Source of the DNA: Zygnema cylindricum
Taxonomy: Eukaryota; Streptophyta; Zygnematophyceae; Zygnematales; Zygnemataceae
Assembly: GCA_037447655.1 (NCBI GenBank)
Contig: JBBHKE010001887.1
Coordinates: forward strand, 42,501-106,500
Direction: 5' to 3'
DNA: 64,000 nucleotides
The notes under the pieces are model-generated. The model made no database searches and was not told where the DNA came from. It was given only the letters and a program-made list of their open reading frames with translations. Made by a program: the position numbers and the translations under genes. Positions 1 through 64,000 of this stretch are shown piece by piece (the first letter of the stretch is position 1; the number at the start of each line of letters is the position of its first letter).

Positions 1-660
1 CAGAGAGAGGAAGGAGATAAGTAGAGAGAGGACAGTGTAGAGAAAAAGGATAAAATAGATGACTGAAACAGCACTAGTAAATTATTAGAATTAAAACTTT
101 CTAGGAATTAACTACACTTAATTGTGTATTGCCACGTGGCTTATCACGGCTCACTTATGGTTCAAGAAACCACTCACTCAAATTAGAGTGAATAACTCTA
201 ATGGCGCTGAGCTTTGTAGAAATACAACACCAAAATTTTAAATAATTGAAAACAGAATTGGAGTTATCAGCAAGGGAAAAAATGCTTCATGATGCAATCA
301 AAATCCGTACTTCAAATTTTGAAGGAAACAGATATTTCATATCCTCTATTGAAAAAATAACCATTTCTTCAAGTTAACAGTCCTGATCGAAATCTTACAA
401 CATTGAAATTCTCTTCCTCTTCAAATTTATTTCTTTACTTATCCTCCCTTCTTACATCTTAATATCAGGATCCCCAATCAGGAAAAAAATCTCCAGAATT
501 AAACACAATTTTTGAAACCCTGATCAGGCAAAAAAGTTCCAAAATAATAAAAAAAATTTAAACCTATCAGACAGAAATTCTCCAACATCGTACGCAAATT
601 TTGAAACCCTAATCAGGCAGAAAAGCTCGAAAATGATAAACAAATATGAAAGCTGTCTCA
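1..660. other. AT-rich sequence without a recognised gene
   Basis: I see no coding region or RNA gene here. Later exons of the minus-strand candidate gene at 667–924 should lie in this stretch or beyond the window edge, but I could not recognise one. A CCACGTGG G-box-like palindrome lies near 131–140. Confidence 0.5.
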
Positions 661-666
661 AGATAC

Positions 667-924
667 CTCAGAAGCTTTCTCTGGAGCGGTACTTCCAGTA
701 GCAGCGAAGGCAGAAACGACACGAGACCCATGCTTGAATCCAGAAGAGCGAGAAAGAGATACTGAATCACCAACAAATAGGAGAGAAAGGGAAACAGAAC
801 AATCTTTGAAAGAAGGGAAAAGGCTAGAAGGTACTATATTACGTGACGGAGAAAAGGAAGAAGAAGAAGACTCGCACGAGCAAGGGAGAAGAGAAGACGA
901 AGCTTGCCAACGGAGAGCAGCCAT
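667..924 (-). CDS. Candidate first exon of a plastid-targeted protein
   Basis: An 86-codon open segment starts at an ATG (complement 922–924) in a strong context (AGCCATGGC) and ends at codon boundary TCT GAG followed by a consensus-like donor GTATCT (complement 661–666). The translation begins MAALRWQASSSLL, is very rich in Ser with few acidic residues in its first 50 positions, and reaches VVSAFAATGS near its end. This composition is typical of a chloroplast transit peptide running into the mature N-terminus. A second in-frame ATG lies five codons upstream; I prefer 924 for its context. The mature protein lies in downstream exons that I cannot identify, so function is unknown. A chance open frame in GA-rich DNA is possible, but the start context, targeting-like composition and in-phase donor together favour a real exon. 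Confidence 0.45.
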
Positions 925-1035
925 GGCTGAATAGCTCAATGAAATTGACTGAGTGAACAGAGAAGATGGTACAAATATCTGAATGAGAATTGATTAATAT
1001 TTTATAATTTTTATTGGAAAATATGTTACCATCAA

Positions 1036-1108
1036 GCGCCTGTAACTCAGTGGATAGAGTGTTTGCTTCCTAAGCAAAAGGTCGCAGGTTCGACCCCTGT
1101 CTGGCGCG
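1036..1108 (+). tRNA. tRNA-Arg (anticodon CCT)
   Basis: A complete 73-nt cloverleaf can be drawn. The acceptor stem GCGCCTG (1036–1042) pairs with CTGGCGC (1101–1107) with one T·T mismatch, and the discriminator is G1108. The D arm is ACTC/GAGT with loop AGTGGATA. The anticodon stem TTTGC/GCAAA closes the loop TTCCTAA, giving anticodon CCT (1069–1071), which reads AGG as arginine. The T arm is GCAGG–TTCGACC–CCTGT with one G·T pair. CCA is not encoded and there is no intron, as expected for a eukaryotic nuclear tRNA gene. A/B boxes are internal, and a TTTTTCTTTT tract follows at 1114–1124 as a Pol III terminator. Confidence 0.95.
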
Positions 1109-1113
1109 ATTCA

Positions 1114-1124
1114 TTTTTCTTTTA
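1114..1124 (+). terminator. Pol III oligo-T terminator of tRNA-Arg
   Basis: The T-rich run ATTTTTCTTTTAC begins a few bases after the discriminator base of the tRNA and is the expected Pol III stop signal. Confidence 0.6.
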
Positions 1125-1740
1125 CAAAATTTAGACTTGCTGTCTTATACAATTTCAGCGTGAACATAAGGGACTGCTTGGTAACGTACAGTAGTGCAAC
1201 GTGGCTCACCATAGGTCATTTATCAAGTAAATAGTATTATTAACTCTAAATAGTGTTCTAGCTTAAAAAACACCCACTCGAAATAGAGCGATTAATTTTA
1301 ATTGCGGGTAGTTGGTTTTTGACCGGAAACCATTTATTAGTCTTAATAACACTCTTGAAGTGACCCACAATAAGCAACATTGCGAAACATAATGTAGTGT
1401 TGTTAATTCTAATAAGTGTTAACGCTACTAATTTACTATCTTAAATGATTCAAGAGGTCGACTTCTATTTGGCAATGATTTTGTGAATATAATTTCAGCA
1501 TTTTGGAGGATAAGAAATTAGATGATTCCACTTTTTCTGCATGTTTTGCAGTTGTGGAGGCTTGGCAACATGAATAAATTGTAGTAATGTTACATTAAAA
1601 TGATGGAATTTCAAAAAACAATTTTCTCTTCAACGATTCAATTGGAGAGATATTTTATTTTATGATAACTGTCGCAATATCCTACATGCCCTGACCAATT
1701 GCGGATTGCTCAATTTTCCCATGTCCAGAGTACCACATTC

Positions 1741-1840
1741 AAATTCTAAAATTTGATCGTCAAATTCCAAAATTTGATCGTCAATTTCCAACATTGATTG
1801 TCAAATTCCAAAATTTGATTGTCAATTTCCAAAATTTTGA
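1741..1840. repeat. 21-bp tandem repeat
   Basis: About 4.5 copies of a ~21-bp unit resembling AAATTCCAAAATTTGATCGTC. Later copies differ by point changes (GATCGTC versus GATTGTC). It lies in otherwise featureless AT-rich DNA (1125–2140) between the tRNA gene and the purine-rich tracts. Confidence 0.8.
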
Positions 1841-2123
1841 GAATTGTTTCCAAAGTATAACTGTTAATTTCATCTTCTATTATCCGATGTTCAATAGTAC
1901 GTTTCGAGTATTCAAAAGTCCGAATCTTTAGGGTAAATATAGTTTATATTTTAATTTTCCTAGGGTAACCTTTTTCAATGCCTCTCAGAATTCTCTTATA
2001 AATTTAGGTTGTACCAAAGAATTTAATAAAAGAAAATGTTATTTGATTTAATAATTTAATTCAATTCAATTCAATTTTGTGAATTTTATACCACCTGTTA
2101 TCTTGTTCACTAAGTAAACAAAA

Positions 2124-2580
2124 AGGCGTTTTTATTTATTTATTTGTTTATTTATTTATTTATTTTAATTCCTCAAATTGAAGTTAAAACAAGACTTCCT
2201 AATGGACGAATAATTTCAAATATAAAAGAAGAAAACCAAAAAAACGAAATGAATTCAACAAGATCAGAACAAAATCAAATAAAAAAAAAGGACACATATG
2301 AAACCAAAGTTTCACCGGAGAACTCTCCCAAACTTTTCCCGAAACCGATGAAAACTACATTTCAAATTTAGTGTAAATTTAAAATTTAAAATTAAAATTT
2401 TAATTTCAAACTTTACTTCCAAACTCTAAATTCCAAACTTTAAATCTCAAACTTTAAATTTCCTATACTTTAAAATTTACAATTTCTAACTAAACTTCAA
2501 TTACAAACTAAAAACTTTAATTTCAAACGAAAAACTTAAAAAAAAAAATTCAAAGTTTCATTTCTAACTTTTACTTTGAA
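2124..2580. repeat. Low-complexity AT-rich repeats
   Basis: A (TTTA)n run lies at about 2128–2165. From about 2375 to 2570 a degenerate motif of the type AAACTTTAAATTTC recurs. There is no coding signal: the short open frame here is compositionally biased. Confidence 0.6.
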
Positions 2581-2847
2581 CTTTTATATCGAAATCATCC
2601 GTAACGACAAAATATTTTTGAGGTCCTTTATTACGATAAAGAGTTCCAAAACTCGGAGGAGGAAATCCTTCCGGAGATTTTAAAAATTCTTCAGGATATT
2701 TTACGAAAATTAACGAGAGTCCATGAGGGGGAGCAGTGGAAGAAATTCTCGCAACTTTTTCTCGGTCAGCTGCCCGAAGTAAAAGAGGGATAGAAGAGGG
2801 AGAGACCGAGCCCCTTCCAATGGCTAGGAGGTGACCGACCTGTCAGA

Positions 2848-3035
2848 AAATAGAGGGAGAGGGAGAGGGAGAGGGAGAGGGAGGAGACTGAACTGTTAAA
2901 AAAATAAAGGGAGAGAGAGAGGGAGGAGACCGTACCTTTAAAAATATGAGGGAGAGGGAGTGGAAGTGGGAGAGGAAGAGGAAGAGGGAGAGGGGAGAAG
3001 GAGAGGGAGAGGGAGAGGGAGAGGGAGAAAGTTAT
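2848..3035. repeat. Purine-rich GAGGGA microsatellite
   Basis: Runs of (GAGGGA)n and (GAGA)n on the + strand are interrupted by short unique segments. Open frames on both strands are artefacts of the repeat. This is the purine counterpart of the pyrimidine-rich tract at 3320–4010. Confidence 0.75.
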
Positions 3036-3319
3036 AAAAAACATACCATATTTCGAACTTGTTTATATAAAAAACCTGTCCCTTCGATCTCAAAACGGAA
3101 ACCATTTTCCTGTAACACCCAAAAACAAAAAACCTCCCGACAACCATTGGTAAAAAATCCTTAACTGCCCAAACTCACAAAATACCAAATTGTAAAAATA
3201 CTATACACAAAAAAAAACAAAAAAAGGGGGGAAAAAAAAAAAAAAACGACTTTAGAAAATCAGCAATTACTGCTTCACCTACATTCTTAACCGAGATTTC
3301 TTATCCGATCTACCGCTTC

Positions 3320-4010
3320 TTTCTCGCATTTTTTTCTTTCTTCCAATATCCCTCTCCTTCCTCCCAATTAACCTTTTTTCCTCCAAAACTACTTTTTTTT
3401 GCCTTTACCTCTCCTTTCTCCCAATTTCCCTCTTTCCCCCCAAAATTTCTCTCTCCTTTGTCCCAACTTAACCTTTCTCCCACCTTCCCTCTCTCCCACT
3501 TTCCCTCTCTCTCACTTTCACTCTCTATTCCCTTTCTCCTTACCTCTCCTATTGTCAAATCACAAAATTTTCCTCGCAAGATCCCTCTTCTTCACTAAAG
3601 ACAAATTCACAACATCGTGTTCTCTCCTCTCTCTCCCACTTTCTCTCTCCTTTCTCTCTCTCTCTCTCCCTTTACCTCTTCTCTCAAACCGAATTGCCAT
3701 ATTTTCCTCACCAAATGTCTCTCCTTAACTAAGACAAATTCGCCAAAGCTGAAAATTTGTGTTCTCTCCCTTCTCTCACTTGCCATTCCCTCCCCTCTCC
3801 TCTCGCACTCTCCCTCCCCTCTCCCTCTTTTTCCATCCCTTGCCTTTCTCTTACTCCTTTAAAATCAAATTGGGATATGTTCTCACAGTATCCGATTCTC
3901 AAAAAGCCAAAAAAATGTATTCTCTCAACCCTCTCTCACTTTCCCTCCTTCCTTTCTGCCACTTTCCCTCTCCTTTCTCACTCTTTACCTCTTCTCTCAA
4001 ATCGAATCAC
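3320..4010. repeat. Polypyrimidine (CTCTCC-type) tract downstream of the TruA gene
   Basis: Some 690 bp consists largely of C and T on the + strand with repeated short words (TCTCTCCCACTTTCCCTC and variants). It lies where the missing 3' exons of the minus-strand pseudouridine synthase would be expected. No TruA-like peptide is recognisable in it, so it may be a repeat-expanded intron. Confidence 0.6.
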
Positions 4011-4024
4011 GATATTTTCCTCAC

Positions 4025-4368
4025 CGGATCCCTCTCTTTCACTAAAGACGAATTGGCAAATGACGAAAAATCGTGTTTTCCCAGGAAAAGCCGAGCTCCT
4101 TCCTCCATTAACTCTCTCTCTAAACGGTGGTTTACATGGAGAGAATATCGACTTAAAAAAGGGTTTAAAACAGGACAATTTTGTATTCGATAATGGTAAA
4201 TTTTTCCCAAAGGAGAATATCGAGCGTGGAAAGAAGGGGAGACTCCGGATAATTGTAAAATTCGTATATTGTGAGGTAAAACCCCATTTAAAGACAAATG
4301 GGTTTTAGAGAGGTCGGGAAATGGAGTTTCTGTTGCAAAATGGACCACCTGGAGAGAAAGGGAGAGAG

Positions 4369-4403
<35 letters not shown>

Positions 4404-6719
4404 TGGAGAGAGAGAGAGGGAAGTGGAGAGAGTGAGAGAGGGAGTGGAGAGAAAGGGGGAGAGAGAGAGAGAGAGAGAGAGAAAGAGGGTAGAGTGGGGT
4501 TAAGAAAGGTCAAAAAAAATTGTTATAATTTTCCTGTAATTGTTTTCCGTTAATTGTAACTGACATGTTCTCCACATATAAATCTGCAATTCTGTTTTCT
4601 AAATCTAACTGTTTCCGTTTGGCGAGACTGACCAGTCCTTACACATGTACAAACTTGCAATCCTGTTATCTATCTGTTAATAGTTCTCAGTTTGGTGTAA
4701 CTGAACTGGCCTGTCACATGTACTAAACTCAAGGTCCCATCCTCTAACCGTTGACTGTTTTCCGTTTATTGTAACTGAACCTGTCCTTCTAATGGACACC
4801 CTTGCAGTTTCTGTTTTTCTCCGTTGAGTGTAACTGACCTGTTTCTTACAAGCTACAAACTTGCAGTTCCAGTTTTAGCAGTTTAATATTTTCCGTTTAA
4901 TGTGACTGACCTGTCCTTTACATGTTACAGATTTGCAGTTCCATTTATAACAGTTTACTGTATTCCGTTCAATGTGACTGACCTGTCCTTCTGCGTGTAC
5001 ACCAGCGTCAGTTCTTCCAGCGGCCACAACCGACAAAATTTTTCGATTCTGACCGGAAATTTTGCGAAGGGCCTCTTCAATAAAATGTTGGACAGTCAAT
5101 TCTGACTTCTGCAATTGCCATCCTGAAAATTCCCAAGAAACGAAAACCACACAAAAAAAGGTTCTGGATCCTCAAAAATACCTCTTGCACAGATGAAAAA
5201 CCTTGAACTAGCCGCAAAATACCGATAAGTTCACTGCCTATTGCTATCAGTGCTAGACATTTTTGGGCACTAAATCGTTTTTCACTTTATCGTCAACCGT
5301 TGGTTTGTTTTTTTTAGAACTAGCAATTCAAAGGTGATGGTCTCACCTTCTGATCCTGATATCACGATCAAAAATCGGAAAACTTTTTGATGGGAAAAAG
5401 TAGTTTGAATGCCCTAAAAATGTTTAACGCAAGTTATCTTGAAATACAGCAGAAAAAACACTAGTGGCATTGCAGATTTCAGGAAGTGTTGAAATTCTCT
5501 TCAGAAAATTAATAAGCAATTAAAAAAAAGTCAAGTAGGCTGCCCACCGCTATTAGAGTCAATCACTTTTATTCAAGTGCATTGTTGTTTGACCCAAAAT
5601 CACAAATCAGAACAATATCTAGTTTGCTGGCCAACAATGAGCCACGTGGAAAAACACAATTTGGTGTAGTTAATTCCAATAAAGTGTTAACGCTCATAAT
5701 TCCAATGGTGATGGGTCTTGTAGTCCAATTAAGCCAGTCCCAAGGTCAATGATTTGGTCAAACAATTCATAGAAGAGATGAAATTTTATGTAGTTGAGAA
5801 ATAAGTTGTAACAAAGAAACAGTGCAAGAAACCAAATGATAATAATGATAACAAAACTGAATGTAGCATGAAGAATGTTGACTTTCATGAACTTCAAAGC
5901 ACAAGGTACCAAAGTACAGCAGGACAATGTTCAAAAGGACCAAATACAACGTACAATGTACAAAAGTAGTAAAGTTCAAAGTGGACAACATAAACCTCTT
6001 TTGCGGGAAAGCATACGAAGCAAGATGTCATCTCACCTAGTAACTTCCTACATTTAATTAAACCTCAATTTTGGTTTAATATAACTAATAAATATGGCCA
6101 CAGTTTTACATAAGTTTTTGAACTATGATTTCAAGACTTTATTAAACCCTGGAAAAAAAAGGGTTTGAGACATACCTGCATAATCGGTGCCGTCGTAAGC
6201 CATTACCATTCTATATTTGTATTTGGGAAGTACTAATTCAGATTCTAAAGAAACAGATTCTTTGAGAAGCGTCAATTCTGATTCTAAAGAAAAGGTTTCT
6301 TTGGGAAGCATTGATTCTGATTCTAAAGAAACAGATTCTTTGGGAAGCATCAGTTCTGATTCTAAGGGAGAAGCTTCTTTGAAAAGTACTGATTCTGATT
6401 CTAAAGAAAGAGATTCCAAAGAGGAATTTATATTCAATGCAGTCTTAGAATCCAAATTTGGACCAACTGACATATTTAACTGACACATAGAACACATCAA
6501 TTTGTTGGTAGAGAAATGGTTAATATAATAAGTAGAATTGCAGGAATGGAAAAAAGTTGTCCATTGAAAGGAATTTCTATTTCCAAGAAAAACATTCTTG
6601 GAATTGCAACATTTTTTTCTATTTGAAAGAAAATTTTGAGTGATTGTTTTCGGAGAGAACGCTATGGAAAAACTCAAAAGAAAAAATGTCGTAGAACGGG
6701 AAGAAAAAATTAAAGCCAT
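4025..6719 (-). CDS. TruA-type tRNA pseudouridine synthase, three exons, 3' part not located
   Basis: This enzyme isomerises uridines near the tRNA anticodon arm (positions 38–40 in bacterial TruA). Exon 1 is complement(6176–6719), 181 codons plus one base. Exon 2 is complement(4983–5122). Exon 3 is complement(4025–4348). Junctions are GT–AG and in phase (donors GTATGT, GTCAGT, GTGAGG; acceptors TTTTCAG, CTCTCCAG). Family motifs run in order: YDGTDYAGWQ across exons 1/2, GRTDAGVHAEGQVVHF across exons 2/3 with the catalytic Asp in RTDAG, then LNGVLPHNIRIL and the FHARYSPLGKIYHYRI segment in exon 3. The ~170-residue N-terminal extension starts with a hydrophobic and Ser-rich stretch that could target an organelle, and contains a 13-residue tandem repeat. 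The last ~100 or more residues are missing; they are presumably in further exons below 4025 or lost. Identification of the family is firm; whether the gene is intact is not. Confidence 0.85.
4350..4500. repeat. GA-rich tract at the 3' end of TruA intron 2
   Basis: A (GA)n/GAGGGAGTGGAGA-type run on the + strand. On the coding strand it forms a ~150-bp polypyrimidine tract directly before the CTCTCCAG acceptor of exon 3. Confidence 0.75.
4540..4990 (-). repeat. Splice-donor-containing tandem repeat in TruA intron 2
   Basis: On the minus strand, intron 2 starts with about seven degenerate copies of a 66–78-bp unit. Each ends in a sequence like GGACAG|GTCAGTCACAT, copying the exon 2 end and its donor. 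Copies lie near 4978, 4906, 4833, 4774, 4700, 4630 and 4562. The copy at 4983 is the real exon end, because only there does the upstream sequence encode GRTDAGVHAEG. Confidence 0.75.
5123..6175 (-). other. Intron 1 of the TruA-type gene
   Basis: A 1053-bp GT–AG intron, phase 1 (donor GTATGT at complement 6170–6175, acceptor CAG ending at complement 5123). No separate gene is seen inside. A CCACGTGG palindrome occurs near 5642–5650. Confidence 0.75.
6225..6420 (-). repeat. 39-bp coding minisatellite in exon 1 of the TruA-type gene
   Basis: About five copies of a 39-bp unit encode a 13-residue repeat of the form K-E-S-V-S-L-E-S-E-x-x-L-P. Because 39 is divisible by three, copy-number change keeps the reading frame. 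It lies in the poorly conserved N-terminal extension, just before the catalytic-domain motif YDGTDYAG. Confidence 0.8.
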
Positions 6720-7424
6720 GATAAAAACCCTTTAACTACTTTATTTCATAAATGTCTTTTCATAACAACTATAATTCATGACATAAACCACTTCAACTAT
6801 TTAACATCATATTTGACTTTTCGTATAATTCAAAAAATAAAACCCTTCAACTACTTAACTTCATCACTTTTTTTCATACAAACTATAATTCATGAGAGAA
6901 AATATCTTCAATTCGGAAAAACAAAAAAATAATACTCAAATTTCTTAATTCAAGTGACTCATATAGCAAAATGTGAGAGGTATAACTCTAAAAAAAAATG
7001 ATATTTTCATTTAATTTTCAAAAATTGCTTGCTGCTCCAAAATAACCTTTAGGTTTTCAAGATTTAATGTAAAAAAATCGCAAAAATTATGACTTAATAA
7101 TCATAATAATCATAATGATTTTTATGACTTAATGTAAGCTTTTCTAAGCTTGTTTTTGTCACATTTCCCATTTCAAAGGAGCTTGGTCTCCTTTAAAATT
7201 CTGCTTTTAGTTTTTGTGAGATGATTACAAAAATATTTTAGCACAAATTGACAACAGCATCCTTTAGTACGGCCTCCTTCGGAACTGCCACGTGTCGTGT
7301 AGTTGACACGTGTCACATAGTTGACACTTGGCAATAAAACCTAAAATTACCAGGAGAGTGCTGTTTGAACTTTGATGGTTGAAGCTTTGAAGTTTGAAAT
7401 TTGAATGTTGTAATAGGCACTGCA
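6720..7424. other. Region upstream of the TruA-type gene
   Basis: AT-rich with a few degenerate repeats of a motif like ACTATAATTCATGA (6760–6900) and two adjacent CACGTGTC G-box-like sites near 7289–7312. It probably contains the promoter of the minus-strand gene; no TATA box can be assigned with confidence. Confidence 0.4.
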
Positions 7425-7905
7425 AATAGCGTGGATTCACAAAAGTTCTAATAATAATTTTAAAGTGCTCGCACTAAACCAACTCCAAAAAAGTTTTCTG
7501 AAAGAACTTTTAGAAAAAGTCAAGAAATTGGGCACGTGAGAGATCACTCCACGACGCGTCAATTGGTACCTTTCCCCCAATCCGACCGTTCATTCACTCA
7601 AACTAAAATTTGCATAAAATAGTGCGCACTAAAATAAATTTCATAATAGTGTGGATTCACAACAGTTCTATTCAATTATTCATAGTTTTAAAGTGCACGC
7701 ACTAAAACCAACTCCAGAATCGTTTCCTGAAAACTTTTAGATAAAGTCAAGAAATTCGGCAGGTGAGAGGTCATTCCATGACGCGTCAATTGGTAACCTT
7801 TCCTCCCCCCCCCCCCCCCCCACCTTTCCCCCTCCCCCAAATCCGACCGTACATTCACTCAAACTAAACTTTGCATAAAATAAAATGCGCACTAAAATAA
7901 AGTTC
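7425..7905. repeat. Tandem duplication of about 220–260 bp
   Basis: Copy 1 (7425–7644) and copy 2 (7645–~7905) share the order GTGGATTCACAA, CGCACTAAA, CCAACTCCA, GTCAAGAAATT, GACGCGTCAATTGGTA, ATCCGACCGT and CATTCACTCAAACTAAA. Copy 2 is lengthened by a poly-C run (about 7805–7822). No coding potential. Confidence 0.8.
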
Positions 7906-7974
7906 GCACGTGAAAAGTTTAATGCTTCGCGAAACGCTTAAAAGTTAAAACACTGAGCGTAACAAGGAATACCT

Positions 7975-8160
7975 TTTCAGGTGATGTGGCAAAAATAGTG
8001 ACACGTGGCATTCAACGAGGTACCTTACTGCGTTGCATCTGCAGGTTTGAACGTTGAAAGTGACAGTGAAAGAGTAGACACGTGGCAGTGTAAGAAAGCG
8101 ACAGACGATCCGGCTCATGTAGGCACGTGACTGTTGAGGCTTGCCACGTGGCATTCGCAG
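7975..8160. promoter_or_regulatory. Cluster of CACGTG (G-box) palindromes
   Basis: CACGTGGCA or CACGTGACT occurs at about 7993, 8078, 8123 and 8144, four times in 170 bp, with more copies at 7289–7312. CACGTG is the core bound by plant bZIP and bHLH factors. It lies 1.4 kb upstream of the adenosyltransferase start, so the target is unclear. The repeats could also be part of a decayed mobile element. Confidence 0.35.
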
Positions 8161-9573
8161 AAGTGTTCACTGAAGAGGTAAAGTAAAGGTTTAACCTTTT
8201 GAGTTGTTCCTGACAGGAGGTTAAGAGTTAAAATGTCGCAGCAGTTATTATTTGTACTACATTGTTTTTTTGTAGCCACTATTACTTTTTTTCTTTTTTG
8301 TTTGCAGGCACTTATTGTTACAAATTCCTCTACTTATTATGTAAGTATTGGAGAATTTCAGGTTTACAGAAATTTCTGGAAAATTGTTTGTTAATTTTTT
8401 TCACCACATTAAACCATTAAACCATTTTATTACAATTTTTAACCTTGGGAAAATGAAAAAAAAGTTGAGTTTCCTTTTAGCTGTTTATGTCAAATCCCTT
8501 TTTTTTTTTTTTTTTTCAATCCTGTCTGGATTTGTTACTTTTTTAGGTTCCTATTTTTACTTTTTCTTCTTTGGTATTTTTGTTCCCTCTCCCTTTCTCT
8601 CTTCCTCTCCGTCCTCTCCCTCTACCTCTCCCTCTCCCTCCTCTCCCTTTCCCTTTATTTTTGTCGTAAGAAACTTTCAGTTTTTACTTTATTAACTTTG
8701 TCTTTTAAGCTTTAGAGCTTATATCTGAATTCAATTATTGTCTCATTTTTTCTAAGCCAAGACTATCAAATGCACATCATTCTTTTTAAAAGTTCTGAAA
8801 GTCAATGAAAATAAATGTTTTTTAGTCCATGAAAACCAAAACTTTCTTTTAAAATTGGATTTTTAAATTGGATTTTTAAATTGTCATTAGAATGCTGCAA
8901 CGAATTCCGTTATCATGAATATATATTATTATATTATATATATATTATATTATATTATATCATGATTGCCTTATTTTTCATTTCCGAGCATTATAGGGTT
9001 TATCTCTTGCCTGTTCCTCACTCTCACTCTCTCAACCTCCTTGTCTCTCTTTCCTCCCCTCCCTTCTCCCCTCCTCTCTCTCTCTCTTTTTGTTAAAATC
9101 ATCAATGTAACGCTGTTTGTACAACAATTCTTTTAGCAACTGTTGCAGACAAACTTTTTTATTGTATACAAGTTTTTTAAACGTCACTCTTCCCCACATT
9201 ATCTTTTCTTTGTCACCCTATGTTGTTATAACCTGCTTCCCACTGAGGTCATCATTTAAACCTTTCCTTTGTAATTTTTTCCTTTAGAAGCATAAATGAC
9301 GATATTCATATTCACATTCATATTTTTATGTGTGTGTGGGGGTGGGTGGTGTGGGGTGGTGTGGGTGGGTGGGGGGGGGGGGGGGGGGGGGGGGGGCCGT
9401 GCCGTGCGTAGGCGTGCGTGCGTGGGCGTGTTTGTTTGTACTAAACAAATAGGTATGGAGCTTACAAATATTGCATGCTATTTGTATATGTTTATATAAG
9501 AATGTAAAAAATAAGTTTTGACTTTATCTCTTGTACCTTTTTGTGACCGTTCAGATATGATGCATAAGGTCCA
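8161..9573. other. Upstream region of the adenosyltransferase gene with simple repeats
   Basis: Contains a T run (8500–8517), CT-rich tracts (8586–8655, 9015–9090), an (ATATT)n tract (8924–8962) and a G-rich tract ending in a long poly-G (9337–9396). No gene is recognised. The promoter of the plus-strand gene should lie in the last few hundred bases. Confidence 0.45.
9337..9396 (+). repeat. G-rich tract with ~27-bp poly-G, potential G-quadruplex
   Basis: GGGGGTGGGTGGTGTGGGG-type sequence leads into an uninterrupted G run of about 27 bases, followed by GCGTGCGTGCGTGGGCGTG. It ends about 180 bp before the ATG of the adenosyltransferase gene, on the coding strand. Four or more G3+ runs are adjacent, so a G-quadruplex is possible. 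Confidence 0.6.
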
Positions 9574-11507
9574 ATGCAAACTATACCGCAACTAGCGGCA
9601 ACTTTCGCCAAATATCAATTTCAACAAGGCAGGCAAATTACAAGGAAAGGTTTTATATTTTCATACATTGCACCAATGACGTCAACACCAGTTCTTAATG
9701 GGACTCAAGGCAAAAATGAAACAAAAACTGAACCAAAAACTGAAACAATAACTGAGGTCATTCCAGATGTGACTGTAAAAGAACCAAAACAAGAAGTTAC
9801 AAGCAAGGAAACTAAGATAGAATCACCAGAATTGACATCTCCGGGAACTAATCATTATAAGATCTATACAAAGACAGGGGACAAAGGGACATCTTCACTC
9901 TATAGTGGTGAGAGAAGACAAAAGGACGATGAAGTATTTCACGCTTTAGGAGATGTGGATGAACTTAATAGTGGTTTAGGGTTAGCTCACGAATTCTGCC
10001 GGCAAGAAAAACTCGAGGATATTTGTCTTCAGGTTTGTTTTGTTGTCAAGTTTTATTTTTTGCATAATTGCTCTTTTTTTTTAATACCGTTTTTTCAAGT
10101 TTACGGGTGATTTTAACAGATTTTTAAATATCTTGATATGATTGGCTTTACTCTTCCGTCTAAGGTCAATTACATGTTGTATTTCTTCCCTAACAGATTA
10201 CCTATTCTCTTAATTTCGTAAGCCTTTTTCTGGCTTTCTGTAAAGGTTTCCTTTTTGGTTTTTTCAACAGAATAATCAATTGCGATTTAGATAAAGGAAA
10301 TCCAGTTGTTTTTTTTCAAATAAACGGATGTATTCTGATTCAGACAAGAATCCAGCTTCTTTTAGATAAACCGACTGACTGTGATTCACATTTAGAAAAT
10401 CCAGTCATTTCTTTTTTAACACAACAGACCTATTTAAATCAACGGTTTTTACAAACTGGCAGATTGTCATTGTCGAGAAACTCCAATCGATCCTTGTTAA
10501 CAAGATGGAGGAAACTCAGTCATTTTTTGAACATAATATGATTTCATTGTCATTCAGATCGCGGAAATTTGTTCATTGTTTTTCTACGAAATTGATTGAT
10601 TGTGATTCAGATCGTGGAAATCCAATCAACTATTTTTAACAGGCTAATCCCTTGCCATTCAGATCAAGGAAATGTTATCATTTATTTTTTAGCAAACTGA
10701 TTTGGTTGTGATTCAGTTCAAGGTAATCAAATTCATTCTTTTTCACAAACTGACAGATTGCGATTCAGATCGAGAATATCCGCTCAATTTTTCTTAGAAA
10801 CTCAGCCATTTGATTCAGATCTAGGAAATCCGTCTTCGTTTTTCTTTGAAACTCGGTCATTTTTTTTTTTGAAACAAACTGATGTGATTATGATTCAGAT
10901 CGAGGAAATCCAATCGAGGCTTTTGGATGTCGGCTCTGCTGTCGCGACACCACTTGGCAGTTCCGCGGAGAGAAAAGTTTCGAAAGTCAAGTTCGATCCA
11001 ACGGCTGTCGTTAAATTGGAACAATGGATTGACCAAATGGATATGGTATTCCGCCATCTAACTCTACTTCCACGGAAGGCTCCGATTTTTGGAATTGGGA
11101 TCGATTCTGACTGATTCTGATCGATCTCTTTCGCTGACACTGTCCGATCCTATCTCACCTCTTCTTCATTCTGGTCATGCTTGGCAAGCTCTCGCTCTCG
11201 CTCTCCCTCTCTCTCTTTCATGTTTGACTCTCCCCCTCCCTCTCCCTCTCCCTTTCCCTCTCCCTCTCCTCTCCTCTCCTCTCCCTCTCCCTCTTTTCCG
11301 TGCTTGACAGGTGGCCTTGCTAGCTCGCAAATCCATGTCTCGAGATCTTTGTGCCGTCGCGCTGAGAGACGCGTAGTTCCTCTCGTGACCGCGGGGCAAG
11401 TCCATTCTGAGGTGGGAGTTTTTTTGAATCGGTTGAGCGATTATCTTTTTACCGCCGCGAGAATCGCGGCGCAAAGGGGAGGACATAGGGAAGTGGTTTA
11501 CAAAAAG
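9574..11507 (+). CDS. MMAB: Cob(I)alamin adenosyltransferase (PduO/MMAB type), spliced
   Basis: Transfers the adenosyl group of ATP to cob(I)alamin to make adenosylcobalamin, the cofactor of mitochondrial methylmalonyl-CoA mutase. Exon 1 (9574–10032, 153 codons) has a targeting-like N-terminus, a Lys/Glu/Thr-rich linker, then [20 protein letters not shown] (ATP-binding motif) and [10 protein letters not shown]. Exon 2 (10899–11045, 49 codons) carries [15 protein letters not shown] and LEQWID. Exon 3 (11311–11507) starts in phase 1 and encodes [21 protein letters not shown] and [10 protein letters not shown], matching the family's RxxER and NRLSDYLF motifs. The short conserved segment between exons 2 and 3 (LPPL…FILPS in homologues) should be a small exon within 11046–11310, but I could not place it. 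If the last junction is not spliced, translation ends at TGA 11511–11513. The family call is firm; the exact exon model is partial. Confidence 0.88.
10240..10898 (+). repeat. Splice-acceptor-containing tandem repeat in MMAB intron 1
   Basis: At least eight degenerate copies, 50–75 bp apart, of a unit containing GATTCAGATCnAGGAAATCC: near 10336, 10382, 10551, 10602, 10652, 10708, 10758, 10811 and the genuine junction at 10890–10911. The genuine acceptor is the last copy, because only it is followed by the conserved [11 protein letters not shown] coding sequence. Intervening parts repeat too (GAAACTCnGTCATTTTTT, CAAACTGACAGATTG). Confidence 0.8.
11190..11300. repeat. CT-rich tract in the last MMAB intron
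   Basis: (CTCTCC)n and (CTCCCT)n runs form a polypyrimidine tract directly before the TTGACAG acceptor of exon 3. Confidence 0.7.
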
Positions 11508-11700
11508 GTATGATTGTTTAGTCGTGGCTTACAAAATGGTGTAATCGTGGTTTACAAAATGGGATAAATGTGTACAAATGTGGTTAACAAAAGGGTATAA
11601 TCGTGGTTTACAAAAAGGGATGATTGTGGTTCACAAAAAAGTTATGAAAGTGGTTTGCAAAAAAGCTGTAACTGTGGTTTACGAAGTCGATAAAAGTAGG
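11485..11700 (+). repeat. ~31-bp tandem repeat copying the end of MMAB exon 3
   Basis: Seven or eight copies of a unit like CGTGGTTTACAAAAAGGTATGA begin inside the last coding codons (GTG GTT TAC AAA AAG) and run downstream to about 11690. Each repeats both the codons for VVYKK and the donor-like or stop-containing GTATGA. Whether this is a 3' UTR or an intron depends on whether AAG|GTATGA is spliced. Confidence 0.75.
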
Positions 11701-12277
11701 CGACTCCAAATTTTTGTCAGTATTGGGTTCTAGGCTCGTAGCAACTTGGAAATACAGTCCAAATATTCTTTGGAGAGAGGGAGGGAGGGAGGGAGGGAAC
11801 TTTTTTTTTCCCCCATATTTTCTTGACATTCTTATAAGTTTTTTGTTTGAATTTTGTTGAATATTACTGTAAATGGCAATATTGATCAGATGTATTTTTT
11901 TTAATCGTTTATTTTTTTTGTAGTTTACATGTTATGGTTCCTTCTCATATTCATTTTAAAAGTGATGAATTCGCCATTGTTAATAAACAACAAATTGTTT
12001 TTTAATAGTGTGTATTTCATGGGTCAGATGAGTTTGCAAGGAAGTATCTGTATCTTAGTTTCAAATGTGTGAAAATTATTGGAAACGATAAATGTGTTCA
12101 CCTTGTACTATACGTGTATAGTATATATTAACTAGATACGACCACATATTTTGCCATATAGTATAACTTGCACGTGTATAGTTTGTATTAACCATCTACA
12201 ACGTTCTTAATATATGTGTATTAGTATACATATAGCATGTATTAACCAAGTGGAGTGCTTGCACAAAACAAGTAGGA
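11701..12277. other. Intergenic sequence, no gene recognised
   Basis: A short (GGGA)n run at 11777–11798, then AT-rich DNA with three degenerate copies of a motif like ACGTGTATAGT(T/A)T(G/A)TATTAACC (12111–12245). No coding signal. Confidence 0.5.
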
Positions 12278-12600
12278 TTTCGATGGCGGTTGAGATATTT
12301 GGTTGTTTGGGAGTTGTTTTTGACGAGTACTTGTGCTCGACGCTCTTTCGAGTTAAGGGACCTTGGGAGCCCTTAACCTTTGGTCTTGAGTGAGGGGGTC
12401 TTGGGAGCCCTCTTGCTTCGGTCCTTACTTCTTTTTATCGTCAATGTTTTGTGTGGCATTACAACAAGTGCAAGCTTTTATTCTCCTTCAATCGGTTATT
12501 GTTGTTCGTCAGCGTGTTCCGTAACTCCCTCGGCGTGCTCCCTCGAGCTTGGGGGACTCAAGGAGTTGCTTTTAGTATATCTTTAGCTATGTTGGTTTGG
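12278..12600 (+). mobile_element. 3' fragment of the 13.7–17.3 kb non-LTR retrotransposon family, plus orientation
   Basis: The sequence from GATTTCGATGGCGGTTGAGATATT to GCTTTTAGTATATC aligns by eye with the minus-strand 3' coding end of the larger element (complement ~13960–14260). Shared stretches are GGCGGT(T/C)GAGAT, TTGGTTGTTTGGG, CGGTCCTTACTTC, TTTTTATCGTCAA and GTAACTCCCTC. It is 5'-truncated, as usual for LINE insertions, and carries frameshifts and stops. Confidence 0.7.
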
Positions 12601-13330
12601 TTTGGTTTGGTTGTGCTGGTTTGGTTGTGTTGATATGGGTATACTATGTTGTTGTTTCTGTAAATTGTTGTTTCTTTGAATGTCTTTTCATGGCGTGACC
12701 TTTGTCTTCATGTTAGTTTCTTTCGCCTTCCCTCTGCGCTCAGTTTTTCAGTTTTTCAGTTTTGTCTTTGCGATTCACTTTTTGGTAACCATGTACTCAA
12801 ATTGGTTTACCATAGCTCTTTCTTATATAAAGATTTATAGTATATGTGCAATATTGAGCATATAATAATTCCTTTTGTTTTGGCATCTTTGAACTATGTT
12901 TTGTATACCGTTTCTCGACGTCGTTCAAACTTTTAGGAATTTATTGTGGCAAGTTATTATAAGATTTTTCTATTTCTCTTACACTTTTTCTTTTATGGAG
13001 ATATGTTATTTGCTTGCTCTCAAATGTCATCGTTTGACACCAAAGAATTTCTGCTTTCATAGGCAATATATCATGTTAAATAAATGTGGTAAGAATTTGA
13101 GTCGTAAATGTATTTGAGTTTAAGGTAACTGAGAAATCGGTGTTCATACTTTTGACTGCGAGTTTGGTAATATCATATGAAAATTTACGCTAAAAATTAC
13201 ATATATGGTATGGGGTAGGGATGTTGCCACTACACATTGATTAATGATTCAACCAACAGGATAAACTAATGCTCTTTTCTAAAGCTCTTTTCTAAACCTT
13301 TTGCTGAAAGTATAACACTTCCACATTAAT
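12601..13330. other. AT-rich sequence after the LINE fragment
   Basis: A short (GGTTT)n run near 12590–12632, then T-rich sequence with no recognised gene. It may be the 3' UTR of the plus-oriented LINE fragment followed by unique DNA. Confidence 0.4.
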
Positions 13331-13479
13331 TCTGGTGTTCTCCCAAGAGAAATGTTATGAGAGAAGGTATGTATGTTTGGTTTGTTATGTTGTATTACAG
13401 TACTTTATATTACGTCACATTATGTTACATTACATTATATGTAAAAAACAAGCCTCTGTGGTACGATACACTATGTTAC

Positions 13480-13575
13480 ATTTCATAATGTTATGTTATG
13501 TTATGTTGTGTTATGTTATGTTATGTTATGTAATGTTTTGTTATGTTATGTTATGTTATGTGATGCCATGATATG
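13480..13575 (+). repeat. (TTATG)n pentanucleotide microsatellite
   Basis: About 15 copies of TTATG with sporadic changes. The open frame over it, rich in MLCYV, is a repeat artefact. Confidence 0.85.
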
Positions 13576-13928
13576 ATATGTTTTTACTATGTTATGTACA
13601 TTATGTAAGTATGTTACATAAATAGTGTGGTAGAGGGGCGAGGTGGGGCTATGCATCAGTGACCAACCTCACAAATTATAATTTCAAAGAAGTGAAAACA
13701 TTTTTACTGATATCAAAGCAGGATAAATTAAAAAGCACGATGGTAACCCATCTGAGTCCGGGTTACAAAAGGGGTGGCATGGCCAAAACTGAAAAACTAC
13801 AATAAAAAACAAAAAGAGCGATAGGAACACAAAAAAATAAAAATAATAATAATAATAATAATGATCAACAAGGAAAATAAAAGCACCCAAACTCAAAATG
13901 AAAAGCACGACAACTCAGAAAACCAAAA

Positions 13929-14872
13929 CTACAACCCTAATCCCAAATCAATTAAATATCTACGAAAAGCAACCACGTAAGTCCCCCCAGCATGGGGGAG
14001 CACGTTGAGGGAGTTACGCAACCCGGCGACGATCCATAACCCCAACAGCCGATCGGAGGATAATAGAAGCCTGCACTCGCTGTAAAACCACCGATAAGCG
14101 TTGACGATAAAAAGAAGTAAGGACCGAAAGAGGATGGCTCCCAAGTCCTCTGCGCTCGAAAGCACGTCAAGCACAAGGAGAGCACGTCAAGCACAAGGAG
14201 AAACTTGTGCAGTGCAACACCCAAACAACCAAAGATCTCGACCGCCATCGGAGTAATGTCATCCATAAGGTCCCAGTGGGCATAATCAGGCTCCTTCGCC
14301 TTAGCGACATCATGAGCTGCCACCCCAACATGTCGAGCCGCATGACCAATAATTGTAGTTGAAGTAGGGTTTGTAGATGAAGTAGGGTTTGCCAGAAAAA
14401 TATCACCGAAGATGCGACGGGCACCATTAAGCAAAACAACATTGATCCGACACGAGGGAATGATATGAGAAACCTCTCGACGCACAAAAAAGCCCCCTTC
14501 CGAAGCGATAGTCGCAATAGTGTCGCGAATGGTGTCATGCCCGTGGATCAAATCTCCCCCATGGGAGCAACGAAGCAAATTGACACCATCGGGGCCCAAG
14601 ACACGACCACATGCACAAACAAGAGAGCCAAGTAAAAGAGGATGGGGGAGGCCAAGGCGAAATCGGAGGGCGGTGGTGAATTGAGCAGGTGAAAATCGGA
14701 GAGTGGTCCCAAAACCAGGTCCACCACAAGAGAGAAGACGGGCACGCGAAGAATCAGAGTCAAGCGCCTTGAGAAGGTCGTATATAATGGCGGCGACAAC
14801 CCGATCAAAAATCGATTCCTGGACACGCTCAACAGATTTTGTAACAAGGGTGGAGAAAATTGGCACATCCAC
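13929..14872 (-). pseudogene. LINE C-terminal Cys/His-rich, restriction-like endonuclease-type domain
   Basis: Encodes RLGLPHPLLLG, then CACGRVLGPDGVNLLRCSHGG and HGHDTIRDTIATIA, a CxC…CxxxH…H pattern typical of the C-terminal zinc-binding and endonuclease region of some LINEs. An acidic IFGDIF motif about 60 residues later could be part of the nuclease site. Near the end the reading frame shifts: one frame ends LLFVDI, the overlapping frame ends VVAFRRYLIDLGLGL, and the latter matches the plus-strand fragment at 12278–12600. Nuclease assignment is inference from family layout. Confidence 0.55.
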
Positions 14873-15182
14873 TAGGGCATGGGGAGGAAGAGAACGTGAC
14901 GCGTCTAATAGAGATTACTGGAAGGCGAACACACCATCTGAAACCCGGGGGATAACATTAGCTAGAACGGGGTTGTCCCCGGCCAAGAAACGGGAAACAA
15001 GAGTAGCGGCAATAAGTCACCAACTTCCCAAATAGGCAGCGAGAGCAACACAAGCAGTAGATAATAGACCCAACCCCCCAGTAGAGACAGGGAGGGATGC
15101 CTGAATGCGGGCCGATGGTCGAGACTCGCGATCAAATGTCCCACGACCTTACAGAGTGTGGAGGACATCCATGAGGCAGTCG

Positions 15183-16301
15183 TTAAAAGCGGAGAGAGAG
15201 GAGATAAATGTCCAAGTGGGAGGGGAAGTACAAGTAAGGTAAGAAGGTCGGTGGGGAAAACACTTGGTTAACATAGAAAAAGCAACTTGGGGGATCAAGA
15301 AGGCGAAGAAGATCGTCCACTTGGGCCAGATATGATTGTAAAGCATCATGAACGAATTGGGTCACGAAAATATCCGAACCAAGGCGGCAACCAAGCACCC
15401 GAATGCCATCGGAGTGAGAAGGGGTATGAAAACCAAGAGGGGGAGTAAAAGAAAGTGGAATATCTTGAGGAGACCAAATAACACACTTCGACGACTGGAC
15501 TGAAAGGTTGAGTTCGGCTAAACGTTCCTTGAAAATATCATATGCCAACACGACTTGTTCTCTTGGCCCAATAATGTGCGTATCATCTGCGACCGAAGGG
15601 AAAAATCAAGAAGGGAAGACGGCCGCGGAGGCACGAAGGGCCCTACAATGGGCGAGGGCGAACAAAGGTCCACCGAGAGGGTCACCTTGGCGAGTGCCTG
15701 TAGCAGAGGAGAGAGGAATGAGATCACCATCGGCCGAGAAGGAAAGGCTGCTTGTCAAAGAATAGAAAGCCCTCACAAAGGGGAATAATTGGACAATCGA
15801 AGATGGAGCCGCCATAAGCTCTTAAAAAATCATGTTCTAATCCACCGTATTAAAGGCATTGGAAACGTCGACCTGAAGGACCAACCAATCCGGATGTACA
15901 TCCAACAAAGCCCGAATCCCGTGGACCACGGCCTCACAACCCTCTCTCGTGGCCACTCCAAACTAATGAGGAGAAAAATATTCATGGAAAGCTGGTTGGA
16001 GCAGGAGACATATCGCACGAGTCACCAATCTATATAAAACCTCTCCCACGGCGATAGGGCGGATCCCACCATTTGGTTTGGCGACCGCCACAAGGCGGGA
16101 CGCTGTGAGAAGATCACAAATCTGAGGGGGGGCATCCCCACTAGCAATAAGAGACTTTACTCGAAAAAACACATCGAACCCCCGGGCACCCGATTCAGGG
16201 GGCAAAACATCGTGAAACAACTCATACAATGTGCCCGAGGGCCCCCCCGCCAAAAGGTGAAGAGAAGAGCTAAGGGCCTTAGTGAAAAGCTCCCGATCCA
16301 A
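15183..16301 (-). pseudogene. Reverse transcriptase domain of the LINE (degraded)
   Basis: Three open pieces in succession carry RT motifs in order: KPNGGIRPIAVGEVLYRLVT, QVDVSNAFNTVD (motif A, catalytic Asp), ATGTRQGDPLGGPLFAL (motif B), VADDTHIIGP (motif C with the DD pair, complement ~15575–15600) and the downstream LGCRLGSD block. In-frame stops occur after FHEYFSPH, after FNTVD and in front of the ADD motif. The polymerase is therefore not functional here. Confidence 0.8.
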
Positions 16302-16475
16302 AGTAAAACTCTCACAAGGCTCAAAGGCGTGGATGGAAGGGGGTAAAGGGGAAGGGGCAGGGGGGTGGAGAGCTCGAAGGACCTCAATAGTGGAAGAAGA
16401 TCCGGGGGCAGGGGTGAATGGCTATAGGGCTCGAACCGCTCAAGAAAGGTCACCAACACGGCCTAAGTGAATTGC

Positions 16476-17083
16476 TCAATGATAAGAGGTCGAGACATTT
16501 GATGGCCTAGTTGGCCGACGTGGTATGAAAGAGGTGCTCGATACCCGACCCTCATGCTCCGCGTGGAGGGCCTTCCAGTCACCACGAAGGAATTGGCGAC
16601 AACGGGCCATAGTTTCTCTAGCCCTACTGCCCCCACCACGACCTGGAAAGACTAGCACCCAGAGAGAGAACATAAGAAGAAGGTGCCAAGGAGCAATGTC
16701 CGTCGGGTTTGAAGAAATGTGTGACAAGGGGAGGTGGAGGGCATCTTGTACTATTGTCCTGACGGCCATAGGAATACAGGTGTACAATCATGGGCGGGGG
16801 GCTCCCAAATCGTAAGCCCCCAAAACATCCTACTCAGTGACGAAATTCCAATCCTCATCTGTGGGGCTGGACGGGAGTGTGGTCGACGACGATTGAGGAG
16901 AGGTGATAGACAAAGGACCACCAAGGGTTATACAAGGTCGTCAACTCCGTGTAAGGGAAATACCGGCCCCAACGACAAAGAGGTTGTGACACCCAGGACA
17001 TTCTAACCACCTAGAAGGTTTACGAGGTTTGGGTGGAGGTGGGGGAGGGAGAAGGGAATAAGAAGGGCTTCCGGACATGGTCA
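16476..17083 (-). pseudogene. LINE protein, N-terminal region (degraded)
   Basis: The frame starting MSGSPSYSLLPPPPPPKPRK contains ECPGC, half of a possible zinc finger, and a stop soon after. A second frame (16476–16787) encodes the conserved block PTDIAPWHLLLMFSLWVLVF and RARETMARCRQFLRGDWKAL, which in related elements precedes the RT domain. Stops and a frameshift separate the two. Confidence 0.55.
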
Positions 17084-17365
17084 ATAAGTCAAGGAAGCCA
17101 TGGGAATTGGGAGGGTGAGAGGAAGTGAAAGCGTGGGAGAGGAAAAGGAACCATGTGGGATGGATGGAAGGAATATAAATGGATGGGAAAAGGGGGGGGG
17201 GGAAGGTGGAAGGGGTCTGGTGAAGTGGGGTGGGGAGGGGGAAGAAATGAAGGAAAATGTTGGTTGAAGAAGGAAAGGAATCAACAGTGGGGATGGAATC
17301 AGCCTGGGGCAAGTGGATGACTTAGGGGTCACACAACTAAAGATCATGAGGCGGGCTTCTTGATC

Positions 17366-17720
17366 CAGTACATGGCTACGCCAGAGGAGCCAGAGTGCAG
17401 ATGAAAGAGTGGAAGATCCTGAGGTACATGGCTACGCCAGTAGAGGTCGCAGAGTGTGAGGAAAAGACTAAAAGGGGAGATCCGGCATGCTGGCGTAGGA
17501 GCTGTCGCATAGTGCAGGAGGAAAAGACGAAATAGAGGAGATCCGGAGGTACATGGTTACAGGAAGTAGGAGCTGTCGCTTAGTGCAGGAAGAAAAAACG
17601 AAATAGGGGAGATTCGGAGGTTCATGGCTACGAGAAGTAGGAGCTGTCGCGTAGTGCAGGAGAAAAAGACGAAATAGAGGAGATCGGGAGGTACATGGCT
17701 ATGGGAAGTAGGAGCTAGTA
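17366..17720 (-). repeat. 71-bp tandem repeat at the 5' side of the LINE
   Basis: About 4.5 copies. GCTGTCGC(A/T/G)TAGTGCAGGA recurs at 17501, 17572 and 17643, exactly 71 bp apart, with GGTACATGGCTACG between copies. On the LINE's minus strand the array is upstream of the coding region, the position of 5'-UTR promoter monomers in some LINEs. Confidence 0.8.
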
Positions 17721-17755
17721 TAATCACTTTAATATACAAATATCAAATTGAATTT

Positions 17756-17865
17756 TATACGCCATGGTAAACCATCTGAGTCTAGGGGTACAAAAAGGGT
17801 GGCATGGCCAAAACTGAAAAACTACAAGCAGTGCAAAAAAAACAAAAAACATGAATCACTTTTAA
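17756..17865 (-). mobile_element. 3' tail of a second LINE copy
   Basis: ATGGTAAACCATCTGAGTCT, GGGTGGCATGGCCAAAACTG and AAAAACTACAA match the 3' end of the main LINE at 13738–13812 in the same (minus) orientation. This places another copy's 3' tail directly beside the 5' end of the main copy. Confidence 0.7.
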
Positions 17866-18990
17866 TACAGATTCAGGACGTGACAAACTGTCAAACCCTG
17901 TCAAACACTCATATATTTTGCTTCAAGAAAAAAAAACAGTCAGTATTTAAATTGCACCTAATCATTGATAATGAGGCAAAGGGTGATTCATGTTGTACCA
18001 ACAGAAGATCGATGGAACATGAGAATTTCCTCCCTCCCTCCCTCCCTCCCTCCCTCCCCTCCCTCCTCTCATCTACAAAATGACAAACTTACAAAGAAGA
18101 TTTACCCTTTTAGAGAGATTATAGAAAATATGAGAGACTCTCGAGACACCTTTACTGGTGAAAAAAGTCACTTTTAAAAAAAATATATACAAGATATAAA
18201 ATATAATATATTAGATATAATATGTGAGATACATTGTTTTTGTGTACGTTTCAAATTATTTTTCTTTGTATCCATTTACAGAAAAAGCAACGGAAAATCA
18301 GTTAAATTATTTATCTTCATTAATCCTCGTTTACAGAAAAAAACGCGGAGTTCTGTATTTGTTCAAAAAAAAAAGTGAAAGAAATGAAGGAAAATATGAA
18401 AAAATTACTTCTGTTAAAAATTTTCAAATGTTTTTGTACAAACTTTCGATTGAAATGTATATATGTACAAATATTCTTCCCTTATTATGTAAAAAATTTA
18501 GTAAAATAGTATCCACAAATTAACTTTGCCTACTGAAGGAATCGGTAACTAAACCTAATCGAGTGAGTACCAAAATTAAAAAAAAAACCTAAAAAATAAA
18601 ACCTTAAAAAAAAAGATGAATTCTATAGGAAAAGCTCTCATTTGCGACTAAATGAAAATACTAAAACGAAAATGAGACCAACTAAACCGACAAAAATCAC
18701 ATTATTAAAAATGAAGGCCTTGTGTCTCCTCCGACTTATTCGTAATTCTTTAAAATCAAAGTCTAGCTTTTCTCTTAAACAAAAAATAAAAAAGTAAATT
18801 CTCAATCTTGTTTCCATGAAACTGCAAAAAATTTGAATGCGAAAAAAGAAACGAAAGTCCTGCCTCTTCTGACCTGGTCCATTCTTTTAAGAACAAGTGA
18901 TATTTTTCTGAAAAACAAAAAAAAAAAACAAAAACAAAAAAAAACAAAAGCAGATTCTCGTTCTCGTTGTTTCCTCTTCTTACAAGGCTT
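17866..18990. other. Intergenic sequence with a (CCCT)n microsatellite
   Basis: A (CCTC)n run at 18028–18068, then AT-rich DNA with A-rich tracts. No gene recognised. The 3' UTR of the minus-strand pyruvyl-transferase-family gene should fall in the last few hundred bases. Confidence 0.5.
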
Positions 18991-18996
18991 GTTTCC

Positions 18997-20427
18997 TCAA
19001 TCTTTTTTCCATATTACTGCTTCGTCATATTTCCCTTTCGATAGGATCTTCGCCTTAGTCAAAGCCGATTTCCAATTATTTGCTTCTATGGCTTTAAAAT
19101 TACGATCACTACAACTTTCGATTGGTCCTAAATTTGCGGATCTATATGAGGCAATTTTTTTATAACTATTGTCGAGAAACACATGTGGGACACCCATAAG
19201 CATAGCAAGTATGACTCCATGTAGACGGTCAGTTACTAATACTTTTCCTTTACAAAGACATTTTCTCCCAAGCTCAAACCTAAATCGAGCGTGATCTAAA
19301 GGGTTTCTCGGGAGAATAATACTCTCCACTTCCATACAAGGCCAGTCAGTATGAAGAAACGAGACTCCGGAATTGTTAAGAATGGTTTGTATGTTCAAGT
19401 CTAAATCTCCCAAACTAGACGAAGCTTCGACATCTTTCCTTGCAATAATTAACACATCTACAATAGGAGATTCTTCACATTTTTCCACATTACCGATAAA
19501 AAACGCTGCATCGGGACAAAGTTCAGACGAATGACTTTTGAAATGGTTTTGAAAAGTGTCAAGAGAATGGTTGTCTCGAGCGAAAAGCCGCAAACTCGGA
19601 TGTCTTCTGAAAAGATGATAATCTTTTCGACGAAGGTCGACATCTATGTAATGTACTGATTGAGGTAAAAATACGATAGGAACGTTATTGTGACTCTTAA
19701 CAATCCATCGATGATGTTTTCGTTCTTGAATCCAAATATCTCCGAAATTCCCTCCACCGTGTATAAGAAGCACGCTATTATTAGGATTTTCATTTATACT
19801 TTTATCGATTGCCTCCCAATCACAACCATCCAACGAACATAATTGCTTCGGATAATTACCAGTCTCGTTAAGAAAAAGATGTTCTCCCCACTGTCCAAAA
19901 GAACATGCAAGGAGTAAACAAAAAAGCACAAAAAAAAATGAATAAATAATGAAAAAAACAAAAAAAAAGGAAAAATAATAATAATAATAAATAAATAAAT
20001 AAAAATAAAAAAATGACTAACAAATCGCTGCAAAGCAAAAACTGAATTAGGAAATGACACTACTTTTCGACTAATTGATCCAAAAACTAAGGAAGGAAAA
20101 GACAATTTGAGACACTGGAGAGAGTGCGACAACTTGAAAAAAATCATGAAAAGATACAAAACATACCTCAATGAAGCTATCGCCAAGATTCCAATGGGAG
20201 ACCATGTCAACTAAAATTGCATTTTTCCCCTCCACAACTGGGCTGATTAGGGTTTTGTATCTTTCCTTCTGATACAATAGACATTTTTGTCGCTCCATTT
20301 CATGAATCTTGAGTTCATCATCAACGATACTGAGATTGTCACCGATACGGATATTGGAGTCATTCTCAAGTTCTTCCTTTATTGGTTTGAAACTCTTCAT
20401 CAGAAACTGCCAAAACATACAAAACAA
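18997..20427 (-). CDS. Polysaccharide pyruvyl transferase family protein, spliced
   Basis: Members of this Pfam family add pyruvate ketals from PEP to sugars of polysaccharides or act as related transferases; the substrate here is unknown. The last exon is complement(18997–19890), ending at TGA. The exon before it is complement(20167–20406), with a GT–AG intron of 276 bp (donor GTATGT, acceptor TTGGACAG) in phase 0. Motifs in order: HWNLGDSFIEWGEHLFL across the junction (GD motif of the first Rossmann fold), LLIHGGGNFGDIW, VFLPQSVHY, LFARDNHSLD, CPDAAF, TDRLHGVILAMLMGVPHVFL, and DNSYKKIASY at the C-terminus. Every family landmark is present and no stop interrupts the exons, so the gene looks functional. 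A further 5' exon is likely but unresolved: the open segment at complement(20474–20675) has a donor GTTGGT in the wrong phase. I list 20427 because an ATG there is in frame. Confidence 0.85.
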
Positions 20428-21110
20428 ACTCTTATTCTCCTAAAAAATTACTTTGAAAATTCTCGAAACCAACCTTGAGCATGTTCCGTAAAGTCGAAAA
20501 CAGTTTTTCTTCTATTACACATATTCAGTAATTTCTTTTTTGAATTGTTTGCATGATAAAGTTTGTACAAAATAAACCCACTAGCAGACATTATTTCCTC
20601 AACCTTTAAAAGCAAGACAATGTTAAAAGGCTTAAGAATTCCAAAGTTGAGGACATACGCGTTTAAAACACACAAAAAAAAAGACCACGTAAGTTGTCCA
20701 AATGTCTATCATCCACATCATACCATATAGCTTAGTAACTCTAGTAGGAATAACTCAGTAACTTTAACAGGTTCACCTGGTGAAAACTGGAAATTGTAAA
20801 AGCGAATGGATAATCTCAATAACTGGATTTTGTTGCTGTCTTTGTAGTGATTGTAAATTGTCATTGATTTCATGTTTTGCTCCTTTTACATCCAGTTGAG
20901 CAAAATCCTTACAAGTTTACCAAGGGAATGGTATGAGTTTCTAATTCAATTTCGTTCTCTACATAAGTACTTGAGGTCGAAAAAATGGTAATCCATCGAT
21001 AAACTCATTAATCGCAATAGTTGATAAGTAGGCCAAAGTGCTTAAACAGCTTGACCTCAATTACATGCTACATTGACCCATGATCAAATCCATGATGACA
21101 AATTTAAGTG
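20428..21110. other. Upstream of the pyruvyl-transferase-family gene
   Basis: Contains an open minus-strand segment (20448–20675) that may be a first exon but does not join in phase with the next one. The remainder is AT-rich and holds nothing I recognise. Confidence 0.4.
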
Positions 21111-21489
21111 CAAGGTACAACTCAAACAGAACTCTAACTTACTGGAAACCTTTTCTGGATTTTCAATATCAGAAAATATCTTTTATCTAATATATCGAAT
21201 ATCTAATATCTTTTCAATTGGATTTTCACAGGTGTTTTCAGACAAAACTCATTTTCAAGTATCTCTGAATACAATGCATCAGAATCCAATATCGTACAAC
21301 AAATAATCAAGAGTAACTAGCATATGAAATACCACAGAAAAAGATACAATGTGATTTTAGACACATTGTAAGACATAAAATCCTAACTTTAAGATTCTAA
21401 AATTTTTTTTTTATACATTCTCGTGCAAGTGATTAAGAATCCTGTCAGATTCTTTGGTAACAGCAAACTACACCGTATAAATATTAGCG

Positions 21490-21611
<122 letters not shown>

Positions 21612-21802
21612 ACCAATTAAATCAACTTTTCTCCTTGCACATGGGTCCGATTTTAATGAGGAGACTGCCAATAGGAAGGTAATAATCTTAGCTTTCCATT
21701 GCAAGAGTCGGATTAAAAATCCGAATAGTGTGCACGGAGAAAAGTGAGTTTAACGGCAGAAACAAACATTAATGCTAGTAGTGAGACACGTGTAAAATCC
21801 AC

Positions 21803-21807
<5 letters not shown>

Positions 21808-21892
<85 letters not shown>
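21808..21892. repeat. (TA)~42 microsatellite
   Basis: A second uninterrupted AT/TA run, between two CACGTGTAAAAT motifs (21787 and 21902). Confidence 0.95.
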
Positions 21893-21896
<4 letters not shown>

Positions 21897-21999
21897 TTAT
21901 ACACGTGTAAAATATATATATACACATATCCACGTGTAAAACACCTTTGAAAATCCAGAAAAGGTTTTCAGTAAGTTAGAGATCTGTTTTTGAGTTGTA

Positions 22000-22179
22000 C
22001 ACCGTGAATCGCTATTAGCGTTGATAATTCGCTATTTCGGCGCCCCCAAATTTTGACCAAAATTCTCAAATAGAATTATTAATTCTATTTTGGAAAACAC
22101 CAAATTCCCAATTAGCGTTAATAACGCTAATTGTTTTTTAACCCTAATTATTTCATAATGCTAATAGCGATTCACGGTG
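22000..22179. mobile_element. MITE, 180 bp, TA target duplication
   Basis: Terminal inverted repeats CACCGTGAATCGCTATTAGC / GCTAATAGCGATTCACGGTG are perfect over 20 bp. TA dinucleotides flank it at 21998–21999 and 22180–22181. The interior is AT-rich and non-coding. TA duplication points to mobilisation by a Tc1/mariner/pogo-type transposase. It interrupts the right arm of the inverted repeat just outside its end. Confidence 0.88.
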
Positions 22180-22209
22180 TAGTAGTGAGACACGTGTACC
22201 TTATTAAAA

Positions 22210-22412
22210 GCGTACTTTGCATACTTCGAAAAAAATTGGCAAGCTTCTTTTAAATATTCTGATAAGCTTCTTGTCAAAATCGAGGAAAAAAATGAGTTAC
22301 AAAGATGTCTAGAATATTTGCAAACTCATAATGTGCTAAGTTTATGGAAACATGTTGACATAAAATGTTGGATACCAGTAACTTTTAAGGAGAGAGATAC
22401 CTTCCAAATGTA
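22210..22412 (+). other. Possible exon-like open segment
   Basis: An open frame without ATG encodes AYFEKNWQASFKYSDKLL and later LSLWKHVDIKCWIPVTF, followed by a consensus-like donor GTAAGA at 22413. A second open segment (22645–22820, KRLTAERKKMHRKKAKSPPW) follows a possible CAG acceptor, but the phases do not match. It could be a decayed host exon or transposase fragment; I do not recognise the family. Confidence 0.25.
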
Positions 22413-22845
22413 AGAATAGTTTATTACTTTTACAAGTTTTTCCTTATTCCATCTATCATTCTGGTCTAATTTTTCTTACAATTTATTTCTACCTTTTCTT
22501 CTCTAAATATATCTTAATTTGCGTCAGTATTCAGGGTATTCTCAAGGTATTCTTAGGGTTTAATTCTCTTTTTCAGGGTTTTTCAGGGTTCTTTTCTCTT
22601 TTTAGGGTTCAGTTCATTTTTAGTATTTCAGTTCTATTATTTGCAGATTAAATCTGATTTTCATGAACAGAGAAAGAAAGGGAGCAAAAGACTAACCGCA
22701 GAGAGAAAAAAGATGCACAGGAAAAAAGCAAAAAGTCCTCCATGGCTTATTCGCCAAGGAGCGATGGCGGCCTTAGAGTCCAACATGGTACGAAAAATGG
22801 AATACAATACGAATGGCTGTTAGCGTCGGCCGTCAGGCGTCAGTA

Positions 22846-22988
22846 CACCGTGAATCGTTATTAGCGTATAGAAATTATTAGTGTGAATAAAGAATTAGTG
22901 ACATGGATTCTAATTTGTGTATCAATCCCATTTTCAAAAAATTGTTTAATTGTAATTTCTCCATAACGCTGATTTAGGTATACACTGT
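22846..22988. mobile_element. Degenerate copy of the CACCGTGAATCG MITE family
   Basis: The left end CACCGTGAATCGTTATTAGCG follows TA (22844–22845). A degraded right end, AACGCTGATTTAGGTATACACTG, lies about 140 bp away. Confidence 0.5.
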
Positions 22989-23080
22989 CCGCCACTCCGC
23001 CGTCATTACATATACATTATAATAGGTGGAAGTACAAATTATGACAATCCGTACAACGTCGAGTCCTACTGTAAATGTTA

Positions 23081-23459
23081 GTGTTGGGTATCGGGTTAAT
23101 TCATATCGCAATAATTTCGATATTCGATATATCGAATATCGATCGAGCAGATTCTTCGATATATCGTACCGGGACCAACATAAATCATCGCGATATATAT
23201 CGCAAAAAATGGGTGTCCGTACAGTAATTGTACGAAAAATCATACGGATACTTGCCCCTCCCCCACTGAGCACGCAGGGAAGGGGGGGGGGGGTTTTGAA
23301 AAAAAAAAAATGAAAATTTTCATTTTTTTTATGGTTCGATATATCGGAGATATATCGCGATGATTTGGTTTTCGATATATCGAAGCAATATATCGATTAT
23401 CGGGTACCTGACATTCGATATATATCGAAAATCGGCAAAAGGTCCTCGATACCCAACAC
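23081..23459. mobile_element. Second MITE family, 379 bp, TIR GTGTTGGGTATCG
   Basis: Ends GTGTTGGGTATCG / CGATACCCAACAC are perfect inverted repeats flanked by TA (23079–23080 and 23460–23461). The interior has dense ATATCGATAT-type palindromes that can fold the element into a long imperfect hairpin. It contains a poly-G/poly-A stretch at 23280–23310. Confidence 0.8.
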
Positions 23460-23461
23460 TA

Positions 23462-23979
23462 CACCGTGAATCGCTATTAGCGTAATGAAATAGATAGCGT
23501 AATGAAACAATTAGCGTTATTTACGCTAATTGGGAATGTCGTTCTTTTTCGAAATATTTTTTACTCTAATTTTTCGTACATTCTAATTTGTAAACTGCTT
23601 TGTAAAAATTTTCGGTGCAGAATATATCCACACTACAATATGTACATGTACGAAATTGTTCAAATCGTACGCCGTCGCGTTTTTTTGACATCCGTGAATG
23701 CCGGAAAATATTTACGCAATTACATGTTAGCGCGCTACGGGACAGCGTGAATATCTTTTCTGTACTTTTCTACTTAAAAAAGTACAAAAAAGTACGTCTC
23801 TGACAGACCGTACACCACACTATTTATAATGACACTTTATTGGAATCATGAATCCTATTTAATGGGCTACCTCAAATAACGTGTAGAAACATTTAGAATG
23901 TTTAATTCTATTTGAGAATTTGCCTAAAATAACAGGGTACCTCAATTAGCATCCAACACGCTAATAGCGATTCACGGTG
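23462..23979. mobile_element. CACCGTGAATCG-family MITE, 518 bp
   Basis: Ends CACCGTGAATCGCTATTAGC / GCTAATAGCGATTCACGGTG are the same as in the 180-bp copy at 22000. It is flanked by TA (23460–23461 and 23980–23981). The left TA is shared with the adjoining MITE, so one inserted at the target duplication of the other. No transposase is encoded. Confidence 0.85.
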
Positions 23980-24372
23980 TAGTAAATATCCATAATTATA
24001 TTTTGGGTTCGCGGATATACAATAATTACGCCGTTCATAATTTTACACTAAAATAGGTACGGATAGAAACGGTCGAAACGTACGGATTTATGTACTTTCA
24101 TTTAAGTTCAATCATGATTCTAATAAGCGCATGATTCGTACGCGGTGAATTGATAACAGTAAAAAAAGTGCGAGGACAACATAAGGCGAACCGTACATTG
24201 TCACATCATACACTCGATTCCATGCATCTGCTTGTTAAACGTAGTTACGTTCTAATGCAACGTAACCGTACAATTTTAATATGTGTGTTCATTTCAAATA
24301 AGGGTGAAGTTCCATCATACGTTTCTGTAATTGTACGGCAAACTCTACAGACCGGGTCGATTGAGTCGATGT

Positions 24373-25412
24373 TGTAGAAATTAAGGGTATTTTTAAGTAT
24401 TTTCTAGGTCTGAATAGAAACAAGAAAGAAGCCGAGACAGTCTACCTCTAACTTCTCTCTCCAACTTCTCAAGAGAAATTGGAGAAGGAGCTAGAGCCAT
24501 GGCTACCTAGGCTATCCAGAGGTTTACAGGAAAATATATTTTAATTAGGGGTTTAATTTAACTAAAATAGTGTGTCGGCGACAGGATTTGATCCTGATAC
24601 CTGCCAACCGGCAGACAGAAATTACCGGTAGCCTTAGCCGTTAAGTCTAGGAGTAGTGTTACGTACTGTATGGTTTGATAATTAGTTAAACATTTATACG
24701 TATGATATTTCATTTAACTGTCACTGTTTACGGAAGACATATATCCAGTAAATGTAAAAGTACGGATTCCGGTACGGATACGAAACCAATACCGCGCATT
24801 TATTTCTTTAGTGAAACGAATACCGCGCATGTATTTATTACGGCTACGATTAAATGTGAATTTAATCAGACGGCCGGAATTAACGCCAAGATCGCGGAAG
24901 AGGATTTCGGCGATTTGTGGTCATCGCCACATCAGATGACACGTGGCGGAATGACATTGGATCGCGGCATCTCCGAGGATTAAGGAAGCGAATCCGGACA
25001 TACCACGTGTCGACATTTTGGCCATGTCGTACAATGGCCGTACATAAAGTACACGGGCAGCTGTACTTTTGTGTACGAAACTGAAATCTGATTAGTTCCG
25101 TACATCAGTAGATAGAGTCTGTGAGAGAGATAGGACTTAGAAAAATTAGAAGATAGGACCCTCTCTCCCAGAGAACTTCTATACAAAAGGTCAACTTTGA
25201 CCCTCCATAACTTACTGCTCAGGGGAGTAAATTCAAATATTCTTTTTGCTATCGACTCAGGGGAGTCTTGTCTTCACAGAGGTGAAGTTGGTCTGGGTTT
25301 TTGTTTGCCAGGGTGGCAGTTATTTTTGCTGAAACACAAAGGGGCCAGGGTTATCCTAGAGGCTTCTTGGAAGTTGTCCACTCTGAGGACTTATGGAGGT
25401 CTCAAAGTTTCA
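24373..25412 (+). mobile_element. Solo Copia LTR, 1040 bp, with perfect TSD
   Basis: Starts TGTAGAAATTAAGGG, ends CTCAAAGTTTCA, and matches the LTRs of the Copia element at 46306–51437 along its whole length. A 5-bp duplication GATGT flanks it exactly (24368–24372 and 25413–25417). It carries the family's antisense tRNA-like module (24580–24665) and the GTAC cluster (25025–25105). It arose by LTR–LTR recombination after insertion. Confidence 0.93.
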
Positions 25413-25417
25413 GATGT

Positions 25418-26265
25418 TGCGTCACGTAGAGTCTCTAAGCCACGTGTTCTAAATTGACTGGCGCCACGCAAGCTACGATCCGATATTGAATATCTTTCAT
25501 ATTTTTAGCACCGACAAACTTAACTTCAAATATTGACTTGCGTACCGTGTACATGCGTACGAAGTTATCATACGACAAAATTTTTATACTTTTGCATACG
25601 CTAGTCTGTACGCCAACTCGTTTTTTAGGGTTTCAATTTTCGAACATAACGAAAGTCCTTTGAGAGAAATAGTGTGACGAACAAAAGTTACCGAAAATAG
25701 CGTGACGAGGGAATGTTACGAAATTTCGTTTTTATTTTCGGTTGTATTTTGGAAACCGTGTGTCATGTGCAAATCTTAAGATTTTTCGTTGGTTTTCCAT
25801 CATGGCACGTAGCTTAATCGTCCAACGTGTCATGATTTTTTTTTCTGTATCTGCCATCCCACCTCCTCGAGTTGGGTTGAAAGTTACAGAAAAAAATGAA
25901 GCGAACTCCTCGCAGATGAACATCCGACGGCCAGTATTGTCACCAAGACCTTCAGATAGTATCGGCAAGATTCTCTGTAATGTTGTTTTTCGTATAAAAA
26001 CAAAATAGGCGGTACAATTTGGTACGGAGGGTCGTGGATTTTTGTGAACTACGCCACTTTTCGTCTGATGGAACGTCACCCTAAGTGTGGTACAATCAAC
26101 GAAACTATAACGGAAGGTATTGTACGTTTACGTTTCTTTTTCGCATAACGTACATTGAAGTCTGTGATTGATTTTAATTTCCTTGTCATTCGCGGGGTGA
26201 ACTAACGTTGTGTGACGTTAAATAAGGACCCTTAACTTTAATAAGGTGCCTCGTGGGATGCTTTA
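25418..26265. other. Intergenic sequence, nothing recognised
   Basis: GTAC-rich, AT-rich DNA. Short open frames on both strands show no family resemblance. Confidence 0.4.
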
Positions 26266-26373
26266 TTACAATTAATGCATTGTAATATTGGGACATAAGT
26301 GTAATAAGGATGCGTTTACTTACAATTAATGCATTGTAATATTGGGACATAAGTCTAATAAGGATGCGTTTAC
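26266..26373. repeat. Two-copy 54-bp tandem repeat
   Basis: Copies at 26266–26319 and 26320–26373 differ at a single position (AAGTGTAATAAGG versus AAGTCTAATAAGG). Each contains the palindrome AATGCATT. Confidence 0.9.
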
Positions 26374-27020
26374 TTAGATGAAACGTCAAACAAACCTCTT
26401 TTTAGTATCACTATTAATTCTAATTGAACGTAAAACGAAGAATAATCACTTATTAGGATACATGTTAATTCTAATTGGCGGTAATTCAGCGACGAAGGCT
26501 AATCAGGCGCCATCGTAAGATTATCATTGGATGTTGCTGAAAACACGTGGCATGTTTACCGTACACGCACTCTTAAAGTTGGTCGCGTTTCAAAGATGAC
26601 GTTAGAACAACCGATTGCCAGGGTTACTACGCCGCATTTTTTCCCGTCATCTTTTTGTCATACAACATGTAAGCCGGAGGCGTTTCCATGGCGCTATCAA
26701 CATTATATCGACGGCGTAAGTTTTGAAATATTATGGCAATTAGAACCAACATTTACAAGATCCCGCTTATATTCCCGCGTTATTAAATATTTTTAAATTC
26801 AAAGACATGCTACAGTTCAAAATTTGAATTTTGAACGAAAAAAATCAAAATGACAAATCCCTCCATTATTACACCCCAAATTCTCATTCACTTGCAGCTC
26901 GTGTATTATATATATATGTATTTGTGAAAATGGCAAAGACAATATCGCTACTGCTTCCCCATTTGTGTGGGTTACCACTTTCTTTCTTTTCGGCTGCTCC
27001 TATATTTTTTTTTTAAGTGA
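26374..27020. other. Sequence upstream of the transposase gene
   Basis: No recognised gene. A short palindrome TTCAAAATTTGAATTTTGAA is present at about 26815–26835. The left end of the pogo-like transposon should be in or near this stretch, but I could not find terminal inverted repeats. Confidence 0.4.
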
Positions 27021-27689
27021 TATTAAGTGTTTGAAATTATGTGGACCCTTAATAGAATTTGGGGCGCCAACCCTGCCAATAACAACAACAATCCCTATAA
27101 CGTTCAGGTTGAACAAGATGAGGAAAATGTTAGAAACGATGAGGTTAACGCATTTTCGAACGAGGAAGAGAGTGAGGCGGAAATCGAAACCTCGGTAGAC
27201 CCAGCGGCCATTGTGGAAGGGTTTTTTCCGTCCTCGGCCAATACTAGAGGACGTGTCTCCCACCGTAAAGTTTAACACATGTCGACTAAAGCAACTCGGA
27301 TGCGAGTAATAAATTGGATGCTGAAGGACTGTGAAAACAACGACTCAGCTGAACTCATTCCAAGGACCATAAAGAAGTTTCCCAAACATTTTACAAGAGT
27401 GTACGGTACAAGTAAGCCATTTCAACCATACGTTCTCCCATTTATTAAATGATTTCGTTTCCTCTTTCCTTTTGTGTTACTATTCTCATTCACAATGTGT
27501 AGTTATATTTTAATTTTGTTTTGCTCATAAATTATTTGTGCAGTATTATTTTGGAACGTCGCCTTTCTCTCTCAAACTACACACTGACTTCCCACTAACT
27601 CTCTATTAGTGCGTGTTTTTTTATGTCGTCGACTACTATGTATTGTTTTGTTGTTTTTTAGTATACTTTTCCAAGTGTCATGCGATTTA

Positions 27690-28000
27690 TTTTTGGCGAC
27701 AACGTACTAGCGATGACATGTCTTTGTCGCGGTGTATGCGACGACATCATGTCATCGCTTCAATGATGGGAACGACAAAATAATTGAATGGATGACAATA
27801 ACTCGTTAGGTCGAAATTGTGAATGACGGACGACAGTGGTTCGTCGTTTCCACTAAACCACCGACGACATCAGTTCAAACAATTTAATGTTGGTATTGTT
27901 GAATGTAATTCGCGGACGACGACGTTGTTTCGTCGATTCACTATTGGGGTACTCGAATACAGTCGAACGCTCGACGACATTCTGTCGTCGCTTGAATGTC
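27690..28000. repeat. CGACGA…TCGTCG palindrome cluster, left of the nested ORF
   Basis: Imperfect short palindromes with arms CGACGA/TCGTCG around 6–8 unpaired bases occur at about 27738–27758, 27830–27847 and 27972–27990, with half-sites between. They resemble subterminal binding-site arrays of plant DNA transposons. Confidence 0.6.
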
Positions 28001-28170
28001 GAGTTATAAATTGTAGGACCAACGATTTAATTTACCAACGGTGAACAGTGGACTACGTTTACAGTTGGACAAGTCGAGTAAAGGCCAGAGTAAAAGTGTG
28101 TGTTTTAGGGTTTATTTGTCTCCGTCGACATTTTTATTTTTTTTTGTTGTAAACCAATAATTGTTTTTCA

Positions 28171-29510
28171 ATGGAGGGCCACCAGCGACCATTAAAGCGA
28201 CTTCGCTCTGCCATTCGGCGACGATATTTTCCACTACCATCGGCAGTCGAGATGGGGGATCATATACCTATAGAGGAGAACTTAGAAAGGGGAGGGGATA
28301 CAACCGGAGGAGTGTTGGGGAATAGGGTGGAACCGGAAATGGTGGTGGAGAAAGGGCTAGAATGGAGTTGTTTTTGAGGTAGGGGGAGGAATCGAAAGCT
28401 GAAATAGATGAGAAAGAGGAAGCAGAGGCGGTGGTGAGGGAAGGGATGGTTACTGAGAGGGTAGAAAGGGGAAGTGAGCCGGTGGGAGAGTTGCCGGATG
28501 AAGGGATTAGAGCGGACGAAGAAGGTGTCCGCGAAGTAGAAGGGGGTAAGGAAGTAGACGAAGAATACGAACCCTCTGAAACCGCGTTGGACGAGCCTAT
28601 AGAGGAAGGGGAAGAGCCTACGGAAGAGGAGGAATTATTGGAAGAAACTGAATCGTTAGACATTCCGGTGACGAAATACGACGACAATCCCTCAACCTCG
28701 GACCGACAATCTTCGGAGAGCTCGGAGAGACGCATGGAGGAAGAATACGGAGACGAAGACGAGGTTGTCGCTTTTCCACCATCACTGAATCATGATAGAG
28801 CTCTCGTGGCGGTACAAAGACCTCAAATTTTGGCCGAGCGTGATGTGGTAATTCGAGAGGAAGAACCCGATTGGTTTTTCCCGCCTCCAGTCGGAGATGA
28901 GGCCATGGATGGCTTCCGACCAACGGCTGCCTTTTACATCCCGGTCCAGGATTGGCCGGACTATCGACGTTATGGGGAGGCTCGGCCTATTGATCGGTGG
29001 TTGAATCCCGTCCCGGAAATTTGCGACATCCCTCCTGATGTCCGCGCCCACCCAACATGGCTATACATTGCATCATACAATCATGCGCCGAATTTCCCAT
29101 GCATTAGGCATTTTCTACCTAATGATGAACGTTTCGCATGGATTGTACGTCGATTGATTGGATTCGAAATAGATGTCCCGGTATTAATCCGACAATATCA
29201 CCCTTGGGACCCACAGTTATTTACCATTTTACGTCGTGCAATTCCTACTCCAGAGCTAAACGAATTTTTAGATGCTCGAAGTGCGGTTTTACAACGCTTC
29301 CGAAATGTGCAAGTGAGGCGTACGTATCTTTGGGCAATTCCGAGGGTACCACATGTTGATCAGCCCCCTCCACCACCGGAAGTAGAACGATTGAGGAATG
29401 AAGTTCAAAATCTCAATCGCTGTTTGGAGGCTCAAGAAATAGGGATGATAACGGTTCGTCGCTTAATTAATAATCTAACTCAAGAGCTCGCTGGCATTAG
29501 GCTACATTGA
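28171..29510 (+). CDS. Unrecognised acidic protein gene inside the transposase intron
   Basis: The whole ORF lies inside the 2587-bp first intron of the transposase (27412–29998), same strand. A start at ATG 28171 reads MEGHQRPLKRLRSAIRRRYF and stops at 28375–28377. The main frame, open from 28383 to the TGA at 29508–29510, continues with the same acidic composition, so one frameshift probably separates them. The N-terminal half is Glu/Val/Gly-rich and disordered-looking. The middle has a Trp/Pro/Tyr-rich block (FYIPVQDWPDYRRYGEARPI, HPTWLYIASYNHAPNFPCIR). The C-terminus has PPPPPEVERLRNEVQNLNRC and looks coiled-coil. I recognise no family. It may be a second transposon protein or a captured or nested gene. 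Confidence 0.55.
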
Positions 29511-29734
29511 GGGGAGATGACGCGGGTCAATTTTGTGGCCTTCATTCGAAGGAGAGGTATCCCGATTAAGCCCTCAGCCTACATTGGATGCCACAATGTT
29601 TTTTTTTCTTTTCATACAAGTGTGAATTTAATATTTATCTACCCTTTTTTTACTGAATGCATGTAAAATCGTCTTTTAGTCATACATTTGGTAATGATGA
29701 TGTCGACATTGTGTTTGATAATCCTCTTTCCCGC

Positions 29735-29900
29735 CTTAACGACGAGACAGGGTCATCGCTGGGTCGTCGATGAAGTGAGGATTTCTCATTAGTGGTCGGC
29801 AACTCAATACGAATCAACGGTGCTTATAAAAAAAAAAATATTGCAAATATAACGACGAGTTTCTGTCGTCGCTAAATCTGCTACAACAATTTTTCGTCGA
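29735..29900. repeat. CGACGA…TCGTCG palindromes, right part of the transposase intron
   Basis: Copies at about 29740–29772 (AACGACGAGACAGGGTCATC then GTCGTCGATG) and 29851–29872 (AACGACGAGTTTCTGTCGTC). They belong to the same motif family as at 27.7–28.0 and 32.2–32.8 kb. Confidence 0.55.
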
Positions 29901-31881
29901 TGAATATTGTCGTTTCTTTTTAGAGTCGTTCAAATTTGTTATACGACTTTCCATTAAAAAAACTCATTAATTATTTTGACATTGTTTATTATTTACAGGG
30001 TACCAAAAGGCCAAGCGATGGTGGGTAGAGAGGAGGTGACCGCTTGACGGAATACGAGAGACAACCCGGACGTTCTCTACTTCTAGTTTTGGGACAAGAT
30101 CGGTGGCGGTTACCAAGGCTTTGCTAGAACAAGGAAAGAAGGAAGCTGCTTGGGTGACTGTTATACACTAGGAGTTGCTTTCGGATTTTGAACGTTTTAA
30201 GAAAGCGGGTATGAAGATGTTCACCTCAATTCTCGGGGACATCGCTAGGGACATAATAAGAGAGAGGAGGAAGGAGTACGGCCCGAAATGGTTCAACAAT
30301 GACGGTAGGGAAATACATCCAATCATCAACAAAAGCTGGGTGCAAAGGTGTCAAGAGAAACACAACATCGTTGTGCGTGCGCAAAAGGGGAAACTACACT
30401 ATAGTCTCGAGAAAGAGGAATACATTGAGCGTATCGTAGCTTTCCACATGGGCGTTCTGAAACGGGGGTTTGAATTCAGTGAGTCTCTTTCCATTACGAA
30501 TAACGTATAAAGATGTCTTTTTTTATTATGTTTTATTTTCGTTGTATTCCCTAATTGACAAAATATACTAAAAAAAACTAATTGTGTTTCCGTTTGGCGG
30601 CGCATATATACAAGGAATTTTCAACGAAGACCTCATGGAAAACATGGATGAAACTCAAATGATCGTCAACACCGATAATGGAAAAACTTTGGGGTTTCGA
30701 GGGGATGATGTGGTGAAATATGTCGACGTCCCCGGAAGAGGTGAATCCATGACTCTCATGGTGCGAATCACTGGAGGGGTGAACGCTCGTATTGAGAACG
30801 CGATGATAATTTTTGCAAATCGTGGCAGAATTTACCCGATACAAGGTTTACCGGACAACATTCCGGGTATGTTTTATCTTTCTCATTTAATGTTTTCAAT
30901 TTTTTTATTTTATGTCTTTTAGTCTTTGATGAATTTTTCTCTATTTTACTCCATCTATGTTTTTTGGTTTCAATTTCTAATCTATATCTCTCTACCTTGT
31001 CCTATCATACATCATCCCCCCTCATCTTATTACAAAATAAGGAAATTTAGGATCTTTAATTTTCTAACTTATGTTACCTCAAACAATGACACCTATTATA
31101 AGCTACCTTATGGTTCACGTAGCTTGCTTTGTCTCTATTGCAAATGGAAGCAAACAATACAAAATGGTAATTTTTTTCCTTTTTTTGTGTATTATATATC
31201 CGTGCAGGCGTTTGTTACCGGACCGGTCCGAAGGGGTGGAATGATAAAACGGTGTTCCCACAATGGGTCGAAGAGGCAAGGTCTTACTAAGGGGATCAAG
31301 ATGGACGTCAAAAAATTATATTTCTGGACAACTACGGTGGTCACAACACGTCCGACGAGTTGGAGCGAGTTCTAGAGGCCAAAAACACCGATTTACACTA
31401 TTTTCCACCTAATGCAACACATCTTGTTCAACCGGCCGACTCTTTCGTGATTTCCAAAATCAAGGACGTGTGGGGTCGCATTTGGGACAGTTGGAAGGCG
31501 AAAGGAATTGAGAACGGTGAATGGGCTAAACCTTCTAGTCGTGGATGGTCCGGTAAATTGTTTAGACCCGGTAAAGCTTTTTTTAAATTGGCAAGGGACT
31601 CAATCCGAGAGGTCAATGCGATGAGAGACAAAAACGGTATGAGTTATGCGAGGAAAACAATGATTCAATGTGGCTTGTCTCTACGCGATGGAAAATGGGA
31701 AGAAGACATGCTCACACAACAATTGCGAGGCATAATCAACAAATATCGCAACCACTTCGAAGGCGAAGTTGTGGAACCTCCTTGCCCGAGGGCAAATGAA
31801 TTCCTCCAAAATATTGAAGATGCCGACAGTCAACAAGATAGCATTTTCAATGAGGGAGGGATGAGCGGCAATGAGTATTAG

Positions 31882-32184
31882 AGATATTCTATAATTGCCT
31901 ATTGTTTTTTTGTTTTTATATATTAGTTTGGGAATGGTAGTTTAATTATAGAGTGGGAAACGCGGTTTAACTTGTGCCAGATTAATGTAGACAATTAATG
32001 TAGTCCAGTATTCATTGACTTCATAGGATAAAACAAATTTTGTATGGTTTTTTTATGGGATAATACAATATTGGTTTTTTTAAAGTTCTCGTGTCTTGTG
32101 TATCATGGAATTTCACGTTTTTTTATAAATTCTTATGTATTTACCTTCACATGTTGTTAATGTGGTGTTCAAATTTTGATTGTG
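31882..32184. other. Sequence after the transposase stop
   Basis: AT-rich, probably 3' UTR. No AATAAA can be singled out with confidence; TAATACAATA near 32060 is a weak candidate. Confidence 0.35.
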
Positions 32185-32425
32185 CTTCTAATATGAACTC
32201 ATATTTTGTTGCAATGTACATCCAACCCTAATCAGCGACGACTATGCTTCGTCGTTTGTTCAACTTCTAATATGAACTCATTTATTTTGTTGCAATGTAC
32301 ATCCTACCCTATTCAGCGACAACTATGCTTCGTAGTTTGTTCGACTTCTAATATGAACTCATATATTTTGAGGCGATGTTCATCCTACCCTAATCAGCGA
32401 CGACTATGCTTCGTCGTTTATTCAT
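32185..32425. repeat. Three-copy ~80-bp tandem repeat carrying the CGACGA palindrome
   Basis: Copies start at 32185, 32264 and 32345 (period 79–81 bp). Each holds CTTCTAATATGAACTCAT, TGCAATGTACATCC and the palindrome CGACGACTATGCTTCGTCG, with one copy mutated to CGACAACTATGCTTCGTAG. The array lies just 3' of the transposase gene, where subterminal repeats are expected. Confidence 0.85.
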
Positions 32426-32499
32426 CATCCTTTTCGGAAATTGACAAATTGTTAATTTCATAAACAGCATATACATTGCACAAAGTAATGGTTGCCCTT

Positions 32500-32810
32500 T
32501 CAACGACGAGAACTCGTCATAGCAGGATGGAAATTCAGCGGCGAGAAAATTTTCATACCATATCCGACAAGCAGAGTATGCGTCGTCGCTAAATGGAAAT
32601 CCAACGACGTAACAGCTTCATCATCATCTCCGAGAGTTGAAAGGGTGTTTTGTCGCTAGACGGAAATCCAACAACAAAACAATTTTCTCATCATCTCCAA
32701 AAAAACAGAGAGTTTAAATTTAGTTAATTCAAAACATAGAAGACTTTGTTTCTACGTTTTTGTCTCTTTGAATATCCTTTCAGCGGCGTGGTTGTTTCGT
32801 CGCTGGATCA
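32500..32810. repeat. Degenerate CGACGA/TCGTCG motif region
   Basis: Further copies or half-sites: AACGACGAGAACTCGTCAT (32499), TGCGTCGTCGCTAAATGGAA (32579), TGTCGCTAGACGGAAATCCA (32650) and TTTCGTCGCTGG (32798). After about 32810 the motif is no longer seen, which may mark the right edge of the transposon. Confidence 0.5.
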
Positions 32811-33843
32811 TGAAATGTCAGTTATCATATTACATGGGTATTATTATATTAAAGACCAAATATGTAGTTTTTTTAAATATAGAAAAAAGGCAAAAATACT
32901 AGAGAATAACCATTAAACCAGTAGTGAAAAAATCAAACCAAAGTTTTCCGCATATCAAAAGCAAAGATGAAGAAAGATACCCGGTGAGAAATAAAATAAA
33001 AAAGTCATATTTGTAGCATATACAGATGATTCAATGGCAATGAAATATATGGAGACATAGCGACAAAATGATGGTGGCTGGTTAACGACCAGGGAAATAA
33101 ATAAGGCGTACGGGCGAGAAGGGAGATAATATGGAAGGGGGAGCGATAAAAATTCAGGGAGGGCACGAGAAACAGAAGTAGAGGGAAATGATAAATGATA
33201 TATTGAAAGAGATAGATAACAAGATGGAGAGCAATGATGAGAGGGAAACATGTGTCAAATGACGAGCAAATATGTAAGAGGGAAGAAGGGAAAAATTAGC
33301 GACGAGGTAGTGAGACACGAAATAAGCGGGACACAAAACGAAAAAGAGGGTAAAATGGGGAAAAAGCGAGTCAGAACGAAAAACAAGGAAAGGATATGAG
33401 ACAAAACGAGAGAGAGAGAGAGAGTGGGAAGAAGAGAGTGAGAGAGAAGAGTAGGGAAAGGGAATGGGAAAAAATGTGGGAGATAGACAATTAGTTGAGG
33501 GAGAGGTTAAGAGACAAAGAGGTTGCGAGAATGAAGGAGAAAGAATAAGAAGGTAGAGAGCGCAAGAGAGATGAATAAATATGCTGAGATGCGCACTTAC
33601 CAATGATTTTTTAATAATCGCGGAAAAATTTAGCGAAGATGTTGGCTCGGACTTCCTCGTTGTTCCGTCGTATTACAGTCTCCCCTACTACTGTTGTAAA
33701 CCCTAAAAAGAGGTATAGATTACTGGATGCTGCAAGACTAAGCGAGGCGGCGGGTCGGTGATCCGCATCTTGCCCAAAAAATGGCTACGTCGTGTAAAAT
33801 GGATCTGCAAGATTCAAAAGCCTTTCACCGAAAAATAAGGATG
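32811..33843. other. Intergenic purine-rich sequence
   Basis: From about 33090 to 33600 the + strand is strongly purine-rich (GAGAGAGA, GAGGGAAA words). The long minus-strand open frame here is a composition artefact. No gene recognised. Confidence 0.5.
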
Positions 33844-33848
33844 TGGAT

Positions 33849-35041
33849 TGTTGAAATTTAAGTATTTTCTTGGTCTAGAGATTGTAAAATAAAAAGGCAA
33901 AAAGGGGACACTGACAACCTACCTCTAACTCTTCACTCAAGTCCCCACACTTGTCGCAGTCACTCAAGACTTGAAGAGGAGTGTTATCCATGGCTGCCTA
34001 GGCTGTCCAAAGTGGACAGGAAGGCAATTCTTAATAGAGTTATCTAAAAGGTGTGACTGACCTAGGATTTGATCCTGGTACCTGTCGTCCGTCAAACTAG
34101 CCATTCGCTTTAACCAACAAGCCTAAATACAGTGCTAGAGTATAATAGGTTTGACAGATATTTATATTGGTACACGTTGACTAGTTCGTCTAACGGGAAT
34201 AGATACGTAATGCATAGATACAGTTTTGTATAGTACGGAGTACGATTTAATGTATTTTATGAAACGGATACCGCGCATTTGTTTCGAACGCGAAACAAAT
34301 ATCGCACGTATATTTTCAACGGCTACAATTGTATCCGGTTTGATCGGACGGCCACGATAGGCGCCGCGATCACGGATTATGTACTTTTGACGTTTTTCAA
34401 TCATCGCCACGTCATGTGACACGTGGCGCGACAATGTTGGATTGCGGCGACTCCGGAGATTGCGGTAACAAATCCGACTATGACACGTGTCGACATTTTG
34501 GCCATGTTGTACAATGGCCGTACAGAAAGTACACCAGCACCTATACTTTTCTGTACGACACACTAATTTGATTGGTGCCGTACTTCAGTAGATAGAGTTT
34601 GAGAGAGGGAATATGACTTAGAAAATTTTGGGTAAGTAGCTACCTCTCCCAGAGAGCACCTTGTATAAATGGCAAACTTTGGCCAGCCATAACTATCAAT
34701 TTACTTGACCATTTTCAGTGATTCTTTTTGCTGCGGACTCAGGGGAGTCCAGGCTACACAAGGGTGTAGTCGGTCAGAGTTTTTGTCTGCCATGGTGGCG
34801 ATATTTCTAAGGGAAAGTCAAAGTGGGTGAATGTGTCCAAATCTCATATTCTAACTTTGCATTTTGTGGTAGAACTAACCACACAGAAAGTGTTATTTCA
34901 CAAGGGTGAATCTATATTTGGGTTATAATTGTCAAGGGGTCAGTCATTTGGGTTTATATCAACTTGGAGTCGGCACTATCTAGATAAGCTTTTTTTTTGG
35001 ATTTGCTTACTCTGAGGGCCAATGGAGGTCTCAGAGTTTCA
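33849..35041 (+). mobile_element. Solo Copia LTR, 1193 bp, with perfect TSD
   Basis: Starts TGTTGAAATTTAAGTATTTT, ends GTCTCAGAGTTTCA, and shares blocks with the other Copia LTRs: CTTGTCGCAGTCACT, the GATTTGATCCTGGTACCTG tRNA-like module, the GTAC cluster and TCAGTAGATAGAGTTTG. The 5-bp duplication TGGAT is perfect (33844–33848 and 35042–35046). It is more diverged than the copy at 24373, so probably older. Confidence 0.92.
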
Positions 35042-35782
35042 TGGATGGGATTTGTCTGACCACAAAATCTTTTTTTTGTGTTTTGTCCGCATATCCCATT
35101 GGTTTGTTATCAGTTCTCGTTTTCAAGGCGCCGCGTTTTTTCAATTCTAAATCCAGTAACTTCACTCTAATATTTACACAATGTGGCACTAATTTGTTGT
35201 AGTTTTGTGAAACATAACCCATTTTAACGTCAAACTTAACTCTAATAAGCGTCTATTTTGTTAAAAGTTCTGGTATTACCGTTATGTTCACCTTTGAACC
35301 TTTAATATTGTTAACATATACTCTATTAATCTCGCAGGTTCTCAAATTAGAGTTAAAAAGACACCGTATTACACCTAACATTCCACGACTATCAACATGT
35401 GTAAGTGTGAAACATTACGTTTACTTAACATGGGCAGTTTTTAGCATGTGTACATGTTATCCATTCACACTGTCAGACACAAAAACGAACGTCCCAAGAT
35501 ATGCGAACGCCTGTTTTACAAACTCGACTCCACTATTTTTCTAAACGCAACTTTGTATGCGACCGACATAAGTTAACCACAATTTCCGTACGGATTTCGG
35601 TCACGAAGTACACTGCGGTACAAATAAAATACTTCCGTACACCACACTATTCACGAAACAAGTACGGTAAAACCATTGACGCTAATTTACAAGAACCGTA
35701 ATTAACGTCAAAGATAAATTAGATTCATTCACTGTATTTCGGGTATCAATGTCATAATTTTGGGGTGCCGATTTAGCGTACA

Positions 35783-35808
35783 TAACGCTAATAACGATTC
35801 ACGGTGTA
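35783..35808. repeat. Isolated right end of a CACCGTGAATCG-family MITE
   Basis: CGCTAATAACGATTCACGGTG followed by TA. I find no matching left end between here and the solo LTR, so the other end is decayed or removed. Confidence 0.6.
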
Positions 35809-38300
35809 CTTTACTTGTACGAATACGTACTTCAAAAGTACAATCTTTGGCAAGGTGACGTAAGTGACTGTTCTCAACCAAAATAATTATTGCCATGATC
35901 AATTCCCTATCTTTTCTATTTCTTTAAATAACAACTTTACCTTGTAATTGAAAGTACTTATTTTTCTTTGGTCGATTGAAAGTTATACGTATTGTCACGC
36001 TGCTTTTGCATTGCTTAGATAAAGGCGATCTATTAGTAGATTTTTAAATTACTTCTTTGTTCCTCCATTGCTGCAGTTATCCACCAACCCTAAAAGTTAT
36101 TTATCTCATTTCGATGCTTCGCCACTCTCCTCCATGTTGCGAGTCCTGTCCATAGTTGTACCACACTATTCTCGTTCAGAATGTATGCTTCAGTGATATT
36201 CCACGTTTTGGTGTCGCCTATGTTTGCGCAATAGTCATTTGATGATGTACTTTATGTTAAGTATTTTAAACAAATGGAACTCCATATTATTGCTTAACTC
36301 ATCCTCACTTCATCATCTTCAATGTTTCTTCCTTTGTGACGACGTTATGTAGCTAACATTTAACGCATTTTGTCGGGTAGTTATGTTGCAATACGCCAAG
36401 ATTATAAATAATGACCATCCATTAGGTCATTTGAGTAATACAAAGTCTGAATGAATGAGATAGTATCTACAATATCCATAACGGTACTAAATAATGTCAA
36501 TTTACTATTTAACAGCTATTTCGGCTGCATTATTACAAACCATGTATAAACCAAGAAGTTTATTTTGTACTTAACCAGCTTAAAAAAAAGTTCACGCTAT
36601 TATCAACAAAGGAGTTTACATTTGTTTTAGATACAGAGACAATACAATCTTGGCTGGGCATACTTGAATGGCACATTTATATTGATTCCAACTGCCAATT
36701 CCTTCACCGGTTATTTATGGTTGAACAGTCTCCATTTTTTTGGTTTTAGCATTTATCAGCATATATATCATAAGCCTCATCATGTAGCTTGTAAGAGTCT
36801 CCTCAATTCTTTCTGCTCTAAGAGACACTGATTACAGCATCGCGGTTTTTGTTTAACTTGCAAGCTATTTATTTTTTGCTTGGTTTGCACTCTTTTTTTA
36901 ACAGCGTCAAAATTGCGAACGGAAAATTTAGTCGTGAATTTTGCCGTATTTTGTTGTGCATCACATCAAAATTTCTATTGAAAAAAATCTTAGCACCAAA
37001 AATTGCAATACCATTGGAGGTCTACAAAAAGTATCGAACACAAGTTCGAGTTTTGTGTGGCCTTCCAAAACGCAGGACGGAACTGAAACCACCTTGTCAG
37101 TTTTCCGTATGTGTTGACTGACCTACTGTACTTTCTCGACACCTTTTCTTCTTCCATTTTCACGGCCAGGTGATGTCGCACAAAAATGACTGCGTGTCTC
37201 TCGACAAGGAATCAACAATGGACAAATGATGATTGGTCCAATTCTTCTTGGGGCGTTTATCGGATATGGTGTGGTGGGCTCCAATAGTCGCTTGTATATT
37301 TAAGGAGGAAATGGGGAGTTTCTTTCGTCTTTATCTCGGTGGCAAACGAGTGTTAGGGCCAGATTTGTCACTTAGGAAGACAGCGGGTGGACAACAGTCT
37401 CCATATTTACACATACTTGATACGTGGGCCGAAAAGAATGGCAAATGGGGAATCCCTCCCTCTAAGCCTCTCCATCACGTTGCTCGAACAGGCAACCTTT
37501 GCACTCTCATTTGGGTATAAAGCTGAATATCTGGGAATTGGATAACTTTGAATCCAATTCATTGGTTTATACTTTGGTGTTTTGAAAAAGTGTAGAATTG
37601 TTTAGAAACTGGGATGGCCAAAGTCTTTCATTCAATAAATCTTACATAGTTGAAATGTAACTTCGATATGTTTGTTTGTGCAAAAGGGAATCCTTACTAC
37701 TACAACGCGGCTTTAAATGTGTTTTTCGAGTACTGCTATCGTGATTCTCGGATCATCACATTCTTTAGTTGGTTTTTCTATGGACAACTTTCTATTCTAT
37801 TTATAGCCTTCATGTTGAGTGCCTTTGAAAGCTTGGAAGGTGCAAACACCTGTTTGTGATCTGATCTTCCTATCTTTTTAACTATGATTTTTGCAACTAC
37901 TTCCCTTCACTGCAAATTTATTTCAATAAGACTTTACTTTTTGATGATTTTTGCAAGTGCTTTCCTTCACCACGGATTTTTTTCAAAAAGATAAACAAAC
38001 AATTTCACATCTCTCTCTGGCGATCGTACCACCAGACACATCCTTGCAGTGTACGCACACTTCCTAAAATGCAAAATTTTGAACGCAATGGATGTCGGCA
38101 TAATTTGCATCCAATTTCTCATCTGCAAGTATGTTTCTGGCGATAACATTCTCAGAGTGAGTTTTGAAATTGTTTGTTTATATCGTCAAAAACTATCAGT
38201 ATATAAATAAGGGAACGTTGTTCACCTTCGGGGAAACCCTTATATAGGCGCCGTGTCTGTTTTGGATTTTTTCCGTCACACGGCCGTACCGCGGGCACGA
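35809..38300. other. Gene-poor region, nothing recognised
   Basis: Several short open frames (for example 36849–37121 and 37233–37520) show no motif I recognise and no convincing splice context. No repeat structure was found. Confidence 0.4.
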
Positions 38301-38302
38301 TG

Positions 38303-38765
38303 TAGCGCTGCCGCCCACGCTGGCACAATATTAAGCTGCCGGCGACGTGGCACAATGTTACGCTGCCGGCGACGCTGGCACAATGTCACGCTGCCGGCGA
38401 CGCTGGCAGAATATTACGCTGCCGGCGACGCTGGCAGAATGTCACGCTGCCGGCGACGTGGCACAATGTTACGCTAACAGCGACGTGGCACAATGTTACG
38501 CTGCCCGTGACGCTGGCAGAATGTTACGGTGCCGGCGACCCTGGCAGAATATTACGCTGCCGGCGACGCTGGCAGAATGTCACGCTGCCGGCGACGCTGG
38601 CACAATGTCACGCTGCCGGCGACGCTGGCAGAATATTACGCTGCCGGCGACGCTGGCAGAATGTCACGCTGCCGGCGACGCTGGCACAATGTCACGCTGC
38701 CAGCGACATGGCACAATGTCACGCTGCCAGCGACATGGCACAATGTTACGCTGCCCGTGACGCTG
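38303..38765 (+). repeat. GC-rich 28-bp minisatellite, ~17 copies
   Basis: The unit CGCTGCCGGCGACGCTGGCA plus CAATGTCA (28 bp) recurs with alternating endings (CAATGTCA, GAATATTA, GAATGTCA). Some copies are 26 bp (GACGTGG in place of GACGCTGG). Because 28 is not a multiple of three, the array cycles through all frames and stays open in all three forward frames. GC content contrasts sharply with the AT-rich surroundings. Confidence 0.92.
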
Positions 38766-38939
38766 TTACGCGTACTAAAGTAGGGTAGAAAATGGCGCAT
38801 ATGGTGTATATGCATATTTAGTTGAAGACTATTTAGGAACGCTTTAGAAACATCAAAAATTGTAGTAATGTTGTGTCAATATGTTATATTAAAACCCCGA
38901 AACCCAAAAAATACCAAAAACGCAAGATCTTTGTAGCTC

Positions 38940-39240
38940 TGAAGTATTTGTACGGGTGTGCCATTTCGGTTCAGTTCATGCGTCAATGAGTACGCATATT
39001 CGAGCTGAACAAGAACTTACAATATGTGATACGACAATATACGAACTAACAATATATGAACCTACAAGATATGAAATGCAAATGTACGCACCGACAATAT
39101 ATGAAGAGACAATATATAAACCGACAATATGTGAACCAACAATATATAAACTAATACAAAGTAACGTTGCCCTGCGATCGTCTGCAATAGGGACCGCCGT
39201 ACCGCTGGCGTAATGCAACATTGCCGCCCACAAGTATCTA
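38940..39240 (+). repeat. 15-bp minisatellite, copy A, with duplicated flank
   Basis: From about 39013 to 39155 a 15-bp unit like ACAATATATGAACCG repeats about nine times, encoding an (E/K)PTIY pentapeptide. It is preceded by a flank containing CATATTCGAGCTGAACAAGA and ACAATATGTGAT, which is also present at copy B (39920). Confidence 0.8.
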
Positions 39241-39884
39241 CGAACGACCACAGGCAGTATTGTAAAAAAAAACACTTTAACTGATCAAATAACCCTATAG
39301 TTTTGTTCCCATGAAGAGTGTGTTACTACTGTCAAGAGAAAAAATACAAAATTAAAAATCGGTTTTTTTCGATTAAAAATTATAGACCTTTGGCCGCCGT
39401 GTTTAACACCTTAAATAGGCGGTACCTGTGTGTGCGAGCAGCGATGTTTGTACGTGCGTGCGACCCAAAACAAGATGTCCTTTAAGACCACGACCCATGT
39501 TCCCATGTGCCGTCGGTGCAAAATTGATGCCTCAACATACATCGTAAGAGAAATAAAAATGGTACGCGTGTGCCATCTCGGCTCAATTTATGTCTAAAAT
39601 TACATATCAAATGAAATATTACGAAATATTGTAATTCGTAATAAACGGTTAGTAATAAAGGGATATATTATTATTGTTGTTGATTTACGATTCATATTAC
39701 ATGCAAGTACGTTGCTAAGTCGTGAAATATACAAGCAGTAATAATATATCATTGCATTTTTTTAGTTTTAAATTGGGGTTGATTTATGAAAGCGACACAA
39801 AATGTGTAGATGTCAGTAGCATATGTTACTTCACTATTGCAGTTTCAAAGAGTTAATGATGCGTATGTGACCTTAACGTAAACA

Positions 39885-40240
39885 CCCTATGGGTGTTGTT
39901 GCAAAGTGTGTAGACCCCAGTACTCATATTCGAGTTGAACAAGAATTCACAATATGTGATCTGACAATGTACGAACTTACAAGATATGAACTGCAAATGT
40001 ACGAACCGACAATGTATAAAGAGACAGTATATAAACAGACAATATGTGAACCAACAATATGTGAACCAACAATATATAAACCTACAAGATATGAATCGCC
40101 AAAGTACGAATCGACAATATATCAATCGAATATTTATAAACCGACAATATATGCACTGGAAATATACGAACCAACAATATGTGAACCAACAATATATGAA
40201 CGGACAACAAGAAAGAGGGAGAGAAGAGAGATAGAAGACG
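39885..40240 (+). repeat. 15-bp minisatellite, copy B
   Basis: The same flank (CATATTCGAGTTGAACAAGA) leads into about 17 copies of ACAATATATGAACC(G/A), 39946–40203, followed by a GA-rich tract (40205–40300). A 165-codon open frame (39889–40386) spans it; its central half is the PTIYE pentapeptide repeat and its tail is Arg/Glu/Lys-rich. I treat it as a repeat, not a gene. Confidence 0.8.
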
Positions 40241-40389
40241 AAAAGGGAGAGAGAGAGAGAGAGGGGAGAGACAACAAGAGAGAGGGACGGGGGAGAAAAA
40301 AAAAACGAGATAGGAAAAAGAAAAAAGCGTTGAATCATTGTAGATGTTTCCATAAAAAGGAGAAGGTAATACAATGTGAAAATTGACAT

Positions 40390-42360
40390 TTCTTTTACAA
40401 TAGTGAAATAAATAAGTTTTGAAATAAACTTATCTGTAACATTGTTAGAGCTATAAAAAGTTAATATAAAAAATGATGTTTAATCCTAATTGGGTTGCTA
40501 ACGTTTTAAAGTAAGCTGCATAGGTATACATACTTCGACACACTTATGTTCTAACACCACTATATTTCAATGGAATATTATTGCTGTTTGGAAGTGTGTA
40601 TATTTATATGCTTATACCATCACTCCATGGGTGTTGTTCGAATAAAAGTTACAGAGAGACTCTTTACATATAATGCATGTCGTACAATTGCTTATTGAAC
40701 ACAGAAACGTATATTTGTATAATACTTTGGTAAGGCTCAACAAAGCGTGATAAAACTGCAGACGATACATGCCCATATAACAAGCATAACAAAACACGAC
40801 ACGAATCATGTCTGTGTAACAGGCATTGATTGATTTATGTGAAAAAAATCATATTGTAAAACAAAACACACCAACATGAAAGGTGTAGCTAAAAATAAAC
40901 ATTTGTTTTATGACAGGTACACATAGATATGGGCGGAGAATGGTTAGTTAAGTGTTGTTAGTCAGTTGAAATTGCTAGCGCAACACACCATTGAACGTTA
41001 TTACAAAGGTGACACTCAGTCATCAATAAACCCATTTAATCTCAATTACAATATTCATGTTGAGAAGTAGACTAAATATGATTATGAACTTCAAAACATG
41101 TTTGTTTGCACAGAATGACATCTTACACGAGACATTATCTCGGTTTAAAATTGTCTATATTTGTGTTGTAAATCAAAACACCCTATGGTTGTAATTCCCA
41201 TATATAATTTACATTTGTATAGTTCATAAAAAAACCCACCTGTAGTCGTTCCCAAATATATAGAGTAAAAAAACACTATACAACCTTAAACACACACAAC
41301 ACGACCTTTGCCCGTGTAACGGGCTTTGATAAACTAGTATAAATAAATAATAACAAAAAGAGTCCAATCTCACATAAACATTAAATAAACAAAAGTATAT
41401 CAATAAACATATTACTCAAATGTATGACCCAATCGGCAACCCTAAAAGTCTACATCTTCGGTCCCCACTTTACTAACCAGCATTGATGATATATTCCTAA
41501 CAAAGCTCATTCCTATATATACACTTGTGAGCTGTCAATGAATTGCTACATGTCAAAATAGCCAACGTACCTTCCACTAAGTAGTATTACATCATGAGAA
41601 CCTATTACGACAAATAATCCTAACTGTAAGTATACACCTGAAAGTCAACCAATCATAAACGTACACTTGTCGGCAAGTACGACAACACACAAATTAAACT
41701 GCCGAAACCCTAAATGACCATCTAAATAAAAATTGTCATAATCAATACTAAATTATTATTACACATACGACAAAACAATGTTATTTCAAATATTTTCACC
41801 GACGCATCCGCAAAATACGCGTCATAAGCGACAACTCGCTTAGTCACTTGTAGATAGATCCACGTAGTGAACCGACATCGCATATGTACGGTCCACTAGA
41901 TAATGTGTCATAAAAAACAATGTGGTCTCTTAAAAATATCAGCAGACGCCGTTCGCCCTCCACGTGTACCATGACCAATTTGCCGAAATCAATTCGTACG
42001 ATCCAAATCCTGTCCGTACCGAAATCACGTACTTCGTCATAAATGCGCCTTGTCGCATTTAAGGTACACGTCATTTTCGATAAATGTATGTCGTAAATAA
42101 AGTACACCTAATAGTACACCTGTCAAATACGACGCTCCATACCGGCGGCGTCTCATGTAATAAATGTCACCTGTCGCATTATGTTTCGTACGTGCGACGT
42201 ACAATTTTATCTTCGTCGATTATCTCACGTCGGATCGCTTCGCGATCCGCCGTCCATTTCCTCTCACATTTCGTGCCACTCAATTACTCCATTAAATTTA
42301 CTCGTACATTTAATCCCCCCAATCCGCAAATCCTTTCGAACCTCCACAGTATATCGCAGA
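40390..42360. other. AT-rich intergenic region
   Basis: No recognised gene, RNA or mobile element. The minus-strand open frame 41844–42107 has no motif I can name. Confidence 0.4.
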
Positions 42361-42362
42361 AA

Positions 42363-42414
42363 TGCGTACGCACGAAACATCGCGTACGCACGAAACGCCG
42401 TGTTCGCACGAAAC
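42363..42414. repeat. Three-copy 18-bp repeat at the edge of the Ty3-like LTR
   Basis: Copies end in CGCACGAAAC with spacing 18 bp (GCGTACGCACGAAAC, ATCGCGTACGCACGAAAC, GCCGTGTTCGCACGAAAC). The last overlaps the proposed start of the LTR-like repeat at 42401. Confidence 0.75.
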
Positions 42415-43370
42415 TAACTTTTCAAAAACAACATATGCTGTTAGCTGTTTGTAGCAATTTAGTTCAGGTTCAGCTGACCAGTGAGTCATTTATTACATTA
42501 AGTCAAAGCTTGGCACTTCCGTGTCCTTTTAGTACTTTGTCTTAAAAGCTATGGAACAATTAATAACTTCCGGCCGCGGATCTAGCCGTAGTCAGAGGTC
42601 CAACTTTTTGCCCCAAGTGTAGTACACATTATTTTGTCTTATGTCAGTTCGGTTGCCGTTGCTGGCCGCTCATTGGCTAATAGCGTAGGTTTGACTTTTG
42701 GACCTGAAACTGGACAAGCTTTTGTTGTATAAGGCAGTTGGTGGCGAAGGAGACAGGTTGCTTTTCAGTACTGTCTCCTGTGAAAACCCTCAGAAAATCC
42801 AACAAACTTTCTTTTGGAAGAATCTTTGTTTTGTTTGACTCTATTGCCATCTTTGTTTTGGATCTGTCCAGTATGGGAATCATAGTTCGGGCTGGTAGTT
42901 GGCACTATCGTCCCTTTGGGTGATTTTGGGATCTTTCGCTGCTTGAAATTGAGAAGAGTCCGGTTGGTTCCGAACTGCGGACACCCAGGGTTGAAGGAGT
43001 ACCATATCTATTTACACTACCATCGGGAGAGAGTTCGCCCTTGTCTCTTTGTCCTCGTAAATTGCCGGGGTATGTTAAGCTTGTTTCGCCATCTTATATA
43101 TCTTCCATCATATATTTTATTTCTGTGGTCAAGGTGATATTGTTAAATCTGAAACAACCATTCCTATTTATTTTCTATGTGTCCACGTGGTAGTGCATTT
43201 GTGTATTCGCTTGTAGTTTCTTTTGCTTTGGCGTGAACTCCTCGGAGTAAAACTACCTCTTCCTTGTATCGAAACAGTGGGTTTTGAGGGAACAAATGCT
43301 GTAGACTTCCCGTGAATAAGTAAATTGGAGGACCGACCTGATTACCGAGTACCCAAATCCCTTTCCCTCG
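42401..43370 (+). repeat. LTR-like repeat of the Ty3-like family, plus orientation
   Basis: Reading the plus strand from about 42401, the sequence aligns by eye with the minus strand of 55686→54700 over nearly 1 kb. Shared blocks are TTAGTTCAGG, AACTTTTTGCC, GTGTAGTACA, TTTTGTCTTATGTC, GTATAAGGCA, GAAGGAGACAGGTTGCT, CAGTACTGTCTCCTG, CAGCAAACTTTCTT (with changes) and CAAGGTGATATTGTTAA. The copies are clearly diverged and in opposite orientation. It contains TTGTATAAGGCAGTTGG, a likely TATA region. Confidence 0.75.
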
Positions 43371-43743
43371 CCTAATGGGAAAGGAAGGGGGAAGGAGATC
43401 TTTTTGCCCCCCCCCATGCACTTTCTCTTACTACCGGTTCCGGTGTCTCTCTTATCTTTGCATGCATATCTATGGGAAAGATGGGGGGGTCAGCAGTGGG
43501 CATGATCATTATTCTGGGAAGCCTTTCGCATTTGGGGGGGGGGGGTTTTTTGCAGGAAACCGAGGCCAACTACCCCGGGCTGTAGGCCCTTCCCTCGAGA
43601 TTCTCGGGCACGTTCGACAGATCAGCCTTAGTTATTGGAGTGGCCATCCGCCCTGTCCCTTAAATTTGTTGCAGGGTAATCTGGGGATCTATTTTGTGGT
43701 TCTGTAAGAGCTTGTTCAGGACTGACAAAGGTATCAAATTGGT

Positions 43744-44490
43744 CTAGTACGCCCGAACTCTGTGAGCCCTGGATCTCAGTTGAGCCGCATTGAAAACAAG
43801 TGGAGCTCCTAGAATCTGCTTCACTTTATTCCAGCTATTTGCGACTTGTTTTCTCTTATCATCTCCCGGGTGGACATTCTCCAAAACGTACCCCACTGGT
43901 TGGTCTTGGGATTGCTGCAGCCAGGAAAGTAATTTGATCATCTGGAGGAAGGTTCGACTTCTGCTATCTTGATGTCCCTCGCCTTTCCCGGCTAGAGAGT
44001 ATCCTTGACATGGCCATCCTGCAATCACCAAATCTACCCGCTCCAGCACAACGAGATGTGGCTTAAGGATATTGTCTATATTTTGCGGGACATTTCGGTG
44101 CGATTTGCAGATGGCGGATACCGGAAGTTGCTGGGGGTACAATTGGTGGAGTTGTTGGAGTCGGTATTCACTGACAGCCCGAGCATCCGGTGAAATTTCC
44201 ACGGCCACATATGACTCCACTTTATGCCTAGCCTTCAAGACAGCTTTGAGGTCCGAGCTAATTCCAGAAAATAAGGATAATATCCGCAGTCCAAAATCCG
44301 GGATAGATAATGACACCACTTGTCGATTGAATTTTTGGTTTTCGGGCGGAACTTCCGAAGATTCCAACCGAGGTTCTTTTTCGTTCACAAAAACAGCTGT
44401 CAAGGATTTGTCCACTTCATGCCGAAGTTTTGTTATTTGTAATAATCTGTTCTGGTATCCTTCTTCCCACCGCTTGGAAATAGGGAATTG
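43744..44490 (-). pseudogene. DNMT3-like C5 cytosine methyltransferase domain in the retroelement
   Basis: Continuous open frame of about 249 codons from the TAG at complement(44491–44493) to the TAG at complement(43744–43746). C5-methyltransferase motifs occur in canonical order: motif I LRILSLFSGISSDLKAVL (SAM binding), VAVEISPDARAV (motif II region), DLVIAGWPCQGYSLAGKG (motif IV, catalytic Cys in PCQ), VLENVHPGDD (motif VI ENV) and AQLRSRAHRVRAY (motif VIII). The YVAVEI and SRAHRVRAYWTN-type sequence is closest in my reading to DNMT3/DRM enzymes. The terminating TAG sits where homologues have Trp (Y-W-x-N); the frame continues beyond it (TNLIPLSVLNKLLQ) until TAA. The domain follows the protease in the same frame. 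All catalytic motifs are intact, but stops upstream and downstream make this copy a probable pseudogene. Confidence 0.85.
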
Positions 44491-44493
44491 CTA

Positions 44494-45036
44494 TATTATG
44501 TCTGCGATATCGGTGGCGCTGGCGAGCAGTTCCGTGGGTGTGTGAGTAGCATAGACGGGATAACATCATGCGACGGGAGCATTATCTTTCCCCCTATTCT
44601 ATAGATCCAGAGGAACCACCACCTTGACTCCTTCGGGATCCTCAAGATCCCGAACAGTAAACTGCTCCTTCCACACACTTAATCCCATATTCACCCTTGT
44701 CCAGGTGGCCATTCCCAATAAAATCTCAAATTGCTTACCTTCCACCACCAAGAAGGGAAGCTGAATTCGGACCTTCTTACCTGCGTTGTCGGCGAACTCT
44801 ATTAACATAGCTTTGATTATTCCATGTACCGGTTGGCTCCCACTGCTAACAATACTTAGACAGATGTCACTAGGGAAGATTTCATGTCGGAGTTCTTCAG
44901 GCATTTGCTACAGAGCCGATGTGGTGATTAGAGTTGGGAGTGCTCCTGTATCGACCACTGCGTCTTGATACCCGCCGTATCCGTTGAGTTTGAAATTCCT
45001 CGTCCTGTTGAGAATTAGAGCCACAGATAACGTTTT
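44494..45036 (-). pseudogene. Retropepsin-like aspartic protease of the Ty3-like element
   Basis: In the frame that runs into the methyltransferase, the active-site loop reads DAVVDTGALPTLITT (D-T-G-A), followed by FPSDICLSIVSSGSQPVHG, LPFLVVEGKQFEILLGM (the hydrophobic–Leu–Gly flap region of retropepsins) and VWKEQFTVRDL. In-frame stops: TAG at complement 45037–45039, 44908–44910, 44599–44601 and 44491–44493, and TGA at complement 44566–44568. The protease fold signature is clear although the copy is dead. Confidence 0.75.
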
Positions 45037-45039
45037 CTA

Positions 45040-46305
45040 GTCCCTATCCATCATAGAGGTCTTTGGGTCTGCTGACCAAAAAACGGATCTGGCCTGATCG
45101 GCCCTGTATTTCTCCCCTCCTGCATGGATTTCCTCTCCGAGGGCCTGGATGAGAATTTCGTCCGGCAAGTTATGGGAAGAGGCCACTGTTTTCACGTGAG
45201 TGAGAGCGTAGGGCATTAGATGCCTTACTAACATCACTGCTGGTTTGGAGGAAGGAGGTTGAATTTTCGGCGACGAATTGGAGGAATCTGTTGGTTCCAG
45301 CGGTTGATTTTTCTCCCCCACCGGTTCATTCTTCTCCCCTCTCCCTGCTTCCTCAATTTCCTTGTCAGATTCTGGCGCGGGCGGCGTTTCTGGCGTGTTA
45401 TCCTCCGGGCGTTCTGCCAAATATTTTTCGAACCAGTCTTGGTTGTCACGCGTCTCTTCCTCCTTTTCTCGTTCCTCCATGTTCCTTGTTTTGGTTTTCC
45501 TGTAATTTTCGAATCCCGGAGGCAGTTTCGTTGCGGCTGGTGGAGGTGGGTTTGTAGATTTGATTCCGAGACCTATGTCGTCGTTCAGGATGACGGCCCT
45601 GAGGTGAAGGACAGAGGTCCAGTAGCGTTCCTGTTATGGTCTCGTGGAGCGAGCTTTTGCCTTTCCCTTTGTTGCGCCAAGGTTGAGTTGCAGAGCTGCC
45701 TGCGATTGTCCCCCACACCGACATTCCAGGCTCCTGAAAGAAAGGTTTGTGCGTGATGTGCTTTCGGAGGTTCCATGTCCCATCCCATCACCTCGTCATC
45801 GTCTTCGCCCGCTGCTGTTACCTGTTCAAGCTCTGCCAGCTTCTGTAGTAATTCCCTCTTTCTCCGGTGGAGTTTTTGGGCGGCCGTCAGAGCGGGAGTC
45901 CTGGAGGGCGATCCTAATCGCAGCGCTGCCAATTCTGCAGCCATGGCTGCCACTTGCTAGCTCTGCTATTGGATGATAACCTCCGGGGTTAATCGGGCTT
46001 GACCGGTTGGCTATCGTTCTGGGTTCTCCGGGGTGCGGCGTCCCCAAGGGTAAAGAAGCTGCAGCGGGAGAGGATTCACGGCTGTTTCACCTTCTTCGGT
46101 GAACAATGCATATTGCATCATCTCTTTAGGAACTCTATTCTTTCGGAAGCATTGCCCTTCCTTGTGACCCATGAAACCGCAAGCCTCACACTTAGAGCCT
46201 TCGGTGGTATATTTTCCCCGCGATTCATTTGAGATTTGCGCGTCATCAAATTTTGGAAGTTTTATCTGTCGCAATTGGGCTTGCGACATCTTTGCAGTCT
46301 CAGAT
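45040..46305 (-). pseudogene. Ty3-like gag C-terminus, second zinc knuckle and linker
   Basis: Begins in frame with the piece beyond the Copia insertion. It encodes MSQAQLRQIKLPKF, then the zinc knuckle CEACGFMGHKEGQC (CX2CX4HX4C, intact). After a stop, other frames encode a charged leucine-rich segment (AAQKLHRRKRELLQKLAELE) and a Pro/Glu-rich linker (MEEREKEEETRDNQDW). Frameshifts break it into four frames. Confidence 0.65.
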
Positions 46306-47355
46306 TGTAGAAACTAATGGTTTTATTAGTATTTTCTAGGTCTAAAAAGAAATATAGAAGTCGAGGCAGTCTATCTCTAACTTCTCTCTCCAACTCTCAA
46401 ACTTGTCGCAGTCACTGAGAAATTGGAGAGGAAGCTAGAGCCATGGCTACCTTGGCTATCCTGAGGTTTACGGGAATTTTATATTAGAGTTTATTTATTT
46501 GATTAAAAGTTAAGTGCCGGGGGCAGGATTTGATCCTTGCACCTACCGGCCGGCAGTCAGGAATTAGCCGGTAGCCTTAGCCGTTAAGTCTAGCAGTAGT
46601 GTTACGTAACATATAGTTTGATATTTATTTAAATATCTATACGTGCGATAAACCATTTAACTGGAATGAATTACGGGATACATAGATCCAGTAATATATA
46701 ATGTACGACTTACGGTACGGACAACAATCAGTACCGCGCATTTGTTTCGTAAATGAAACAAATACCGCGCATATATTTATTACGGATACGATTAAAGCCG
46801 AATTTAATCGGACGGCCGGGATTAGCGCCGAGATCGCGGAGGAAGATTTCGGCGGTTTGTGGCCATCGCCACATCGGATGACGCGTGGCGAAATTCCGTT
46901 GGATTGTGGAATCTCCGGAGATTATGGCACCGAATCCGGATTTGACATGTGTCGACATTTTGGCCATGTCGTACAATGTCCGTACATAAAGTACACCGGT
47001 AGCTGTACTTTTGCGTACAGAACTCAATTTTTGATTGGTTCCGTACATCAGTAGATAGAGTCTGTGAGAGAGATAGGACTTAGAAAAATTAGAAGATAGG
47101 ACCCCCTCTCCCAGAGAGCTTCTGTACAAAAGGTCAACTTTGACCCTCCATAACTTACTGCTCAGGGGAGCAAATTCAGAGATTCTTTTTGCTATCGACT
47201 CACGGGAGTCTTGCCTTCATAGGGGTGCAGGTGGTCAGAGTTTTTGTCTGCCAGGGTGGCAGTTATTTTTGCCGGAACACAAAGGGGTCAGGATTATCCT
47301 AGAGGCTTCTTGGAAGCTGTCTACTCTGAGGACTTATGGAGGTCTCAGAGTTTCA
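46306..47355 (+). repeat. 5' LTR of Copia element A
   Basis: Begins TGTAGAAACTAATGG and ends GTCTCAGAGTTTCA (TG…CA). It contains an antisense tRNA-like module (46518–46610), six GTAC tetramers within 46972–47046, and the start-region block TCAGTAGATAGAGTCTGTGA. Confidence 0.92.
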
Positions 47356-47370
47356 GGTTATGGGCCCACC
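47356..47370 (+). other. Copia primer-binding site: initiator tRNA-Met anticodon arm
   Basis: GGTTATGGGCCCACC starts at the first base after the LTR. It is the complement of the anticodon-arm sequence GGTGGGCCCATAACC of plant-type initiator tRNA-Met, recalled from known sequences. Drosophila copia likewise primes from a half-tRNA cut in the anticodon arm. The ATG inside it (47360–47362) is also the gag start codon. Confidence 0.8.
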
Positions 47371-48040
47371 CTCTAGGGTACCAATCTTTAATGGAATTGG
47401 CTTCATATACTGGGAAAGTATGATGATAGGAGCTCTATGCGAAAAAAGGTTTTGGGGGATAGTGAGTGGACGGTTGGGGCGACCATCAAGTCTTGGAATT
47501 ACTCCAGGGTTTGGAGGAACCAGATTCACCAAGAAAGAGGACCCACCTACAACGGAGGAAACAAAAGAAGGAGAGGTGGTGGACAAAGGAAAGGAGAAGG
47601 AGACGACCACACCAATAGCAACTGGTTCGACATTCATGTCACCTATTCCGAGGAATGAGGAGAATGATACTGAAACCTGGGACTTCAACAATATGGCGGC
47701 AAAGCACTTCATCCTACGCCATCTCACTCAAGGACTTGCATGTCCTCATTTGCAGGTAGAAAGAGCATCCGATCTTTGGATGGCTCTCATAGAGATGTAC
47801 CGAAGTGGTACGATTCAGCAACAACAGTTGGCTGATCACAAAGTTAAGGAGTATGTATACAAAGGGGGAAATATGTTGGATTTTTGCAATGAGCTTGCTA
47901 CACTCTTCATGGAGCTACAGAGTGCGGGAAAAGATTTTAGTGAAAAAGAAAAGGTTAACTGTTTACTGATGAAGTTACCTGATGAGTTCGTGAACATAGT
48001 TTACCATGTGCAGGACTTGCCTGACTCAAGGTGGATATAG
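47360..48040 (+). pseudogene. Copia A gag (UBN2-type capsid)
   Basis: Starts MGPPSRVPIFNGIGF inside the primer-binding site. The N-terminal block FIYWESMMIGALCEKRFWGI and the LWMALIEMY…DHKVKEYVY and MELQSAGKDFSEKEKVNCLL segments are typical of Copia gag of the UBN2 type. It forms the virus-like particle shell. Translation stops at TAG 48038–48040, where the related element at 58932 has TGG (WKWNTVV), so the stop replaces a Trp. The frame continues into the zinc knuckle. Confidence 0.85.
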
Positions 48041-49231
48041 AACTCAGTGGTAGGGATGATTCTCGTTCAAGGGAATACAATTGAGATCCGAAGGGGAGGA
48101 AAGAGTGGCCAAGCCTTGGCAACAGCGACTGATTGGAGGAACAGGGATTCCCGAAAACCGGTCGGAAACTATGGGGGTAGGGAGCAGAAAAAACAGGCCG
48201 ATGAGTTCGAACCAAGGGCTCCCAAAGGACTATGTCACTTTTGTAAGAAACCGGGGCACTATATGGGAGAGTGCACTAAGCTAAACGAGCTTTGGTTAAA
48301 GGAGGGGCAGACCGGTGGTACCCCGAGAGGAAAGAAAAATACCCTTGTCACACAAGTACTTGATGCTGAATCCGAGGACGAGGACGATGAGCTCGTTTTG
48401 GATGAGGAGTTGGAGGCGAAAAATGAGGTCGAAATTCCACGAAGGCAGAAATGTGCTTACGGTGGATTGAAAGGTGAAGCAGGCTGGATTGTAGATTCAG
48501 GTGCCTCCATGCACATGTGTAAGGATAGACACCTGTTCACTAAGATAAGAAAGATTCCCACCGTAGAGATAGAGTACGGGGATGGGAGGATAGTCACCAC
48601 TACTCTCTTAGGATCGGTAGATCTAAAAGTGTTAGTAGAAGGAAATACATCCATATTAACATTCTCCGATGTATTGTTTATCCCGGAACTGAACAAAAAC
48701 CTTATCTCTACATCTGTATTAGATGATAAGGGTTTTTTTACTAGCACTAGGGAAGGAGTCTTTACTGCTAGTTTTGAGGAGGATGTCTATTTCATTGCTG
48801 AGAAAGGTAGCCATGGGATGTTTAGGCTGATCTTAAGTAATGAAACGAAGAAACTTTATTATGCTGGTGTTCATGATATTATGATGTGGCATAAGAGGCT
48901 TGGGCATGTGAATCTAGATAAGTTAAGAGAGATGAAAAAGATGGGAGTGGTGGAAGGGATTCAGTTCAGTGAGAGTGATGATATAAGTGATTGTAGTGGG
49001 TGTGCTCAAGGTAAAGCACACAGATTACCCTTTCCTAAAACAGCCACCTACAAGGGAGAAAAAATTCTAGATCTAGTACACACAGATATTTGGGGACCGG
49101 CTAGAGTGCCCTCACCGGGGGGGAAGAGATTTATGATGACTATAACTGATGATTGGTCTCGGTATTCCCGGGTGTATTTTTTGAGAAACAAGTCAGAAGC
49201 TGAGGACTGTTTTAGACAATATAAAGCATGA
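48041..49231 (+). pseudogene. Copia A gag–pol: zinc knuckle, protease, GAG-pre-integrase, integrase start
   Basis: In the gag frame after the amber stop. Zinc knuckle CHFCKKPGHYMGEC (CX2CX4HX4C). An acidic linker, then protease WIVDSGASMHMC (D-S-G-A active site intact). The GAG-pre-integrase zinc motif is WHKRLGHVNLDKL…CSGCAQGKAH. The integrase begins LVHTDIWGPA with its first catalytic Asp. It ends at the deletion junction after FRQYKA, so the rest of the integrase is missing. Confidence 0.88.
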
Positions 49232-50376
49232 TTAAATCTCTTTCTGGTTTGAAACAGGCGCCTCGACAGTGGAATAAGAAGCTTGATGAGTTTCTTACCG
49301 GTCTAGGATATATTCGGATCAGCTCAGATCACTCAATCTATGTTTTCGAAGATGAGGAAGGTTTTATATTTATTGCAATTTATGTTGATGATTTGTTTGT
49401 TTTAAGTAAATCAATGGAAAAAATTAATAAACTGAAAACCGATCTTAAGGGGAGATTTGAAATGAAGGATATGGGGGAAGCAAAATATATTTTGGTAATT
49501 CAAGTAGAGAGAGACCGAAAAAGAAAAATTATAAGATTGACTGAAAAGGAAGCAATAGGGAACATGCTTGAAAAATTTCAAATGGATAAAGCTAATAGTT
49601 GTACAACTCCAATGGAGTTGAAGAAGGGAAGTGAGGGGAGTGAGGAAGAAGGAGTCATAGTCTTAGACGAGGAATTATCTCCTGATGAACAGAAGTTCAT
49701 GCAGACTATTCTTTACAGGCAAGTAGTGGGAAGTCTAATCTATTTTATGAATTGTACCCGGCCGGATTTAGCTGCAGCTGTAGGAGTGCTGAGTAGAAGT
49801 CTAAATGCTCCCACTAAGAAGGATTGGGAGGCAGCTAAGAGAGTCCTTAGATACTTGGTAGGAACTAGAGATCTATAGTTGCATTTGGGTGGGGAGAATA
49901 CTGACATCACTACTTGGAGTGATGCCAGTTATGGTGATGCTCCGATGAGGAGATGTACTTCTGGATATGCATTATATGTGGGTGATGGGGCTTGCTGTTG
50001 GAGTAGCAAACAGCAAAAGGTTATTGCTCAGTCCACCATGGAGGCTGAGTATATGGCCTCTTGCTCTGCTGTAAAAGAATTGATGTGGGTCAAGTCTTTG
50101 CTTGGTGAGCTTGGTCACCTTAAGAGTGGTGTGCAGAAAATATTTTGTGATAATCAGGCAGCAATCGCTATTTCTGCCAATCCTAAACACCATTTTAAAG
50201 CCAAACACATGGACATCAGACTCAACTTTGTTAGAGAGAAAGTAGAAAACAAAATAATCAGTTTAGAGTACAGACCAGATAGTGAGATGGTAGCAGATAT
50301 GATGACCAAACCTGTGCCTTCCCCTAAGCTAATTTTTTGCAGGGAGAAGTGTGGTCTGAAATTAAAGATTGACTAG
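49228..50376 (+). pseudogene. Copia A RT (C-terminal half) and RNase H
   Basis: RT from SLSGLKQAPRQWN, with catalytic FIAIYVDDLFVLSKS (YVDD intact). A TAG at 49876–49878 sits at the RT–RNase H boundary, where the element at 56801 has TGG (RDLWLHLGG). RNase H follows in frame: TTWSDASYGD, STMEAEYMAS, FCDNQAAIAIS, KHMDIRLNFVREK. It ends at TAG 50374–50376 shortly before the polypurine tract. Confidence 0.88.
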
Positions 50377-50389
50377 AAAATAAGGGGAG

Positions 50390-51437
50390 TGTAGAAACTA
50401 ATGGTTTTATTAGTATTTTCTAGGTCTGAAAAGAAATATAGAAGTCGAGGCAGTCTATCTCTAACTTCTCTCTCCAACTCTCAAACTTGTCGCAGTCACT
50501 GAGAAATTGGAGAGGAAGCTAGAGCCATGGCTACCTTGGCTATCCTGAGGTTTACGGGAATTTTATATTAGAGTTTATTTATTTGATTAAAAGTTAAGTG
50601 CCGGCGGCAAGATTTGATCGTTGCACCTACCGGCCGGCAGACAAGAACTAGGCGGTAGCCTTAGCCGTTAAGTCTAGCTGTAGTGTTACGTAATATATAG
50701 TTTGATATTTATTAAATATGTATACGTGCGATAAACCATTTAACTGAAATGAATTACGGGATACATAGATCCAGTAATATATAATGTACGACTTACGGTA
50801 CGGACAAAAATCAGTACCGCGCATTTGTTTCGTAAATGAAACAAATACCGCGCATGTATTTATTACGGCTACGATTAAAGCCGAATTTAATCGGACGGCC
50901 GGGATTAGCGCCGAGATCGCGGAGGAAGATTTCGGCGGTTTGTGGCCATCGCCACATCGGATGACGCGTGGCGAAATTCCGTTGGATTGTGGAATCTCCG
51001 GAGATTATGGCACCGAATCCGGATTTGACATGTGTCGACATTTTGGCCATGTCGTACAATGTCCGTACATAAAGTACACCGGTAGCTGTACTTTTGCGTA
51101 CGGAACTCAATTTTGATTGGTTCCGTACATCAGTAGATAGAGTCTGTGAGAGAGATAGGACTTAGAAAAACTAGAAGATAGGACCCCCTCTCCCAGAGAG
51201 CTTCTGTACAAAAGGTCAACTCTGACCCTCCATAACTTACTGCTCAGGGGAGCAAATTCAGAGATTCTTTTTGCTACCGACTCAGGGGAGTCTTGCCTTT
51301 ACAGGGGTGGAGGTGGTCAGGGTTTTTGTCTGCCAGGGTGGCAGTTATTTTTGCCGGAACACAAAGGGGTTAGGATTATCCTAGAGGCTTCTTGGAAGCT
51401 GTCTACTCTGAGGACTTATGGAGGTCCCAGAGTTTCA
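50390..51437 (+). repeat. 3' LTR of Copia element A
   Basis: Matches the 5' LTR with about two dozen differences by eye, mostly in and after the tRNA-like module, whose B box here is damaged (AAGATTTGATCGTTG). It follows the polypurine tract directly. Confidence 0.92.
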
Positions 51438-51569
51438 GAGATCGTGGCGTCGGCCGATAATTCTCTTTGTTCACCGGTGTTTTATCGTTTGACCCTCCTC
51501 CTTGCTTCCTTTCTTGTTGCCTCTTTGTTCTTTCAGCTCTCTCCTTCTCCCATTCCTTCTGCTTAAGAG

Positions 51570-52364
51570 CTAATTCCGGTTTGAGCTTCCGGGGCATCGC
51601 TTCCATCCATGACCTGTTTGTTGACTGTTTAAACAGTTATAGAGGAAGACATGGTCATCGGCCCCCATGGCAGGTTCGGATCCGCTATCCACCACCTGTT
51701 TCCCCTTGAGCTTCCGCAAGGCTAAGTGTTCGACCGACTCTTCATGTTCGGGAGGCATTTCTTCGGCAAATCGTGCAAAGTTCCCTCGGGTTTTCCCGAT
51801 TACCGCTTTTTCCTGGGCCTCGCGGTGGACAAAGTGATCATAAAGCTTCATTGCGGCCACAAAGATTTCTTTGGTGGTTGGATTGACGTCCTGGATGGCC
51901 TGTCCAGCAATCCAATTATCGAGGGCTGCCTGCCCCGTCGGTCTGAACGAATTTCGGACGACGATGAAATATTTGGTTGCCATGGCTGGAAGATCAATGG
52001 TTGAGAGTTTGGTCTTTTGACAGTGGCTGGACAATCTGTTAAAAAAAGTCTGGGGTGTTTCACTCTTTTGGCAACGGAATTCCGTGAATTCCTTGATAGC
52101 AGATTCATTCCTCTCGGTGTAAAAGAGTCTCCAGGCATTCAAAAGAGTGGTACAGGGGGTTGGGTTTGCAACCATCCGAGTGGCTGCCTTGGCCTCCTGG
52201 ATGGCCTGAAGCTGAGCGACGTAGGCTCGTCCTTGTGCCTGCAGTTTCATGTCCTCTGTGAAGAGGGAGGTGACAGGAGCGGCTGCAGCGGCAGCCAAGT
52301 CTGCTTGCGCCTGCAAGACTGCCTCATCAAGGATAGGGTCTGATATTTTGATGTTGGGAGCCAT
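51570..52364 (-). pseudogene. Ty3-like gag capsid and first zinc knuckle
   Basis: MAPNIKISDPILDEAVLQAQ starts the ORF. The capsid-like region carries LLNAWRLFYTERNESAIKEF, SETPQTFFNRLSSHCQKT and GQAALDNWIAGQAIQDV, resembling retrotransposon gag (helical, 'FxxYxxRLxxxxxK'-type). Near the end the zinc knuckle reads CLNSQQTGHGWKRC: CX2CX4HX4C with the second Cys changed to Ser by one base (AGT for TGT). A stop follows; an overlapping frame (51606→, MEAMPRKLKPELALKQKE) continues to the Copia insertion point. Confidence 0.72.
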
Positions 52365-52366
52365 TA

Positions 52367-54644
52367 GAATGGTTGTCGCTCCTTATAGTCTGCCAAAGCT
52401 CCACCAGCAAGATAGTTCACCATCATGGGGAAAAGCGTGGTCTCGAAGTCATCCGGAATGGCTGCGCCCCTGTATTTGTTGATTTCAGATTGGGTGAACG
52501 ACTTCCACAACAATTCAAAATCAAAGAAAGCGATTCCCGAGCTATCTCCTGTAAAGATCCTCGCGTCCCCCATTTCTTTTTCCTCCTTTGCAAGGTTGGT
52601 GAACTGAGAAGAGGGTGGTCCAGTTGGGCTGGCAAACTGAACCGGTGAAATTACCCCGGGATCCGCGTCGGGTGGCTCGGAGCCTCCTCCTTCTCCGGTA
52701 GAAGGTGCAGCTTGACGAGAGATGGCACTACCCCCCACTGAGGAAGCTCCGGTTACTGGTGGGATAGTGAGATGACCTGTATCTCCCTGGAGTTGGCCCT
52801 TGGGAAACGAGGAGCTTATCACCTTGGGAAAAGCGGCCCGAAGTCCGGCTCCTCTATACCCAGGAGAGGCCTGTTCCTCTCGGCGAACTGTTTCCACCGA
52901 GGGAATGTGGAGAATTGGTTCAATCACCGGTGGTCCTTGAGAGATTGGTGGAGAAGGGGAGGGAGATGAAAAAAGACTACGAGGGAAAGGTGTCTGTCTC
53001 CGTGTACGCCTTCTGGAGGTTTCTGGTGGAGGAGTTCCTTCGCTGGAATCGGGAGAACGTCGTTGGGGAGGAGAGTAGGCAGGAACGTCGTACTTGTAGG
53101 GTAAGATAGGTGGTCCTGGTGACCCACGGACTGCAGCGGCCGGAGAAACAGAAGGCGAAGGAGATGATGCCTGAGGTGGAGATGGAAGAGAGTGGAAAGC
53201 CGAAGGGAGATGTGTTGTCTCTGGTCGGCTTGTAATAATACCACGGCCTCCGCAGTTGAAGACCGAGCCACTGAGACAACAGTAGGACGCTTAGCGGAGG
53301 CGGCTGCAACGTTATCCGGTAAATCTGCACCCATCCCCTGTTTGTTAGGTCCTGTTGTTTCCCCCCCTTCCCGCTGAAGAGGAGGCTCCGGTCTAAGTTC
53401 CGAAGAAATCCCGGGAGCTGGCATCTCCGTAGGGGTTGTCTGCACTGTAGGTTGTCTCTCAGCCGAGGGACCTGTCTCTCTAGGAGGAGCTACCTGTCCA
53501 CTAAGGATCCCTCCTGATATTCGTCTAGCCTCCCTTATGAGGAGCAATTCCTGTTCGAGGGCCCTCTTCCTCTCTTCTTCAAGAGCTTCCCAATCGATGG
53601 TGACGGGTCCAGCCCCCGCCGTAGCCTGACTCTGGGATCGCAAGATGTCAACCAGTTTTTGTGTACTGCTCACCACCCCTGAGAGATCCGCAATCCCCAA
53701 ACCCGGTACCTCGGGATCGGTGGGTCTAGAACGCCACAACCCCTCTGATGGTCAAACCACAGGAGCAGAAGGAGACTTTGAGCTCGGAGAGGTGGAATCG
53801 GAAGGGAAGAACGGTTCCGCTTTAGGTCGGGGAGCAAACCTGCCCTTGCGGTCCCGATGATCGAACCTGTACCCCTTCTTTGGCTCGGGTAACCCTCGCT
53901 TGCTGGTCCCTTCCCCGGCTCGTGTCCGAGGGACCGCCCCGCCGTGAGCTGGCCTGCTGGGTGCGGTGTCCTGAGATGGGGTGGTTTGCTGGTAGGAAGT
54001 TGATGGTCCTTCGGTTGCTCCGGTACAGAGGTTGAGGAGCCACTCTCGGATGAACTGCTGAGTATCTCCACTACACCTCCCACTGGACGCACCACTCTGG
54101 CTCGATCTGACCTGGCCACCCGCTGCACCAACTCTTTCTTAACCTTCAACTCATGGAGATCATGAAGGGCTAAGATTTCTTTGCGACGTGGCCGGGTAAG
54201 ATCGGTCAGGATCTTAGGATCTATGTACATTTCTGCTATCGGTGCCTTAGATCGGGTATAGCGACCGATCTCGGGAAGGTGACCAGAAACCGCTTCCTTG
54301 TGGGCCAACCCCTTTCTACGGCTTTTAGGGGATTAAGGCGGCCTCTCCGCCTTCTCCGCAGCCCTAGCTCTGGCTGACTCGGACAACGTTGGGAAGTTCT
54401 CCGGTGAAAAGACAGGTGGAGGTGGAGGAGAGAGTCTCCCCTCTGGGTGCGTAGGAGGAGTGTCAACCGCAACCTCTGGGGGCATCTCTCCCTTAAGAAA
54501 CCGCTCTACGTGTACAGGTGAGCCAAAGGGGGTTGCTTCCTCGGGCCTCTGTGACTCTTCCTCCTGGGCCACCGCTTCCTGCCTCTCCTGCTCGTCCGAT
54601 CTGACACCCGGAAGATCCTTATCCTGGACTTCTCCTCCCCCCAT
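52367..54644 (-). pseudogene. Ty3-like gag N-terminal region, Pro/Glu-rich, frame-broken
   Basis: Open segments in alternating frames (54644→54333, 54308→53670, 53739→52924, 52927→52364) encode Pro/Ser/Glu-rich sequence such as PPTHPEGRLSPPPPPVFSPE, with basic and coiled-coil-like stretches (WEALEEERKRALEQELLLIR). The last segment ends FPMMVNYLAGGALADYKE. Its TAA overlaps the ATG of the next ORF in the arrangement TAATG, so the capsid ORF could be reached by reinitiation or frameshifting. Confidence 0.6.
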
Positions 54645-54659
54645 AGCTGACTGGAGAAG

Positions 54660-55686
54660 AAGATCTAAATCCCCTTATAAAAGTACTCCGATCTGAGCAC
54701 CTATCCTCTTTAACCTAAAGAGACAGGTGGCTGTTTCAGTACTGTGACTATCTGTTGGAAGCCTAACAAAAATCCTCTCAAAATCCACTATTCTGGTACA
54801 AAAGATTCTGGTAATCCACCCCGGAAGAAACCCGACCAGAGCCCTAAAAGGACTACCAAAGAGAGAACCCAGATGCTTCCACTCAGGAAAATGAATGGAT
54901 AGAAATATAAAAATGCTGTCTCAGAATTAACAATATCACCTTGCCCTTAGAAAATAGAGATATAAAGTTAGAATGTGGAATAATAGCAAGCGAGCTTAAC
55001 CTACCCCCAAAACGTAACGTGGAAAACCAAAAGGAGACGAAATCTCCCCCTGAAAACCCCGAAACAGGTAGGGCCTCCTTAACTCCTCGGTTTCCGCGAC
55101 CCGGAACCGGCAAGACCCTTCTTGGTTTCCAACAAACACCAGTCCCCAAACCGCCCAAAACAGGAAAGACGGTGCCAACCACCCAACCGGACTACGATTT
55201 CCACAAAGGACGAAGCAAACCAAGATGGCAATAGGGTCACAATCACAAGCAAAACAAAAGTTCTCCACAAGAAAGTTTGCTGGAATTTCTAGGGTTTTTC
55301 TCAGGAGACAGTACTGAAACAGCAACCTGTCTCCTTCGGCCCCAAGTGCCTTATACAAGCCAAGTTTGTCCTACCGATAGTACCAAAGTCAAAGCAATAC
55401 TAGGAGCCAATCACCGGTCAGAAATTGTTATCGTACAGACATAAGACAAAACAGGTTGTACTACACTCGTGGCAAAAAGTTAGGCGACTATCTCCGGCTA
55501 GATTAGAAGCCACGTGGTTTTCTATGATACAATCCAGAGCAACAAAGTTCTAAATTGACGTGAAACGCCTAACTTTGACTCACATTAATAAATGCTTTAT
55601 TCGGCTGGTGGACCTGAACTAACGTCCTACTGATAGCCAACAGCAAAATCTACCAGACTATCCCAAAAGTTACGCGGCGTTCCACA
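54660..55686 (-). repeat. LTR-like repeat of the Ty3-like element, minus orientation (5' LTR)
   Basis: Read on the minus strand from TGTGGAACGCCGCG (complement ending 55686) it leads straight to the gag ATG at 54644, so it is the 5' LTR plus leader. It contains GTATAAGGCACTTGG (TATA-like) and GAAGGAGACAGGTTGCTG. The homologous copy at 42401–43370 is in the opposite orientation. The exact LTR–leader boundary is not determined. Confidence 0.72.
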
Positions 55687-55687
55687 A

Positions 55688-56234
55688 TGTAGCCCCCAAT
55701 GGGACAGTTAGCAACTGGTCACATGTAACAGGATGGGAATCTTTGGAACGAAGTAACTTTGTCGTCCGGCCTCCGTTAGGCGCGAAATAAAGTACGTTCC
55801 GTTCAGTTAGGAAGATAGAAGAATCTAGTCCAGCTGAGTGCGCTCTTTTCCCCGTACTTTAAGGACCGTACAGAGGAAAAAGGGCCCGAGAATCCTTGGT
55901 AAGATAAAAAGGGTGCCTGTGAAGCACATGAGCTTGAAAAACACTACTTCAAGACTTAACGGTTAAGGATACCGGCTACCGGCAGCTTGCCGTCCGGCAG
56001 GTACCACGTTCAAATCGTGTGGCCGCCACATATCTTTTTACTTAATAAACCCCAAATATATATATTTCCCGTAAACCTCAGGATAGCCTAGGTAGCCATG
56101 GCTCTAGCTTCCTCTCCAATTTCTCAGTGACTGCCACAAGTTTGAGAGTTGGAGAGAGAAGTTAGAGGTAGACTGCCTCTACTTCTTTCTTATTTTTGAC
56201 CTAGAAAATACTTTAAAAACCATTAATTTCTATA
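55688..56234 (-). mobile_element. Copia LTR fragment, minus orientation
   Basis: The reverse complement begins TATAGAAATTAATGGTTTTT and continues TTCTAGGTC, CTTCTCTCTCCAACTCTCAA, GCAGTCACTGAGAAATTGG and GAGCCATGGCTACCTAGGCT, matching Copia LTR starts. It includes a well-preserved tRNA-like module (plus strand 55950–56030; T arm CACG-TTCAAAT-CGTG) and GTAC sites. It is shorter than a full LTR, abuts the Ty3-like LTR on its left and Copia pol sequence on its right. Confidence 0.7.
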
Positions 56235-57484
56235 AAAACCGCCTTCCTCAACGGTGATCTAGAGGAAGAAATCTTCATGCGGCAACCAGAAGGTTTTGTA
56301 GAGGAAGGAGAGGAAAGCAAAGTCTGCAGACTTATAAAGAATTTATATGGACTAAAGCACGTCCCCTGACAATGGAATAAGAAACTAGATGAGTTTTTTA
56401 CCAGTCTCGGGTATATTCGGATCATTTCAGGCCAATCTATTTATATGTTTGAGGATGAGAATGGTGTGATTTTTATTGCAATTTATGTGGATGATTTGCT
56501 GTTATTGATTAAGTCTATGGAGAAGATAAATAGGTTAAAGAAAGATCTGGGAAGTAGATTTGACATGAAGGATTTAGGAGAGGCTAAATATATTATGGGA
56601 ATTCAAATGGAAAAAAATAGGGAGAAGAGGATCATCAGACTTACACAGAAAGAGGCTATAGGAAATATGCTGGAGAAATTCCAGATGGAGAATGCAAACA
56701 GTTGTACCACTCTCATGGGCTTGAACAAAGTAAGTGATGGAAGTGTAGAAAGAGGAGTGATAATGTTAGATGATCAGATGAGTCCAGAAAGTGGCAGTTT
56801 ATGAAGTCTATTCCTCACATACAGGTTGTAGGAAGTTTGATTTACTTAATAAATTGTACTAGGCCTGACATAGCTGCAGCAGTTGGAGTCCTCAATAGGA
56901 GTCTTAATGATCGTATAAAGAGAGATTGGGAGGCAGCTAAGAGAGTAATGAGACACCTGGTGGGAACTAGGGATCTATGGTTGCATTTGGGAGGGGAGCA
57001 CACTGACATCACTACTTGGAGTGATGCCAGTTATGGTGATGCACCTATGAGAAGATGCACTTTTGGGTATGTATTGTATGTGGGGGAATGTGCTTGTTGT
57101 TGGAGCAGCAAGCAACAAAAGGTTGTTGCTCAGTCCACTATGGAGGCTGAGTACATGGCCTCTTCATATGCTGTGAAAGAGCTTATGTGGGTGAAGTCCT
57201 TATTGCAAGAATTCGGGTACATGAAGAAGGGAGTACATGAAGTGTTTTGTGACAATGAGGCTGCAATTGCAATTGCAGCCAATCCAAAAAACCATTTCAA
57301 AGCTAAGCATATGGATATAAGATTGAACTTTGTGAGGGAAAAAGTTGAAAATAAAATTGTGAATTTGGTGTATAGGAGAGATGGGGAAATAGTGGCTGAT
57401 ATGATGACAAAGCCTGTGCCGTCTCCCAAGCTAAACTATTGTAGAGAAAAATGTGGATTAAAAGAGAAATTAAAATTAGACTAG
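56235..57484 (+). pseudogene. Copia B RT C-terminus and RNase H
   Basis: RT: EGFVEEGEESKVCRLIKNLY, then TGA 56367–56369 (CGA in relatives, R of APRQW), then IFIAIYVDDLLLLIKS (YVDD). A frameshift near 56801 precedes VVGSLIYLINCTRPDIAAAV. At the RT–RNase H joint this copy keeps Trp (RDLWLHLGG). RNase H: TTWSDASYGD, STMEAEYMASS, FCDNEAAIAIA, KHMDIRLNFVREKVENK. Confidence 0.85.
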
Positions 57485-57497
57485 AAAATAAGGGGAG
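56235..57497 (+). mobile_element. Copia fragment B: RT and RNase H, 3' part only
   Basis: Starts inside RT (KTAFLNGDLEEEIFMRQPEG). It runs through YVDD to the end of RNase H (57482–57484 TAG) and the polypurine tract AAATAAGGGGAG, directly followed by an LTR at 57498. The 5' part is missing at an abrupt junction with the inverted LTR fragment. Confidence 0.85.
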
Positions 57498-58541
57498 TGT
57501 TGTGTTGAAATTTATAGATTTCTAGAGTATTTTCTAGGTTTAAATATGTTTTTATAAAAGGAAAAGGAAAAAGGACGGACAGCCTGCCTCCACCTCCGCT
57601 CTCTAGCTCCCATACTTGTTGTAGTCACTGAAGGTAAGAGAGAGAGGTTGATCCATGGCTGCCTTAGTTCAACAGACAGCTATTTTTAGTAGGCTACTAA
57701 AAATATACTTGACGGACCAGAGATTTGATCCCGGTACCTACGGTTCGTCAAGTTGACCGGTAGCGGTCAGCCTTATCCTAAGAGACTAGGACCAATGCTA
57801 AGTGCTATGGTATGTGATAGATATATATTTGGTTAGGAGAAATTAAATCCATTTAACTAGAACTGTATACGACGTACATAGATTCAGTTTTATAAAGTAC
57901 GTCGTACGACGCTAATTCAAAACGGATACCACGCATTTTATTTCGACATCGGAACAAATGTCGCGCAAGTATTTATTACGGCTAAGATTGCGTTTCGCGT
58001 AAAATCCGACGGCGCACATCATCGCCGAAATCCCGGAATGGTCACTTTGGCGTTTTGTGACGTGGCGTGACTTGGAGCCACGTGGAGAGATGACATTCGG
58101 TCATAGGAATTCCGAGGAACGTACGGACGAGTGAAAAGTGGACACGCGTCCACTTAATGGCCTTGTCGTACATAGGCCGTACAAAAGTACATCGGCAGTA
58201 GTACTTTTGTGTACGATACAGTAATCTGATTGGTCCGTACTTCAGTAGATAGGAGTTATTAGAGAGAATCAGGACTTAGAAAATTTTGGTAGGTAGTCAC
58301 CTCTCCCTTTGAGAGTTTGTACAAATTGGCATTTTTACTGCCTCATAACTTATCGGCTGGTTGGCCATTTTCAGTGATTCTTTTTGCTACGGACTCAAGG
58401 GAGTCCAGACTGCACAGGGGTGCAGTCAAATTGTCAGTTTGCCTTCTTGGGCAGAAGTGGTCGTGGCTTAAAGTGGGTTAGTTAAATACTATCTAGAGGC
58501 TTCCCTGTATTGTGTAGTCCAATGGAGGACACAGAATTGCA
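57498..58541 (+). repeat. Copia LTR shared between fragments B and C
   Basis: Starts TGTTGTGTTGAAATTTATAG right after B's polypurine tract and ends CACAGAATTGCA right before C's primer-binding site. It is thus the 3' LTR of B and the 5' LTR of C. It holds the antisense tRNA-like module (57718–57795) and six GTAC sites (58167–58242). Confidence 0.88.
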
Positions 58542-58545
58542 GGTT

Positions 58546-59204
58546 ATGGGCCCACCCTCTAGGGTGCCCACCTTCAATGGATCTGGGTTCATCTATTGGG
58601 AAGCCATGATGATGGGAGCTTTGTGTGAAAAACGATACTGGGGTATCGTCAGTGGACAAGTGAAACGTCCACCTTCGGGAACTCCACCAGGATTTGGGGG
58701 AGTAAGGTTTTCTGCAACAACGGCTGCCTCAGAGGAGGGGGCAGATGATGGGGACAGCAGTGTGTCCGAAAAGGAAAAAGGGAAGGAGACACCCCTCACT
58801 CATATTGCCACAGTATCAGGAGCGGCGACCGTGAAGACCGTGGAGAACGATACTCAAATGTGGGAGGATGTAACATGGCTGCCAAGAACTTTATTCTTAG
58901 GCACCTCACTCAAGGTTAGTTCGAAAACATAGTGTACCGAGTACAGGGAATGCCTGATAGTTCATGGAAATGGAACACAGTAGTCAGGATGATACTTGTG
59001 CAGGAAAACACAATGGAGATTAGGAGAGGAGGAAAGAGCATTCAAGCTCTAGCAGCAGGAGGGGACCGATGGGGGAAGGACCCGAAGAAACCTTATAGAG
59101 GGGAAAGAGATCATTATGGGGGACAAAGGCCCCCAAAGGGTCTTTGTCATTATTGCAAAAAGCCGGACACTTTATTCCAGATTGTGTCAAGCTATCAGAG
59201 CTGA
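58546..59204 (+). pseudogene. Copia C gag remnants
   Basis: MGPPSRVPTFNGSGF starts the frame at the ATG in the primer-binding site. After ENDTQMWEDV the middle of gag is deleted. Frameshifts separate the pieces, then PDSSWKWNTVVRMILVQENT (with the Trp that is a stop in A) and CHYCKKP, the first half of the zinc knuckle, follow. Confidence 0.75.
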
Positions 59205-59755
59205 GGCTCCAAGAGAACCGTGGAGGAGGTTCTTTCAGAGGGAAGAAAAAGGCACTTGTGGTTACAAAAGTGTCAGGAGAAACCGAGGATGAGTCCTCTG
59301 AGGAGGATGGGGAGCTTTTTCTTGACGAGAGTCTGGAGGAGAAGGAGATCCCTCGGAGGCAGAAGTGTGCCATTCGAGCAATTCGGGAAGCTCCACAGGA
59401 AGGATGGATCATCTACTCAAGTGCATCCATGCATATGTGTCGTGATAAAGAACTTTTCACTAAGCTAAGAAAGATTCCTACTGTAGAGATAGAGTATGGG
59501 GATGGGAGAGTGGTTACTACAGATCTAGTGGGATCAGTAGATCTGAAAGTCTTAGTGGAGGGTAAGACTTCTATACTTACATTCTCAGATGTACTTTACA
59601 TTCCTCAGCTGAGTAAAAATCTTGTCTCTACGTCTTTGTTAGATGACAAAGAGTTTGATACTTTCACCAAGAGGGAGTCTTTACAGCTAAGTATGGGAAT
59701 GAAGTTTACTTCACAACAGATAAGGGTAGCCAAGGAATGTTTAGGCTTAACCTGA
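59144..59755 (+). pseudogene. Copia C zinc knuckle end and protease (inactive)
   Basis: LLQKAGHFIPDCVKLSELRL supplies the second half of the knuckle after a one-base frameshift. The protease site reads GWIIYSSASMHMC where active elements have VDSGASMHMC, so both the Asp and the Gly are replaced and the enzyme cannot work. IPTVEIEYGDGRVVTT and LTFSDVLYIPQLSKNLVS follow. Confidence 0.8.
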
Positions 59756-60468
59756 GTAATGAAAAGAAGAATGCTTATTATGTTGGTGTTCCTAAGGTGA
59801 TGATTTGGCATAAGCCGTTGGGGCATGTGCATTTTGATAGGTTGAAGGAAATGAAAAAGCTTGGGGTAGTAGATGGCATTCAGTTTGAGGATAATAAAAT
59901 GATGGATGATTGTAGTGGTTGTGCTCAAGGTAAGGCTCACAGACTTCCCTTTCCCAAAGCCGCCACATATAGAGGTGAGAAAGTGTTAGATTTGGTCCAC
60001 ACAAATATTTGGGGACTTGCAAAAGTACCTTCGATTGGAGGAAAGAGAATTATGATGACAATAACTGATGACTAGTCTAGATACTCTAGAGTCTACTTTC
60101 TGAAAACAAAGTCTGAAGCATCAACTTACTTCAAAGAATATAAAGCTTGGAGTGAGAAGTTGCATGAAACCCCCATTAAGAGGATAAGGAGTGATAATGG
60201 GGGGGAATATACCTCTAACGAGTTTGAGGAATATCTGAGAGATGAGGGAGTGCAGCACCAGAAAACTGTACCATGTAATGCGGAACAAAATGGGGTAGCT
60301 GAGAGGTTGAATCGAACACTAGGAGATAGTGTGCGCAGTATGTTGGCAGACAAGAAAATAGGAAAGAGATTTTGGGCAGAAGCAATGAACTGTGCCAACA
60401 ACATTAAGAATAATGTCCTTACCTCAGCTGTAAAGGGAGTGACACCGTATGAGAGATGGGTTGGAAGG
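59737..60468 (+). pseudogene. Copia C GAG-pre-integrase and integrase core
   Basis: The zinc motif is WHKPLGHVHFDRL…CSGCAQGKAH. The integrase begins LVHTNIWGLA, with the first catalytic Asp changed to Asn. A TAG at 60073–60075 replaces the Trp of TDDWSRYSR. After it, RIRSDNGGEYTS (second Asp) and QNGVAERLNRTLGDS (catalytic Glu) are intact. It breaks off at the element D insertion. Confidence 0.85.
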
Positions 60469-61357
60469 TGAAATTTTGTGGTCTCCATTGACCCACAGAA
60501 TGAGCAGCCTATGTAAAGCCTCTAGGATAATAATTGCCCCTTCTACTTTCACGCTGAATAAGCGCCACCCAGGCACACAAATATTCTGACCACTCTCACC
60601 CTTGTGAGGACAAGACTCCCCTGAGTCAAACGCAAAAAGAATCACTGAATTTGCTCACCCGAGCAGTAAGTTATGGCTGGTCAAAGATGACCTTTATAGG
60701 TACAAGCTCTCTTAGAGAGAGAGGTACCTTAATATTACTAAGTCTCGGTCTGCCTACTCACGACTACCTACTATTAAACCCTAGTCCAATAGGAACACTA
60801 TAAAGTACAAGAAGGTACAATGGGCGATGTACTTATTGTACAACCATTTTACGACAAGGTCTACAAGGTGACACCTGTCAAATCGGAAGCCATGGTTCCT
60901 CCTCCCATCTTCTCCGGTCTCAAATAATGAGGCGTCATGTGTCACCGCGTGACGCTATCTCCGTATGCCGCCAAAAACTCACTTCGCGTGGCGGCTATAA
61001 TGTCGGTCGTCCGATCAAATTATATTTTACACGGTTCAGATTCGCGTACATACAATAATTGCTCCTTTTGGTTAGTCTGCTGTTAATTAGCTGTTGCGTT
61101 AATATTTATATATTTATGAAACCCGTCACATGTATCGTTTCGTAACGCTTTAATGGTTAAGGCGTTAGGCTTTAGAGAATCTAGAGGTCGCAGGTTCAAA
61201 TCTAGACTTAGGCATCATTTTAGTAAAATACCCTTTACTTCAAAAACTGCCACTTCCTAAATATGGCGGCAGCCATGGCGCGCCTTTGATCCTCACTCTC
61301 TTTCTTTAAAGCAAAACTAAAATAGGGAAGTGAACTATTAATTACCTCTTTTCAACA
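60469..61357 (-). repeat. 3' LTR of Copia element D
   Basis: 889 bp, shorter and diverged from the A/B/C LTRs. It keeps the TG…CA ends, four GTAC sites (60806–60843), and a plus-strand tRNA-like module at about 61145–61215 with TTAATGGTTAAGGCGTTAGG (A box) and GCAGGTTCAAATCT (B box). Confidence 0.82.
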
Positions 61358-61370
61358 CTCCCCTTAATTC

Positions 61371-62970
61371 TTAGTCACTTTTCAATTTTAATCCACAGTT
61401 TTCTCTGCAATAAATCAACTTAGGGGAAGACACTGCTTTTGTCATCATATCTGCAATCACTTCTCTATCAGTTTTGTGAACCAGTTTAATAATTTTATTT
61501 TCTACCTTCTCTTTGACAAAGCTTAGTCTAATTTCCATATGCTTAGCTTTGAAGTGATGTTTCAGATTAGCTGCAATAGAGATAGCAGCTTGATTATCAC
61601 AAAAAACATTTTGAGTTACAGACTTCATGAACCCAAGTTCTTCAAGAAGAGATTTAACCCACATTAATTCTTCGGTGGCAACACAGGAAGCCATGTATTC
61701 AGCCTCCATAGTGGAGTGAGCAACTACTTTTTGTTGCTTGCTACTCCAACGACATGCACCGGATCGAATTTGCAACACATATCCAATCGTACACCTCCTT
61801 AAAGGCAGATCTCCATAACTGGCATCACTCCAAGTGGTGATGTCAGTGTGCTCCCCTCCCAAATGCAACTATAATTCCCTTATCCCCACCAGATACCTCA
61901 TCACCCTTTTGGCAGCCTTCCTGTCTCTTTTTCTTGGTTCATTTAGATTTCTACTAAGGACACATACAGCTGCAGCTATATCCGGACGGGTACAACTCAT
62001 AAAATAAATTAAGCTGCCTACAATCTGCCGATAAGGGATATTTTCCATAAATTTTCTTTCTATCTCATCCATTTCATCATTAATGATCAATATTCCTCCC
62101 TCTTCACTCCCCTCACTCACTTTCTTCAAATCCATGGGAGTAGTACATCCGTTTGCTTTCTCCATTTGAAATTTTTCTAGCATATTACCGATTGCTCTTT
62201 TTGAGTGAGTCTTATAATTCTATTCCCTCTATCTCTCTCCATCTGATTTCCCAAAATGTACTTTGCTTCGCCGAGATCTTTCATGTCAAAGCAGCTTCTA
62301 AGATCGCGTTTTAGTTTGTTAATTTGATCTAAGGACTTGCTTAAGACCAACAAATCATCCACATAAATAGAAATAAATATCACTCCATCTTCATCCTCAA
62401 ATAAATATATGAAGTGATCTGAACTAATTTTGATATACCCCAAACCGGTCAAAAATTTGTTGAGCTTTATATTCCACTGTCGTGGGGCTTGCTTAAGCCC
62501 ATAGAGTGATTTTATCAGTTTGCAAACTTTATTTTCTTCCCCACTTTCCACGAATCCTTCGGGTTGCCTCATTAAATTTCTTCTTCTATCTCTCCGTGCA
62601 AAAATGTTGTTTTAATATCCATCTGGTGTATTTCCATATCCTCCGCTGCGGCTATACTTAAAAGGATTCTAACATAAGGAAATCTGACTACAGGTGCAAA
62701 AGTTTCTTCGTAGTCTATCCCCTCTTTCTCAGTATATCTTTTTGCAACTAACCTAGCTTTGTTCCTCTCAATGATATTATCCGGGTTTAATTTAAGTTTA
62801 AAAACCCACTTACATCCGATCGGTTTTCGGTCCGGTGGACAATCTACCAACTCCCTTGTATTGGCTTCCATGATAGAGGCCATTTCTTCAGTTATAGCTG
62901 TGATCCACCGGCTACTTTCAAGAGTGTTTATGGCCTCTAAGTATGTCTGAGGTTCATCTGGGTGAGACAT
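61371..62970 (-). pseudogene. Copia D reverse transcriptase and RNase H
   Basis: RT begins near MSHPDEPQTYLEAINT. KPIGCKWVFKLKLNPDN, ARLVAKRYTEKEGIDYEETF and MDIKTTFLHGEIEEEI are standard Copia RT blocks. A stop at 62572 and a frameshift near 62180 interrupt it. The catalytic site is ISIYVDDLLVLSKS. A TAG at complement(61869–61871) falls at the same RT–RNase H codon as in element A. RNase H: TTWSDASYGDL, STMEAEYMASC, FCDNQAAISIA, KHMEIRLSFVKEK. Confidence 0.88.
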
Positions 62971-63144
62971 CTTTGTGAGTTGGTTATTTACTTGTCTTTC
63001 TTGATGTCTTTTACTACCTCTTCTTCCCCTTTCAAAATCGGACGCCGGTATGGAAGGTATCTTTGGGTTTCATTTAGGGAGATTTTCAGCTCCCCTATCT
63101 CCCAATTGCGGTGTCCCATCAAGTTCCTCATCGGTTTCCACCTC

Positions 63145-63990
63145 CTATTGTGGCGTTGCCTCGGATGTTGTCCTTTCCTCCTTCTCCTTTGGTATATTTG
63201 CAGATTTTTCTTTTTCTCCCTCTTCCTTCTCTTCATTTTCAAAGTCAAAGTCAGAAAACTGGTCCGTTTCGAATCTGATTTTGACTTCCTTATTATATTT
63301 GATTGGATCAATGGACTTCTCTTCATTCATCACCACTATGTGTTTTACCAAAATTATATCTCTCTTTTTCAAGTCATACACTCGGTATCCTTTTATGCTC
63401 TCATCATATCCTACAAGATATCCAGGCTTCCCTCTCCCCTCTAACTTCCATTTAGTCTTATCGGAATCCAAACTGTAGACTTGACTTCCGTACACTCTCA
63501 AACTAGACAAATCAGGCTTTCTTCCCGTCCACCTCTCATACGGAGTTTCCTCCTTATTTGCTAAAGTTATGACTCTATTTTTGATGAAATTAACATAGTT
63601 CATAGACTTCGCCCAAAACTGCAACCCTATCCTCTTATCAATTAACATACTTCTGGACATATCTCCTAAAGTTGTATTCACTCTTTATGCTACTCCATTT
63701 TGTTACGGATTATAGGGAACAATTTTCTCATGATGAATTCCTCCTTCTTTAAGATATTCTTCAAATTCTCTGCAGGTGTATTATTTCCCATTATCACTTT
63801 TTATCCTTTTATTGAGGTTTCATGTAGCTTTTCACTCCGTACTTTATACTCTTTGAAACATCTTAATACCTCTGACTTATGTCTGAGAAAGTATACCTTC
63901 GTGTATCTAGACCAATCATCTGTGATAGTTAACATCCATCTTTTCCCCCCATGTGAGGCATACCTAGCAGGTCCCCAAACATCAGTGTGA
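63145..63990 (-). pseudogene. Copia D integrase, C-terminal half
   Basis: From the window edge inward: YTCREFEEYLKE…VPYNP, a degraded QNGVA with TAA codons, then VNTTLGDMSRSMLIDKRIGL, ETPYERWTGRKPDLSSLRVY, KLEGRGKPGYLVGYDESIKG and YRVYDLKKRDIILVKHIVV. The last block is the Copia integrase C-terminal (retroviral polymerase SH3-like) domain. An acidic Glu-rich linker leads to RT. Confidence 0.82.
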
Positions 63991-64000
63991 ACTAGATCTA

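What the first reader, a model, noticed from the sequence alone, without database searches (positions are those of the whole stretch)
43744..46305. Retroelement carrying a DNMT3-like cytosine methyltransferase fused downstream of its protease
Seen: on the minus strand a retropepsin (DTGA) is followed in the same frame by C5-methyltransferase motifs I, IV (PCQ), VI (ENV) and VIII, with gag zinc knuckles upstream. Known: C5 methyltransferases inside retrotransposons have been reported in charophyte algae and dinoflagellates (de Mendoza et al. 2018, Nature Communications). Inference: this is such an element, with the enzyme closest to DNMT3/DRM. Here no RT or integrase follows, so the domain order or truncation differs from a simple gag–pol. 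A selfish element that can methylate DNA de novo could hide from or rewire host silencing.
Basis: partly seen in the sequence, partly recalled or inferred. Interest (0 to 1): 0.92.

Follow-up and report, generated by a model that had tools for sequence, protein, structure and literature searches.

The report
Retrotransposon carrying a DNA methyltransferase
The window holds a broken copy of a large family of retrotransposons whose polyprotein contains an enzyme that looks able to methylate DNA, a rare arrangement described before in a few algae, here in a further genome and joined to a chromatin-reading zinc finger.

Summary
On the minus strand a gag CCHC knuckle, a retropepsin and a C5-cytosine methyltransferase (PF00145, E 2.6e-11) lie in order. 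The window's own genome (352.8 Mb, unnamed) shows what it is. A search with this methyltransferase scored 150 places, and one with a second lineage (42% identical) scored 123. The methyltransferase is part of Pol: gag–PR–MT–RT–RNaseH–IN–PHD. RT follows MT in 19 of 19 nearest loci. One 10.6-kb copy is a single 2395-aa frame with 100% identical A repeats and a 4-bp target duplication. The window copy looks odd because a Copia element (46306–51437) sits in its gag and a sister element's A–B repeat cuts its methyltransferase at 43620; RT, IN and PHD are lost. Terminal repeats are split as A–coding–B–A–B. This is the KnitGypsy-Dnmt3 kind of de Mendoza 2018, in a genome probably not Klebsormidium nitens. 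Not found in what I read of that paper: a C-terminal PHD finger, a self-priming-type PBS, and integration ends (TGTC…GACA) inside the replication-defined LTR. The enzyme is under purifying selection. Its origin (host DNMT3 or phage-type) is unresolved; DRM does not fit. Activity and benefit are inferred.

The parts
54746..55940 (-). 5' terminal repeat A1 of the methyltransferase element (both limits approximate; abutted by a Copia LTR fragment at 55940-56235)
   Evidence: 75% identity to the A repeat of copy C1374 over 55699-54899; start by eye from TTTTTCAAGCTCATGTGC against TGTCAAGCGCGTGTGC
54717..54745 (-). self-priming-type primer binding site: reverse complement of the presumed transcript start inside A1
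   Evidence: 26 nt at 96%, 101 to 76 nt before the gag ATG (29-32 nt); the fold pairs the two stretches
51438..54644 (-). gag, main part, with frameshifts
   Evidence: ORFs in three minus frames; MGGGE start shared with relatives; no Pfam match at the cut-off
46306..51437 (+). Copia element inserted in the gag (not part of the element)
   Evidence: LTRs 97.2% identical; RVT_2, Pol_BBD, gag_pre-integrs; flanks CAGAT and GAGAT
46011..46305 (-). gag C-terminal part with CCHC zinc knuckle
   Evidence: CEACGFMGHKEGQC in ORF 46011-46313
44599..45036 (-). retropepsin-like aspartic protease (VVDTGA), with one in-frame stop inside
   Evidence: Asp_protease_2 E 9.7e-4; 83% identical to the protease of C1374
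43620..44325 (-). C5-cytosine methyltransferase domain, motifs I-VIII, in-frame TAG at 43744-43746, cut before motif IX
   Evidence: PF00145 E 2.6e-11; 94.4% DNA identity to L002 ending at 43619
43322..43619 (+). B repeat of a sister-subfamily element, ending in CACGTTCGACA at 43619: it cuts the methyltransferase
   Evidence: 75.7% to the post-Pol B of C2026, 85% to C1254 over a stretch that spans B and part of A
42436..43318 (+). A repeat of the same sister-subfamily element, lacking about 190 bases at its left end
   Evidence: 87-95% identity to A repeats of C161, C2026, C1254, C928 and a stretch downstream of C544

Best explanation
Shown: this is a decayed copy of a multicopy Ty3/Gypsy-type LTR retrotransposon whose polyprotein is gag-PR-C5 methyltransferase-RT-RNaseH-integrase-PHD finger. 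It is broken by a nested Copia in gag and by a sister element's A-B repeat in the methyltransferase. The enzyme is under purifying selection as part of Pol, and some copies are young. Inferred: the protease releases or the polyprotein carries the methyltransferase in the particle, where it methylates the new double-stranded cDNA or the freshly integrated copy, while the PHD finger at the end of integrase reads histone tails at the target. Inferred from anatomy: reverse transcription is self-primed; the LTR made by it is B+A (PPT before B, PBS after A); integrase acts on TGTC...GACA ends that meet at the B|A boundary inside that LTR, so that joined cDNA ends give A-coding-B-A-B with a 4-bp target duplication.
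For: MT inside Pol: RT after MT on the same strand in 19 of 19 nearest loci L002-L020 (L009 and L010 look like one insertion on two contigs) and in 10 of 10 copies picked for long frames; some protease match upstream in 17 of 19 and 10 of 10 (one displaced by 6.9 kb). Open frames: L022 1458 aa and L024 1442 aa hold MT-RT-RNaseH-IN-PHD; C1344 is one 2395-aa frame from gag to PHD. Youth: A1 and A2 of C1344 100% over 931 bp, B1 and B2 99.6%, TSD TTGG. Selection: dN/dS of MT between two open copies 0.14, RT 0.08, PHD part 0.15. The motif IV Cys is present in 24 of 24 rows with at least 286 of 345 residues spanned (L017 and L040 are one place), 20 of them reading PCQ. PHD: PF00628 E 4.8e-11 in C1344. 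PBS; PPT and ends; TSD GGTA in C928; B|A junction GACA-NN-TGTC in C1344, C1374 and C2216.
Against: No activity, expression or methylation data. The window copy cannot make an active enzyme. C1344 has ECQ, not PCQ, in motif IV. The TSD is exact in 2 copies (C1344, C928) and 3 of 4 bases in C2026; in C1374 and C544 the bases after B1 do not match the left flank. C928 has a single A and a single B, which may be secondary loss. C1407, identical to C1344 in the domain, has a shortened A2, and no A1 was found where I expected it. PBS-like matches were missing in C1254 and C2494. PHD is below the Pfam cut-off in the window's lineage (E 2e-4 to 4e-3), and some copies have lost its Cys. Copies carry an excess of private transitions at C/G sites (CHG 10 of 26, CG 11 of 32, CHH 71 of 290, A/T 39 of 445), so the element does not plainly escape host methylation.
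Confidence: 0.8

Rival explanations
1. The methyltransferase is a host gene or unrelated fragment that the element merely landed beside.
For: In the window alone no RT follows, and the copy is broken.
Against: Same frame as the protease without net frameshift; RT follows in 19 of 19 relatives; one open frame from gag to PHD in C1344; more than a hundred places scored for each lineage.
Confidence: 0.01
2. A non-autonomous element that encodes only gag, protease and methyltransferase and has long terminal inverted repeats (42436-43178 against 55645-54899, 69%).
For: The inverted pair flanks the coding part and no RT lies between. C544 has a like inverted pair at 71%.
Against: The left repeat is 87-95% identical to the A repeat of a different subfamily and is joined to that subfamily's B, while the right one is the A next to the window's own gag; MT homology stops sharply at 43620. 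In C544 a Pol with RT, IN and PHD, its own B and about 4.4 kb more lie between the pair.
Confidence: 0.03
3. The methyltransferase was captured from a phage- or bacterium-type C5 enzyme and not from the host's own DNMT3.
For: A profile of the element enzymes scores six phage enzymes 48.5-78.7 bits and two DNMT3 segments 59.6-60.0; element enzymes form one clade, 100/100, on a long stem; motif VIII reads WTN.
Against: DNMT3 is far the best among solved structures; the DNMT3 segments were shorter than the phage proteins; long branches meet, and the six phage enzymes were picked from the best hits; de Mendoza et al. place the K. nitens relatives as a divergent Dnmt3 clade (section read).
Confidence: 0.35
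4. The enzyme is kept as an RNA or structural component (e.g. binding rather than methylating), not for DNA methylation.
For: Motif IV is ECQ in C1344; MT diverges faster than RT between subfamilies (mostly 69-74% against mostly 80-95% identity to C1374 in L001-L020).
Against: Catalytic Cys, ENV, SAM motif and motifs IX-X kept; purifying selection; the 2018 study reports de novo CG methylation by retrotransposon DNMTs, though its tested SymbioLINE enzyme failed (abstract and discussion).
Confidence: 0.15

Closest known systems
KnitGypsy-Dnmt3 of Klebsormidium nitens (de Mendoza et al. 2018, PMC5890265)
   Same: Gypsy-type Pol with the methyltransferase inside the Pol ORF, intronless multicopy, purifying selection, repeats whose structure is 'the same as that of a DIRS retrotransposon' (section 9 and figure legends read)
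   Different: Different genome (352.8 Mb); 150 and 123 scored places of two lineages; C-terminal PHD finger (the paper's main text has 0 occurrences of PHD; its Figure 4c was not visible to me); methyltransferase origin not clearly Dnmt3 here. No sequence comparison with it was possible.
SymbioDIRS-Dnmt3 and SymbioLINE-Dnmt of Symbiodinium (same paper)
   Same: Retrotransposons with a C5 methyltransferase
   Different: Tyrosine-recombinase DIRS or LINE elements; here a DDE (rve) integrase
Tf1/Sushi and Tcn1 chromoviruses
   Same: Self-priming PBS; a chromatin-reading module at the end of integrase (passages of PMC6317226)
   Different: They carry a chromodomain, here there is a PHD finger; no methyltransferase and ordinary LTR ends there (recalled)
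DNMT3A/3B/3C catalytic domain
   Same: Best solved-structure relatives, same motif order
   Different: About 25-29% identity; PCQ, not PCN; no ADD domain before it; phage enzymes are as close

Membership tests
Gypsy LTR retrotransposon with Pol-embedded Dnmt3 (KnitGypsy-Dnmt3 kind) | Gypsy-type domains (RVT_1, RT_RNaseH, Integrase_H2C2, rve) in one Pol with PF00145 | tested here: met
   L022, L024 and L041; in the window copy itself RT, RNaseH and IN are lost
Gypsy LTR retrotransposon with Pol-embedded Dnmt3 (KnitGypsy-Dnmt3 kind) | DIRS-like split repeats A-coding-B-A-B | tested here: met
   Complete in C1344 (A 100%, B 99.6%), 3' side in C2216; C928 shows A-coding-B only; C1407 has a shortened A2; the window copy has A1 only
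Gypsy LTR retrotransposon with Pol-embedded Dnmt3 (KnitGypsy-Dnmt3 kind) | Methyltransferase under purifying selection | tested here: met
   dN/dS 0.14 between C1374 and C544; within-subfamily pairs 0.14-0.47; between subfamilies 0.05-0.11 where it could be computed, with dS 1.7-3.2, near saturation
Gypsy LTR retrotransposon with Pol-embedded Dnmt3 (KnitGypsy-Dnmt3 kind) | Methyltransferase falls in the Dnmt3 clade | tested here: inconclusive
   DNMT3 best of solved structures, but phage enzymes equal in score and tree unresolved
Gypsy LTR retrotransposon with Pol-embedded Dnmt3 (KnitGypsy-Dnmt3 kind) | Sequence descent from KnitGypsy-Dnmt3 | not testable with these tools
   No K. nitens sequence at hand; protein database timed out or off
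DRM methyltransferase | Permuted motif order (VI-X before I-IV) | tested here: not met
   Order I, IV, VI, VIII, IX, X in L022 and L041; that DRM is rearranged is stated, the exact order is recalled
DIRS element | Tyrosine recombinase instead of DDE integrase | tested here: not met
   rve and Integrase_H2C2 present in L022, L024, L041; 4-bp TSD in two copies
Chromovirus | Chromodomain at the end of integrase | tested here: not met
   PHD, no chromodomain match, at the C-terminus of L022, L024, L042
C5-cytosine DNA methyltransferase | Makes 5-methylcytosine in DNA | not tested
   Needs the enzyme

The most novel reading that the evidence does not exclude
A retrotransposon that carries both a DNA-methylation writer, taken from a phage-type and not a host enzyme, and a histone reader (PHD) on its integrase, and that integrates from ends lying inside its own LTR, so that it chooses its chromatin and marks its new copy itself.
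Probability: 0.2. Interest if true: 0.8.

Novelty: new member of a known kind. Interest (0 to 1): 0.57.

Why it matters
Retrotransposons that encode their own cytosine methyltransferase turn the usual story (the host methylates, the element suffers) round. A further genome with over a hundred scored places in each of two deep lineages, one of them with a fully open, recently inserted copy, makes it testable whether the enzyme marks cDNA, new insertions or the host genome. The PHD finger suggests target choice. The mapped PPT, PBS, TSD and B|A junction give a concrete model for the puzzling DIRS-like repeats of a Gypsy element.

Tried and rejected
Terminal inverted repeats: suggested, rejected (see rivals). 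Non-autonomous gag-PR-MT element: rejected by relatives. Methyltransferase complete in the window up to 43370: I first read remnants of motifs IX-X past the TAG; rejected, since that stretch is the B repeat of a sister element. Stop codons as a changed code (most are TAG): not pursued; the TAG at 43744 replaces Trp, which fits G-to-A decay. Host name: the LFY SAM domain search gave 0 with no positive control, hence uninformative; GRAS and C_LFY searches did not complete. Zygnema cf. cylindricum SAG 698-1a_XF (359.8 Mb, 3,587 scaffolds, Copia 29.8%; passages of PMC11096116) resembles this genome in size and Copia load, but that is only a guess. Host DNMT genes: the PF00145 search (123 of 782 candidates scored) was not gone through for host exons. 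Relatives in IMG/VR and GTDB genomes: none confirmed by tblastn among 20 and 80 pattern matches. Elements with this RT but no MT: not tested, search unanswered. Structure prediction: not run; its rule does not name loci from the genome search, and a lone sequence would be a poor model.

Full report
What was claimed and what is there. The reported stretch on the minus strand holds, from 5' to 3', a gag CCHC knuckle (46011-46305), a retropepsin (44599-45036) and a C5 methyltransferase (44325-43620). PF00145 is hit at 2.6e-11. The protease is weak alone (9.7e-4, under the cut-off) but 83% identical to that of C1374, a copy with an open Pol. The frame runs from 45633 to 43620 with seven stops and no net frameshift.

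Why the window copy looks strange. Two insertions explain it. A Copia element on the plus strand (46306-51437; LTRs 97.2% identical; flanks CAGAT/GAGAT) sits in gag, so the rest of gag lies beyond it up to an ATG at 54644, preceded by the terminal repeat A1 to about 55940. At the other end, DNA identity of 91-94% to four relatives stops at 43619-43620; of the two more distant ones tested, L022 (70%) stops at 43637 and L041 gave no match. From there the sequence is, read on the plus strand, the A and B repeats of a sister subfamily ending in GACA. Everything after motif VIII is gone. I first took the 69% inverted pair for terminal inverted repeats; searches rule that out.

The family. The window lies in a 352,776,454-bp genome of 2689 contigs, unnamed; K. 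nitens is much smaller (about 104 Mb, recalled). The window's methyltransferase gave 151 matches, itself included, 150 of 1511 candidates having been scored. A divergent lineage (C1344; 42% identical to C1374 in the domain) gave 124 matches, 123 of 1851 candidates scored. I did not check the two lists for overlap by script. The 20 best loci and ten further copies picked for long frames were examined; both choices favour well-kept copies. RT follows MT in 19 of 19 loci other than the window (L009 and L010 look like one insertion on two contigs) and in 10 of 10 picked copies. Of these ten, 8 have IN and 9 the PHD-like end. The order MT-RT-RNaseH-IN-PHD is confirmed by Pfam in C1374 and C544, and in C1344 the whole order from gag on lies in one frame. 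Gag itself is named by place and CCHC knuckles: no match reaches a Pfam cut-off in the window or C1374, and in C1344 only zf-CCHC appears, at 0.007, under the cut-off. The protease stays under the Pfam cut-off in all of these.

Repeats and ends. C1344 is complete: A1 (931 bp) equals A2 at 100%, B1 equals B2 at 99.6%, arranged A-coding-B-A-B over 10.6 kb, target duplication TTGG. A polypurine stretch precedes B1, and a 17-nt exact reverse complement of a site inside A follows A1: the anatomy of an LTR equal to B+A with a self-priming PBS. Similar matches of 14-31 nt stand before the gag start in the window and in 5 of 7 other upstream halves tested (C1374, C544, C161, C1662, C928); C1254 and C2494 gave none, and C2026 could not be tested because its gag start was not found. 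The RNA of the window copy folds so that these stretches pair (z -2.97 on 20 shuffles). Yet the integrated ends are TGTC and GACA at the B|A boundary; B and A meet as GACA-NN-TGTC in C1344, C1374 and C2216. C928 is A-coding-B flanked by GGTA on both sides; this may be a single form or the result of B-B recombination. C1374 and C544 show no such duplication at the end of B1, and C2026 matches in 3 of 4 bases. C1407, whose domain is 100% identical to that of C1344 but whose right flank differs, has a shortened A2 and no A1 in the stretch where I expected it. My reading, an inference, is that the DDE integrase uses sites inside the LTR of joined cDNA ends, which gives DIRS-like repeats without a tyrosine recombinase.

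The enzyme. Relatives keep motifs I, IV, VI, VIII, IX and X in canonical order; 20 of 24 rows read PCQ in motif IV, the others PCE, PCL, SCQ and, in C1344, ECQ. Two open copies give dN/dS 0.14 for MT, 0.20 gag, 0.12 PR, 0.08 RT, 0.12 IN, 0.15 for the PHD part. Decayed pairs range to 0.47 in MT and to 0.65 in IN and PHD. A profile of the domain finds DNMT3A at 1.8e-16, HhaI 2.3e-6, DRM2 1.1e-5 and DNMT2 2.2e-4 among solved structures. Against six phage enzymes and two DNMT3 segments, however, phage Perkons scores 78.7 bits and DNMT3A 60.0. The five element enzymes form one clade (100/100) whose neighbour is unresolved. The DNMT3 segments were shorter than the phage proteins.

PHD finger. It is clear in C1344 (PF00628 4.8e-11; best solved relative PHD finger protein 12, 1.6e-16) and weak in the other lineage (2e-4 to 4e-3, under the cut-off). 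I found no report of a PHD finger with a methyltransferase in an LTR element in the searches (listings only) or by word search of PMC5890265; Figure 4c of that paper and its supplements were not available.

Host silencing. Among 18 copies, private transitions hit 10 of 26 CHG and 11 of 32 CG sites, 71 of 290 CHH and 39 of 445 A/T sites. Private transversions are also somewhat commoner there (5 of 26, 8 of 32, 43 of 290, 56 of 445). The numbers are small, but the excess of transitions at C is what methylated, decaying copies would show; it speaks against plain escape.

Literature. Of PMC5890265 I read the start (abstract to the first results), the charophyte section, the discussion and passages. 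Of PMC11096116, PMC6317226, PMC9289625, PMC11244446 and PMC9998398 I saw passages only.

Verdict. A new member, in a further genome, of a rare but published kind, with features (PHD finger, self-priming, mapped integration ends, doubtful DNMT3 origin) that I did not find in the parts of that paper I read or, for PHD, by word search of its main text.

Noticed in passing
window 46306-51437: Copia element, LTRs 97.2% identical, nested in the Gypsy gag; further Copia pieces at about 24372-25414, 33919-34806, 55940-60744 and 61350-64000. The window is Copia-rich.
   Followed up: partly
window 18997-20016 minus: Polysaccharide pyruvyl transferase domain (PF04230, E 3e-24) in an open frame of 339 aa, probably a host gene exon.
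   Followed up: no
window 9568-10110 plus: Cobalamin adenosyltransferase (PF01923, E 2e-16) exon.
   Followed up: no
window 31291-31881 plus: DDE_1 (pogo-like) transposase fragment, PF03184 E 4.8e-9.
   Followed up: no
window 38284-38765 and 39919-40222: Tandem repeats of short units, open in several frames; those near 40 kb have a 15-base period.
   Followed up: no
window 1036-1108 plus: tRNA-Arg (CCT).
   Followed up: no
L041:6345-7301 and one search list: In the second lineage motif IV of the one methyltransferase copy read is GWECQG instead of GWPCQG; C1344 and C1407 are 100% identical in the domain and have different right flanks, so that lineage moved recently.
   Followed up: partly
loci L002-L020, L026, L027: The methyltransferase and gag diverge much faster between subfamilies than RT (roughly 72% against 80-95% for the enzyme), so the domain may be adapting or be exchanged.
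   Followed up: partly
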